Assembly (NCBI RefSeq): GCF_019649055.1
Contig: NW_026570415.1
Coordinates: forward strand, 62,001-126,000
From: Paramacrobiotus metropolitanus
Lineage: Eukaryota; Tardigrada; Eutardigrada; Parachela; Macrobiotidae
Length of the DNA stretch: 64,000 nucleotides
Direction of reading: 5' to 3'
Below the pieces are notes generated by a model that had not been told where the DNA came from, searched no databases, and was given only the letters and a program-made list of their open reading frames with translations. A program made the position numbers and the translations under genes. This document shows, one piece after another, positions 1 through 64,000 of the stretch. Numbering within the stretch: the first letter of the stretch is position 1; the number at the start of each line of letters is the position of its first letter.

Positions 1-49
1 TTGATTACATATAGTGCGCATCCTGCTCTCATATTTCGCCATTTTGTAG

Positions 50-1129
50 GTGGACCTTCACAGTTTCCATAACCGCCTAAGCCAGTACATTTCCTGGATG
101 CCAGTTCCACCGTCAAACATCCAGACCGCAGCACAGGGTCATGGTGTTGTGCTACCGACTGAATTATTCACGGAACTGTTCTCGTGTCTGGATACTGTAA
201 CGCAGACGAAGATTCGCATTGTCTGCGCAACATGTAACGCTATTCTGGAACAGCCAGTTTTAGCAGCGAACATCGTTCTCGTTAGCACGGCCAGACAGAC
301 TGCTTCCTGGATGCCCGGTTCCCTCCTTACTCTCGTCTTCAAACGCCTTTCAGCATCCACCCAACGCATTATTCTCACGGATCGCGAAAGATGTCTCAAG
401 GAAACCCACATCCTAAAACTGTTGGACATGATTCACTTCGTCGTCCAGCGGAATGCCAGAATCCGATTGCGAACGATTCATTTGTATGGAGTGCAGTTCA
501 GTCTGATGATCGGTAGCCGCTCCGACACGGTCGCATCCGCTGCTGAATCATCCGCTTGTAAGCTGCACCGGCCTCGTGAACCGTCTCGCAGCTACAGCGT
601 TAATCTCGCGGATTTCATCAGCGCCTGTAGCCACCTCCAGTGTCGTAGTATCCAGTTAACGCGGTGCACTATCAAGTTGATGTACACGGTGTCGCTGCCG
701 AAGCGGCGGGATCGGATACTGGATGCCCCGATCCACATTACGCAGCGTCTTCCGGGCGATGGCGACGTCGGCAGCGCGGTCCTGGTAGAGCTGCTGGCGG
801 GACTGCCAGCGATCACGGATGAGCAGTGGCAACGTTTGAACGGGATTTTCACCCAGGAATCTCCAGAAACTGTGGCCGCTGTGTGCCAGGTCAGCCAGAC
901 CGACGGATAAACACGGCGATCCAATCCTTTTATGTTTTCTTAAGAGCACCAACAATCGTTGGTTTTTTGGTAGGTGCTGTGTGCGACGCAATCGGTTGAT
1001 CCGCGTCCTTTTCCGCCCTATCGCGGGAAGAAGTTTTGTGTGGAAGGGATGGAGAATGTGCGGCTGGAAGCACTGTCCTTGTTGGCACTCCACTCCATCT
1101 TCCAGCTGGTTACGCGCGGGATGCGTTAG
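50..1129 (+). CDS. F-box protein of the Tudor/F-box family (5' exon lies outside the window)
   Basis: Two exons are visible: 50-889 (280 codons, opening right after an acceptor ending at 49) and 974-1129 (51 codons plus TAG). The donor gt is at 890 and both junctions are phase 0. An F-box starts near visible residue 35 (LPTELFTELFSCLDTV) and continues as IRIVCATCNAILEQP; the usual Trp of the VCATW motif is Cys here. About 200 family-specific residues follow, including the recurring IRLRTIHLYG block. The last exon carries the family C-terminal motif (DPRP..PYRGKKFCVEG). By analogy with 9699-11466 and 12467-14295, a Tudor-pair exon should lie just left of position 1. Known for the family: F-boxes bind Skp1 in SCF ubiquitin ligases. 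That this copy does so is inference. Confidence 0.8.
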
Positions 1130-1834
1130 AGTTCACGCTGTCGGGTAAATACAAAGGTCAACATGTGGCGTTAGGGAGAAGATAATCGTTTTGACAGCCT
1201 AGCGACAGCTTCGTACTGTGTTGGCATGTACTGGTAAAAGCGTTTTCATCGAATCGATTTGTTAAGCGTGTCCCGTGAATTTTTCTGCATGGTCCTGTAT
1301 CGTCGCGGTATCGGCTATGTCTACAACTTTTTGTGGCTGGCTTGATAATAGTTTGTTTCCATGAATTGTCAAATGCACATTTCATTACGCAAATGTAAGT
1401 ACGACTTTTCATTCTCCCGTGCCGTAATTCTGTGCATTTGCTTTACGCTAGCGCTGCTGTAACGTGATCCTTCAATTTACACCACATTAGATTTTGAGAT
1501 TTCGTAAGTGAAACACTGTTATTTATCAATGGTATTAACACGCGTCGGCTGTCGGTGGAGGAAGTACGAGGTCTCATCCAGCGTTGGTTTAAATGTCAGC
1601 TATATGAGCCTTTTTGGGAAGCGTGCGTGGTGGATTGCGTCGCTGACCAGTTGGTCTGCATTTACAAGTCGTACGATCGGAGCATCAGTTACGACCATAT
1701 CAGCTACAGCCTTTTGGTAACCGTAGATCTCTTGCAAACCTAAGTACTGTAGTATATGTATTAAAATGCGCGTTTGTTGAGCGGTTTTCAGACCATAATC
1801 GGACGGTCCAACCGTAAGCGGAGGCGCGCGGCCA
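1130..1834. other. Intergenic, with one unassigned open frame
   Basis: About 700 bases follow the F-box gene. A plus-strand open frame ends at 1743 and is open back to roughly 1500 (residues such as LSVEEVRGLIQRWFK and FWEACVVDC). It has no clear start, no paralogue in the window and no family I recognise. It could be a stray exon or chance. Nothing else stands out. Confidence 0.3.
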
Positions 1835-2534
1835 AAATGTACGAAGACTATAGCGTGTTGTCGACGGAACTGTGGCGGGAAGTGTTTTCCCAGTTGGACG
1901 CGCTGACGCAGACCCGGCTGCGTGGGCGTGGTCCATGAGGGTGACCAGTCAAGATGTGAACGAGCCATCTACGATGTGGTTTGCAAGGTAAGGATTTCAG
2001 CGGTTGTACTGTATTTGCATCGAGCGCAGTGAACTGCTGCTGTTAAGCTTTCGTCAAGAGCATAAAATTTGCACCGCCCCAACAAGTGTGCCATGAAGCC
2101 CTTCTTCAGTTCCTCGAATCTAATACAATGTCCCAGTGGTATTAAACTCGCGCTCGTGCAGTGTGGTCAATCTTTCTTCGTTATTGTTGCGTGGTCAATC
2201 TTTCTTCGTTATCAAACTGTGGTCAATCTTTCTTCGTTATTGTTGCCGAACTACAGTATGCAATCTTCATCTTGTTGTCATCTTCCAGGAATATTGGATA
2301 ATAGTTGTGCTTTGGCAGATAATGTGTGCTGTCCAGTCGAGAGATCCACGTCCTTCGGCTCATTACCGCGGGAAGAGGTGGTGCCGGGATGGCCTGCGAG
2401 GTTGGCAGTTGGAGAAGTTATCGCGTCTGACGCTGCACTTTCTACAGCAGGTGGCGCTTCCATCGGAACTGGCGCAACCGTCGGGAACTGGCGCTACCGT
2501 CCTTGACGACTGGCGGCAGCGTAACAATTTGTAG
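1835..2534 (+). pseudogene. Relic of a Tudor/F-box family gene (F-box start plus last exon)
   Basis: The frame opening at the ATG at 1837 encodes the beginning of an F-box (LSTELWREVFSQLDALTQTR). It stops a few residues later, exactly where paralogues continue with RAVCATW. The middle of the F-box exon is missing. From about 2320 the sequence resembles the family last exon (SRDPRPSAHYRGKRWCRDG, then LEKLSRLTLHFL), continuing in frame to a stop at 2532-2534. About 350 bases of low-complexity DNA, including a 28-bp triplication, replace the deleted part. I read this as a decayed copy with an internal deletion. A shortened expressed gene is less likely because the F-box is cut. Confidence 0.7.
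2163..2246. repeat. Three tandem copies of a 28-bp unit
   Basis: Units at 2163-2190, 2191-2218 and 2219-2246 all start GTGGTCAATCTTTCTTCGTT. The first and third are identical and the second differs in its last six bases (ATCAAACT against ATTGTTGC). They lie inside the deleted middle of the F-box relic. Confidence 0.9.
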
Positions 2535-2894
2535 TTATCTCGTCGACGGTCGCTAAGCTGGGAGGCTTTTAACCACTTCGCGCAGTTGGTAATAGTTTCT
2601 TCAAGAAAAGCATGTAATGTATGCATGCCTGTGCTTGATAATGTATGCATGCTTGTGCTATCTTGCGTTTGTCTGTACAGTACGTTTTGCGATTCAGTGA
2701 TTTTGATACGGCGACATTTACCAGAATTATTTAATAAATTATGACAAGAAAATTCGTGGTATTATCTATTTGGCTAAATACGAGTAATACGTAAAATATG
2801 CATCGAAGTACCCATGGTACCATAAGCATGATAAACCCCTTGTGATACCGGGGCCACAGCACCGCCGTTCAATGTAAGTATGTAAGCTTACGTT
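2535..2894. other. Intergenic, A/T-rich
   Basis: No gene seen. There is a short repeated stretch (ATGTATGCATGC at about 2614 and 2641) and an AATAAA-like string near 2731. Confidence 0.6.
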
Positions 2895-3680
2895 TCAAAT
2901 TTTTATGAGCTGTTTGTTGTGTAAAGTTTCGTGTATACGTCGAAACCGCAGACGTGGTAGTCTGCGGACGCGGAGTGTTTGAAAAAGCGATAGGGGCATC
3001 GCGCATCCCAACCGTCCAGAGGCGGCATGATACTGCAATTCGCAGGACTTAAACGAAAATTTTTGGGAATAGAGCTTTGGCCAACTAGGCCGAAGCAGCT
3101 CTTCCTTCAGCTGGACATTGCGTCGGATGAACGCGCCGGGAGTCATGGGTCTGTGCAGTGCAGCGTAGTCGACAGCTGGAGATGTCGCGCGTCGTTTGAG
3201 GTCCTCCTTCACCATCGCCTGCATTTGATCCCGTTCCGGGTGCGAATAATGCTTATCGAAGTAGTCCTGGAACAGCGGGCAGACGAGGCGGTCGATGGGG
3301 ACGATTTCGGTGATGGATAGTCCCGTGGCAGCATCCTGCCATTGAACAACCGGCGCTTCGTAGAACGCGCAACACACACCGCGTCCATGACATGATATTT
3401 CCCCCGGGACCCACATCCACGGACCGGAGGGCGTCTCCTGGACCAAGACGACAACGGGAATGCTCGGCAGTTGTACAGCGTAGAGCCAGGTCACAAAACT
3501 TTCGTGCAGAACGCGCGGCAAGAAGCATTTCTCGGTGGAGTACCATTCGGGTCGCTGGTTGGGACACAGCAGATCGACCAAGAGCCCCGTCTCCTGGACG
3601 TCCACCAGACGGCCGAAGCGCAGTCGACCGTCGCGGCCCAGTATGTGTACACTGTTTTTCTGTTGGAAACCGTTGCACAT
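2895..3680 (-). CDS. Tandem Tudor (FMRP-like) protein without a visible F-box
   Basis: Single minus-strand frame. I start at the ATG at 3680 (MCNGFQQKNSVHILG) because every paralogue begins about ten residues before the motif NSVxVLG; an in-frame ATG at 3713 is possible. Tudor 1 is about residues 9-55 (HILGRDGRLRFGRLVDV, then LLVDLLCPNQRPEW). Tudor 2 is about 72-130 (VVVLVQETPSGPWMWVPGEI, then EIVPIDRL). A third block (TPGAFIRRNVQL, later ELQYH) matches the part of FMRP between Tudor 2 and the KH region. Paralogues splice after this point into an F-box exon. Here the frame continues about 30 residues past ELQYH to a stop and no F-box exon follows on this strand. It could be a free-standing Tudor gene or a copy that has lost its F-box half. 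Confidence 0.65.
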   Translation of the reverse strand: MCNGFQQKNSVHILGRDGRLRFGRLVDVQETGLLVDLLCPNQRPEWYSTEKCFLPRVLHESFVTWLYAVQLPSIPVVVLVQETPSGPWMWVPGEISCHGRGVCCAFYEAPVVQWQDAATGLSITEIVPIDRLVCPLFQDYFDKHYSHPERDQMQAMVKEDLKRRATSPAVDYAALHRPMTPGAFIRRNVQLKEELLRPSWPKLYSQKFSFKSCELQYHAASGRLGCAMPLSLFQTLRVRRLPRLRFRRIHETLHNKQLIKI

Positions 3681-4283
3681 GGCTGGCTTCGATGGGAGAT
3701 TATTATTAAACAAGCAGCACTCTGAGCGAAAGAAAAAATAATTCGAAACACGAAAATTAATGTCGCTAGATCATAATATCGATTATTAGTCTTCTCCTAA
3801 ATAGAGCATTTAGATTGTACCCATGACGAAGGAAGTACGTAATTCAATGTAATGCGAATTCTATCGCCACAGTAGTGGCTCAACAACAACTACCAATCAG
3901 CGATGCTTAAACAGACACCCTAACCTGGAGGAAGGCATTTCGCAGAAACAGGCTGCACTATACGTATTCGTAAAAGCATCGTAATAAGTAGTGGCAAAAC
4001 TTACAACTCAATTCGGTGCTGAAGCTCGAGCACGGCCGACTCACGTCATCGTACAACTGCTGTGCGTCTCCTGAACTATGCCAGTAACCAATGAGCAAAG
4101 TCTTTGTGGTCTGCCGCCCCTTTATTTCAGCTGTGCCATAGTTACGTTTTAGCCGCTTTTCATCTCATACTGGTGTCACTGTTAGTGATGTCTTGACATT
4201 TGACTTAAATCTTTGACTTTGCGCCGCCCAGTTAAAAATATCCATGCCGTCGTTTACAGGACTGTTTATCTCGTTGAAACGAC
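3681..4283. other. Intergenic
   Basis: No coding feature supported. It lies upstream of the minus-strand Tudor gene, so its promoter is probably here, but I see no recognisable core promoter. Confidence 0.5.
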
Positions 4284-4370
4284 CTAACTGTTAAAGGAAT
4301 GCTCAAGCACGTACGCCTGTAGAAAGTGCAAAGTAACGCGCGACAACTTCACCACCTGCCAAACACCGTA
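4284..4370 (-). pseudogene. Orphan relic of the family's last exon
   Basis: The minus-strand frame ending at 4284 contains VWQVVKLSRVTLHFLQAYVL. This matches the C-terminal exon of the Tudor/F-box family (compare LEKLSRLTLHFLQQVAL at about 2420). The DPRP/YRGKK part and all upstream exons are absent. It shows that at least one more copy once stood here. Confidence 0.55.
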
Positions 4371-4809
4371 TTTGTAGCACAGAGTGGAGAATTGTGACCC
4401 GGCATTCGCATTTCTTTCACGGTACAGCGACTGCATTTTTGTTTTGTAGGAAAGCGGAAGTGCCCTAGTTAAACCTGCTCTACTGCCTCTGTAAATAGCA
4501 TCTTGCTGCATTGATTATTCAGCAATTAATTCTTGGTACGTAATAAATTTAAGGTAGATAACATGGTCGCTTTGTGAAAAGGATTGTTGTTGCCATGCAA
4601 ATAAATCCGCGATGATTGACGATTACTTGTACATTTGATCAACCGATCGAGTAGAAAAAAACACCGAACATGAATAGAATAAAAACAGAATTCATATATA
4701 GTAAAAGGGTTTATCCACGGGCACACTACCGATCTGAAAATAGCCAGTTGTACAAAGAGACACATGTCCATTAGCGATAACGAGAAGAAGAATCGCGCAG
4801 GCTTCCATC
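4371..4809. other. Intergenic, A/T-rich
   Basis: No gene seen. This is the 3' flank of the minus-strand gene ending at 4810. Confidence 0.5.
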
Positions 4810-6656
4810 TTATCGGATGAACTTAGCTGCATTCCTCAGCACTTCGACCAAAAAATACCGGGTGAGGCGCGACAGCTTCTCCATCCGCAGTTCTTCCAGC
4901 CCGTCCACGCACCACTTTTTGCCGTGGTAATGCGCCGACGGACGCGGATTAACCGACTGCACTCCACACAGTGTCTGCAGAACAGAATCTCGGCGAACGT
5001 TTCCCCCGAAGTCGCAAAAGAAGCGTTAGCACGGCATGGTTGCCCCTTTTACCTTGCAGAAGAGTTGGCGCAGCAGTTTCTTTCCCTTAAAATCCCCGCC
5101 AAGATTCAAATGCTTAACCAGCTCCTGTAGTTTCTCCACACGCGCCTCGGGTAGCCGCTCCTCCAGCGCATTCCACATTTCGCAAGCGAAATCAGTATCC
5201 AGCCGTAAACTGACACTGCGGATACTGATATGGATCTGTGCGCCAATCGCATCATCAATCAATCCGATGTAAAATGAAGAGAGCAAACTGACGACGCCCT
5301 TCGTTATGAGGACCCCATCGCACGGAAGGCTGCGGCATACGTCAAAGAAATCCTGCAGCCAACCACAACCGAATCCCGCATTTGATGGAGACGGGTGCAG
5401 ATCACACTCGACAGCGTGAGATGCATCGCGACTACTGGTGATCGCTGAGTCAACTACAGCGCGGTGCAGATGGATAGTCCGCAGTCGGATTCCGGTTTGA
5501 CGAGCAGCCCAATATTGGATCAAGTCGCTCACCGGCCACGCGTAATTCGAGAACTCCCACAGTTCTTTGTCGTGGCTTATCGTAAGACGGTGCGTACTGG
5601 GGCGCAACGACTGGTAAACGCTGGTCAGGTTAAGAAAATGTCGAGCATCGCTGTGGATAGCAATTGTGGAACTCAGTGCTGGCGCATCCATGATGTGGTT
5701 CCACGTTGCGCACACGGCCCGCAGCTTCTTCTGATGCACGGTGTCCAAATGGGAGAAGACCTCCTGCCACAATTCCACCGGTAGCGCCCCCTGCGCGACG
5801 CCGTTGAGGTTCGTGGACATCTCCGGCTTGTCGGTATGGAAATGCTGCACCATTCTAAGCAAGGCCTCGTGGTTGCCTTCATACAAAATGTTGATGGTTT
5901 TCTGAAAGTTCCGAACAAAATATAATTGTTGTTAGTATGTCCAACTGAAGAAGACAGTTGCCTCGGTTGAACGACCACTTCTTTGCTACCGACTTAACGT
6001 CTTTAGGCAGTTGAACTGTTAAATCAACGCACCCGATAAATGTATTTCAGTTCGCCGTCCACGAGATCCACCACAAATAACCCTCTGTGCCGAATCCCGC
6101 TGTCATTCACTCGTTTAAGGAGAGCTTTCGATTCCTCAGCGGAGAACGAGCGGAAACGCTCACCGAGCTGCACCTTATGCATAGTAAAGGCGCCTGCTTC
6201 AACACGGCCGTATGAGCGCAGTTCCGTCCGCAATTTAAAACGCTTTGCCTGCTTACGCCAGTTTGATGTATCCAAACGAGGACAAACGCGGTCAACGGAG
6301 ACGAACTCGGTGCAGAGCACTCCCGTGTCCGGAGTCTGCCAATGAACAACGGCCCCGGCGAATGTTTCCCGCGGTATCAGGCTCATTTCGCCATTCTGCC
6401 AAATCCACGGACCCGATGCTGTCTCCGGCACCAGAACCTCCACCGGAACGACGGGCTGCTGTTGAGCACGGAAATCGTAGAAATCGTTGCTGTTCAGTTC
6501 GCGCTTAAAGAAGACGCTGCCGAACGGCGCGTATTCACGTCGCCGATGGGGACAGAGCAGATCGACGAAAAGGCCATCCTCTGCCACATCCACGACGAGC
6601 CCGTAACGCATCCGCTCATCGTGGCCCAGAACGTTAACGGCGTTATCGCGGTCCAT
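4810..6656 (-). CDS. Tudor-Tudor-F-box protein (complete, three exons)
   Basis: Exons on the minus strand: 6656-6033 (208 codons), 5901-5053 (283) and 4974-4810 (54 plus TAA). All junctions are phase 0 and introns are 131 and 78 nt; predicted length 545 aa. Exon 1 has Tudor 1 (VNVLGHDERMRYGLVVDV), Tudor 2 (VEVLVPETASGPWIW, ending EFVSVDRV) and a block AFTMHKVQLGERF..FVVDLVDGELKYIY that lines up with FMRP just after its Tudor pair. Exon 2 has a well-preserved F-box near its residues 39-75 (LPVELWQEVFSHLDTV, LRAVCATWN). Exon 3 has NPRPSAHYHGKKWCVDG. No in-frame defect was found. Inference: an SCF adaptor whose Tudor pair recognises a methylated or RNA-associated partner. I did not see a signal peptide or membrane segment. 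Confidence 0.82.
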
Positions 6657-7454
6657 TTAGTCGGGTAGGAATGGAAAAGAAGGTTTAGCTGTTGAAGAGA
6701 AGCGCAACCGGTTACAGAGAACTTACACTGATATGCACAAGTTAATGAAATTATTGGGATCCAATTCGAATTCAGATTACTGCAACACAATCAGCCACAC
6801 GAATCAATAGGTGCCTGTTACCACCATGTGCCAGGTAAAGAGCAGCAGCGCAGATCCAGCGGCAAACGGAGACCGTACAACAGAAACAGGTTGAGCCAAA
6901 AAGGAAGCCGATTTTCCAGACCAGATCTACTGGTACCGTAAAAGTCTTAACTCTTCGTACGACTGCGAGTGTTAGCGCATGCAAATTGTACGCGGCTCTA
7001 CTGCACTGATTACAAAGTATGTGTATTAAGTACGCGTACTTTGTATGAATAGGTTTTTACACGTCAACCAAGTGCGTCGTCCACTGTGGCAGCATTCAGT
7101 TTTTTCGATCGTTGTTCCCTTGATAGTTTAAAGCTTTTACTTGGTTCAAGACAGGAGTTTTCTGAACGGTAAAAGCCACATTGTCTTTCCCATAAAATGA
7201 AGAGCGGTTTGCTTTCCTCATTAACCGTTGCAAGAACTATACTGAAGGAGAGTAGGCAGCTGGCTGTTAGTCAGTGCAAAGACTGGGTACCGTAATTACT
7301 TCGGGAAATAACTTGTTATATCAAACGTCGCCTTGAAAACTGTATTCAGGTCATTCATTCGTTGTATCCGGGTCCCTGTGAACCAGGCATTGCATACCGA
7401 CATTCCGACTTTATCATCTTAGCACCGGTTTTCCAGGACTGCCAACGCGATGCC
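6657..7454. promoter_or_regulatory. Shared upstream region between divergent family copies
   Basis: This non-coding stretch separates the minus-strand gene (start 6656) from a plus-strand relic (7455). Blocks in it recur before the intact gene at 9699: TTCGTACGACTGCGAGT at about 6953 and again near 9146, and ACCGTTGCAAGAAC (7223) against ACTCGTTGCAAGAAC (9467). The final 60 bases are also alike (CACCGGTTTTCCAGGACTGCCAACGCGATGCC against CACCGGTTTTTCGGAACTGCCAAAGCGATGCC in pieces). It is therefore an old duplicated promoter/5' leader. No TATA box or initiator is evident. Confidence 0.5.
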
Positions 7455-7925
7455 ACATTGAAACTGCGTGGACGTGCTGGGAGACGACGCCAGACCCAGC
7501 TACGGCCTACGGACACGTATTGGACGAGGCGTAGAACGGGCTGTTCATCGGTTCTCTGTGTACCCGACATCGACGCGAACTGGTAAAGTTCGAGCGGGTC
7601 TTCTTCAGCGATCGCAGTCGCTGTCTGGACGCGCACAAGCTGGACGGGGCCTTTCGCCGCTTCGGCACGCTCCCGCCGGTGGACGTCCTGACGCGGCAGA
7701 GCCCCGCCGAACCGTGGACGTGGTTGCCTGGGGAGATTCCAAGACCGTCCCACAGCATGCATGATTCGGGGTACAAATGAGGTGGTGGTCTCCTGGGACA
7801 TGTCATGGAAAATGCGGATGTCGTTCCACTGTCCGGAATCCGCTGGAGACAGCCGGCTGACTTCTGGCTATCCGGCGCGACAGCCGAAGATTACGGGAAA
7901 CTGCAAAGTGCACGTTTGGCACACA
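7455..7925 (+). pseudogene. Frameshifted relic of a Tudor-pair exon
   Basis: The nucleotide sequence closely follows exon 1 of the copies at 9699 and 12467 (for example GTGGACGTGCTGGGAGACGA at about 7467, and CCGTGGACGTGGTTGCCTGG around 7711). The frame is broken several times, so Tudor 1 and Tudor 2 are read in different frames with stops between. No F-box exon follows on this strand. This is a dead copy. Confidence 0.75.
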
Positions 7926-7959
7926 TGCACGTTTGGCAAGCCCTGCTTTAAACGGGCGC

Positions 7960-8473
7960 TGCGGATACTGATCTTCCTCTGACAAATCAATCCGGCATAA
8001 AATGAGCCTATGAAATAGACAACGCCATTTGTTATACGGATCACAACGCACGGAAAACGGAGACATACGCCATGATAGTCCTGCAGCTAACCGTAACCTA
8101 ATGCCGCATCGTGCGTGCACGCGAAAGGAGCAGGATGCAAGGCGCAATGAACTGCGTCAAGTTCGGATCTGCAGATAATCGCCGATCAAACTAGGACGCG
8201 GTGCAGATGGATGGTGCGCAGTCGGATCGCGGGTTGACGAGCAGCCAGATGCTGGAACACGTCGCTTACTGACAACGCGACATTCGTGAACCACCAAAAA
8301 GCGATATCAAAGAAGATGGTCAAGCGGTGTGTACTGGGGCGGAAGGAGTTGTATACGCTGGTCAGGTTAAGAAACTGCCGAATATCCTTGGGGATAGCCA
8401 TCCAAGAACGCATTGCTGGTGTCTCCATGATGTGATTACGCATTCGTGCACGCTTAGGAAGCGGCTTTGCCAC
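7960..8473 (-). pseudogene. Relic of an F-box exon, inverted
   Basis: The minus-strand frame 8473-8186 contains FLNLTSVYNSFRPSTHRLTI and IRLRTIHLHR. These are near-copies of the intact minus-strand gene at 4810-6656 (FLNLTSVYQSLRPSTHRLTI, IRLRTIHLHR). The F-box itself is damaged and the part toward 7960 keeps only nucleotide similarity. It sits head-to-head with the gene at 9699, as 4810-6656 does with the relic at 7455, so the divergent pair seems to have been duplicated as a block. Confidence 0.7.
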
Positions 8474-9698
8474 TTTTTTCCAATTTTTGTGGCCTTTTCA
8501 TTTATCAGTTTCTAAGGGAAAAGTCTCAATGAAGACATAGTGTTATTAATATAATTATTACAAAAGTCTTTGTCAAAAAAATTATACGAGAACAACTTAA
8601 TAACAGCAACAAGAATAAAGGATGCTGGGGCAGTGCAAGAATACGATTTGCGTCCTTTATTCTCTGTTAATTTATGCCAAACTAAATTATACAAAGAAAA
8701 ATGTTCAGTCAGATACAGTACGTATCAACAGGGATACAGGGAGGTGTCAACGTGATGAATTCTAATCTTGAAATCCCCAAAAAAAACAGTGATCTCAAAC
8801 TGTCGTTCCGAAAAGAGAGAGCACTGAGCATCGTGAGACTGCGATAGAATATGCGTGGACTGTGTAACGCAAGTGGGCAGGCCTTTCACCTTAGACAGGT
8901 TGCCATCCTTGATTCTTGAAGGCCTACCGTATTTGTTGCAGAGGTTTAGAGTGTTCGTGGCCCGCATTTTCATCTCCCTGCACAGTACAGCGATCGGCCT
9001 CTTCCTTCGTGTTTTTGTATGGACTCACAAGAGTTACCATATTTTGTTATCTGTTTCTTATTAACAAAACCTAAGAACTGAGCAAAAAATGAAGCTGACG
9101 AAAGCTTCCAGACCAAAGCTACAGTACTCGTACGAGCACTTACCTTTCGTACGACTGCGAGTATGAAAACATGTACGCAGCTCTACTGGGCATTAACTGT
9201 GAGTTAGTTAAGTAATATTATGCTGTGAGCTATGCATAAAGTATGCATTTGTATTAAAGATACACCGTACGTACTAGAACTTCCTTCCAGCCGGTATAGG
9301 CATGGTTTAAACGGCAATCAATTGTTGTCGTCAAATGGCCGCATTTGATTTTTCTTTTATCACGGTTGCCTTGGCAGCCTAAGCTTCGTAAAATACTGAA
9401 ACTTTCAGCAAGGTGAAAAAGCCACATGTTTTTTCTACTTAGGACGAAAGGCACTCTTTCGTCATTACTCGTTGCAAGAACCTTACTTGAAGTAGAATAA
9501 GAAGCTGTCTTTTAGGCAGCGCAAGAAACGCAACTTGGCGATTACCTATTATCTCCAGAACTGACTCGTTTCGAACGCCGCCCTGGAGATATATTCAACT
9601 CTTTCTCTCGTTGTTTCAGGGTCTTTGTGAACAAGGCCTTACGTGCTGACTTTCCGCCTTCATTATTTTAACACCGGTTTTTCGGAACTGCCAAAGCG
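8474..9698. other. Intergenic, including a duplicated upstream block (about 9100-9698)
   Basis: The first 600 bases hold nothing I can name. From about 9100 the sequence is a diverged copy of 6890-7454, the upstream region of the relic at 7455, and is probably the promoter and 5' leader of the gene at 9699. There is a possible leader-intron acceptor near 9619 (TTGTTTCAG). Confidence 0.5.
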
Positions 9699-11466
9699 AT
9701 GCCTCCGTGGAATAGTGTGAAGGTGCTGGGAGACGACTCTAGACTCCGTTTTGGACGCGTGGTGGACGTGGCCGACGTTGGGCACCTCATTGACTTGTGT
9801 TCCAACCGACGACGCGAACTGGTCCCATTCGACCGCGTGTTCTTGAGCAGTCAGAGCCGCTGCCTGGACGCGGAGAAGCTGGATGCAGCCTACCGCCGTT
9901 TTGGACAGCTGCTGCCGGTGGAGATCCTGGTGCGAGAGAGCGCGTGCGAACCGTGGTCCTGGTTCCCCGGCGAGATCTTCAGTCTGGTGCGCAGCATTCA
10001 TTACTCGTGGTACAGCGAGGTGGTGGTTCGCTGGCGTCAGAACATAGAACAGTCGGACGTCGTTCCACTGTCGCGAATCCGCTTGAGACTGCCGGCTAAT
10101 TGGTGGACAACCGGCGCGACGAATGATGAGTACGGGAAACTGCCGAAACGCGTAACGAAGTACACGCTTGGCAAGCTCTACTTGCGCTTGCCGGGTTACA
10201 GTTCCCCGGGGGCGGTGGCCGCCGCTCTCGAGCAGCGCAAGATAGACGCAGAGTGTTTCGATTCGAGAGCCGTCGGCGTGGCCGTTGTGGATGGCTGTTT
10301 GCAGTATATTCAGCGGCGACCGAAAAAGAAATCCAGAACTGCGAGTAAAATTGTAAGTAATCCAATACCTGGTACAGCAGATTATATATAGTGCGCATCT
10401 TTTATTTCACCATTTGCAGGTAGAGCTCCACAGGTTCCATAAACGTTTAAATTACTACATTTCCTGGATACCAGTTTCAACATCGTATATCGCGACGGCA
10501 GATGAGGGTGAGGTCGCTGCGCTGCCGACCGAGTTATTCACGGAAGTCTTCTCGTTTCTGGATACGGTAACGCAGATGAAGACGCGGATTGTCTGTGCAA
10601 CATGGAACGCTATTCTGGAATCGCCTGTTTTAACAGCCAACCTCGTTCTCGTTACCACGGTCTTTAACACAAGTTGTCGGCTGTTCTTTTCCCTCCTTGC
10701 TCCGCTCCTCAAACGCCTTTTATCGTCGACGAAGCGAATTATTCTAACCGATCGTGGAAAAGTCCTCGAGGGCAACCACATCATTAAGGTCTTGGACATG
10801 AGGACATGATCCACTTCGTTGCACAACGAAATACAGGAATCCGATTGCGAACGACTCATCTGTACGGAGTGGAGTTCATTCTGCTGATGGGTACCCGCCA
10901 CGACACCGTCGCATCTGATGCGAAGCGATCCGCTTGTGTGCTGCATCGGCCGCGGGAACCGTCTCGCGACTCCTGCAGCCATCTAGTGGATTTCATCAGC
11001 GCCTGCAGCAATCTCCCGTGCAAAGGTATCCAGTTGACGTGGTGCACTATCACGTTAAAGTGCAACGTAGCTTCCATGAAGGAGGACCAATGGCCGAGCG
11101 TCTCGATCCATGTTACGCAGCGTGTTGCGGGGGATGGCGATATCGGCTGCGCGGTACTGGCTGCGCTGGAGGCCGGACTGCCTTCATTTAGAAAGGAGCA
11201 GTGGCGCCGTCTGGCCGAGCTGTTCACACAGGAACGCCAGGAAACCGTCAGCGTTGTATGTCAGGTTAGTCAAATCGGCCGACTATTTTAGCGATCCACG
11301 ACATTTATCGATAATTGGTGCGACGCAGTCGACTGATCCGCGTGCGTCATCTTGCTACCGTGGGAAGAAGTTTTGTGTGGAAGGCGTGAAGGGTGTTCGG
11401 ATGGAAGAACTGTCCTTGTTGGCACTGCACTTCCTCTTCAGGCTGGCGATGCGCGGGATGCGGTAG
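9699..11466 (+). pseudogene. Tudor-Tudor-F-box gene interrupted by an 8-bp duplication
   Basis: Exon 1 is 9699-10352 (218 codons: Tudor 1 VKVLGDDSRLRFGRVVDV; Tudor 2 VEILVRESACEPWSWFPGEI, then DVVPLSRIRLRLP). The intron is 10353-10419 and exon 2 starts at 10420 (VELHRFHKRL). The F-box is LPTELFTEVFSFLDTVTQMK with IVCATWNAILESP. At 10794-10809 the octamer GGACATGA stands twice in tandem. This moves the frame and stops translation at once; without the extra copy the downstream frame (IHFVAQRNTGIRLRTTHL and on) would be continuous. The exon 2 donor is at 11265. The usual acceptor is missing, but the ag at 11327-11328 restores frame into the last exon (STDPRASSCYRGKKFCVEG, stop 11464-11466). All else is intact, so the break is recent, or an assembly error. 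Confidence 0.78.
10794..10809. repeat. Tandem duplication of GGACATGA inside the F-box exon
   Basis: 10794-10801 and 10802-10809 are identical octamers. The three intact or near-intact paralogous exons carry this sequence once (for example GTCTTGGACATGATCCACTT at about 13586). Eight extra bases change the reading frame. Confidence 0.92.
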
Positions 11467-12466
11467 AGTTCCCGCTCTCAAGTTAATGCAGAAGTCAATA
11501 TAACGCGTCAAGGAGATCTCGGGGATATTCGTTTTGACAGGCTAGCGATAGCTTCGTCCTGTGTTGTCATGTAGTCTGGGGTTTGCCGTCAAATGTTGGA
11601 GATATTCACAACTGGCTTTTTACTCTTGTTTATGGCGATTTTTTTCCCTGCATGTTCAATATCGTTACCGCATTGTCCATACTCCATGTGTACTTATACG
11701 GTTTTTTTCGCTTGCTTGATCATAGGGTGTTTGTCATGTTTTCAGGATGTTGTCCGCGATAAGTTACAGTATCAACAGACTTTGTACAATAAAGGTTATT
11801 TTGGCGATGCACATTCTCAACCCCCGACAAATGCTCCCCGACATTTCGTCGACTAACGATTAGCAGTCTGTATAGTGGGCAATTGGGCATATGGAATGAC
11901 TCCCAAATTGTGATGGAGCTATTGGGAGCCGGCATTATTCTTTTCGATTATTTGCCAGTGGATACCGTTTTCTGCTTAGCTTGGTGATAAAGAAAGCTAC
12001 GCCTATGGCGGTTGCCGTTCCACTGCAAATTTCCGATCGAACCGGATGCAGAATGTACACAGGTCTACTGACCAATGAACGATGTGCGTACGGTACTGCC
12101 ACAGTGGCGCACAACCGACCGACAACCTTTGTTAGGCATAACACTTCAACTGATTTCATCGTCCGTAATGGCAGCCTTTCGTTTCTCATCGATTGTTCTA
12201 GTCTTAGCAATCCGGGCAATGTAAAATAACCAGCGGCAAGCCGAATTCGATAATTCTTGCTTACGGTTCGTCAAAGCCCACACAATTTTACTTAACGACG
12301 GAAGACTTTCTTTCGCTGTAAATTGGATGGAGAACAGTAGATTATCTTGGGTCTTTTCTTTTTATAACTACGTTTAGCGGTTTCAAGTGTTAATCGATCC
12401 TTTCTTTGGGTTTCCAGGTTCTTCTCAGTTTCCTCGCGATCATTATTGCACCACTCGTTTCTCAGG
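11467..12466. other. Intergenic, probable promoter of the next family gene
   Basis: No coding feature supported. The last 100 bases include a pyrimidine-rich acceptor-like string (TTTCTTTGGGTTTCCAG, ending about 12419), which may mark a 5' leader intron of the gene starting at 12467. Confidence 0.45.
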
Positions 12467-14295
12467 ATGGCCAACGGAATTTCCCAATGGAACAGCGTGG
12501 ACGTGCTGGGAGATGACGCCCGACTCCGTTACGGACACGTGGTGGGCGTGGCCGACGTCGGGCTCTTCATCGACTTTCTGTGTCCCAACCGTCGATGGGA
12601 ACTGGTCCCGTTCGACCGGGTGTTCCTCAGCGATCGCAGCCGCTGTCTAGACGCGCACCAGCTGGCCGCGGCCTGTCGCCGCTTCGGCACGCTCCCGTCG
12701 GTGGAAATTTTGATGCGCGAGAGCGCAGGCGAACCTTGGACCTGGTACCCCGGCGAGATCTTCAGTCTGGTGCGCAATCTCCACTATTCGTGGTACAGCG
12801 AGGTGGTGGTCCGTTGGCGGCACGGCGCAGAGCACGCGGATGTCGTCCCGCTGACGCGCATCCGGTGGCGGCTGCCCGTGTATTGGTGGAAGGGGCCCGC
12901 GGACGAGGACGAGTACGGGAAATTGCCCGAACGCGTGAGGAAAGGGATGTTTGCTGCGCGCAGTATTGTATTGCAGACAGATCACTTCCCGTTGGTTAGC
13001 GCAGCGCTCAAACACCGTAACACGGAGGCAACTCATTCCGCGGCGCAAGCAGCAGGGGTTCGTGTTACGCATGACTGTGTAATGTACGTCCAGCGCCGGT
13101 ATGCCCCGGTTGCACAGCGCCGAGAGATGACCGCTGTTGAAACGGTAAAAAGTGTCTCCTGTGGCGATATCTGGCTTTCTATTAAGTCTCTTATGACTCT
13201 AAATTCCAGGAACCCCTCATCATCTTCCATCGCCAACTGATGGATTACGTTTCGCTGATGCCGGAGCCTGCGCCGCCGCCGACTGTAGACATGTATGAAG
13301 GTGCTGTGTTACCGGATGAACTGCAAATCTTCTCCTTCCTTGACACACTAACGCAAACGAAGCTGCGCGCTGTGTGCACAGCGTGGAACGATGTAACGGA
13401 ATCGCACTTTTTAGCTGCCAATCTCGTTCTCGATACTGCGGCCGTCCGCAAGACCCGACCATGCAAAGATTTCTGGCTGACGTACTCGCTCATTGCTCCG
13501 CTATTCAAACGCTTGTCTTTGTCCACGCAACGGGTCCTTCTCACTGATCGCGGACGCTGCCTCGAAGGTAGCCACGTGATTAAGGTCTTGGACATGATCC
13601 ACTTCGTCGCACAGCGCATTCCCGCAATCCGACTGAAAACGATTTGTTTGCATCGATTAGATTTCAGTCTGATGATCGCCACGCGCTACGACACGGTGAC
13701 ATCCGACGGCGAACCATCCGCCTGTGTGCTGCATGGGCCGCGTGATCCGTCCCGCAACTTCAGCATCAATCTGGCCGGTTTCATCAGCGCCTGCAGCAAT
13801 CTCCCGTGTGGCAGTCTCCAATTGACAAGCTGCACCATCACATTGGAGTACATGGTATCGCTCATCGAGAGACAGAGTGAACTGGTGTTGCACGTCCCGA
13901 CCCACGTGACGCAACGGGTTGCGGGCGACGGGGATGTCGGCTGCGCGGTGTGGAGTGCGCTGGAGGCGGGGCTAACGGCACCCATCTGGGAGCAAGTGCA
14001 TCGGTTGGTGGAGTGTCGGACCGCCATGATAGCCGCCGTCACGGCGGGTGAAGACTGTCGAGAATTTATGGCCGTTGTCTTCAAGGTGAGGTCCAACGAT
14101 ACGAAGAAACCTGCCAAGTATTAATTTTCCTTTTGGCAGATGCTGTGTGCAGCGCAGTCCGCTGATCCGCGACCCTCGACGCATTGCCGCGGGAAGAAGT
14201 TCTGCTTGGACGGTATGGAGCGTATTCGTACGAAGAAGTTGTCGGTAGTGGCGCTGCGGTTCCTGCGCCAGTTGGCGTTGTGCTGGGTAATTTAG
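12467..14295 (+). CDS. Tudor-Tudor-F-box protein (complete, three exons)
   Basis: Exons 12467-13144 (226 codons), 13210-14085 (292) and 14140-14295 (51 plus TAG); introns 65 and 54 nt, all phase 0, predicted 569 aa. I chose the ATG at 12467 because MANGISQWNSVDVLG matches the start context of paralogues. Tudor 1 is near residues 11-55 (VDVLGDDARLRYGHVVGV, LFIDFLCPNRRWELVPF). Tudor 2 is near 86-142 (VEILMRESAGEPWTWYPGEI, later DVVPLTRIRWRLP). The F-box begins near residue 262 (LPDELQIFSFLDTLTQTK, LRAVCTAWNDV); it is slightly shortened after DELQ. The last exon has ADPRPSTHCRGKKFCLDG. No defect seen. It is the best reference copy on this strand. Inference: SCF adaptor with an FMRP-type reader. 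Confidence 0.85.
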
Positions 14296-15338
14296 GGTCC
14301 GTTTGCCGGACCATGGAACATCGTGAATTTTTTTGCACATTGGTCGAGTCAACAGCAATGAGCGGAAGTTTGTCTGTAATTAAGAAGAATGGCAGTTTAT
14401 CGAACCAGCTGTCTGGTACTTTCCTTGGCAAGTCCTGAACGATTGTATTGAATTAATATTTAATGCTCGCTGGGCCAGCGTTGTTTGTATGATTACTGTA
14501 CGTTTTAAATCGAAACGAAAATGCTCAGATGTACAATTTTATGAAATCCTTTCAAATTTCACCTTTAATTTTGTGCATATTCCTATTGTAAGGGTCTTAG
14601 TAAAATTAACCGTTATCAACTTATCATAAATCTTTGGTTTTATTATCAGCAAAGTGAGTATTAATAATAATACAGTTTTGGGGTTGATTTTATTAGGGAA
14701 TTTCGCGTTGGTTTTAATCTGCAGCAGCCACCAAATTAAGACAAGGCGCAAGTGCGGTCATACTAATCAAAATTTAATCAACCAAAGTGAAAAACCAACC
14801 AAAATCTCCTCCCGTTGGTTAAAGGTAGCGTACCTAACACCGCCCGTTTCTTTTAAGTCAGTATTTCTGTTAAGAACAAGCAAACTAAACCGTTGCTTAA
14901 GAAAAGCAGTGTAACGTGGCAAACGTGCTTCTCCAGTCAGCTCACAAATTTTGCGACCCATAAAATGCAATATCCCGCTGAAAGCCGGTCCAGAAACACC
15001 CAGCGTTTCAACCACTATTGGATAAAAATGGCGTCGATTAAAATTCGGGTGTTCTACAAAATTATAATAAAGTTAATTCACTGTCGTATAGATTTCCTCA
15101 TTTTTCGCACCGATAGAGCCGGCTGAAGTCAATGTGAGCGTTTGAAACGGCGCGTCAGCGGCTCACCACGCTCAACCGGTAAAAAATGGCCTTAGGCGAT
15201 AAATAGTGTGAGTAATCTAGAATTGCAGAAGTGTAACAACACAATTTATCCGAAAACCGGAAATGTCGTGATATACAGCGTTTAAAGTAAAATGCACCAA
15301 ACACCGTTTCATTACAGTTGCTCAGGCAAAACCACAAC
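14296..15338. other. Intergenic, A/T-rich
   Basis: About 1 kb without a supportable gene; open frames here are short and unrelated to the neighbours. It contains the 3' flank of the F-box gene and the upstream region of the astacin-like gene. Confidence 0.55.
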
Positions 15339-17474
15339 ATGCATCAGCAAGAGCTGCATTTTTTCCATTCCACGCTCTCCGTCTCTGTCCATGTTCTCGT
15401 ACTGCTTTCCATTAGCCCATCATCGTCTTTTAGTGAGAATATCGGTAAATTCTTTCTTTTGCGAGAAAACAAACAGGCACAATTACATTCTCTCTAACTG
15501 CAGATTTTGCGCAGTACATTCCCGCCGATGACTTACAAGCCATCCAAAGCGCGGAGATTAGTGTCGCGCTGTCAAGCGGGACGCCGTTGTACCAGGATGA
15601 TCTGATCGGCTGCACGGCCGGGGCACATCCGCCCTGTCCGCTGCAGACGTCCAGGGCGCCGTATTATCGGCTGCCGGATGGGAATCTGGCCATTCCCTAC
15701 ATGGTGGAGCCGGATGTCGACGGTACGCTACCAATACGAACATTTTTACGAATTACTTGGATCTTAGCTACGTTCCAGTACATGGTACCGTATTGAACTA
15801 TAGAACGAGCTTGTAATTATACTACAACGAGAGGCCAGGTTTCAGCTAATGTTATATACAGTAATTACATAAACGCTTGCATAAATAGACACAGAAGGTT
15901 CGTTTTGCTTAAACGCATAAGCCCGCGAAAAAATAAACAGTTAAGGAAACCAGAGAAACCTAAGATATACATAGCTCTGAGTTAGCAGGATTTTTTGTCC
16001 GAAGCCAGTCTGTAAAAGAAAACGTTGCAAGGGAAACTGAAAAAAATTAATTCTATCATTTACAGTTCAGTGTGCGCTTAATTTTATGAGTAGGTACGCT
16101 ATGAAAATACAGAGTACTAGTCGAGTTTATTAGAAATTTTTTTCTGCGAATTGTGTGGAGTAGATGCACTGATGGACGACATTGTCGCTGCCTTGGACGA
16201 CATCACCAACCAGACGCAGTGCGTGCGGTTTCTCTCGGTGGACGACGCTGACGCGCTGAAAGTGCCCAACAACCCGACGATCCGCTTCGCCAGTGGCCAG
16301 AGTGGTACCTGCGCCGCGGAGTTTGGGGGCGTGCGTAGTCCCATGCACAAAGTGTACCTCAGCACCAAATGCATCAGTGCCGGCGAACTCGGCCGCATCC
16401 AGCAGCTGCTCATGTTAGCAATGGGATTCCCACATGAGCACGTTCGCAGCGACCGAGATGAGCATATTATCGTCAACTGGGATAACGTCATCCCAGGTAA
16501 TAACCGAACATCTATTAGACCGAAACAGAAATGAATCTCTGCTGTAGAAAGGAGAAATGAACTGGATAAAAACGATCCGGGAATATTCGACACGCTACCC
16601 TACGATTACGACTCGCTTCTGCATCCGGGCTACGTCTTCCTGGCGCAGGTGGCCAGCATTCCGACGCTGATGGCCAAAAATAAAGCGAAAATTGGTCAAC
16701 GCCAGCAGCTGAGTGCCGGTGACGTGAAGAAACTTAAAACCGTTATTTGCCAAGGTAGCCAACACTTTTTTCGCCGCTCCAGGTTTTGCTGTATAATATA
16801 ATTTGCAGGTTCCACGCAACAAGCCGCGCCCAAACCAAAGCCCACACCCACAAGCAAACCGCCATCACAACAGGATTTCAAGTCCGCCAGCATTGTCACG
16901 GTGACCGTCGTCGCCACGAAACCGCAGCCAGGAACCACATGCGATAGGTAACTAAGAACCCAAAGAACCCTAACGAACCCTACATTTAAATGCTGTATTT
17001 ACAGTGGGGATCCCTCCTGCGCAACGACCAGCGTTGGCGAGGAACCCATCCAGCCCTCGCTGAGCCTGCCCGTGCACCACTGCGCCTTCCGGCAGGTGGT
17101 CACCCTGCACAACACCCAGACCATGTCGCGCACCACCCTGTACCCGATGAAGAAGCGCTTCCAGCACTCCACCAAGTTCTCCACGTGGTGGTTCGGCCAG
17201 ACCGAAGCCGGTAAACCGACGGTCTTGTGTTTTCTGCGTTGTCGAATCATTTGATGTGGAATCTGCAGGTGCGACCAAGGATTACCTGGCGCAGCCGGTG
17301 GAGTACCCGCAATTCCTAGGTGCCGTTAAAGGCGTGTCCACGCAACTGGCCAATGAGTACACGCGCATCTTCCAGACGGATTATGAGCCGAGTGTGATGG
17401 AGGATGGGGGAACGAGGTTGCAGCAGAAGATCGAGACGCGCATCATGGAGTGCAGAGATCGGCCGTCGTCTTGA
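15339..17474 (+). CDS. Secreted astacin-like protein lacking catalytic residues (seven exons)
   Basis: Exons 15339-15444, 15504-15722, 16164-16496, 16548-16754, 16809-16947, 17005-17210 and 17269-17474 join in frame to 471 codons. The start encodes a hydrophobic signal-like stretch (STLSVSVHVLVLLSIS). The astacin fold is recognisable: IPYMVEPDVD, then CVRFLSVDD, MHKVYLSTKCIS, the GF.HEH.RSDRD...VNWDNV segment, YDYDSLLHPGY at the Met-turn, and IGQRQQLSAGDVKKL. The zinc signature HExxHxxGFxHE reads QLLMLAMGFPHE: the first His, the catalytic Glu and the second His are Gln, Leu and Leu. The Met-turn SxMHY is SLLHP. After the domain comes a Pro/Lys/Thr linker (about 45 aa) and about 135 residues of unknown fold. 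Known: astacins need these residues for zinc-dependent proteolysis. Inference: an inactive, perhaps binding-only, extracellular protein. Paralogue at 62369. Confidence 0.82.
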
Positions 17475-18252
17475 ATTAATGATGTGGGAACTTGTCAGCG
17501 CCGCGCGTTTGTAGTGCCAATTTTGTCAGAGCCACTCTTGGCTGTAGTTACTACACTGATTATCAGTCCTTAAACGGGTCTGCTTGATTTTTTGATCTGT
17601 CAGTTATTGCTGCTGTCAAACAGCTCGAATAAGTCAGAAAAACATTGACCGAATAGTGGTAGCAATAAACTGTCATCTTTTTTTTATTCACTAAGGAAGG
17701 TTATGCTTAGCTTCTCGAGAAAACCGTTCCTAAACAGTAACCGGTACCTCTATCTGTTAAAAACTTAGCAAATGGCTTGGAAAACGTTGCTATTCAACGT
17801 AGCTCATACTGTGCAAATCACTGGTAAGAAAGACTCGAAGCTACACATGTGTAGCTGCATCTGACTGCAGAGAAAGCGCAAAATGAAATGACAAATCAAG
17901 CCTGGAAAGAGTGTGGATCCTGCACCCGAAAAATGCCACGAACGACGGTTTTTAATAGGCAATAGCCACCCAAAACAACATTATGGCAAAAACGTAGTAA
18001 CAATACTTCAGGACGTGTGACAACAATTCACTTTAAGTCCAAATCCAACGGAAGCCCAATCCATGAACAAACGGAATCCAATGCAAACCGAGTTTAACGG
18101 TACCCGGCATAATTACAAACTGCCGCAGCATCGCCGAGCTAAATCGGTTATGACAAACAAATCGTATATTATCTTTCATCTTTCTTTTAGAGTTGCCTGA
18201 CTAATTAACCGCTGTCCACTGCATGACTTCCGGTAGTCCACAGGAGGGGAAG
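17475..18252. other. Intergenic
   Basis: This stretch lies between convergent genes and has no supportable coding region. An AATAAA-like string (GCAATAAAC) at about 17664 could serve the astacin-like gene. Confidence 0.55.
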
Positions 18253-20045
18253 TCACCAAAAAGTGGGCCAGGTCATTTCGAAAACGGCATTTGTGTGGGA
18301 AATTGCGCAGTACATTAAGTACTGTGACATCCGCGTCAGCGGGATCACTTCCGACTCCAGTGGATCGTATCCTGTTGGAACGTTGCCTAGATCACTGTAA
18401 TTCTTCCGTGAAGAAGTGGCCAGCACCTAAGGAAAACCAGTCTCTCAAAAGTAAAAACAAACCGTAAATCGCAAATTCATCTTGCGCTCGTGAAGGATGA
18501 TCCGTACCGCATCTAGCAACCCATTCCGTTTTGGATCCATAATCGCGTCAAACACAAGGTCCGCTTGTTGCTCATCCAACACAGGACAACTTCGTTCGAG
18601 CATGTCCCACCAATCTGCAACGTTCAGACGCCGATCGTGGCGCATCCGTCCGAACGGCACGCGGATCGTCATCACCACACATCCCTCCGCCCAAAACCAG
18701 AAAATCTCACAGCCGAAGTTTATCACAGTGAGCTTGTGACAGATCGCCGCTAGCGAGTCAAAAACGCCGTGAAGAGTAGACACGTAATCCTCGGATAGTC
18801 CGGACGAATAGCAGCAGTTGATATCCTTCATAACGAGATTCTCCGGGAATTTCTCGGCTCCTCCTTGCATAACTTCGCGGAGAAAGTCTCCATCACACAA
18901 CGGCCAGTGCACTTTAGAGGAATCGCTGACGGGCGCGCCCACAATGACCACCGCCCGCGGGCTCCAGCAGCGATGTGCACAGGCCACAGCGACGTAAACA
19001 TCTCCCGCGGAGGATGATCCTCTTTCAGTAGGAATCTGGATATGCAGCCGCTTTCTTACAGCGGCCGATGTGAGGATGTGGTCCCAGCCGGCGCAGACTG
19101 CCCGCAGGCGGCACTGATCGACCGTGTGCAAAAACTGGAAGATCGCGGTCATTATATCCGCTGGTAAGAAGCGGAGAGCTTTTCCGTCATCAGGGATCGC
19201 GGAATTCATCACGAACGAAGTTAGGCGACCGCTGCAAGCGAATTCCGTCTTCTGGCGTTTTACCGCAGCTTGGAATACGGGCTCGCGTCCACGCTTTCTT
19301 AAGTTGACGGCATCTGCGCTGCATTGTTCGAGTCGGTCAGGTCGGAGCAGGGATTTACTCTGCAACAGTCAAAGGTGTATTTCCCTTCAGTTACATCGCA
19401 ACGTCGCATAGTCTGTTGCGTTTCTTACATAAAAGCGCATTGCTTTCGCCACATCACTGATCGGGATGCCCTTTTCCAGTTCGTGGGCCAGCGAAAACCT
19501 GTGCATCGGGCTTCTAATGCGCTCCAGTGGAACGACGGTTTTGACGTCGCCGCCCGGCAAATGGATGGCAACCCATGCAAACTGCTGATGCTGCCAGTCA
19601 TAGACCAGAGCAGTGGCCGCTTGCCAGGTCCACGGCCCAGACGGAGTGAGCTGCATCAGCACCTCCACCGGTTCGCTGAATCCTGCAGAAAAATCTGTAT
19701 AAAGAGCGCCGCTTCACTGACTAACCGCCTTATTTTACTGAAATTTCAGACTGGTACGTCCGTTTGCTTTCGAAGTCCCTCGGAGTTGTCTGTTTTTGGG
19801 CCAAAATAATAACAATAAGTACCTTGATTTCCGCAGAACGGAAGGAATAGATTTTTAGGCGCATAGGGATAAACCCGCGATAGAAAGGCTCGATTCCAGG
19901 GAATCCATTCGTTCCGTCGTCCTGCGCAGTGGAAATCGACGAGCAGTCCGCTTCTGGATACGGCTACTGTAATGGCACACTGGAACGCTCCATCTTTACC
20001 GCGGACTTCCACAATTAAAGGATGGTCTCGCGAACTCTTCGTCAT
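18253..20045 (-). CDS. Divergent Tudor-Tudor-F-box protein with an extra intron between the Tudors
   Basis: Minus-strand exons 20045-19823, 19682-19429, 19359-18463 and a tentative 18426-18253. Phases agree throughout (223 + 254 + 897 + 174 nt, about 515 aa). Tudor 1 (VEVRGKDGAFQCAITVAV, then WIPWNRAFL) is the copy closest to the FMRP start I remember (VEVRGSNGAF). Tudor 2 begins VEVLMQLTPSGPWTW and ends VVPLERIRSP. Unlike its paralogues, an intron splits the two Tudors. The KH0-like block is short. The F-box is near residues 207-250 (LPADIMTAIFQFLHTVDQ, LRAVCAGWDHIL). The last intron would be only 36 nt; if it is not used, the protein ends at the stop at 18445. The final exon keeps little of the YRGKK motif. 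Confidence 0.72.
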
Positions 20046-21456
20046 TTCGGATCTGCTTGACCAATCAACATAAGAAGCCTGTGTTCGACTATCAAAAATC
20101 CGCTCTAAAAATTATTATCGAGCGGCCGACCCATACTGCGCAACATCGTATCCAAAGTTCCAAACTAAGTGATGCTAAGGAAGTATAAAACGGCTAAATT
20201 CGGCGACTATACTAAAGCCGAGGAGATATTAATCCTTATATCCCAATGTACGTGAGCAATACATCCGGATCATAAAGCAGCCACGAATCTGTACACGGAT
20301 ATTCACATGGAGCGGCCGTCGCTAAAAGCTGGTTCATTAATTTGGCAGGGCTTTGCCGGCTTATTTTACTGTAGAAGTATAATATTACATTTATGAGTCA
20401 GTTTCCGCGCTTCCATCTATCTGCCTAACACCACGAGTCAGGAACTGCGTTCAGTGCCGCTCATGCAGTTTTTGAATTACGAAAACTGTTGAATTGTTCT
20501 CGGGCTTTACTGAAATTCCACTTACGCTTTTGGAGCTGCATTTTCATCCCTTTTCTAAATATCCCATGAATTGAAACAGTAACATTCGCCTGGAAAATTT
20601 ATCGCAATTTAAAGTTACTCTGGAAAGTTACTAGCAGACTAAGGGCCTACTGAGGCATGCTAAGTATCGCACCCGAGGCGCCAGCACGGTGTGACGCAGG
20701 ATGTGAGGCGCGATGTGAGGCGCGTTGTGACCATTACGGTGCCTTATCGCTAGCGTGCCACAGGGTGTGACGCTGGATGTGCCGCGCCAGCGGCACATTG
20801 CGGTTACACCCATATTTCTGGCGTGCTTTACGGCGGAGTACGGTGACGTTTCGCTGGTGTGAGGCTGGATGTGACCCGCCAAAGGCTCCTTACGGTGACC
20901 ACTACACTGTACAGCGCCCTATCGCTGGCAGTGTGTCTGTGACGCGCCCGAATGCATTTCGATGTCGCTAAAACTGCTGACAATTTTTTTTGGAAACATG
21001 ATCAATACTTCAACAAATATTCTGGTCGATGAAAAATTAAAACGACCAACTGTAACAACAGCAGATACCAAAAAAATTGCCGCAACGAATCCCAAGTAAA
21101 CGAAATAAATCGGAATAAATTTTTTAAGGATTAATCAATCCAGACCACAAAAAAATTTTCAAAAAATAGCTAATACTTAAAAATCCAGCAAATCATTTAC
21201 ATGCCAGTAAAACTTAATCAGTTATTAGCAAAGTAAGGCTTTTTTTTTAAGTGCCGCAAAAGAAATAACTTGGACAAAGCCAAACTGCTGCAATCTTTCA
21301 GGCCGTCGACGCACCACCTCATGCCGCGATAAATGTCCACTGCGTTATACGTACTTCACACTACAAAATCATAAACCATGAAGTTTTGCGTACAACGAAA
21401 TGTCAATAAATAATAGCTATAAAAACACATTGATGAACTTTCAGCCCACCAACCGT
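20046..21456. other. Intergenic with a GC-rich degenerate repeat patch
   Basis: About 1.4 kb with no supportable gene. The flanks are A/T-rich; 20680-20960 is clearly richer in G and C and is described separately. Confidence 0.5.
20680..20960. repeat. Degenerate GTGACGC/GGATGTG repeat patch
   Basis: Short related strings recur: GTGTGACGCAGGATGTGAGGCGC, GATGTGAGGCGC, GGTGTGACGCTGGATGTGCCG, GGTGTGAGGCTGGATGTGAC, and TTACGGTG three times. The copies are too diverged to define one period by eye. The base composition contrasts with both flanks. Confidence 0.55.
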
Positions 21457-21899
21457 TTAAGTGCTCTTGCCGGCCGTCGGCTCGACGTTTTCCTTCTCAT
21501 CGTCTTCCTCATCGGAGAAGTCGATGATATCCGCTCCAAACCCGCGATACATGGGGTCCTCTTGCTTCCAGGTCGGAGCAACGCCGTGCAGGATACGCTG
21601 GCGACAAATGCGCTGGACCAGACGCAGATCCTCCTGAATCGGATAGGTGCGTCCTCCTTGTTTCGCTGCCTCCATCACCAGCGACCATAGATCGAGCAGA
21701 TTTTGCGCGATCTGCGGCTGCTAAAACCAGTGTACCGTTAAAACAGTGCCGCAGAACACTAGTGGTAAATTTACCAATAAATGAAACACGTCGTCGCCGA
21801 GACCGCGTCGCTGTTCCGGGTTGTGTGAAAACAACCAGTCCTCGTTCGAAATAACCCGATTGAAAAAGGCCGCAAAGTGCAGCACCCGTGAAAAAGATG
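21457..21899 (-). CDS. Last two exons of an unrecognised gene with an acidic C-terminus
   Basis: Two exons fit on the minus strand: about 21899-21775, then 21720-21457, with donor gt at 21774 and acceptor ag at 21721. The first encodes SFSRVLHFAAFFNRVISNED and on to VFHLL. The second starts QPQIAQNLLDLWSLVMEAAK and ends with an acidic stretch (FSDEEDDEKENVEP) before the stop. The two join in phase 0 and both look like ordinary protein: helical, mixed composition, with no stops over about 128 residues. I could not find upstream exons, and none of the surrounding repeats explains it. I do not recognise the family. It may be the 3' end of a gene whose 5' part was displaced by the piggyBac-related DNA starting near 22.2 kb. 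Confidence 0.45.
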
Positions 21900-22203
21900 C
21901 TTAACAGTTAAATCACCAAGAAAAATTGTTTGTCCCAACACCAAGCGGGCACAGAATAGGCAAGAGGCGGAATCGGCTTTTCTACCCGGGTTCAACAATA
22001 CGGATAATCTAGTTAGCTAGCATAAATCACTGTGCAACATCACCTAGGTACAATTTTAGCAAAAATCATTCGAACAGAACGATGCTGAAGTGCGTTAAAA
22101 TTTAAGTCATTAGAACAAAGTGAGATGATTTTCATGATTTTCAATTCTAAAATATTTCTTAGATCGATATCTTAAGATTCAATTTGACTTTTTTGCTTGG
22201 ACT
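21900..22203. other. Intergenic, boundary of the piggyBac-related region
   Basis: No gene supported. A/T-rich toward 22203. Confidence 0.4.
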
Positions 22204-22395
22204 GGGTCGACCCATTTATCGTTGCTGAAAGCGTGGATTGTTTGCTGCCTGACTTCTTGTTCTTTCGTTACTCGGACTTCTCTTTGACATGCATGAAGAA
22301 TTGGAGAACCTCTTTTCCTCCGTTGGGTAAGAACTGTGAAGCACTTGAGCGGAAAACTTAGGGACTCGTCTCCATCCTATCTACTAAATTGTAGA

Positions 22396-22864
22396 TTAAA
22401 TTCGCCAACGTGGTTGGGAAATATCGTGGACAGTGTACTGCGGGAGCGTCTAACTGGCAAGACTGCCAGGCATTCAGTCTATCGGCAGATATGGACGAAA
22501 ATCAAGGTAAAAAACCAACTAAGATGTTTTAAAACTAATCGGCATTTTTCGTAAACAACAAGCGAGATTTAAGCAGAAATTTCAGCCTTGAGTCATTTTA
22601 TTGTTTCGGGTCGACCCATCGTATCTACGGTAGTGCGATAAAAATTTCGTTTTTTCTATGTTGCAGAATTCCAAACGTGTGGCGCTGCCCAAATCGGTTG
22701 TCTATCCAAAGGAACTCGTGCAGTGTATGAATGTGATTTTTCCTGGAGAAAAACATCACAAAGACGTATGTGTTCTGTTTTGCTTTGGAGTCGACTCCGA
22801 TTTACTCGATTGCTTGCAGTTTGGACCGCCTTCCATCACCCTTTTCCAAATTTCTGTGTTGTGA
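22396..22864 (+). other. Unassigned open frames beyond the transposase
   Basis: Two plus-strand blocks (22396-22506 and 22667-22864) could splice (gtaaaa donor at 22507, gttgcag acceptor at 22666) into a helical sequence containing LRERLTGKTARHSVYRQIW and VVYPKELVQCMNVIFPGE. No convincing first exon joins in frame. It might be an accessory ORF of the element or a fragment of an unrelated gene. I assign no function. Confidence 0.25.
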
Positions 22865-22911
22865 ACGTTGTCCGTAACTAGCCGGAACGCAAGGCGAAAT
22901 AAACTGACATT

Positions 22912-24365
22912 TTATTCACCGACTGTTTTATTCACACAGTTAACACAAATATTATAAGTATGCTCACCACAAGCAGGAACTCTGCACAAAACACAGTATT
23001 TAGTTGTCTTTCGATCCGTACCTTTTACGCACACTTTACAGCGCTTCTGGCCAGTAAAGGGAGGCGCAGGAATTTGCTGCATGGGTCGACCCGTTTCCTC
23101 TGGAATCTTGAGTAATGCCTTGATAGTGCCGCGCACCGTGGCGTTAATGTGTTTCAGTTCCAGGCGTCGACGCATATGGTTTTCTAGCAGCTCTTCTGCT
23201 AGCGATTCTAAAAACAGTCGTCTACGGTATTTTGCTCGGCTCCAAGCAAGGTTTAATTCGATCCACACCACAAACGCATTTAACGCAGATATGTCAACCA
23301 TATCGTAGAACAGAATTACTGGCCAACGACGCGTGCGACGCTTCACGCTGTACATGGTAACCATTTGGTCCAGGGAGTCGACTCCAGCTTTCGTTTCGTT
23401 GTATGTGGTGATGATGACAGGTTTCTTCTCACTGGTCGTTTCAACCGCAGCATCACGGTGGTGGTGCTGAGAAGTATAACTGCTTTGCCAATCTTTGGAA
23501 CATACGAAACCAGTGCGGCTTCCTTTGTGAAACCAAAAAGACTAGAAAATTCAGCACTTTCTCTGGATGGTAAAAAAGCTGCTGGTATCTCTGGCTTATT
23601 CTTGCGCATCGTGCCAACCAGAGTGATATTTCGTTTGAGCAGCTCAAGGCATGCAAATGTTGATATCAGGGTCGACCCAATTCAAATACGGATGTTCATA
23701 AAAAATCTCAAGCACTTTTAAAAGTAGTTGTACAAAGCTAAGAACGATTTACCTAATTCGAGATCTGTGAAGAAGTTGTCTGTCGTAACATTTCTTCCGG
23801 AGTCGACTCCTAGGTACTGCACAAGATCCAAAACAACACGGCGCCCTTGATTTCTTTCTGGAGGGACGCCCGGAGATTTTCCCGTGTACACTTGTATGTT
23901 GCAGCAGTACTTCGAGGCAGAATCAGCTAAGATAGAATTCTTTAGCCCGTACTTTGAGGGTTTCTTCGGAATATACTGCTTGAATTTGCGGTGGCCGTGG
24001 AACGAGTACAGCTGCTCGTCTATAGTGAGATAAGGACCAGGTAGATAGGAATTTCGCAACGTTGGTACCCACAACTCAAACAACTCCCGAATATGTGCCA
24101 GTTTATCAGTAAGTTCGCGCAGGTATCGTGACTTTTTATTATCAAAACGGAGTGCACTAGATATTTCGCTAAAACGATTTCGAGACATGGTGGCGTTGTA
24201 AATGGGTCGACCCTTCGCTTCGTTCCACAGCTGGCACAATGGTTTCTTGCTTTCGTGATTCACGCCGTGTAGAATCAGCAAGCCCAGAAACGCATCTAGT
24301 TCGATTGCATCCAGTTCCGTCCACGACTTCGAAAACATAAGCTTTAGGACTGGTTTTGACCGCAA
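22912..24365 (-). pseudogene. piggyBac transposase, N-terminally truncated and frameshifted
   Basis: 24365-23718 encodes the catalytic core: AFLGLLILHGV, TMSRNRFSEISSALRFDNK, PGPYLTIDEQLYSFHG, QYIPKKPSKYG and DNFFTDLELG. These are typical piggyBac segments around the first and second catalytic Asp. The next part (LLKRNITLVGTMRKNKPEIP) resumes after about 65 bases that may be an intron or damage. Near 23456-23467 the frame shifts, and the C-terminal part (DSLDQMVTMYSVKRRTRRWP, MVDISALNAFVVW) is read in 23364-22912. It ends in a cysteine-rich finger (CKVCVKG..TKYCVLC..ACGEHTYNICVNC). The N-terminal region before the catalytic core is missing. Known family: cut-and-paste transposase inserting at TTAA. 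This copy cannot encode a full enzyme. Confidence 0.85.
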
Positions 24366-25259
24366 GCGCCGACATCCGTAACAGCCCGACTGATTAGTAA
24401 ATTGAGGCGGACACGGTGCAGATGGACGGCGCGCAGTCGCATGCCGGGGTGATCATCAGCCGTCCTAAGGACAGCGTGCAACATCCTCGCCACGTACTTG
24501 GTGTCGCATTCCCCGTGTTCGGGCGACGTAAAGATGAGTCGTTGTGTGGCGGAACTTAAGCATAGGTACACCGTCATCAAGCCGAAGTAGACTGCCTTAC
24601 ATCCGTTGTCTTGCCGGTGGATGACGACAGTGGAACGCAGTGCTGGGGCCTCCAGAATCAGGTTCCACAGGGCGCACACATTCCGCAGCTTCATTTGCTT
24701 TAAAGTGTCCAGGTGGGAGAAGACCTCCTGCAACAGTTCCACCGGCAGCCCCTTCACGGTCAGGTCAGGGGTTGCCGGAGCGTGGTAGGCAGACACTGGA
24801 TTATGCCGAGCACTTGATCTCGGAAGTAATCGGCAAAACCCTGCAACAGAAACATCCATAAAGAGCCGAACATTTGCCGAATAAAAGAACGAGTTCCCTC
24901 TCACTGGCAAACCAGACGCTTGTGTTTCGACCAGCTTGCAAGCGCCTTCCAACTTCCCGTCTATAAGATGGACGACGGAGAAATCCCGACAGTAAGGATG
25001 CAGCAGGAAGCCATTCAGTCGCTTGATGAGCGCTTGGGTTTCTTCAGTGGACGGCGAGCAAAAGTCTTGGCCGAGGTCCACACTGAGCATGACAAAGGTC
25101 CCTGGACTGACGGATTCGTGGAGCGAGGCGTTTTCATCCGGAACCACAACTAGGCGAGTGCGTTGAAGGGGAACGATGTCGGCGCACGGGATGCTGCTGG
25201 CGCGGTCCATACTGTTGGAATCGTTGGACGTGGTTGCGCACTGGAGAGTCTGATTCGAA
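24344..25259 (-). pseudogene. Truncated Tudor/F-box family copy joined to the piggyBac remnant
   Basis: A continuous minus-strand frame runs from an acceptor at 25260-25261 to a stop at 24344. It begins inside Tudor 2 (ADIVPLQRTRL), then the KH0-like block (PGTFVMLSVDLG, DFSVVHLIDGKL). A stretch containing a likely unspliced intron follows (acceptor GTTTCTGTTGCAG at about 24852), then an F-box (LPVELLQEVFSHLDTLKQMK, LRNVCALWNLIL). The exon is cut after MRLRAVHLHRVRLNLLISRA, where transposase sequence starts. Tudor 1, the second half of the F-box exon and the C-terminal exon are absent. This is a pseudogene broken on both sides. Confidence 0.72.
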
Positions 25260-26516
25260 ACCTGTTAAATGCACACACGTCAAGATGCTCAACTGGCATG
25301 AGCCAAAATAACCGAAATAAAACAGCCAAAAATGTTTAGGCTGCTGGTTCACTGTGCAGACGTGCCTCATGTAACGAAGATCAATGGAACACTATTACTA
25401 TTCCACTACTAGCGATGCCATAAGCTGCGCTTTGTGATCGTAACGCATAGTTCTGTAGAAAGTGCGTTCAAAATTCAGTGTAGGGCTTTTATACAGTAGC
25501 GTCGTTTTAGCGGATGCACTATGTACGAAGTTCTGCCGACCAATCAGAGAAATATCGATAAACTGTTGACTCGGCCGCAGCCAGCGCGAGCCGGGCTGCA
25601 AATTCATGAAGTAGCATGAAAAAGCAGGCAGCACACTGAATTTGCCAATTGACTGTCAATGTATTTCAGCCAAACGAGCCGAAGCAATCTGTTAGCAAAG
25701 CTTGTCTAAGCATGGCGCAATTGTAGATCCTTTGCGCAGCTTTGCATTCCTTTAACGATGCCCGTTTAAATAATTCTGATTACTTGATATCATTAAGATG
25801 TAACCTAACTTCTTAACTGGTGATCACAAACCGGAAACCGCGCACTGTACTTCAAAACTGAAAAAGTAGAAGAACTTAATTTTTTTGTAAACCGTAAAAC
25901 CGCTTGATAAAATGGCGATGGTCACTTATTAATGTTTTGCTAGGTCTGCTTACTTATTGTGGCAGATCCAGGCGGCATCCGAATCCTGACAAGCTTGGCT
26001 ATATGCAGTATACGACGGAGATCAGTCGTAGCATACAGCTAAGCTAGTAGCGTCCCTTTTAATCGAAAATTTCCTGTGTAAAACAAAGAAAATTGGTGCG
26101 ATCTCTAGCCTATTTGGTTAGCTGTTACTTATATGTTCAGCTCAGCCCATGCAAGTTAGTTTCATGTGATGTTACGATGTAGTTAGTGGTCAGTTGGTGT
26201 GTAATGCTGGACTTGTCGCTCGATTGAAGGTGTGTGACACCACTGATATTAGAAATATTTGAGGTAATTGTGGAATGTAGACCATTTTACTGTAGAAAAA
26301 TGTTGAAAAAAACCGGAAGTTAAAGAATCAGTGTTTGTAACTGGGCAGAGACAGAGTAGGATGTAGTAGCCTTGCAAAGGGCGTCCGGCGTTTAGTGAAG
26401 GAAGAGGGTGATAACGCTGTAAGAGGAGAATCCTCTGTACACACAGCAGCTGCCCATCCGCCGCCTACCTGGTTGGCTCAAGCTCAAGCACAAATATCTT
26501 GATCTTCGCCAACAGC
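25260..26516. other. Intergenic
   Basis: About 1.25 kb with no supportable gene. Tudor 1 of the truncated family copy would be expected here and is not found. Confidence 0.5.
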
Positions 26517-26587
26517 GGCGATGGCACAGTGGCTGTGCTACGTGGATCTCACTCGGTAGCCAGCGGTTTGATTCCGCTCCATCGCCA
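26517..26587 (+). tRNA. tRNA-like sequence (tRNA gene or tRNA-derived SINE head)
   Basis: The 7-bp acceptor stem is perfect (GGCGATG with CATCGCC), followed by A at the discriminator position and a run of T (TTTTT) like a Pol III terminator. The A-box-like TGGCACAGTGG and B-box-like GGTTTGATTCC are present. The T stem AGCGG/CCGCT pairs, as does the D stem GCAC/GTGC. The anticodon arm is odd: CTAC/GTAG encloses a loop longer than seven bases containing GGATCTCAC, so I cannot assign an anticodon safely (TCT or CAC are candidates). A second locus at 36802-36873 shares this odd arm. Confidence 0.55.
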
Positions 26588-28444
26588 TTTTTCGGAATTT
26601 CCTCAACAGACAGGATCTTCATCTGACCGCCCTCCCTCGCTGAGATCACCACGGACAGCCGACTTATGGCTGCCTCTCTTATAACGCTGTGCACAAAGCT
26701 AAAGCCTAATTTTATAATGTTCTCAGATTTTAAGAATGCCACGTCTGATTGCGCTGTCATAACCGCAGTTCGGTCGTGTGAGAAATTGTTTCATGCATTC
26801 TAAAAATAGCATAACGAACACCAAAATTTCCGCACACCACCTTTGACCACTACCATGGCCATGGAGTGCGCTGTCTGTGCACACCATTTTTTTCATTATT
26901 TTGTAATATGTTTACAAAAACCACCGAAATCTCCTAACACCACCGCGGAAGAGTGCGGCCAACCACTGGTTTTGAAAAATTATTGCGAGAAAATTTTCTC
27001 AGTTAATGGTTATCAGGGGCGGAAAAGACAGTTTTCGTCTCGCGGCCTGCCTCCTCAATTTTTGATTCAACTAGTACGAATTCATCGGCTTCTACTCGCT
27101 CGGCCGCCCAACCAGAACGGTGTTTGAGGTTTTGTATAGGCTTAGTGGCGATTAATGCTGTTACCCACTTTCTGTTTTAAGTACAATAAAGTTCTACTTT
27201 TTTGTAAGCACACAGAAATACTAACATACAAGAAACAGCCTCGGCTTCGCCTCCGCGTATCTTTTGGTCAACGGCGACTTTATTTAGTTTCAATGAATAC
27301 TTATTAGAATAACGTATTTCTTCGAGACATAATCGGTACATCGTATAAACGCAAAAAACCGATTTTATATAAAAACACGGATTTTAATTTTTTATAATTT
27401 TTTCATCTGTTCGTGATTCTCTCAAATCACCATAAATTCTCACAGCTGAATTCATGATTCATTGGACCTCAACCTGAAGAATCTGGGTAGTCGAAGCTCG
27501 GTCACTCCTTCAACTAACGCTCTGTGCACTGGACAGTACCGGTAACTTGTTCATAGCATAATGGGCTCCGTGAATCCGCTAGCTCGGTCTCCCGCTAGCC
27601 TGTTTGCCTAACGGGCTCTGTGCACTTGACAGTACCGAGAGCTCAGTCACCCGCTCACCTAACGGGTCCCGTGCGCAGGACAGTACCGGTAGCTTGGTCT
27701 CTTGGTCCGCCGGCACTCGTGCAGAAATTGTCCTCGATGACAACGTTTCATATGTAGTTGTTCTTGTCGTAATGATGGTCTGCTAATTAAATTCATGTTG
27801 ATAATTTAAATAGTAGAAATGACTTTAATTTTTTAGCTATATTTTAGTTGGTTTACGTGGCAACATTGCCATATTAAAAAAACCACGATGATAATTATTA
27901 TTATTACAATTATTATTACAATATGTTGCATTTGGTGAAGGCAGTCAAAACTCTTCCGCTTTGCGTTCGAAGCGGGAGAGGTTTTAAAAGAAATGAATAC
28001 TATCTGGCCGGGTTTTCGACTACGGGCTTTCGGAATATAATATTGGTTTTGGTCAGTCTTTTCTGGTTTGCCGGCTCTGGTGTATTCCATTCGTGGCAAT
28101 ATAGATCTGAATTAGGATACAGTCATATTGCTGCTGTAAATACGACCGACCACTGTATGTGTTCAAAACTAAAAGCATACTGGTGTCCTAGGGCTGCCTG
28201 TATTTTGGTATTTTGAATACATTTTGGTGTCGCATGGTGCAAATAGTGGTGTACTTAGCCTGGTGGTGTGCGCAGCTTTCCCCTTTTGTTATACAAGTAA
28301 CTGGCTATACTATACTGTTTGGATGGATATTCGCTGTTGGTTGCAGCTACCGAACTGGTAATTTTATATTTAAAGTTATCACAAAATTATTTTAAATTTC
28401 AAACATTTTTGGTTTAGTTTTTACAAAAATGCGGTTTTGACCAG
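26588..28444. other. Intergenic, with one short repeat array
   Basis: No supportable gene. Open frames at 26843-27127 and 27923-28216 have no family resemblance or splice context. The array at 27494-27705 is listed separately. 5' exons of the zinc-finger gene starting at 28445 may be hidden here. Confidence 0.4.
27494..27705. repeat. Imperfect tandem repeat, roughly 55-60 bp unit
   Basis: The string GGACAGTACCGGTA or a close variant occurs near 27531, 27626 and 27678. Each is preceded by TGTGCACT/GTGCGCAG and by AACGGGCTCTG or AACGGGTCCCG, and followed by AGCTCGGTC-like bases. A more degenerate unit lies around 27560-27590. Confidence 0.6.
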
Positions 28445-29934
28445 TGGTCAGTAAAGATTGAGCCGTACGTCATTCAGCGCCTCCTTCCCATTGCCCAACA
28501 CTTTTACCGTTACACCGCAGCAAGTATTTTTCCAGTGTTAAGCGATCAAGTCAGTTCAGATTTAATTGCCCGATTGTGTACGTTTGTACACAAACTGCGT
28601 TTAACTGCTTCGGATGAGGTATCTTCGAAACTCTTTTCAGACTGTTTTAACAATTTTTTTATACTCCTCCCATATTAGCTAGATGGATGTTTCGCCGTGC
28701 CACCAAATTTGCCTTATGTGGCCATTAGGGAAACTGATTTTGTGCCGCTGATGGAGAATCACGCAAAAGACCTGGCAGTTACCACGGAAGAGCTATCGAA
28801 ACTTCCAGGTACAAAGAACAGCTACACCATTAAATTCAAGAACGGATCTAAACGAGCAATGTGCCTGTCAAAGTCCCATTTCAGCAAAGAACAGTTGCTG
28901 CTCCTTTCCGGTCAACAAGATAGTCCTTCAGTCGATGTGCCTCTTAGCCAAGGTAACAATCAAGTTGTAATTTGCGACCAAACGTAGCGCACCTAATAAT
29001 ATTTTTTACACAGTCCCTTCTCATGTAAATTGGGACAAATTCTTCATTTGAATATAATTGTTGAGCGAAGCTCGCTTTGTACATATTGAGAAATAAAATC
29101 ACATATTTTTGATGTTCCAACAGCCTCGAATAAATCCGCCTTATCATCGTCATTCAAATCCATACGTGCATCTCATCAAGACGAAATTATTTTTAACCCC
29201 CCATTTTTTTCAAAGCCGAATAATTCGATCGCACAAAAGGTACTTAATATTAGCTAAAATAACTTTTAATTTAACAAATTTTTACTGCATTTAATAGAAC
29301 GATGGCGCCGCAATGGAGAAAACGTTGACCTTGTCGCGTGAAGCGGTGAGAAATCATTTTTGATATTCAAATTGAGGTTTCTAACTGATATGATTTTTAG
29401 TCGGTTGAACCGACGGCGCCAACTCTCACTAAAGAGCCGCAAACTAGCGATCACGAGGTTAGTTGCCTATTGCAACTTGCAAATTTTAATCCTAAGTATG
29501 TGACCGTTTTTTAACCATGATTTAAGGGCTCACCGGCCTCACCATCAGCCGACCAGCTGCCACACGACGACTTGGGACGCAAAACTTCCGATTCTAGTCA
29601 ATCGTCCGGGCCAAATGCGTCTTTCAAGATTACATCTCGTAAGTGGAAAGACGTTGCCAAGTATATATAAAACCTCTTTACAATTTGATTGTTAGAGCCG
29701 GATATCCAACTAAACAATGTGCCACCAATGAAGAAAACTGATTGTTCCGATTGCAAGCAGACCGATAATAAAGCCGGAGCTTTGCCAACGTACAAATGCC
29801 GTTCGTGTGGAAACAGATTCCACATGACGTGTCAAAAAAGTCATCCCAAATACTGGCCAGATAAAACAAGCTGCCAAACACGTCACTGCGAGAAGTGTCG
29901 TTTTCAAGCTTCCCAAATTACGTCTGGTTCATAG
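28445..29934 (+). CDS. Multi-exon protein with a C-terminal Cys/His zinc finger (5' end not found)
   Basis: Seven exons join in phase: 28445-28618, 28679-28952, 29124-29239, 29298-29345, 29401-29457, 29527-29638 and 29696-29934 (stop TAG). The first is helical (WSVKIEPYVIQRLLPIAQHF) and is not a start exon, so at least one more lies upstream. The second contains YTIKFKNGSKRAMCLSKSHF. The middle exons are short, Ser/Pro/Thr-rich linkers. The last has C-x2-C-x13-C-x2-C-x4-H-x2-C, then H, C, H-C-x2-C spacing (DCSDCKQ, YKCRSCGNRFHMTC, CQTRHCEKC), a PHD/RING-like cysteine-rich finger. Similar fingers end piggyBac transposases, including the one at 22.9 kb, but no catalytic segment is seen here. 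Function unknown; a nuclear or transposon-derived role is possible. Confidence 0.55.
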
Positions 29935-30346
29935 TATTGTAATGGATTGCTTTTCGTACACTTGTCGGATTTCGATAATTAAATTTATTATTGTTATATT
30001 TCCTGGATTTTTCAAATTCGGTTTTACTGCAAAATCGATGATTATTGGTTCGCTACGCCGCTTGTTATAAAATGAACGCTTGGGAAAGTACAATTATTCT
30101 TGTCAAATTACTAATCCTCGCCATCCCGAAATTAAAATAACCGTTCCGCTCTGCCACTGTAATCGGAAGACCATTCTGAAAAAACTGGTCAATAATAGCA
30201 TAAATCAATGATAATAACGCAAACCGAGGCTTTATGAAGAAGTCAATTATCTTGAAATTCGTAAAACAGATTCGCGTATGATTCGTCGAACCCGATCCTT
30301 ACAACTCAGTTGAATTCAATGGGAAAGGGCAACAAACAGTATCTTC
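29935..30346. other. Intergenic
   Basis: No gene seen between the zinc-finger gene and the probable left end of the Helitron. Confidence 0.5.
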
Positions 30347-30394
30347 GACCGAAGCGAAGCGAAGGTCCTCTATGTTCAAGAAAACAGGAATTTT

Positions 30395-30430
30395 GTCGGT
30401 CACGTCGGTCACGTCGGTCATGTCGGTCAC
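30395..30430. repeat. Four tandem 9-bp units GTCGGTCAC
   Basis: Units at 30395, 30404, 30413 and 30422; the third ends T instead of C. They lie just inside the inferred left end of the Helitron, upstream of its gene. Confidence 0.85.
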
Positions 30431-30639
30431 GCTGAGTTTCGTCAATTAAACATACAGTACATACAGTACATAATACATACTATCCTACATACAGTAATAC
30501 TCAATAACGTAGGATCAGTTTTTGTTGTTATGGATATGCAAATCCAAGTAGAGCCACTAACCACATATCACGTAAAGGTATTACAGCTGATAAAGGTCAA
30601 ATTTTACCGGCATGCCGAAAATTCAATTTTTGAATCAAA

Positions 30640-33600
30640 ATGGTTCTGAAACGTAAAGCTGAAAGATCTGCTGGAAGATCAGTAAGGAGAGCGAGACGGG
30701 ATGATGATGCAGGTATGGGCAGCCGCATGTGAATTTAAACCAAACCACGAAACAAAAGCTTTTTATTAGGACCATCCCGCTTAAACCATTCACCACGGGC
30801 AGGCGGTCACGGAACACCACATCAGAGCAGTACGTTTATTGTTACGGCCACTTTATGCAAGTAACTGCATAGTGGGTTTAAACAGGCGGAAGTGAAGAAG
30901 GGACCCGTCCGTTGAACAAAAACCAAAAACAGAATGCACGTCAAGCTAGAAGAAGAGCGAGTATGTCCTCTGAACAGCGACGATCGAAAAAGCGGCGCGA
31001 CCGAGAAGCAGCTGCCCGCAGGCGCGGCATTGGAGAACGTAGCCAGAGCGACGCCGCAGCACTTGCTCAGAATCGCCAAGCGAATACCCAACACCAAGCA
31101 AGAAGGCGAGCTAATTTGTCATCTGCGCAACGGCGATCCAAACAACGCCGAGATCGGCAAGCGGTTGCCCGTAAACGTGAAGCTGGAAGAGTGAGGCAGC
31201 ATGAAAGTGAGGCACAACAGCAGCGAACTCGAAAACTTAATGCCCAACGTCAAGCTACAAGGAGAGCTAATATGTCATCTGCGCAGCTCCGATCCAAACA
31301 GCGCCGAGACAGAGAAGCGGCTGCCCGCAGACGTGAACTAGAAAAAAATCGGCAAGACGACGTTTTTGGACAACAACGGACTCGGCAGCTCAATGCCCAG
31401 CGACAAGCAAGAAGGAGAGAAAACATGACGTCTGCGCAGCGACGATCCAGGCAGAGGCGTGATCGTGATGCTGCTACTCGTGCACGGCTTGTCCTTGACC
31501 CTAAAATTCTGGCAACAACTCTCGAGCAGAAAATACGAGCACTAAAATGGGCAACTTGCAAAGGATGCAGCGAAGCATGGCCCGGGCTAAAGGTAGACAA
31601 AAAACACATGTGTTCCCATTGCCGGAAGCCAAACCCTAAATTCACGAATACAAACAATATGGATCCAGGCGAAGTGCCACCGGAACTAAAGTGTCTGTCC
31701 TTTGTTGAGCAGCAATTAATTGCCAGAGTTCATCCAGTTGTGTCGGTTTACAAAATTGGGAAAGGACAGCAACTTGGATATTCTGGCAACGTGATAAATT
31801 TCCTTCAAGACGTAAAGGAATTCGCGAAAAAGCTGCCTCATCTTCCGAATGACCTGATATCAGTAGTGGTTATCAACCGCCAAGATGCTGACAATTACAC
31901 TGCCTTTAACGTGTCATCAGTGAAAATCCGGCGCGCCCTGATATGGCTCAAACGAAACAATATGTGGTACAAAGATATAGAAATTGATGAAGTTGCGTTG
32001 AGTTCGTTACCGAAAAATGGCAATATCCACTCCTTGTTGGCAAGTATGAGCGGAGACAATTTCCTGTTACCTGCTGACGATGAGCGTGTGATCGACACTG
32101 GAGTGCCCAATATACTGCAAACCAACCAAGCAGCTAAGATAAGAGACGCAATCGGAGCGGACAACATTAATGTTCCGTATCCGGCAATGGCAGACATACC
32201 AATTGACGAATTTAATACTGCGGGATACGTGGCACAGGCATTTCCATGCCTTTTACCAACTGGAAATGCAGATTTACGTGATAACAGAGGCCGACATACA
32301 CCAGTATCTGAAGCCGAATACTTCAAGCATTTGATGCGCATTTCAGATGGCCGTTTTGCAAAGCACCCCACGTTTCGGTTTTTTGCTTTAAACAGCCTAT
32401 TGCGGTGGCAAGCAATTCAAACGGGGCAAATTTTTGTTAGAAAAAGTTCGCTGGGAAACGTGACCTCCGAACAGCTACGTGAAATGCTGAATTCCAATCC
32501 CCAACTCATCAAGCAAATTATGAATTACGGATCAAAACTACGAGGAACCAGATCATATTGGTTTCAACGGAGCGCGGAATTGGGAGATATGGTCAGATCA
32601 ATTGGAGTTCCTACGCTTTTTATTACTTTGTCAGCTGCAGATCTTTACTGGCCAGAATTATATGACCTGATTGGTCTTCAAACGGACGTGGATAATTGCA
32701 CTGAACGGGAAGCACTTCGAAGAAAAACAAAGGCGCTACAGGAAAATCCTCTGATAGCAGATTGGTTCTTCGTTGAAAGATCGCAGCTGTTTATACATAA
32801 AGTGCTCGGGCCGAAGCTTAAAATCAAGGATTTCTGGTATCGCTATGAGTTTCAACACCGGGGCAGCGTTCACCTGCATGGGCTTTTGTGGCTTGACGAA
32901 GCACCTGACGTTACCAGACTAAACGAGATGGACGCAGAAGAACTGCAGAATATAACTGATTATTTTGACGGAATCATAACGGCAACAAACCCCGACATCA
33001 ACGCCACTGCTCCTTTGCAACATCCTTCTGGTATCCGCCTGAGCGCTGTCGCCGATTGGGATACAGACTACGTCAGTCTTGTCAATAAAGTGCAACGCCA
33101 CACAATATGCAAGCCAGAAACATGCTTAAGAAAGGACAAGAAAACCGGTCAACAAAAATGCCGGTTTGACTTCCCGCAAAAGCTGCTCGCTCTCAGCGCT
33201 TTGTGCGCTACAGAAGGAAAGTGGGGCTACACTCCCAAAAGAAACGACCCTCGAGTCAACCGCCACAACAGAGGAATTCTGCAAGCATGGAGAGCGAACG
33301 TGGACGTTTCTGCAATCACTGATAAGCAGGCCGTTATTAACTACGTCGCGAAGTATGCCTCCAAAGCAGAACCTAGATCCGCCACCTATGCAGAAATCTT
33401 TCGCACAATTTTGGATGCGGGTGCCTCTGCATCTGATAAAGCGAGAAAATCAATTCAAAAACTGCTTACTAAATCCGTATCAGAGCGAGATATTTCTGCA
33501 CAAGAATGCATGCATCTACTGATGGGACACGACTTGTACCGCAGTTCGCGCAGTTTTGTCAACATCACATTAAAAAATGACGAATGGATCCCCTTGACAA

Positions 33601-35752
33601 GTGTACAAACTGATGATGAGTCACCCGAAGGCCAAGGAAAAACAATCTTGGAGAAATACAAGTTGCGTATTCCGGAGATGGAAGAACTGTCGCTATTTGT
33701 AGTGGCGTCAAAATATTCTTGGTCTCGACAGAATTGGAAAAAAAGAGCGGAAAACAAGGAAGCAGTTGTGCGTGTATTTCCTCGACTAACGCTTACAGGT
33801 AACCTAACCAATCAGTAATGCAATAAACGTGTTGATATTTCAACACTGGATATTTACAGGCGACGCAAACAAAGACGAAGAGTTCTACCGGCAGAAAGTT
33901 TTGTTGCATTTACCTTGGAGAAACTCCGATTCTGTCCGTGACCCTGAAGCAACATGGGAAAGCATTTATATAACACTTGACATCCCCAGAGAAACCGACT
34001 TGCCCGATGCAGAAGAAAACACTGACTTGTCTGACAACGAGGAAATCGATGAGCATCGCGAACAAGAAGAGCATATGGTTTTGCAAGGGCTCGCACCGCA
34101 TGCTGATTTGCCAAAAGTGGAACTGGGCACCCGCCAGATCGATAAGGATTTTGACTGGACCGCATCGTACGACCACTTCGCCGGCATTGGTAGCGCTAAC
34201 ACTTTTCTCGAAAGGATTAAATCTGAAGGGAACGAAGCGGACGATCAACATCATCTACCACTTAATATACTGCTCTCCGGTGAACAGCGCGCTGTATTCG
34301 ATTATTTTTGCGGACAATTGGATGGAACGGTGGAACATAAGCTTACCGTGGTCCAGGGGAAGGCTGGAAGTGGCAAATCGACTGTAATTTCATTTTGCAC
34401 GGACAGACTTCGAACCTCAGTTGGATACGGGCCGAAGTCATATAAATTATTAGCTCCCACGGGTGTTGCAGCCAATAATATTGAAGGAGAAACAATACAC
34501 TCGGTTTTACATATCCCCGTAAACAAAAAGTTTGTGGATTTAGAAGGCGAAGAGCTGAACCGTTTCCAGGCAGAATTTGAAAATATACACTGTTTGATCA
34601 TCGATGAGTTCAGTATGATCGGATGCTCATTGTTCGCAAAAATGGATAAGCGATGCAGGCAAGCGAAGCCGGAAAACTCGGATATACCGTTTGGTGGCTT
34701 AATTGTATATCTATTTGGGGATATCAACCAGTTACCACCGGTGCTCGACAGACCACTGTATGGGGACGGCTTTAATGGGGAGCTGGCAGACTACGGTCAA
34801 ATGGTATACCGAACTGCTTTCAATAAATGTTTTATTCTTCAAACGTCCCACCGGCAAAGCGGCGGCAACACTGACCAACAGCATTTGCGAGATGCTCTAG
34901 ACCGCATCAGCACCGGTGACTCAACGGAAGAAGATTACAACAAAATGATGACCAGAGTTTACTCGCTTTTGCCCGCGGAAGAGCAGATTAATTTCCGAGG
35001 AGCGTTACATCTGTTTTCGGAAAGAGAGCCAGCCAAAAACTACAATGAGAATGCGCTAACACAGCTTAACATGCCGGTGGCCAGAATACGGGCGGACCAT
35101 AACGGAAACACTGCGGCGAAAGGTTAGTTTACATGCCAATATATTTCTGCAAACAACCTTCTTATTTCCTATTTATCACATGGAGATATGGATATCTGTC
35201 TATTCAACAGGAACCGAAGAGCAGGCGATGGGTTTAGAGCCCACTTTATACCTGTCACGAGGCAGCAGAGTCATGCTCAAACGAAACCTCTGGACTTCAA
35301 AAGGGCTCGTTAATGGTGCGTTGGGATATGTCAGGGACATTGTGTATGAACCCGGAACATCGCCGTCTGATTCCGTGCCGTACGCCATTTTTGTGGAATT
35401 CGATAAGTACACTGGACCAACGTTTGCAAATAATTGCGTGCCAATAACGCCCATAACTACCAAGTGGATGGAAAAGTCTCAAAGCTGTTCCAGAACACAA
35501 TTCCCATTAACTTTGGCTTGGGCCATTACAATTCACAAAGGTCAAGGGATAACATGCGACAAAGCCGTGGTGCATATTGGAAAACGCGAATTTGCGTCGG
35601 GACTCATTTACGTCGGATTTTCACGCGTTAAAACCTGGAGCGGTTTGGCCATTGAACCAGTCTTTCCGTATCTTTTGTTGCAGTCCATAAAACATAAGAA
35701 AGCCACTCAACAAAGAAAGCGGGAATTAGAGCGGTTAAAACGCATGGCCTAA
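30640..35752 (+). CDS. Helitron RepHel protein (Rep nuclease plus PIF1-like helicase), four exons
   Basis: Exons 30640-30712, 30886-33798, 33860-35122 and 35211-35752 join to 1,596 aa with no frame break. I start at the ATG at 30640 because exon 1 (MVLKRKAERSAGRSVRRARR) splices in phase into the long exon, which has no ATG of its own before 30963. Order: four Arg-rich repeats (MSSAQRRSKQRRDREAAARR type) to about residue 215; a CxxC..CxxC segment (CKGCSEAW, CSHCRKP) with a Helitron-associated upstream domain; the Rep part with the two-His motif HRGSVHLHG (near 32856) and tyrosines YVAKY (33341-33355); then an SF1 helicase with Walker A GKAGSGKST (about 34360), Walker B IIDEFSMI, GDINQLPP and a C-terminal AITIHKGQG..YVGFSRV. 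Known: such proteins drive rolling-circle transposition. No added endonuclease domain seen. Confidence 0.9.
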
Positions 35753-35911
35753 AACTCAAATAGCCAATCTGTGGGTTTGCGCATAATCAAATCCAGTTCA
35801 TTATGGCCACTATTAACTGTCTACGTTATTGTGACGTTAGTACAAATACTTTTGCAATAAATTTACTGCAAACGTTCTGGGATGAAAACCATGTCTAGCT
35901 TCGCTTCGGTC

Positions 35912-36099
35912 TTTCAGTGCTAGCCTAAAGCGGTGCACTTTCCTAGTTAACTGCGTTTTATTGTATAATATCACGAACGAAAGTGTGTTGCCTTGGATAA
36001 CTTTATTCAAATTAAAAAGTACAAAATTACACATTAAGCTAAACAAATCTGCATGTGTGCCGGATTTATTTGTGTTATAGCGCGTGCGGATGCGTTGAG
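35912..36099. other. Non-coding, between the Helitron and the minisatellite
   Basis: Nothing recognisable in about 190 bases. Confidence 0.5.
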
Positions 36100-36718
36100 C
36101 TTCGCGCAAATGTGTTAAGTTGCGCCAAATTGCGTTGGGTTGCGTTAAGCTGCGTTGGGTTGTATTAAGTTGCGTTGGGTTGCATGGAGTTGCGTTGGGT
36201 TGCATGAAAATGCGTTGAGTTGCGTTAAGTTGCGTTAAGTTGCGTTGGGTTGCATGGAGTTGCGTTGGGTTGCATGGAGTTGCGTTGGGTTGCACGTAGT
36301 TGCGTTGGGTTGCATGGAGTTGCGTTGAGTTGCACGTAGTTGCGTTAAGTTGCGTTAAGTTGCGTTGGGTTGCATGAAGTTGCGTTGAGTTGCGTTAAGT
36401 TGCGTTAAGTTGCGTTGGGTTGCATGGAGCTGCGTTGGGTTGCAAGGAGTTGCGTTGGGTTGCACGTAGTTGCGTTAAGTTGCGTTAAGTTGCGTTGGGT
36501 TGCATGAAGTTGCGTTCAGTTGCGTTAAGTTGCGCTGGGTTGCATGGAGTTGCGTTGGGTTGCAAGGAGCTGCGTTGGGTTGCAGTACTTGCGTTGGGTT
36601 GCATGCAGTTGCGTTGGGTTGCGTGCAGCTGCGTTGGGTTGCATACAGTTGGGTTGGGTTGCATGCAGTTGTGTTGCGGTTGCGTTGGGTTACGTTGGGC
36701 TGCATAGGTTACGTTGGA
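36100..36718. repeat. GTTGC-rich minisatellite, 10-bp base period
   Basis: About 600 bases are built from decamers such as TTGCGTTGGG, TTGCATGGAG, TTGCACGTAG and TTGCGTTAAG in varying order. Some stretches show a higher-order 20-bp alternation and longer repeated blocks (for example the series around 36300-36370 recurs near 36460-36500). It is G/T-rich on the plus strand. Long frames on both strands are artefacts of the period lacking stops. Confidence 0.93.
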
Positions 36719-36801
36719 CTGGAAATTTACCAATTTTCGTGGCAAAACAAACCGTGCCACATGTGGCGCAATCCGAGGGAAACCGAGAAACGGCTGAGAA
36801 A

Positions 36802-36873
36802 GGCGCCGATGGGGGAATCGAACCCCGGCTACGTCGTTAGATCCGCGTAGGCAGTACCACTGCACCACGGCGC
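36802..36873 (-). tRNA. tRNA-like sequence next to the minisatellite
   Basis: On the minus strand: GCGCCG at the 5' end pairs with CGGCGC at the 3' end. The A-box-like TGGTGCAGTGGTA and B-box GGTTCGATTCC are present, and GCAG/CTGC forms a D stem. CTACG/CGTAG forms a stem around a 12-base interval (CGGATCTAACGA) instead of a seven-base loop, and the variable region is nearly absent. The same unusual arm appears at 26517-26587, and the bases after the 3' end are also similar (TTTCTCGGTTTCCCTC against TTTTTCGGAATTTCCTC). Either both are tRNA-derived repeats, or both belong to a divergent tRNA type. Confidence 0.5.
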
Positions 36874-38084
36874 AATACGTTTACGTTGAAATCATTTGAA
36901 AGACTTTATCGCTGTACGTGAGCCGCTTCTCGCCTCACACTTGTTTAATGGCTCCTCGTGCGAATCGGCGTTAGAGTGCGCGAAAATGCCTCTGACAGAA
37001 GTGCTTCTCGTTAAACCCTCTGTTTTAAGCGCCTGCACCTTCGATGCAGATGTTGAGTGCAGCCGATTGAGAAGACTGCTTAACTTTATATGCACTTTAA
37101 TATGCAGAGCGGCACTCGCCACACATTACCAGAATTTCAGGGTTACTAATGTATTACCGTACTTCCTTACGGCAGGACTACTAGTACACATTGCAATCAA
37201 GGTGAAGTATTTCATTGATGTGATTGATTTCTTTCATACCTGAGGCCAGTACTGTTAACCGGCATAATTACACATAGGGTCGATGATACGAGAAACGGGC
37301 AGAAATTTAGCTACGTGGTACTCGAACTTCCAAGCACTTTAAGCTATAATAATAATTATTACAGCTACGAGTACTGCGTAGTTCAGCTCTGCCGGTAATT
37401 ATAATATAATTTGCAATGCATTTAAAAATAATTCTGTTTTATTTATCGGCAGAATGGCGTTTTATTCATACTAGAGCCAAACCGTACTAGCACTACGGCA
37501 CTGCGGTATTTCAATACAATAACATGTGTAGAATTAAATATGAAATATGCACCTGTTCTGTTACTTGCACCGTTGTACGTATGTACAGTACATTATGATT
37601 ATACAGTATACCGGCAGTATTTGATGTGGGGTCTGTGGAGGCACAGAAGCTGGACGCCAGGACACCGTACGATTGACAGTGAAAGTGTAGCATGAGCTCA
37701 CTGTCGGGAGGATCAATACTACTGACCCAGAATGTGTGCACGGCTGAAAACTATCGATTGATTTGTATCGAGTTTGAAATACATAACGTATGAATTGCGC
37801 CCGCTTTATACGTAGTGTACACTCAACATTTGCTCCACGTTCAAAACTAAAAAAAACTGTAACTTTTCCCTTAGGTGTCAATATTGTTGTTGTCAAAAAC
37901 GCATCTAATCAGCGTGTATTCTGATGACGAACGGTACCGAGTGATATTATTGGTTACGCACGCGAATCGGTCAGTGTTTGATTTGGTGAAGTGAGCATTA
38001 CGGCTTTGGAGTACCAATTAAGTCCTTTCTTCGCATTGGCGTTGGCTTTTTTCCGCCGGTGAACGAGTGTTTCTACGTGTTGAT
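36874..38084. other. Intergenic
   Basis: About 1.2 kb without a supportable gene. A plus-strand frame at 36896-37243 is open but has no family resemblance or splice support. Confidence 0.45.
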
Positions 38085-39388
38085 ATGGACGATAAGAGCT
38101 GCAGCCAGTGTCAGCTGCCAAAAGGTCCCCAACATGCCAGATATGAGCATCCCAGTGCCGCTAGCTTGTCGTTTCTGGGAATTGCCCGACACAGTGCCCA
38201 CCGCCGTGTCTGCTCCTGTCATACCAACTTGTGGTCACGAGCCGTTGCAATTACCAAGCTGGCGGCAGTGGGTTCGGCACTGCTCCTCCTGCGCATCACC
38301 GCCATTACGCTGGCCACCATCTACAGTACCGGCTATGCGTTTCCCAAAACGGTGCGTATGCTGTCGTCGACTGCGTAACTCGGTGACTGCTTAAGGAAAA
38401 TGGCCTGGTACATAATGTCAAAAATGGGATACATACACTAAACCTTTCGCTTTCGCGCACTCCGAATCACTTTTTTGTAATACTTTATGTCATTCTAAAG
38501 CAAAATTATTTGTACACATTGTTCTGAAAACCGTTTGCGCGTGCAACATACGGTTGCAGAGATATGGCGAACTAAAATAAGGAAATTCTGAATGCATTAT
38601 TGTGTAGCAAACGTCTGGTTATTAACCGATCTTCTTGAGACTTGGATGTAAAAGACATATGACCACAAAATCGAAAGTGAACCAATTTCAGGTTCACAGC
38701 ACTCTCACATAACTTTAAAATGAATTTTAAAATTTTTGAAATTTATTTTAAAATCGGAAAAAAATGCTTTGTATACCTAAGAATACTGTATGAATACTAT
38801 TTCTGACACCATGTACCGGACCATTTTCCTTAACTGCGGGGATGTGCTATATATATCTGGTTTTAGGTCGAGAAAGACCGTGTCAGTGTGCAGCGACGTG
38901 TTCTATGCGTTATGCTGGTGCCCTCCATCGTGTTTGGCCTGTGCCCGATCGTTGCGCAAATTATTTCCATGCTGCTCATGGCTGCCGTGAAAAAATTCCA
39001 CATAAAATCTTTAAACAATCCCCTAACGTCCGATGCGTCCGCCGTCACCGCGGTTAATCTCTGCAATATTCTGTACCACGCAGCAGTATACAGTAGTTAT
39101 CCTGCGGTTCTACAATCGATCTTTACGGCTTACTTCGGTATGTGTTATTATCATCCGGATGTCCGCGATCTACTGGAAGGCCAACACCACCTGCTGATCT
39201 TCGTACTCATCATGGAGACCGTCGGCTACGTTGCCAGCCATTGCTGTTACCAAGAGACCGAAGCGTTGAGAACGGCGATCCTTACTGCTTGGTACAACGA
39301 CAAAATGAAAGCTGACCCAGGGCAGCGCTCTCCTTTGCCGTCGGAAGACGTTATTCTCTACTTTCTTGTGCTCTGTGCTGAACAATGA
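38085..39388 (+). CDS. Four-transmembrane protein of unknown family (two exons)
   Basis: Exons 38085-38351 (89 codons) and 38867-39388 (173 plus TGA), phase 0, with a 515-nt intron; 262 aa. The N-terminus has CSQCQLPK and a later CSC. Hydrophobic segments lie near residues 52-80 (AVGSALLLLRITAITLATIY), 98-127 (VLCVMLVPSIVFGLCPIVAQ), 150-180 and 200-220 (LLIFVLIMETVGYVASHCC). Exon 2 is preceded by a good acceptor (TGGTTTTAG). The minus-strand gene at 45086-45951 is a clear paralogue with the same intron position. It is not a tetraspanin by its cysteine pattern, and I do not recognise the family. The start is fixed by agreement of MDDKSCSQC here with MDDGCCNQC in the paralogue. Confidence 0.8.
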
Positions 39389-40331
39389 ACATCGATATTA
39401 ATTCACACCGCCGCGCCAAATCTTTGATTTGTCGCAAAAATATAAATGGAACAGCTGCTTAATGGCGTGAGTAACTGCCGTTCCGCGCCTAGGGCTATGC
39501 TTGACGTACGGAAAAATGTTCGGTCACGCAGAAGATATCCTACAGAATGTAATCCACCTACTATATTAGTAAACGCGAACTTGGACACGAGTTGTTGTCA
39601 GTCACATTTAAAATGCTTTATTCTACCGAGCAGTAACCGTGCGCCATTTTTTGTTCGTAAAGGCTTTTGATGGGATCATTATTTTGAGGGAAAAACTTCT
39701 ACCGATGTTTTGTTGTTTGTTTGATCAGCTTTACTTCAACACCGATCTGGAGTAACCTGCACGAAGTTGTAGAGTTGTAGACAAACGATGAGCTGTCAAA
39801 GACGCTTACAAAATGTTTTTGAATTATGGCAAAATTACAGCATATCGACATAAAAACAGAAGTGATCACAAAAAAAACAAAAATAGTCAACAATATCAAT
39901 ATGTAATCAGTACACGCTGTACACCCCTTTTCAGGACACCCATTAGGCTTGTTAATAAAACCAACAAAACCTATTAAGAAAATTGAGACATGCTTGTTAG
40001 TTATGGTGTCCCAGCTCACAAAAATCAGAATGTCGAAGCATTTCCGTACCTACACAAATATTAAAATGCATTCAGTGAAAATACGGTATTACCGACGTTT
40101 TGCACTTTAGGTAACCAGATATCGCTTAGGATACGGCCACACCCTCCCCCCTTGGCGGCTTGGCCGCAGCATAAGACTCGCTACGCCTCCGTAAGCATGA
40201 TGAATCAGGAATCATTTATTGATGTCAGAACCGTTCTCCAATTTCATTATGCCTTCTTTCACTTTATCTGTTTAAATTTAAATCTAGTGTATTCATAATT
40301 TTGAGCTATTTATTCTCTTCTCCGTGTCAAG
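39389..40331. other. Intergenic, with a weak minus-strand membrane-protein-like frame
   Basis: A minus-strand frame at 40019-39699 (106 codons) contains a strongly hydrophobic stretch (YILILLTIFVFFVITSVFMS) after GCPEKGCTAC. There is no paralogue, splice context or known family, and A/T-rich DNA can produce this by chance. Otherwise nothing. Confidence 0.3.
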
Positions 40332-41977
40332 ATGCCCAAGCAAATCTACCAGTCGAACAGCGTAGAAGTTCTGGGCAGCGGCGGTCTCATGCGCTACGGC
40401 CGCGTGGTGGAAGTGACTGACAACGGGTTCTTCGTGGATTTTCTGTGCGACCAGCAGCGACGCCAGTTCTTCGCATTCGACAGCGACGTCTTTCTATCGG
40501 ACACAAAAAGATGCATCGACATCGAAGCGTTAGTGCGAACACGGATCGATGCCAGCAACATCCCAATTGAAGCCCTGATGCGGGAAGAACCCGGGTTGCC
40601 ATGGACGTGGTACCCCGCTGAAATGTTGGTAACCGAGCGCGGTCCGCGGAACCAACGCCGCGATATGGCAACCGTTCGTTGGGGAAATAATCGGGGACGT
40701 ATTGACATCGTCCCATTCGAGCGAATCCGTAAAAGAGTGGCGAGCGCTAAAGAGCCAACATTATCCGTATTAAAATCGAGGAAAAGTGGCGGTCTGCCTC
40801 AGCGTGTTAGCAGGGAGACCTTCAAGCACACTATACCGTTCCCGTCCGATTGTCGCTCGCAGTTGTATAACAATCCGCCTTTGCCAATTCCGGACGAAGA
40901 TACACCGAGTGTGTTACCGGAATTGTGGGTCGAAGTCTTTTCCCATCTGGACACGTTCACGCAGACCCAGCTGCGCGCGGTGTGCTCATTATGGGCTGAC
41001 CTATTCCTTTCTCCTGCATTAACCAATATCGTTCGAGTATCGACGCTGCAGAGCTCAAGTGTCTACTCAATGTTGTCGCCCATCTGTCGTTGTCTGAGTG
41101 CTTCCACGCAGCGCGTTATTATTGACAACCGTCCACACCCGTTAATGCAGTATATGCTCTTTAAAGTCCTCGACCTCATACGCTGCGTTGCGCAGCACAA
41201 TCCCGACATTCGACTGGACACCATTTACTTGCTGGGTTGGCATTGCACGTTCGACATCGGCCCCAGTCAGCCGATGCGTGAATGTGGGCTACACGGGTCG
41301 TCCTTAGCGCCCACCCAGTTGCGTGTCGGTGAAGATGATTTTCATAGCATTCGTCTGGAGGATTTTCTGGCCACGTGCCGGATGATACCCTGTCAAGCCA
41401 TCCAGTGGATTGATTCCAGGATCCAGCTGAATGATGCAACGTTCTGGTACCGGGACGCGTGGCAGGGAAAATCGGCTGATATATCCGCCTGTCGCATGTC
41501 GATGAATTCTCTGGAATGTGCCTTGTGGGAGGCGTTCGAAAAGGGTTTCCCGGAACCTGAAGCAGAGAAGCTGCAGAAACTGGGCGAACGTCTAACGGGC
41601 ATGCGAGACAATGTTAACCGAAGCGAATTCATTGGCATGGTAAGCTTGAAAACACCACTTGTCTTGTAAGAAAACCAAAAAAACCATAAGAAACCTTCAT
41701 AAAACCTAAGAAAACTTTACGAAACTTAAGAAGCCATAAGAAAACTTGAGCAAACATAAGAAAATATAAAAAACTGAGAGCACAGAGAAAAGTAAGGTGC
41801 GTATATTTGTTGCAGTTATTGTGTGCGACGCAGACCGCGGATCCACGTCCGGCGTTGAATTATCGCGGGAAGAAGTGGTGCGTGGATGGCTGGCAGGATT
41901 TTCGCGTGGAAAATTTGTCGCGGATTGCGCTGCATTTTCTCATTGAAAATTACGTGGACAGGAGGGTGTTGTGGTGA
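40332..41977 (+). CDS. Tudor-Tudor-F-box protein with both halves in one exon
   Basis: Exons 40332-41639 (436 codons) and 41816-41977 (53 plus TGA), phase 0; 489 aa. Tudor 1 starts VEVLGSGGLMRYGRVVEV and continues FFVDFLCDQQRRQFFAF. Tudor 2 starts IEALMREEPGLPWTWYPAEM and ends DIVPFERIRKRV. After a short linker the same uninterrupted frame reads LPELWVEVFSHLDTFTQTQ and LRAVCSLWADLF, the F-box. Compared with 12467-14295, about 80 residues around the Tudor/F-box junction and the intron between them are missing. A precise deletion or intron loss has fused the exons. The last exon is typical (ADPRPALNYRGKKWCVDG). The remaining intron (41640-41815) holds A-rich repeats. It is separated by about 15 kb of other sequence from the rest of the cluster. 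No defect seen. Confidence 0.87.
41670..41775. repeat. CATAAGAAAACCT-like short tandem repeat in an intron
   Basis: Variants of ATAAGAAAACTT/CCT recur about eight times inside the only intron of the 40332-41977 gene (for example CCATAAGAAACCTTCATAAAA). The copies are imperfect. Confidence 0.7.
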
Positions 41978-43012
41978 GACGCATACAGAATAGTGAACCT
42001 CATTGAAGTGCGTTCACTGGTTCAGCCTTGTTAAAAAAACAGCTCTTTTGCCATTGCCATTAATTTTGTTGATTCTGCTTTTGTATCCGTAGTGCGTGAT
42101 GAACAGCGCTGTTTCACTTGCTTACTATAGTATTTTTTCTCATTAGCCGTCTTGCTTTTGTGCTTCGAATTACGCTGTACATGTAAGTAAGAATCGTTTT
42201 TTTGTCGGTCATTTTGATTAAAATCAGTATGTACAGGCAAAACAAACTATAATCGAGAATATCGCCGGCAGACGCTGCTACTAGAATAGCACATTCGGGG
42301 TACTGTATAATACGAGCTGCAGCAAACCGATTTTGAAGAAAACTGGACGTGATCAACTGAGACCTACAGGTTAACAAGATTTAATGCATTGACTAGCCTC
42401 CTTGCTATCAAATTAATACAATCTAAGCAGAACCATAAGTACTCTCTATGGTCGTTAAATTTTTGCTCTCCAAAGGTGTAGCACGTCGATTCCTGGATGT
42501 CTGTTTTTGTGTCTTGACAAATTAGCACTACTAATAAATGAACTAAAATTATTAAATTAATATTTTTTGACACAGTTTCGTTTTCTCGTATTGCTCATTA
42601 ACGCAACTTCCTGATCGATTACCGACCTGCCATTAACTTTCTTTAGTTTCGCTCCTCATTGATCAAAAGTTTCTTATTGGTTTTTTTGGGGTTTCTTAGC
42701 TTTTTTCGACAAGTGCTGTACTCAGAAAAATATGACACAGAATTTTGAGAAGATTCGTGAACCTAAAGCTGACCTTGTCAGTCGCAAATTGGTAGTCAAG
42801 TTCGACATGTAAACACTGAGAGACAGGAATTGCGAAATATGGTTTTTGTGATCAGCTTATTATACAGTATTTGTATTTTTATCAATTAAATAACGAAGTT
42901 ACTAATTAATTGCAAAAAACATACCGTAGGACGGTCTGCACTTTGCTGTGCATTTATGATAAATGATAATGGTCACAAGTTTATTATTAGTGACTTTGCC
43001 GGAAATCCGTCA
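41978..43012. other. Intergenic, A/T-rich
   Basis: No supportable gene in about 1 kb. Confidence 0.5.
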
Positions 43013-43567
43013 TTACAGTCTCCAGTAGTATATTAACAGCATTAACGCACAGCGATTTTCAGCTGCACAGGACAGTACACAAAACGAAGCAGAGTTAGCA
43101 AAATTGCAACGTCTACTACGACAACGAGGCACACTGTAAATTAAGAGTTCCATGGGTTCCAGTTGGTGAAGATTTTTGCATCCGGACGGCCGAAGTTCCT
43201 TACGGGATCACATCTTCTTACCTGTGCAGGGGTGATCTTTCATCTTCAGGTTCATTCCAGGGTATAGAAATGGTTCGTATCCGCTCTCGTATCTTCGGTT
43301 AGGTTTGCACCGATACGCGTATAGTTTGCTGCAGCAGGCGGGTTGTGGTCCAGGAGCGTAAGCGTTAAGGGGGCTTCCGTGTTGCTGGGCTTGGCCACTG
43401 CCGGGATTCTACAACGTGCAACCCGAACGCAAATTAAAAAAAAAAATCGAACTATAAACAACTCTGTCTAGTTGCATCAGTAACTAGTTTAGCGACACAG
43501 TGACACTCACCTTACAGAAAACCACGGCGCAAAAGGTCAAGCAAAGGAGCACGATTTTCAGATCCAT
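43013..43567 (-). CDS. Candidate small secreted cysteine-containing peptide (three exons)
   Basis: Minus-strand exon 1, 43567-43511, encodes MDLKIVLLCLTFCAVVFCK, a textbook signal peptide, and ends at a strong donor (gtgagt). An acceptor (GCACGTTGTAG) gives exon 2, 43408-43222, continuing in phase with a Gln/Pro/Tyr-rich mature part (QPACCSKLYAYRCKPNRRYE, MKDHPC) up to the donor gtaaga. A possible exon 3, 43062-43013, adds AENRCALML and a stop; if that intron is unused, the protein ends a few residues after HPCTG. Predicted 97 aa with six or seven cysteines, counting those in the signal. No family recognised. It could be a cuticle, antimicrobial or signalling peptide, but nothing in the sequence decides. 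The frame in exon 2 rests on the exon 1 phase. Confidence 0.5.
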
Positions 43568-45085
43568 GATAAAACAGGTACGTTACAGCTGAGAAAAAGG
43601 CAGTTATTCACTTTTGAGTTTACTTCTAACTTTTTTCAAAGTGATATGGAAGGATATGGAACAGCAAAGTTTATATAGTTTCCCGTTCACGCTTAAGCAC
43701 ATGGTGCGCTATGGTTGTGCCAAATAATTTGCTGATAAGCACCCTACTTTTCCAGACATCCACTTAGGTATACCATTTTTGAGACCAACGATGCCACGTT
43801 TCTAGTTCCTTGAAATCTATGCTGTGGTGGTTTTAGTATTCCGCAACGGCACTTGAGAACAGGAAAATATTTATCGGAAGCGCTCTGCTCACGTAGAAAA
43901 TTTGGTTTTTCATGCTAGCATCAGCTCTACTACGCGAGGCTGACTTAAAGTGCTTCGCAGTAGAGCGCGCATCGTATTTTGTCATGTTAATCAAATCGTC
44001 AGGATTTCTTGCAGATTCAGCTGCTCTGTGTGCGGCATCACTTAACCGTCTTCCGTTCCATAATTTTGGGAAGAAGAATTTATCCGAAAACGTCTGAGGT
44101 AGCACTGGGGCCTTTGCGTTTTTTGATGAAAAATAATAACTGTAATAACATTGAAAATACATTGAAAATACCTTTTATCTTTTAAACGGCGAAATTCGGT
44201 ACACTATTACAGTGTATTCACTGTATTGTATCCTGTACGTAGAAAATGTCGTTATCCAGAGTAATAAAATTGTGTACAAATGCGTAATAAAATTTTTAGC
44301 CACGCAACGCATGGATCAGTAACTATAGATTTTGCAAATATGTACAGCACAAAAAAAACAAGGCACAGATTATAAATAAATCTAGTGTTCGTTGGTCGAT
44401 AACTGCGCCTACACCTGTGCCTACAAGATATGCTGTGAAGTATGTAGAAAGTACGTAATAATAATAAGTAGCTTTAATAATATATGTTCACTGCAGCTGG
44501 CCAACAAGATGACTGAATCTGTAAGAAGTCGAACAGTACAGCAATAGAATGCAACATGAGTTGCTAGGATGTAAACAACATGTGTACGGAGTACAATAAC
44601 AGGAATTCACGAGACACCACATATGCTTATGTAAATTATTGTTCATTAAAGTTATATAAATTATAAGTATCATGAAGAAGTTGACTGTAAGTCGGCGGAA
44701 TTTAATTTAAGTATTTAATTAATATAACTTATTTAAGTTTTTCATTACATTTAGTATCAGTGTTTAATTCCCGGTGATTCTCGCAGCCGATGGAAACATT
44801 GATATTGTATAGGAAATCACTCGGATTACGCCGTTCGGTGCTTTAAACCGACATTGTTAGCAACTTAGCGTGGATAGGAAGAAAATTGTTGTGAGTCATA
44901 CGGCGACATCTTATTCAACAGACTTGTGACTCAGACACACAACAGGGAAGCGTCGTGGTCAGCGGTCATAAACCGTAGGAAAATGGCAAAAAAACACACT
45001 AATAGCACCATATGCGTCACGTATGTAACGGTATTTTTATCTTTTTCTTGTGTCCGATTCAGGTAATTCGGCGCAGAGATCAGTC
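43568..45085. other. Intergenic, A/T-rich
   Basis: About 1.5 kb with no supported gene. The region just right of 43567 is the promoter side of the peptide gene (a TATATA-like string, TTTATATAG, at about 43671). Confidence 0.5.
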
Positions 45086-45951
45086 TTAATATCGATTTTC
45101 AGCGCAGCATACAAGAACACGCTGGATGACATCTTCCGGGGGTACCGGAACGCGACGACCAGGGCAAGCCCTCGTTTTGTCCGTGTACCACTTCGTAAGA
45201 ATCGCCGTTCGCAAGGCGACGGTATCCTGGTGGCAATAATGGCTGGCCAAGTAGCCGACCGTTTCCAAAGCCAGTATGAAGAGCAGGATGCGGTGTTGGC
45301 CTTCCAGGAGCTCAGTATCACGGACCTCAAGAAAATGATACCAGAAACTAAAATAAACCGTGAAGGCCGATTGTAGCACGGGAGGGTAGCTGCTGAAAAT
45401 CGCTGTCTGGTTTAGAATACCGCAGAGATTGACGGCTTTTACAGCTGACAAATCATAGGACATGGCCGTTTGTAGTGGATAATGTGAAAAATTTCCGGGG
45501 AATTTTCTCACTGTCGCCAAGAGCAACACGGCAACAGTTTGCGAAATAAGCGGGAACACACCAAACGGAAACGAGGGAATGTTCATGGCGCACAAAACGA
45601 GGCGCTGCACATAAGCACGGTCTTTCTCGTCCTGAAACCGAAACCGTTATCAGAAACAGACGAGTTTGTATGTGATAGTAAATTTACCGTTTTGGGAAAG
45701 GCATAGCCTTTGCTGTATACGGTAGCCAGTGTAACGACGGCAATGCGAAGGAAAACCAGTGCACAGTTAATTGCCATGAGCTTGTTTATATCCACAGCTC
45801 GTTCCCGCAGTGTCTTATGGCACAGACAGACGCGCCGGTGGGAACTGCATGTGCATCCAAGGAACGATAAGCTGGCGGCGCAGGGATGCACATATCCGGG
45901 ATTTTTATGATTATTTGGTAAGTGACACTGGTTACAACATCCATCGTCCAT
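45086..45951 (-). CDS. Four-transmembrane protein, paralogue of 38085-39388 (two exons)
   Basis: Minus-strand exons 45951-45688 (88 codons) and 45631-45086 (181 plus stop), phase 0, 56-nt intron; 269 aa. It aligns along its length with the plus-strand gene at 38085: MDDGCCNQC/MDDKSCSQC, YSKGYAFPKT/YSTGYAFPKT directly before the intron, DEKDRAYVQRLVLCAM/VEKDRVSVQRRVLCVM directly after, and LLEGQHRILLFILALETVGY/LLEGQHHLLIFVLIMETVGY. The same four hydrophobic segments are present. The inverted orientation, about 6 kb apart with the Tudor/F-box gene and the peptide gene between, suggests an inverted duplication. Function unknown. Confidence 0.82.
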
Positions 45952-46470
45952 ATTAGCGCGTTAAGGCAATCAACAGCTAGTTAAAAGACATGCGTATTCC
46001 AAAGTGCAGGAACAACGGTTTTTATTACAAGATCGCTTCCCTAAATCAAAAGGTTGGTAAACCATATGGACAGTGTTACCGATACATGCAAAGGCAGACT
46101 GCATTAACATGAGAAAAATTCAAAAAAAATAATTTAGTTTCGATAAGGCTCGTACCCCGAAGAAAAACATTATATGAGTTATTGCAAAATGCACGCGCTA
46201 CAGTTGGTAACGAACTAATCGATATCTTCCCACCGTGAGCGCATTTATCGGGTCAGCGGCAGTGGCTCAAACAGCAGCTCATCCTACAAGAGCAACGTAA
46301 GTACATAAAATTAATCTGCATCTACATACATCCACGATACACATCCATGCATACTTGTACAGTATGTACAAAATGTTGGGATGTACGTACATCCAGTGCA
46401 CACTCTTCGACAACCAAGCGTATACACGTGTGTACTCACGGCGCATAAAAATTCAATGTTTAAACGTAAT
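45952..46470. other. Intergenic, left flank of the LTR element
   Basis: No gene. A stretch at about 46320-46395 is rich in TACATCCA/GTACATCC motifs but does not form a clean array. Confidence 0.45.
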
Positions 46471-46474
46471 CTGG
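46471..46474. repeat. Target-site duplication, left copy (CTGG)
   Basis: CTGG stands directly before the 5' LTR here, and CTGG stands directly after the 3' LTR at 61365-61368. Confidence 0.8.
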
Positions 46475-46770
46475 TGTCAGAGTGTTGTGCATAGTGCACA
46501 GGATATTGGCACGGACGCCTCACCATCATTGGCTCGGCTTACCATCTGCCAGCTTTTCAAACACGACTGATCGTGTTTGCCATTCGGGTGCCAGCATCGG
46601 AACCGTTAACATCGTTTCCTAGCTTTCCTTGGTTTCATGCCCTTTTTCTCACCTTTAGAGATTTGTTTTGATGCTGATTAGCATTTATTTCATTGAAATA
46701 AAAGCGATTATTTCGAGGAGATGTTGTTTCCGTTGTCATTTCTCTGTACAGCGTAGACGCTTCTCCGAGA
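46475..46770 (+). repeat. 5' LTR
   Basis: Begins TGTCAGAGTG and ends CTTCTCCGAGA; the end is not the usual CA. It contains AATAAA at 46697-46702. I saw no base difference from the 3' copy when reading them side by side. Confidence 0.92.
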
Positions 46771-46788
46771 TGGTGGAGATGCCTTAAG
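46771..46788 (+). promoter_or_regulatory. Putative tRNA primer-binding site
   Basis: TGGTGGAGATGCCTTAAG follows the 5' LTR without a spacer. It starts with TGG, as expected for pairing to the CCA end of a tRNA. Which tRNA is not decidable by eye. Confidence 0.55.
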
Positions 46789-47731
46789 ATCCTCGTCATT
46801 CCCTCTAGTTTGCACTCAACAGCGTTCACTCACAAACGCTGTAACACGGAAGTTTCCTCTTCTTCAGTGGAGACCCCGGGTCACCAGCGATAGCCCACAA
46901 CAACCAGCAGCAGAAGAACCCGTACAGAAGCAAGGAGCGTCGCTGGTTCGGAAGGCACGCGGCCGCCAGCAAGGAGAAGAACCCAGGAACGCGATTTCTT
47001 ACTCGTAAGCTTTCCTGCTTGTAAGCTCGTAAGCTTACTGCACAGATACTAGTAGATTAATTCTACTGTAAAGTAACCCGAATCATAGGGATCGTACTTT
47101 TCCCGAATTAGGGACAATTAAATTTGATACCGTGATTTTTTTTTTTATTTTATGGAATTTTACGATAATAAGGGATTATTTCCCAGTACGAGCCTGCGAC
47201 TTCTCGTTGGGTCTAACACTTGCGAGGAAAAGGAAGGAAGCGAACGTTTCCGAATAATCTAAAATAATATTTAAACTATTTCGTGGTCGCGATCATTTTA
47301 CACCAAAATGAAGAACGTTATGGTTGTCGTAATTGACAATGTAACCGTTAAAGTGATAGTCACTGATACAGTGACAGTTTATATCGACGATATTCTGTTA
47401 TAAAGGAACGATAGTTCCAATAAAGAATTCAGGGAATCTGCTGAATATTGCAGGCTGGCAAAAGTCGACGCACTCACCGATCGTTATCGATACCAGCTAT
47501 TCTTTTGTGTTGCTCGAGAAGCGGTAAAGCCACACAATAGACTTAGCCAAGCAGGCTATTTATAGCCGCCCAGGCCAAATTTCTATCCTGTACAGCCAAG
47601 CCTGCAAAGCGGCGACACTTAAAATGCATTGACCTACAATGCAGTGCATTGCACATATAGTGTAAAAAACCTATTTCGAAATAAGTTTAGAATTCAACTC
47701 TGAATTCTATCGTCTGAGTTTTGACGGCATA
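46789..47731 (+). other. Untranslated leader of the LTR element
   Basis: About 940 bases with no ORF. Around 47004-47035 GTAAGC occurs three times (CTCGTAAGC, TTGTAAGC, CTCGTAAGC). These are good 5' splice-site candidates for making the downstream-ORF messages. A T-run lies near 47135-47150. Confidence 0.5.
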
Positions 47732-50212
47732 ATGCCCGTAAATCGTTCACCAGTAAGGAAACAACCAGCTATCGATAGACTGAAGCAGGGCGTCGAGGAC
47801 GTCCTAAAATCAGCCAGTAAGGCATTAAAAGGAATAACCGATGATCCAGCAAAGGCTGGCACGAGTGACGCTACACAACAAGACAAAGTCACCCGTAGTA
47901 AAACGAATCAGTTGAAAGGGACAGGCGTGGAAGTTACCCACAAAGTCCTCGAAGATAAACCTCGTAAACCGAGGAAAGCAACCGTAATGGATCAAGGAGA
48001 TAATCTCCTTGATACACCATTAATGCAGCCACCGGAACAGTTGTTTTTCCGGCCGCTAACTCCCGAGAAAAGCCGACAGGTTAATCCCGATAATCGGGAA
48101 GAAGTACAGGCACCTGTGCCAGAGCGATCCGATAGCACTACCGAATCAACGGCCACAACAGGGTCGTTTTCTCAAGTGAGCGAAAGCGAGCTGAATAAAT
48201 CCGCAACGACGGAAGAAGAAGAAGAACCTGTGACAGTGATACCGACCACCTTGCGTAAAACGCAATCATATACAGCAAATCTGAATGAATTATTGAATTC
48301 AGCGGCAAAGCCGGCAACAGGTTCCAGTATCGTGGAATTAAAACAGGCAACCGAAACTATTTCGGCAAATCAGGTATTGATTAAAGATCTGCAGAGGAAA
48401 TTGGAAGTAGCTGAGGACGAAGTCCAACATCATAAGAACCAGTACCAACATGCACACAGTTCTTTTAAAAATATGGAAAAAATCGTATTGGGTCTGCGGG
48501 CCTTAATAGGCGAAAAGGATGCGGCAATGGCCGAACTAAGAGGAAAAGTAGATGAAGCACGCGCTAAGAATTCCGATTTAAATCAGCAAATCGCTGAGAA
48601 GGACACCATGCTTGATCAAGTGTGGCAAGAAAATCAACGATTAAAGACTAACAACCTTAATCATATTACCGATCTGAAAAACGTGCAGTCTATGCTGCAC
48701 GAGAGCCAAATGGAACATAAATCCCTAATTGGGAAATTTAACTCTTTAGCTAAAGATTACCGAACGTTATACGATCGACAAATGAATCCAGAAGCCGTAG
48801 AATACGGTGAGCGACCGCTTAGTAGGGCATATGCCGCTAACACCGAAGAGACGCAATTGTCTCGGTCACAGCATACACCTTCGGCAATGAACGAGAGTGG
48901 TTCCCGGGAAATGCCGAGCGCTGACAAGCAGCAATATCTCCGCAGTATTTTGCGGGAAGAAATTCAGCGAGCAGGCATCGGACAAAGCAGGACCGTAAGT
49001 CCTGTGAGAAAATCGGATTTGGCTGAAGTGATGCGACAGCCCGTACCGCGTCCCAGCTACAACGGTAGCAAAGAGGACATCGATAGTTTCATAATAAAAT
49101 TTGATCACGCAGCCACCGCAAATCGGTGGACTACAGATGAGAGGAAAATTACGGAATTGGCATACTGCCTTAAAGATGGGGCCATTGTGTGGTACAATGG
49201 GCTGATAACTTCCAACGCTGCACCCATCACATATCGTGAATGGAAACAGCAGTTAATCGCCAGATTTGGCGATTCAAAACGATCAGTTAACGCGTTAGCA
49301 GAGCTAACAAACCGTAATTACCGACCTGGCCAGGAAACTCTGGAAAGTTACTACCAGGCCATGATGACTTTGCGCGATCGCGCCGGGTTTAATGGCACAC
49401 CTGAACAGTTTGTATCGTTCCTAATGCGTGGACTAAAGTCACACGAGAAACTCCATGACAAAATGGAAGTCATGCGACCAGATACTCCCGAGAGATTTCT
49501 CGAGATATTGCGATATCTGTCGTCTAATAATCCAGAAAAATACGTTATTCCAGTCGGCAATGTCCGACGCAAACAGGACAGAGATACCGACGTAGTCACT
49601 GTGCGAACTGCACAAATTCAACCAAAATCGTATGCAGCGGCGGCGGCCAGCCCGCCGCGGCCAAGCAGCAAGCCAAACAGTGGAAAACCGAGTTACGGCA
49701 ATCGTAACAATAATAATAATAATATTCGTAGTAATATCAGCAAAGCTGACAGTAATGACAGTCGAATTAACCAAGATGATAATCGTGCACCGTCTCGTAA
49801 GGAGCAATGGGCAAATAACATTAATAGGATACAGGAAGTGACTGATCGGTCACCGGCCTTGCAGAAAACTCTGCGTGGCAACAGAGTAGTGAAGTATTGC
49901 CAACACTGTGACTTGTGCGGGCATTACTTCCGAGAGTGTCAGTTCCGCGATAAACCGCGATGCGAGAACCCTACATATCTCGCTTATCACGATCCAGAGA
50001 CTGGAAATCGGCGATATGCCGCCGATTTCTATCAACGCCGTAGTGGTAGTCAGTCAGGAAGCGAACCTAATTCGCCGGCAAGGCAGAGGAGTAATTCCCG
50101 CCAAAGTATCGGCCCAGTAGAGGATCGGATACGTCCGACGTCAGGATCACCGTTACCGGATAATAATCCGTTTTCTGGTCTGGTTGATCAGGAAAACGAG
50201 GAAGGGCGGTAA
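47732..50212 (+). CDS. gag: gag of the LTR retrotransposon
   Basis: 826-codon ORF. The first 200 residues are charged and disordered. A long coiled-coil-like stretch follows (about 200-350, for example IKDLQRKLEVAEDEVQHHKN). A retrotransposon Gag core lies at about 440-600 (SYNGSKEDIDSFIIKFDHAA, LKDGAIVWYNG, FGDSKRSVNALAEL). Near residue 723 is one CCHC zinc knuckle (CQHCDLCGHYFREC, spacing CX2CX4HX4C). Known role: particle assembly and RNA binding. It is longer than usual for Ty3/gypsy Gag, mainly because of the N-terminal half. The stop TAA at 50210 lies inside an overlapping open pol frame. Confidence 0.9.
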   Translation: MPVNRSPVRKQPAIDRLKQGVEDVLKSASKALKGITDDPAKAGTSDATQQDKVTRSKTNQLKGTGVEVTHKVLEDKPRKPRKATVMDQGDNLLDTPLMQPPEQLFFRPLTPEKSRQVNPDNREEVQAPVPERSDSTTESTATTGSFSQVSESELNKSATTEEEEEPVTVIPTTLRKTQSYTANLNELLNSAAKPATGSSIVELKQATETISANQVLIKDLQRKLEVAEDEVQHHKNQYQHAHSSFKNMEKIVLGLRALIGEKDAAMAELRGKVDEARAKNSDLNQQIAEKDTMLDQVWQENQRLKTNNLNHITDLKNVQSMLHESQMEHKSLIGKFNSLAKDYRTLYDRQMNPEAVEYGERPLSRAYAANTEETQLSRSQHTPSAMNESGSREMPSADKQQYLRSILREEIQRAGIGQSRTVSPVRKSDLAEVMRQPVPRPSYNGSKEDIDSFIIKFDHAATANRWTTDERKITELAYCLKDGAIVWYNGLITSNAAPITYREWKQQLIARFGDSKRSVNALAELTNRNYRPGQETLESYYQAMMTLRDRAGFNGTPEQFVSFLMRGLKSHEKLHDKMEVMRPDTPERFLEILRYLSSNNPEKYVIPVGNVRRKQDRDTDVVTVRTAQIQPKSYAAAAASPPRPSSKPNSGKPSYGNRNNNNNNIRSNISKADSNDSRINQDDNRAPSRKEQWANNINRIQEVTDRSPALQKTLRGNRVVKYCQHCDLCGHYFRECQFRDKPRCENPTYLAYHDPETGNRRYAADFYQRRSGSQSGSEPNSPARQRSNSRQSIGPVEDRIRPTSGSPLPDNNPFSGLVDQENEEGR

Positions 50213-50217
50213 ATTCC

Positions 50218-53200
50218 GGCGTTACCGACCCGATTCCACCCAAACCGCCGGATAAAAACGAAGAAATAGTAATCAATGGATTACGAGTAATTGAAACCGA
50301 TGCCGATGAATTATCGGATAGCAGCAATGCTGATATTAATTTTACAACCTTAACCGATAACGATGAGCCTGGAAGGACCGCACCATTAATGATAAAAGCA
50401 ATAATAAATTATTGCGAGGTGCCGGTGATGATTGACACCGGCGCAGAGACTTCATTAATTTCCAGCGAATTTGTAAATGAAATAAAAGCTGCAAGAATTC
50501 CGTTAATAAAGCCGCTGCATATACGCGGTATTGGTGGAGTACGAGGATTCCTCGTTACACACTATTGCAAAATAGCAATAAAAATTAAGGACTTCGAATC
50601 TTTACATTCGGCTTATATTAAGCCAACGACTGATGAAATAAAAGTACTCTTGGGGCAGGATTTCCTGCAAGATAAATTTTATGCCGTTCGACATAATAAA
50701 TTGCGATATTTAGAATATCAACCCGATAAGAAACCGGGCCCATTAATAATGAGCGAACCGGTGTCGCCGGTTATTCAAACGACAAATACCGTAGAGGAAG
50801 AAGTCTTCCCGATACCCGTGGCAACGGGAGAAATTACTGGTGAACTAGTAATATTGGCACAAGGGGCTGTACAAGAGGAAACCGTACCAGTAGAGAGCAA
50901 AGTCTTCCCGATACCCGTGGCAAATGCCACAGTAAACAAATCAGAAGAGCATATTAACCGTAAATCGGTGCTGAAAAAACCTCCAAAAATCAGGTTAGTA
51001 GCGAAAGCTACCTTTCGGCGCCTTTGGGCAGAGTACAGAGTACTCGTAAAAGAAATACAGGAATTAATTAAGGCTAAAGAGGATGGTACAAATATAATGT
51101 ACTTGTTTATGGATGATGAAATACCGGTACCCGGTATCGACTCTGCAAAAGCAGCAGAAATCGTAGCTAACCTTGCGAAGCAATACAAAGCCGAATATAA
51201 CGCGTTGGAAGAAAAACAGAAATATCTGAACGAGATATTTAAATATCTTAAATTACCACTGCCGTATGTATTACGGACACCTTTGCGCATATTAGCGCAA
51301 TTAGAACAGCGTAAGCTACCAGTATTGCCGTACCAGTTGAATGAGTGTAAACCGCTCAACAATTACGCTAATGAAACGGTTGTAAAAACCGTAGCGAACC
51401 ATAATCGGTCAGTCAGTTTTGCGCCGACGGCGCGGGTAGTTGAATTTTTAAAAGATGATCCGTCTATCGTAGTGAGGAATACCCTCGATACTGCCGCTAT
51501 TAACGAAACTAATAATAATAATATTAATAAAGCTAGCATCGAAGTAGTACCGGATTCTAATAACATAATTATCGTAAATGCAGAATTGGTAGGGCCCACT
51601 GATTCTGCCGTGATCACTAACGGATCTCCGACTTGGGAATTTTCCGAGTCCCCGAATATTAATCCCACTTACCGCGGTACACGCGCTAAGCCTATTAAAG
51701 TCTTCGCCGGCGATAAATTACTAATTAATCCGGGTACTAATTGGGCGACAGTGAATGTCCATTTCGATGCAGACGAGCAGTTCGATACCGATAAATTTTT
51801 ATTTCTTCCAAGTCCGCACCTGTATATGGAGCGGCGGATAAAACCGATGGAAGGAGTGGTTAAACCACTGAACAATAAATTTGATATGGTATTCGTTAAT
51901 TTTCAACACCAGCGGCAGTCCATTAAGAAAGGCCAATTTATTGGCTATCTAGAACCGTACGAGGAAATTCCCGAGATAAATATTCAAATTAATGCCACAA
52001 TGTTGGCTGAGATGACTCAAGAGGAACAGGAAACTGTTAAAAAAGCCGTTGATGAATTGAAAATCAATCCTAATTTAACCGAACAAGAAATTCGGGAAAT
52101 CAAGGAAATTTTTCTCGAATATCCCGGCTTATTTGCCACAAAAACTCGTCCATTTGGCGATGTACAAATCGTGAAACACCAGATAGATACCGGTGATACT
52201 CCGCCAATAAAATCTAAACCGCACAGGACTTCGTGGCGAGGCCGCGAAATTATCCAGGAGCATGTCAACGACATGTTAACAAAGGGGAATAATTCGTAAA
52301 TCGAATTCACCGTGGTGCTTCCCTGTCGTATTAGCAAGTAAGAAAAATCCCGATGGGACGATCGGTACGCGATTCTGCGTAAATTATATAAAGTTAAACG
52401 ATGCTACTAAAAAGAACAATTATCCGCTTCCCAATCCAGATGAGCTTCTACAAGCTGTCGCGGATAATAAATATTATTGTGGATTTGACTGCAATGCAGG
52501 ATTCTGGCAAGTGCAAATGCACGAGAATTCCATTGAAAAAACTGCGTTTATTACGCAGGACGGACTTTACGAATTTTTACGAATGCCGTTCGGTGTCTGT
52601 AATGGCCCTGCAACGTTTCAGGAAGCCATGAATAGGACGTTATCGGACGTTCATAGCGAAAATATTTTTGCTTATTTAGACGACATTATCGCCGCCGCCA
52701 AAGATTTCGAAGACCTTAAACGTAAAATACGTTTAATGTGTGAGTGTCTTTTAAAGACAGGTTTCACGCTGAAACCGAGTAAGTGCCATATTGGCGAGAC
52801 AGAATTGCACTTCCTCGGACATATCGTGTCCAAGGATGGAATAAAAACGGATCCCGATAAAATATCGGCAGTTGAGAAGTATCCGAAACCAGAGAGTGAA
52901 AAGGATCTGAGATCCTTTTTAGGACTTTGTAACTATTACCGGAAATTTGTCAAAGACTTTGCCGGTAGAACACGCCGTCTATACGGCTTATTAAAAGGAG
53001 AAATTGACGTGAAAGCGAACTGGTCGACCGACCATGATAGTGAATTTGCTGATCTAAAATCAGCATTAATTAACGCGCCAGTATTAGTAAAATTTGATCC
53101 AAGTAAACCGACCGTAATTGAATGCGATGCATCAACAGTAGGAATCGGTGCGATACTGCACCAGGACGGACACCCGATTATTTATGCGAGCAAATTGCTA

Positions 53201-55169
53201 ACCGACGCTGAAAAGAAGTATCCAATTACTGAATTGGAATGTATGGCAGTAGTTTTTGCGTGCCGGAAATTTCGGCACTTTATTGAATACTCCCATTTTT
53301 CGGTACAGACCGACCATCAAGCTTTAACGAATTTATTGCGATCGGTTTCCCGCAAAGAGGGATTAAACGGCCGATTAACGCGTTGGGCACTTCAGCTCAG
53401 CAGTCATAAAATGACTATTTTATATAGGCCGGGAAAACAATGTGATAACGCTGACGCGTTGAGTAGGCACCCGGTAGGAGAGGCTACAGAATGCCCAGAC
53501 GATGACTGGGATGAGTTTAAAGACTCAAAATTCAGTACTCCGTCCATTCGTGTAGTAACGATAAGGGACGGAGCCGACCATGAAGAAGAGGAGGACAATT
53601 TCAAGTTCTACAGGGTAGAACAGGAAAAGATCCGAATATCGAACGCATAATACATGCGCTAGAAGGACGCGTAGAAAGCGTACACTTACTAAAGCGACCC
53701 GGTTATTCCGGCTACGAATTATGGAATGGTGTACTATATAAGATTTCAGAAAAAGACGGTCGAATTAATCGCCGTTTTGTGGTGCCAAAGCACATGCGAG
53801 TGGATATCATGCATGCCATGCATGATGCACCGGCTAGCGGTCACTTAGGCCGCGCTAAAACTTATCAGGCGATCGCCTTACGTTATTTCTGGGAGAATAT
53901 GGTCTCTCAGATTATCAAGTACGTAGATCATTGCTTTGCATGCCAACATCGCAAAACACTGCGCAAAGCACCACCAGGCAAGCTACAGCAGATTGCTATC
54001 GGCGAGCCGTGGTTTAGAATGCAAGTGGATTTGAAAGGGCCATTGCCCAAAACAACACGGGGAAATACCTATATCGCTGTAGCGATAGATGAACTTACGA
54101 AATTCGTAATTGCAAAACCAATACCCGACGCAAAGGCGGAAACTGTCGCTAATTTCTTGATTTATGACGTGTTCCTGCCGTATGGAACACCACAAATTCT
54201 GAACACCGATAGAGGAACACATTTCCATAATTACCTATTGGAAGCAATAAATAAAGGCTAAGAATACAGCACCATTTTGGTGCTGCGTATCACCCGATCG
54301 GGCGTGGACTTGTCGAAAGACAAATGCAAACAATTGCTGATTCACTCGCGATGTACGCCAGTGACGGCCGGGAACGTAATTGGGACAAAGTCCTACCATT
54401 TGTAATTGCCGGAAAAAACCGTGTAGCGAATAAAACGACAAATCTGTCGCCGTATTTTATGCTATACGGTAGAGAGCAGGTTATTCCTGCAGATACGGAA
54501 ACAAAAACGAACCTCCCGGTAGATCACGCGACAATTCGCGACTATATGGAGGAATTACGCTATAATTTGAGTCGCGCTCAGGATATCGCAGAATTGCATA
54601 TTCGTAATGAATTTGATAAAAACGCCGAGCGATTCGACAAAGGTCGGTCGGAAGACACCTATAATATAGGTGACATGGTTATTCTGAAAATTGAGAAGAA
54701 AAAAGGCGAAACGGAGTCATTTCGTCGGAAATATGAGCTCGAACCGTGGGAAATCATTGGGTTTCCCTACACTAATGCCGTCGAAATTAAACGAATAAAT
54801 TTCGATAAAACAGAGGAGATACGAGTCGTAAATTGTGAACGGCTAAAGCCGTACAAAACCACCGAAGAAGACCGCAAGAGAGAAACCTTATTGGTTCAGG
54901 ACTTGTTGGAGAATCATAAATTAAGGGAAACCCCCGCGAACGATGTGGTCCGTACCTCCGCAGACAATGCTGCTAATAATTCCCCCGTAATTGATACGGA
55001 GGAATGGGAAACGGTAAACAATGAGGAAAGTGACAATGAGCGCAATAGCGCTAATAAAACAGTACCTAAAAGGCGATTTTTGCTTAAGTTACGCAAAAGC
55101 GCTAATGGGTATGTCAAAATTCACCGTATAATGGTAGGATCGAAGTGCACAAAGTGCAAAATTCCTTAA
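50218..55169 (+). pseudogene. pol: pol of the LTR retrotransposon (protease, RT, RNase H, integrase), frame broken three times
   Basis: The frame is offset by -1 from gag and is open through the gag stop, so a gag-pol frameshift is likely. The protease active site DTGAETS is at 50434. RT has LRMPFGVCNGPATFQEAMN and YLDD at 52673-52684. RNase H begins around ECDAS (53120) with ELECMAVVFA. Integrase has an HHCC finger (from about 53790), the first Asp in MQVDLKGPLP and the second in TDRGTHF; the third acidic residue lies after a frame change. Frame changes are near 52286, 53630 and 54257, each a single-base difference in or beside a short homopolymer. The C-terminal part ends with KCTKCKIP. The breaks make this copy a pseudogene as sequenced. 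The pattern also fits long-read base errors. Confidence 0.85.
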
Positions 55170-55279
55170 ACAGTAATAACTGTTTAAATAAAAATAACGA
55201 GCGTTATTTTAACACCGTAATACCGTATTAAAAATTTCACAATTAAATTGTGTAATTTTCCATTGCAGATATTTCCGCA
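55170..55279 (+). promoter_or_regulatory. Short spacer with splice-acceptor-like site before ORF3
   Basis: TTTTCCATTGCAG ends at 55268, 11 bases before the ATG of the next ORF. The same arrangement stands before ORF4 (TTATTTGCAG ending 57968, ATG at 57974). In both, the exon side begins ATA. Confidence 0.55.
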
Positions 55280-57865
55280 ATGGACCGCGATCAGCGACCG
55301 AACCGACCGGTTGGCCGAGGTAATCCTCGTTTCTTCGCCCCACCCGTAGCGGGAAATCAGGCATATCGTCCGATGCAGCGATTTGCTGCCCCGAATGTTC
55401 AGAACGTTCAAAACGCCGGTAATTTGCCCAATGTGGCACCAGAAGTAATTCCCGTGACTATGTCACGTAGTACGCAAACTGATCCAGTAATAGTGGCATC
55501 ATATGCCGAATACGAGTTAATTTTACGAAGTAATCGGGAACGCGACTTGGCATCGTATAGACATTCATTGGCAGCAACTGCTGCCCAACCAGAGGAGATA
55601 GCCGCAGTTGATCAACTGCATATTACTCCGCCAGCGGAAAGGTTGGCAAAGGCCATCATAGCGCGTGCAAAGGCACAAAGTGACGCGGCAGGGACTTCAA
55701 AAGAAGTCGAAGAAGTGCCTTACGAGTCGATTGTGAAGAAACCTGTTAAATCACTTGCAAAAGCAGGAGTAGAAACAGCATTAAAGACAAAGCCTAAACG
55801 GAGTAAATCACCGAAACCACCGGCAGACGCCAACGAGCGATTAGCAAAGCTGATCGCCGACCATGAGCAGCAAGAGGCCAGAGATAGGCAGCGTTGGGGA
55901 CAATCCTTTATAATGGAAGGTCCGTTCGCCCCGACGAAAACAGACGCCCCTAATGGGAAGGAATTACGAGTAGTTACGATACCACAGCATGTGTATAATA
56001 CACCACAAGTTTTAACGCAAATACGGCCACAGTTGCAAGTGCAACCGCCCCCGGCGTTTTGGAAGGAGACTGGCTTAAAGCCAGCTGTAATCAGATTCCC
56101 TACTCCGATGGGAGTGGTACAAGCACCGGTCGAACACCAGCAAATAGCTGGAACTCTTAAACGGGGTCCGAACCCGGTACGAATTAAGGAAGAACTGAGT
56201 TACATTATCCCGAAATTAACGGGATCGCGAACGCCGTCGCCAGCCGTTAGTGTTAGTGCAATATCCAGTAAGACGCGTCCTTATCGTGTGCAAAGCACGC
56301 CCTCGCCAGGGGAAGAGGAAAAGAAGCGTAAACTGGAAGAAGACAGAGAGGAGACAGCTCGAAGAGTTGTTCAAGTGAGGGAGAAGCTGAGACATCAGCC
56401 ATCGTCGTCGGATGACGACGAACAACCGCAGCTTGTCATAGACGAACAACGTAGCGATATTGCCCAAAGAGGCAGCGAAGGAGATCCGATTAGAGTTTCT
56501 AGTGAATCTAACGGACGGAATAACTCTCCGGAAATTCCGGAACCAAAGCCTGGCGGACAACCGCCCACACCAAGTCCCCCGCCGCCAGTAAAGACTGGAA
56601 AACCGCTTCCATCGGTGTCTAGCGATAAAATCGCCGAAGTCACGAGTGTGACTCCGGAAATTCCGGAACCAAAGCCTGGCGGACAACCGCCCACACCAAG
56701 TCCCCCGCCGCCAGTAAAGACTGGAAAACCGCTTCCATCGGTGTCTAGCGATAAAATCGCCGAAGTCACGAGTGTGACTCTGGACATTATTAATAACGTA
56801 CGGAAAAAGGATAAGATGGCAGCGTCAGCTTATCTTTTACAAAAGTACAGGCAGGTCATAGCTCCTCGGTATATTGATACCGAGGAATATGCACTCATCG
56901 TGCAAGTAGCCTCAGAACGTGGGACGCTGGTGGAAGTATACGAGAACTGGTCACCAACGATGAAATATGCGATAACCGCAAGTCGTAAAAGTCGATATGT
57001 CGACATGAGAGTCCACAACATGCAGGAAATGGTAGAAGCGGTGGCAATTGCCATTAGGGATATCCACAACGTTCGTGGATCGACCATTGATGAGATTGTT
57101 AGGTATATGTATTTAACAATGCCATTAGACTCAGTCAATCCTGAGCAGCGCTACTCGGATGTCACTACCGCAGTCAATGAGGCAATCGCCACGGGAATAA
57201 TCGTAGATGCGGCCTTGGCCGGGAATAGTGGGCGATATGCCTTAGTAGAAACTAATCGTAAACGGATCGCCGAGTTAACCGGCCAACACATAGAAGAAGT
57301 ACCGTATTCACCCGCGAAGCGCGTTCCATTCGGGCGAAGGCTCATAGCAGTGGACGAACAGAAAACCTTATTAGCACAGCCATCGCGTAACGATTTGGCA
57401 ATCGCCATATATAAGATTGAACAGAGAGGGGAAAATCCCACAGTGCAGCGTATAAGTGAGCACTTTGGCACTTACCAACCATACGCCGTACAGACTATGA
57501 TTCGTACAATGTACGAAGATGCGCAAATAACCCGCCGTTATAATGGCGAAACTTCGCCGTCCTATTATTTCGGTCGTAAGGGATTATCTTTCCTGCAAAG
57601 AGTGCAGTTCGATAAGGTTCCCGAGTGGGATGAAATTGTTGTAAAAACAATCGTGGAAATTGGCGATCCCTCGGGATCGTCACCCGACGAAATCATACAG
57701 TATATCAGGACTGTATGTCCAGCAATAGCTGAACAAGTAGACGATGCCGTAACCTTGGCGATAAGTCGCTTAATCACTGATCCGAGAATTATCGGATTGA
57801 ATGACCCGCACCGCGGGATGGTTTTATCCGTGGTGTTAGACCACGTTAGTGAGGGAGATAATTAA
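55280..57865 (+). CDS. Extra ORF3 of the LTR element (861 aa), tandem winged-helix-like units
   Basis: Uninterrupted 861-codon ORF in the position where env might be expected. It has no signal peptide or membrane segment. The N-terminal two thirds are basic, Pro/Gln-rich and disordered, with a perfect 126-bp tandem duplication (56528-56779; PKPGGQPPTPSPPPP twice). The C-terminal 350 residues look like four repeated helix-helix-wing units, for example GSTIDEIVRYMYLTMP..AIATGIIVDAALAGNSGRYALV, NPTVQRISEHFGTYQPYAVQ and SSPDEIIQYIRTVCPAI. The pattern resembles winged-helix or linker-histone-like domains, but this is by eye only. Inference: a nucleic-acid or chromatin-binding accessory protein, perhaps made from a spliced message. 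Intact, unlike pol. Confidence 0.75.
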   Translation: MDRDQRPNRPVGRGNPRFFAPPVAGNQAYRPMQRFAAPNVQNVQNAGNLPNVAPEVIPVTMSRSTQTDPVIVASYAEYELILRSNRERDLASYRHSLAATAAQPEEIAAVDQLHITPPAERLAKAIIARAKAQSDAAGTSKEVEEVPYESIVKKPVKSLAKAGVETALKTKPKRSKSPKPPADANERLAKLIADHEQQEARDRQRWGQSFIMEGPFAPTKTDAPNGKELRVVTIPQHVYNTPQVLTQIRPQLQVQPPPAFWKETGLKPAVIRFPTPMGVVQAPVEHQQIAGTLKRGPNPVRIKEELSYIIPKLTGSRTPSPAVSVSAISSKTRPYRVQSTPSPGEEEKKRKLEEDREETARRVVQVREKLRHQPSSSDDDEQPQLVIDEQRSDIAQRGSEGDPIRVSSESNGRNNSPEIPEPKPGGQPPTPSPPPPVKTGKPLPSVSSDKIAEVTSVTPEIPEPKPGGQPPTPSPPPPVKTGKPLPSVSSDKIAEVTSVTLDIINNVRKKDKMAASAYLLQKYRQVIAPRYIDTEEYALIVQVASERGTLVEVYENWSPTMKYAITASRKSRYVDMRVHNMQEMVEAVAIAIRDIHNVRGSTIDEIVRYMYLTMPLDSVNPEQRYSDVTTAVNEAIATGIIVDAALAGNSGRYALVETNRKRIAELTGQHIEEVPYSPAKRVPFGRRLIAVDEQKTLLAQPSRNDLAIAIYKIEQRGENPTVQRISEHFGTYQPYAVQTMIRTMYEDAQITRRYNGETSPSYYFGRKGLSFLQRVQFDKVPEWDEIVVKTIVEIGDPSGSSPDEIIQYIRTVCPAIAEQVDDAVTLAISRLITDPRIIGLNDPHRGMVLSVVLDHVSEGDN
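56528..56779 (+). repeat. Perfect 126-bp tandem duplication inside ORF3
   Basis: 56528-56653 and 56654-56779 read identically and keep the frame, duplicating 42 residues of a Pro-rich linker (PEIPEPKPGGQPPTPSPPPP and on to KIAEVTSVT). Confidence 0.92.
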
Positions 57866-57973
57866 TTTAATTTTACAGTATCTCCGAGGTGGTTAGATGC
57901 GTATATTACGCCGTAGCATCAAAACGCCGTAAATACTGCATAATTTAATTAATTTAAATTATTTGCAGATAAA
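57866..57973 (+). other. Spacer between ORF3 and ORF4
   Basis: Contains GCCGTAG and GCCGTAA motifs, a CTCCGAGGTGGTTAGATGCG segment partly like the 5' LTR/PBS border (CTCCGAGATGGTGGAGATGCC), and the acceptor-like TTATTTGCAG at its end. Confidence 0.5.
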
Positions 57974-60421
57974 ATGGAGGAATTACCGTATGCATACGGG
58001 CCAATGCGCTCTTGCAGACGCTGCCAACATAATACTAACAATCGGAAGTGTGTGGAATGCACACTCGGACCGAATTTCCGATCGGAAAACCCACAGATCA
58101 CCGTATCTCGTCTTTACGACGAAGTGCTGCTACGCAGCTTGGATGCCTACCGTACAATCACGCTACCGGAATATTGGACGATAGTCTGTGCCACGCCGTA
58201 TTATTATCGTGGCGTTTTCGACAGTGCCGTTCAGTTTATCAGCGATGGTGCTGACGAATGGTCTTATGCAATCCATCCTGAAAATTTCGGGCGATGCACA
58301 GTGGATTTGATGAAGCGCGTCACTGCGCCACCGAATCAGAGTTGCTCGGCGAGCGCCAGCGGACAACAAATGCCGTATCAGCCACAGCAAGGACAGTGGC
58401 AACCGCCAGTTATGTTTCAGCCACATCCATATCAGCAGCAAAGTCTGCCAACGACAGGATATCAGCCGCAAATGCAGCAAATGCAAGCGCCTATTCGTTA
58501 TTCGAATATGGCACTGCAAGTACCGTCGGGCGCTTTGCCACCAGAGCATATTGCTCATCTTCAGCAGAGCCTCCCCAGTGGAAGTTACCAGTACGACCCG
58601 GAGACGCGGATGATAACTCCGTGTCCATGGCCAGCCGGAACAGCACCGAAAGAATCACCACAGCGGCAAACTAATCCGCTGTTAGCGAATCTTCCGCCGC
58701 TGACCAGGAAGCCGTCAGTGAATCAACAACCGCCTTTACAATTGCTGCGAGTGCAGCCTGCGCCTGTAAGTGAATCAGTTGTTGACTCTGAGCCAAATTC
58801 AGGTGCTAGTCATTCTAGCAACACTAGCAATGCTAGTGGTAAAACTCGGCATAAAATTACTTACAACTTACCGAACGTGGGAAAAACCCCAGATAATTCG
58901 TTTGTGGAAGGCGACATAATGCCGGGTAGACTGAATGTGGCTGCTAAATTTCAGAGAAAAGCAGCAAATTGGAACATCCGCGCAACGCGCGATAAATCAA
59001 CACCGTATAAACCGGATGCATCTGTGTCGGTGATGCCTGAAAGGCAAACACATCCACAATACATCCGCCGCGATATCGACGTTATTCGTCGTGATTTGGA
59101 GTTATATGTGGATCGTGTTGTGTCAGTAATTGGCACAGTTAATACTGACCAAAGAGCCGAAATTGGCAAAGCCATTATTGACACTTTGGATTTACTCCAT
59201 ACTATCGGATATGATCTCCGTATTAAGAACTCGATCAATATGTATAAAATTGATCTGTTCCGTCAGATGGAGATTAGGCGATACGAAACGCCACGCCGTC
59301 ATGGACTGCGTAGCGCGCTGGATATTTCCCAGCTGAAGGAGAAACTTACCGAAATTACCGTAGTAGATTGGGAATTAATTTCCCAGTTTAAAATCTTATA
59401 CACCGAACAACCGGAGGAATTTCTCCTGCAGTTCATCCTACCGGACACGGATCCAGCAAAGTTCTGGTTTTTCTGCCGTGCCGCGTGTGCAATACAGCGA
59501 AAAGTTGCCCCCATGAAAATTACATGGGATACGATTAATATCGGATGGGGACTTAAGAAGTATATTCTGGTCATCCTCTCCGCGCTAATGGGCAATTGCC
59601 ACGCTCACCACTGGGCCCGGACATACCGGCAGGAGGAACAGAATCGTCGATTAAAAAGCTACGTTAATCGCTTGGGCGAGCCTCTAAATGAGGAACAACA
59701 AGCGAAAGTCTTAAATGACATTCTGGGTGTGATGCAAGTCGACGGACTGAAGACCGAATCAATCCATAATGGATACTATGACGGGATCTATGATCTCATT
59801 AAGCGATTTGCTAACCGTCAAAGTCAGGGGAAGCGCAAAGTCGCCCCAAATTCTCCCGACACTCCAACGACCAGCAAGACAGTCCAACCTGAACCGAAGA
59901 AAACCGTAGTGTCAATGGACACTGAAGAAACTGACGAAACGCCGGAGACAGCTAATGCTGCACCAGTAATTGCAGATAACACTGCAACCGTACCGCCGAC
60001 TGTGAATACCGAATCTGCAGTGATCACTGCGCCACCTAGCGAAATTCCGCGAACGGATGTCGTGGCGTCGGTGGAATCACTGACGATTTCAGGAAGCGCG
60101 CAGAAACTGCTGGAAGAAGCAGTAATGGAGACGGATGAGAAGCCGTCTATAGAGAATAATTTTCTCTATCCATCCCGCCAAGCCCTGCGGGACAGGCAGT
60201 ACGAACTGGAAGCAATGGGCCAGGATTCGACCTTCACCGATGTGGACCACTTGATTTTCGCGGTACACATCCCGGATAACGATACCGACCCGTTGTATTA
60301 TCCAGGAGGAAATGGAGGAGCGGATATGTTGGATGATAGTGCCGACATTAAGACTACGTCTGCCGTATTGAGCAACGCTCTTAACGTACTAAATGCCGAA
60401 CCGCAGATGGAAATGCCGTAA
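57974..60421 (+). CDS. Extra ORF4 of the LTR element (815 aa), N-terminal CxxC pair
   Basis: Uninterrupted 815-codon ORF ending at a stop that is part of a repeated CCGTAA motif. The N-terminus has CRRCQHNTNNRKCVEC, a likely zinc-binding pair. A Gln/Pro-rich stretch (about 125-260) follows. A predominantly helical, well-conserved-looking core covers about 340-620 (RRDIDVIRRDLELYVDRVVS, LKEKLTEITVVDWELISQFK, FWFFCRAACAIQRKV). The tail is acidic and Thr-rich. There is no signal peptide, transmembrane segment or furin site, so it does not look like an envelope. I do not recognise the family. It is intact although pol is broken, and is probably expressed from its own spliced message. A capsid-like or regulatory role is possible, without direct evidence. 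Confidence 0.72.
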   Translation: MEELPYAYGPMRSCRRCQHNTNNRKCVECTLGPNFRSENPQITVSRLYDEVLLRSLDAYRTITLPEYWTIVCATPYYYRGVFDSAVQFISDGADEWSYAIHPENFGRCTVDLMKRVTAPPNQSCSASASGQQMPYQPQQGQWQPPVMFQPHPYQQQSLPTTGYQPQMQQMQAPIRYSNMALQVPSGALPPEHIAHLQQSLPSGSYQYDPETRMITPCPWPAGTAPKESPQRQTNPLLANLPPLTRKPSVNQQPPLQLLRVQPAPVSESVVDSEPNSGASHSSNTSNASGKTRHKITYNLPNVGKTPDNSFVEGDIMPGRLNVAAKFQRKAANWNIRATRDKSTPYKPDASVSVMPERQTHPQYIRRDIDVIRRDLELYVDRVVSVIGTVNTDQRAEIGKAIIDTLDLLHTIGYDLRIKNSINMYKIDLFRQMEIRRYETPRRHGLRSALDISQLKEKLTEITVVDWELISQFKILYTEQPEEFLLQFILPDTDPAKFWFFCRAACAIQRKVAPMKITWDTINIGWGLKKYILVILSALMGNCHAHHWARTYRQEEQNRRLKSYVNRLGEPLNEEQQAKVLNDILGVMQVDGLKTESIHNGYYDGIYDLIKRFANRQSQGKRKVAPNSPDTPTTSKTVQPEPKKTVVSMDTEETDETPETANAAPVIADNTATVPPTVNTESAVITAPPSEIPRTDVVASVESLTISGSAQKLLEEAVMETDEKPSIENNFLYPSRQALRDRQYELEAMGQDSTFTDVDHLIFAVHIPDNDTDPLYYPGGNGGADMLDDSADIKTTSAVLSNALNVLNAEPQMEMP

Positions 60422-60730
60422 AAGCATTAAATGTTAAAAAAAAAAAAAATTTAAATCGCCGTAGTACACTGTGTGTATACCGTGATTTGATCGCCGTAAA
60501 AGCATTAAATGCTAAAAAATTAAATCGCCGTAGTACACTGTGTGTATACCGGAATTTAAATCGCCGTATAAGCCCAACGAGTGCATCAAAAATTCTCAAT
60601 CAATTCTAAACAAAAAAATTGAAAAGCCGTAGACGCACAAATCTGTGCACAATACTTGGTTAACGAATTGCCGTAGTGCATTAATTGCATAACAGATGAA
60701 TAAAATTGCCGAAGATGCACAAAACTGCAT
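60415..60730 (+). repeat. GCCGTA-led palindrome series in the 3' untranslated region
   Basis: Two longer units (60415-60492 and 60493-60562, about 75 bp) each contain GCCGTAAAAGCATTAAATG and GCCGTAGTACACTGTGTGTA. Further GCCGTA or GCCGAA motifs follow, each leading a short inverted repeat, such as TGCATTAATTGCA and TGCACAAATCTGTGCA-like strings. A run of 14 A is at about 60435. Confidence 0.75.
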
Positions 60731-61068
60731 AAATGTCGTGGATCGACGCAACAATGCGTATGATTGGAGGAAAACTCCGGAATGGATTGGAAAACCTGCA
60801 ACATAACAGGGATTGATGCAGGATTGGATTTAACTGGAATGGGATTTTACCGGAATAATTACCGGATTTTTTGTTACGAGTTTAAAAACTCGTTTGATCA
60901 ATTTTTCGCCGCATTTTGCAGCGTGTGTTCTCACTAACCTGTGATGGAATAATTGGCACATTTTTTTTAATAAGAATTGCTCACTATGTTGCATTTAACA
61001 TGCATATTCTCACTTTTCTCATTCCTGTTTTTGAGCCTCAAGGGGCCTCGGCATCCCGTCCCGTGGCA
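60731..61068 (+). other. Rest of the 3' untranslated region of the LTR element
   Basis: No ORF. A purine-rich tract next to the 3' LTR, as expected for plus-strand priming, is weak; the best candidate is CAAGGGG at about 61039. Confidence 0.45.
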
Positions 61069-61364
61069 TGTCAGAGTGTTGTGCATAGTGCACAGGATAT
61101 TGGCACGGACGCCTCACCATCATTGGCTCGGCTTACCATCTGCCAGCTTTTCAAACACGACTGATCGTGTTTGCCATTCGGGTGCCAGCATCGGAACCGT
61201 TAACATCGTTTCCTAGCTTTCCTTGGTTTCATGCCCTTTTTCTCACCTTTAGAGATTTGTTTTGATGCTGATTAGCATTTATTTCATTGAAATAAAAGCG
61301 ATTATTTCGAGGAGATGTTGTTTCCGTTGTCATTTCTCTGTACAGCGTAGACGCTTCTCCGAGA
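61069..61364 (+). repeat. 3' LTR
   Basis: 296 bp, read as identical to 46475-46770, followed by CTGG (61365-61368), the right target-site duplication. Confidence 0.92.
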
Positions 61365-62368
61365 CTGGCGTATCAAAAGTCCCATTCCGTGCCGATCTTG
61401 CTCGAATTCTTCATGTCTATACATGTAAATACACTGTGCGCATACAGTGAAAGGTCGTTTCTACACCGAAAAACAGCTGCACTGTTTTTTTCCGACTAAT
61501 GTAAAAATGAATTTCAACAATTTTGAAATTCTTCATGAAATATACGTGTTAACGAACTCGATGTAATTTATAAATATGTACCATGTGTGCGCAAGAACGA
61601 TCTCGATATGCACCAATATACGCGAGTTTGCTTGCAAAATTTAAAGAAAATCGGTACACCTGAATGCGTTTAAACTTTCTGAAGCTTTCTTACACCAAAC
61701 TCTCCATGCCTACCCAACGGCTGCACACACCAACGATTTGCACGTAGCCATTGTATACAAATCATTTACAATGGTTAGCTACAGAATGTCCTTACACAAT
61801 GCACAAGCGTTTGGGAGAATGCGAAAGTGAAAGGTTTTGTGCATGTACACTAATATGATACCATCAATACCATGTACCGGATCACTTCCCTTAAGAATTG
61901 TTTTGCAACCCGGCATTTTATGAATTTCTGTCGGTAACTTTGTAGGAGACCTTCCTAAGCTTTTATCAACCTATCACTTGAAAAAAACGAAAAACAAGAC
62001 TAATACAGATACAGGCAAAACCCGGATGATCCTTCGGGAAGCATTTCACAAGCCAACCCCGAGAAAACATATATTGTTCATGTTCTCCACGTGGTTTTTG
62101 AATCCATCGTCATTGAGCAGGCTCGTAAAGTTTACAGCCGATTATTTAAAGTTTATTACCGCGTAGAAGCTGCTAATGTCTCCTGGGCCAACAAACTGTA
62201 TCGCCTGTTCAAGCCAAACCGGTGGCGCGGCGCCTGGAGCTAGTTAGGTGCTTAGGAAATACCAGCTGAGCAGGCAACTTGCATGCTTGCACTGTTGCAG
62301 CGTTTAAACTTGCTAGCCGTACAGCCGGTGCTTCGCTATTAATCAACACCCAGCAGACTGTAGTCGTA
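61365..62368. other. Intergenic, between the LTR element and the second astacin-like gene
   Basis: The first four bases are the right target-site duplication. No supportable gene in about 1 kb. Confidence 0.5.
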
Positions 62369-63764
62369 ATGCTAAGATTATCCATCTGTTCCTGTCTGCT
62401 GTGCATTGTTTTCCATGTCTGCACCGGTCAGGACGCTTTCCAGGACGACATCCTGGGATGCGATCCCGCCGCGCATCCGCCGTGTCCGCTGCAAACCGCC
62501 GCACCACATTATTACAAAAAGGAGGAGACGGTGTACATTCCCTACGTCATCGATCCAGAAATTGACGGTACGTCCCACTTCAGAAGCGTTTAATTAGCTC
62601 CGCGGTTAATGCTGAACGAACATCAGTCAATTTCTCAGAAAGAATTATGTAAAACCGAGAAAACGATAAAGCGAAGGATTGTTGCGGTCATTTCAAAAAT
62701 TTAAACATACAGATCAATAAAAAAAATTTATTTTCAAAACAGACAAATTCTGAATTTCGCTTTGATTGGGCTTTGCCTTATTATAACAATATGCTGTCTT
62801 TTCGTCAAATCGCACGGATGCTACGAGCACAAACGCTTTTTTATGCCGATGTGTACATTTCGTTGGGCTGTAAAATGAAATTAAACAGTTTTGGAATGCG
62901 CGAGAGCCAAAATATTATACGCTTTTCCTAATGAGCTGACCGTTAGCAGATGCTTCGGTGGAGACCATAACCGCGGCAGTGGACTCGGTCAGCCAGCAGA
63001 CCGGCTGCCTGCAGTTCGTCCCGGTGGAGGACGCCCACCGTCGCGGCATCCCGCGGAAACCGCTCATCCGTTTCGCCCACGACGACCGCTGCGCGGCACA
63101 GTTCGACCCGGCGGCAAACCCGGTCCACAAGGTCTACCTGACGACGGACTGCGTCGCCACCGGCAAAACCGGCCGCATCCAGGAGCTGCTGCTCCTGGCC
63201 ATGGGTTTCCCACGGGAAATCGATCGTCACGACCGGGATGACTATGTCGTCATCAACTGGGAGAATATCGACGAAGGTGCACTCACTTTATTCTGCTTTT
63301 AACAAGAAGTAAGCAAAAGATTGTCTTATCAATGCAGCTCGCAAACCGGAACTGTATAAAAACGAAGCCGGTGTTTTCGATGCGCTGCCGTATGATTTCG
63401 CATCCCTCCTGCATCCCGGATATAATTTCCTGATGCGCAGTAAGAAAGCGCCCAGTATCCTTCCCAAGACCCGGATTGTCGTGGGCCTGCAGGAAAAGCT
63501 GAGCGCCGGTGATATAACAAAACTGAAGAAGACCGTTTGCGAAGGTGCGCAGGACTTTATTTCTAGCACCATTATGTTACGCGTTTTGTACGAGCGCGGT
63601 TTATTAGGAACCCCGGGCACGCCAAGCAACAAGCGGATGGCGATCAAGCCCCGCCCAACGCCCACCACCAAACCCACCACCACGACAGCCCCGACGACAA
63701 CCGACGAACCGGTGACCACGGAGGAACCGGCGCCGACGGACGCGCCAGCATCAGGCTGCGGTTC
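62369..63764 (+). CDS. Second secreted astacin-like protein without catalytic residues (3' end outside the window)
   Basis: Exons 62369-62567, 62950-63276, 63338-63544 and 63608-63764, with the same phases as 15339-17474; the exon after the zinc-site exon is 207 nt in both. I chose the ATG at 62369 because MLRLSICSCLLCIVFHVCTG is a clear signal peptide. Then come ILGCDPAAHPPCPLQT, IPYVIDPEID, CLQFVPVEDA and VHKVYLTTDCVA. The zinc-site segment reads ELLLLAMGFPREIDRHDRDD: all three zinc histidines and the catalytic Glu are replaced. The Met-turn is ASLLHPGY. The last visible exon is a Thr/Pro-rich linker (about 50 aa) ending at a strong donor (gtaagt at 63765). At least two more exons, corresponding to 17005-17474 of the paralogue, should lie to the right. 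Inference: an extracellular pseudoprotease. Confidence 0.82.
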
Positions 63765-64000
63765 GTAAGTTCCTCAGTGTTCGGACTTGCTTGATCTTGT
63801 ACCCAGCGTCTTCTTCGTACAGTCCTTCTCCTATTTTTTTGGTTCAGAAGCAAAAGCAAAGGGTGGGGCTGATACTCAACCTTACAGAGAATGCGAATGC
63901 ATCGGCTCAGATTCAGATTTAAAAAATCAGATTAAATCTGTGGATTCAGATTAAAAATCAGTGTGCAGCGGTAGTACAACAAGCACAGTGCGCATGCAAC
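63765..64000 (+). other. Start of the next intron of the astacin-like gene
   Basis: Begins gtaagttcc; no acceptor with a matching exon is seen before the window ends. ATTCAGATT/AATCAGATT repeats lie near 63908-63960. Confidence 0.55.

Follow-up and report, generated by a model that had tools for sequence, protein, structure and literature searches.

Gene copies at the locus

We analyzed a 64,000-nucleotide stretch of the Paramacrobiotus metropolitanus genome (the window; C195:62001-126000) and searched the 169.8-Mb assembly of 533 contigs. On the + strand, positions 9699-14295 hold two tandem copies of a three-exon gene (Table 1). The focal gene (12467-14295) is intact, with phase-0 introns and a product of 569 aa; in the upstream copy (9699-11466), the frame is broken in exon 2. 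The junction at 13145-13209 given in a preliminary description of this DNA is correct, and exon 3, which that description did not mention, follows downstream. The encoded architecture is Tudor 1, Tudor 2, a KH0-like domain, an F-box, a variable LRR-like region and a conserved tail. Among the further family sequences in the window, the copy at 40332-41669 has lost most of the KH0-like part and has its exon 3 match inside the frame 41750-41974. In the divergent copy, the frame 19749-20111 gave a Tudor_FRX1 match below threshold (E 0.0053).

Table 1. Family exons, copies and fragments in the window.
Position	Strand	Feature	Remark
12467-13144	+	Focal gene, exon 1: Tudor 1, Tudor 2, most of KH0-like domain	
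13210-14085	+	Focal gene, exon 2: last KH0-like helix, F-box, LRR-like region	Helix placed by analogy with the P0001 model
14140-14295	+	Focal gene, exon 3: conserved tail and stop	
9699-10352	+	Upstream copy, exon 1	Open
10420-11264	+	Upstream copy, exon 2 with F-box	Occupies two frames; split near 10800
11329-11466	+	Upstream copy, exon 3	
40332-41669	+	Single-frame copy: Tudor pair plus F-box	445 aa
4813-6656	-	Copy	Exon 1 6027-6656; exon 2 frame 5029-5931; exon 3 frame 4813-5025
18448-20111	-	Divergent copy	F-box in frame 18448-19368
50-1126	+	Exons 2 and 3 of a copy	Exon 1 just left of the window, C195:61289-61978
3096-3680	-	Exon 1 copy	F-box exon not found within 2.5 kb
7535-7948	+	Exon 1 fragment	With stops
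24347-25264	-	Shortened copy: end of head and F-box, one frame	Adjoins transposase frame

Other frames were also recognized in the window. A DDE_Tnp_1_7 (piggyBac-type) transposase frame at 23721-24365 (-) lies directly beside the family copy 24347-25264. A Helitron-type element at 30912-35752 (+) carries Helitron_like_N, DUF6570 and a PIF1-like helicase, and LTR-type retroelement frames at 47732-55169 (+) carry gag, aspartyl protease and reverse transcriptase/RNase H. Two long frames (55280-60421, +) adjoin the retroelement; a linker-histone-like match (E 1.6e-5) lies at the end of the first, and the second has no Pfam match. An astacin peptidase match (E 1.6e-13) was found in a frame at 16151-16531 (+).

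F-box and C-terminal region

An F-box connects its protein to the cellular machinery for protein destruction. One had been noted in exon 2, and domain searches confirmed it: focal exon 2 scored 25.0 bits against F-box-like Pfam (cut-off 24.3), and 42 of 50 exon-2 copies matched PF00646 at E <= 0.01. The region after the F-box consists of alternating helices and strands and is LRR-like. Possession of an F-box suggests that the proteins would bind Skp1/Cullin. Instead, they may bind Skp1 without being ubiquitin-ligase adaptors, or the F-box may have decayed, with the family acting as free FMRP-like competitors in RNA granules. Non-SCF F-box proteins exist, eight of the 50 exon-2 copies showed no PF00646 match at E <= 0.01, and most of the KH0-like part is missing from one window copy (40332-41669). 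However, the F-box ranks with the best-conserved segments of the protein (mean identity 0.48) and matches the Skp1-bound F-box of Skp2, which makes a non-adaptor role unlikely.

Relation of the head to FMRP/FXR

The preliminary description had read exon 1 as two Tudor-like domains followed by an FMRP-like block and had suggested structure prediction as a check. With AlphaFold models of a paralogue and of focal exon 1, the ten best PDB matches were in each case all FMRP/FXR N-terminal structures (best E 5e-9 and 1e-7, respectively), and full FMRP structure alignments of the modelled head ran on through KH0. When an exon-1 profile was used, the genome's own FXR gene scored above all 11,062 decoys, the native piece standing far above them; against the PDB, the profile found eight sequences under E 10, with FXR1 and FXR2 as the only Tudor proteins among them. 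The block after the Tudors sits where FMRP has KH0 and, in the P0001 model, follows the KH element order b-a-a-b-b-a. By fold and profile comparison, exon 1 thus has the N-terminal tandem Tudor (Agenet) that is a feature of the FMRP/FXR family, and the earlier observation is upheld. We concluded that the head is homologous to the N-terminus of FMR1/FXR in the order Tudor 1 - Tudor 2 - KH0-like. The ten best places for two models, the two FXR proteins in the profile search, the score of the native FXR piece and the alignments through KH0 all argue against a mere resemblance to FMRP, with a generic module of the tandem Tudor/Agenet kind (as in plant AGDP, SHH1/SAWADEE or UHRF1) joined to an unrelated small domain, and we consider this origin very improbable.

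Profile searching, which had also been proposed as a test of the head, gave a divided answer: single copies stayed below Pfam thresholds, and the profile and fold tests were significant. None of 59 single exon-1 copies reached a Pfam cut-off, with sub-threshold matches to Agenet in five, to Tudor_FRX1 in two and to nine other families. A single-sequence search of the PDB with focal exon 1 returned no match up to E 10, an Agenet scan of the whole genome gave nothing over cut-off, and a viral structure library gave no match with E <= 0.001. The genome's own FXR-type gene (C5:3432891-3433952, -) encodes Tudor_FRX1 and a pair of KH_1 domains within a single frame of 630 aa. Additional Tudor_FRX1 matches over the Pfam cut-off lie in frames of about 100 aa at C106:65813-65929, C209:97496-97603 and C106:35488-35625.

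No KH match at E <= 0.1 was detected in nine family proteins, and none of the 41 KH_1 places in the genome lies on C195, C82, C35, C267 or C278. A PF12235 (RGG/C-terminal core) scan was uninformative, with no match anywhere, native FXR included. As searches for KH1 and KH2 were negative, we do not class the fusion family as FMRP/FXR members; by their features, they are F-box proteins.

According to PMC2970552, the methyl-lysine pocket of FXR1 Tud2 is formed by Y95, W97, V66 and E104. Across the 59 copies, we found V/I at FXR1 position 66 in 52, W/Y at 95 in 42 and D/E at 104 in 58, and W at the position of W78 in every copy. The W97 named in that text could not be placed, as the aligned FXR1 letter is A. 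At the ionic-lock positions, E65 corresponds to E/D in 53 copies, R112 to R in 56 and E6 to D/E in 49; the R47 position holds F in 49 of the 59 copies and Y in the native tardigrade FXR. Judged by these residues, a methyl-lysine-type pocket in Tudor 2 is possible.

Head and F-box in one gene

Exon order was determined at 60 loci plus the window, where 74 exon-1 matches represent 72 places (two are second views). The F-box exon was located downstream, on the same strand and within 2.5 kb, at 65 of the 72 places, and 54 of these 65 also have exon 3. Six of the seven misses fall where the sequence examined ends, leaving one true miss (window 3096-3680). For the 12 of 16 NCBI proteins that were placed on loci, the first junction lies at residue 224-256 with GT/AG ends in 12/12, the NCBI models being predictions. 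In copy 40332-41669, the matched Tudor and F-box parts are separated by 30 bases, less than any intron mapped among the NCBI models (at least 59 bases). In the P0001 model, the exon boundary (240/241) falls within the last KH0-like helix (238-252), indicating that the predicted domain needs both exons. The fusion of an FMRP-type head to an F-box is real. That exon 1 and exon 2 are instead separate neighbouring genes, as gaps of more than 2 kb at some places might suggest, is next to impossible given the order and strand conserved at 65 of 72 places and at 56 of 60 in a second subfamily, the one GT-AG junction common to all 12 placed NCBI models (predictions), the single frame of copy 40332-41669 and the predicted helix cut by the exon boundary.

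Two candidate cases were set aside. Single-frame fusions in L012 and L031 were rejected as proof because a stop-free intron could explain them, and an F-box exon apparently without exon 1 (C8:1384942) proved to have a divergent exon 1 upstream.

Family size and second subfamily

Focal exon 1 as a query matched at least 145 places in the genome, with stops in eight of those listed; this recurrence is far beyond chance. A divergent relative as a query gave at least 160 matches, some of which are pieces of one copy. The second subfamily (NCBI LOC129599034 type) is found on C1, C135, C204, C31, C8 and others, mostly contigs other than those of the focal subfamily, and the two match lists showed no overlap among the matches compared on contigs in both. 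At 56 of its 60 best places, a matching F-box exon lay downstream in the same orientation, no more than 3.5 kb away; the corresponding counts were 7 for upstream and 2 for the opposite strand. Together, the subfamilies account for about 300 places among the matches listed, a count of places that includes pseudogenes and fragments rather than of working genes. Exon order, NCBI models, and fold and profile matches thus uphold the preliminary proposal that a gene family joining an FMRP-type head to an F-box has expanded here. Protein database searches for relatives returned only P. metropolitanus, with 16 proteins where its genome has at least 145 places; absence from other species therefore does not follow.

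Conservation and selection by region

Among close paralogues, dN/dS was 0.21-0.51 for exon 1 (18 pairs), 0.11-0.29 for the Tudors (9 pairs), 0.19-1.14 for the KH0-like part (9 pairs) and 0.41-0.73 for exon 2 (7 pairs), where pairs share members and are not independent, and the ratios of two exon-2 pairs with dS near 0.04 are noisy. Exon 2 exceeded the Tudors in 5/5 pairs measured for both. For the post-F-box region, dN/dS was 0.47-0.55 (four pairs) and exceeded that of the F-box in two of three pairs with both values, a comparison that omits the three of seven exon-2 pairs with no F-box anchor. These ratios indicate purifying selection on exon 1 between close paralogues, with the Tudors more constrained than exon 2. 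The earlier idea that the FMRP-type reader chooses substrates is therefore unsupported.

Mean pairwise identity among P0001-P0016 was highest in Tudor 1 (0.62), followed by exon 3 (0.51), the F-box (value given above) and Tudor 2 (0.39), and was lower in the post-F-box region (0.26), the KH0-like part (0.23) and the linker (0.19). The pattern of constraint fits a shared Tudor ligand with target choice elsewhere. From sequence conservation, the constant parts (Tudors, F-box and tail) would dock common partners, including Skp1, and the variable parts would choose targets.

Proposed function

We consider it probable that these genes constitute a very large family of likely SCF adaptors with an FMR1-derived head, lacking KH1/KH2, that expanded in the P. 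metropolitanus lineage. In such adaptors, the F-box would dock on Skp1 in an SCF ubiquitin ligase, and the conserved tandem Tudor would hold the ligase on a family-wide ligand that is either a methylated protein or a partner of the FMRP type. Individual targets for ubiquitylation would be picked by the region after the F-box, which changes faster, perhaps together with the KH0-like part. The expansion would then have diversified target choice within this lineage, much as in the F-box families of nematodes.

Alternatively, the FMR1-derived head might be an integrated bait that imitates FMRP/FXR, with the attached SCF ligase destroying the proteins caught; we give this little chance. Its prey would be proteins that attack FMRP granules or ride on them, be they FMRP partners, selfish elements or factors from parasites or viruses. 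An FMRP-type regulator normally exists as a single copy or a few; if the bait reading were true, such a regulator would have given rise, in one tardigrade lineage, to an arsenal of degradation adaptors numbering up to about 300.

Few RNA-binding proteins have been studied as intensively as FMRP, and tardigrades are known for stress tolerance. To our knowledge, the role of the FMRP Tudor-KH0 head on its own is unsettled. In the preferred reading, that of SCF adaptors, this head has been separated from FMRP, joined to a likely degradation adaptor and multiplied to about 300 places, under purifying selection in the pairs measured. The family is thus a natural mutational scan of the Tudor-KH0 module and offers a route to its ligand.

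Comparison with known systems

A full-text literature search, covering sources outside most subscription journals and bioRxiv preprints, found no earlier description of an FMRP-head/F-box fusion. The N-terminus of FMRP/FXR1/FXR2 (PDB 4qvz, 4ova, 3o8v, 3h8z) has the same Tudor-Tudor-KH0 order as the tardigrade head, in which the third element is KH0-like, and W78, the pocket positions V66/Y95/E104 and E65/R112, as named in PMC2970552, are kept in kind. However, FMRP and FXR proteins have KH1 and KH2, of which none was found in the tardigrade family, which has an F-box instead. FBXL proteins (FBXL2, Skp2) likewise have an F-box followed by alternating helices and strands. A link between an F-box protein and the FXR family is also provided by SCF-Fbxo4, of which FXR1 is a substrate according to PMC5688124; in the tardigrade family, by contrast, the FXR-type head would belong to the adaptor itself. 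Caenorhabditis F-box A2 proteins (Tc1/Mariner HTH - F-box - FTH) are likewise a large F-box family specific to one lineage, with a domain added at the N-terminus under purifying selection; signs of positive selection are stronger in their FTH domain at the C-terminus (PMC12062965). Their head derives from a transposase, whereas the tardigrade head would derive from FMR1, and the phylum and C-terminal domain differ. Beside this nematode HTH capture, the tardigrade family is a case of large F-box families acquiring new heads.
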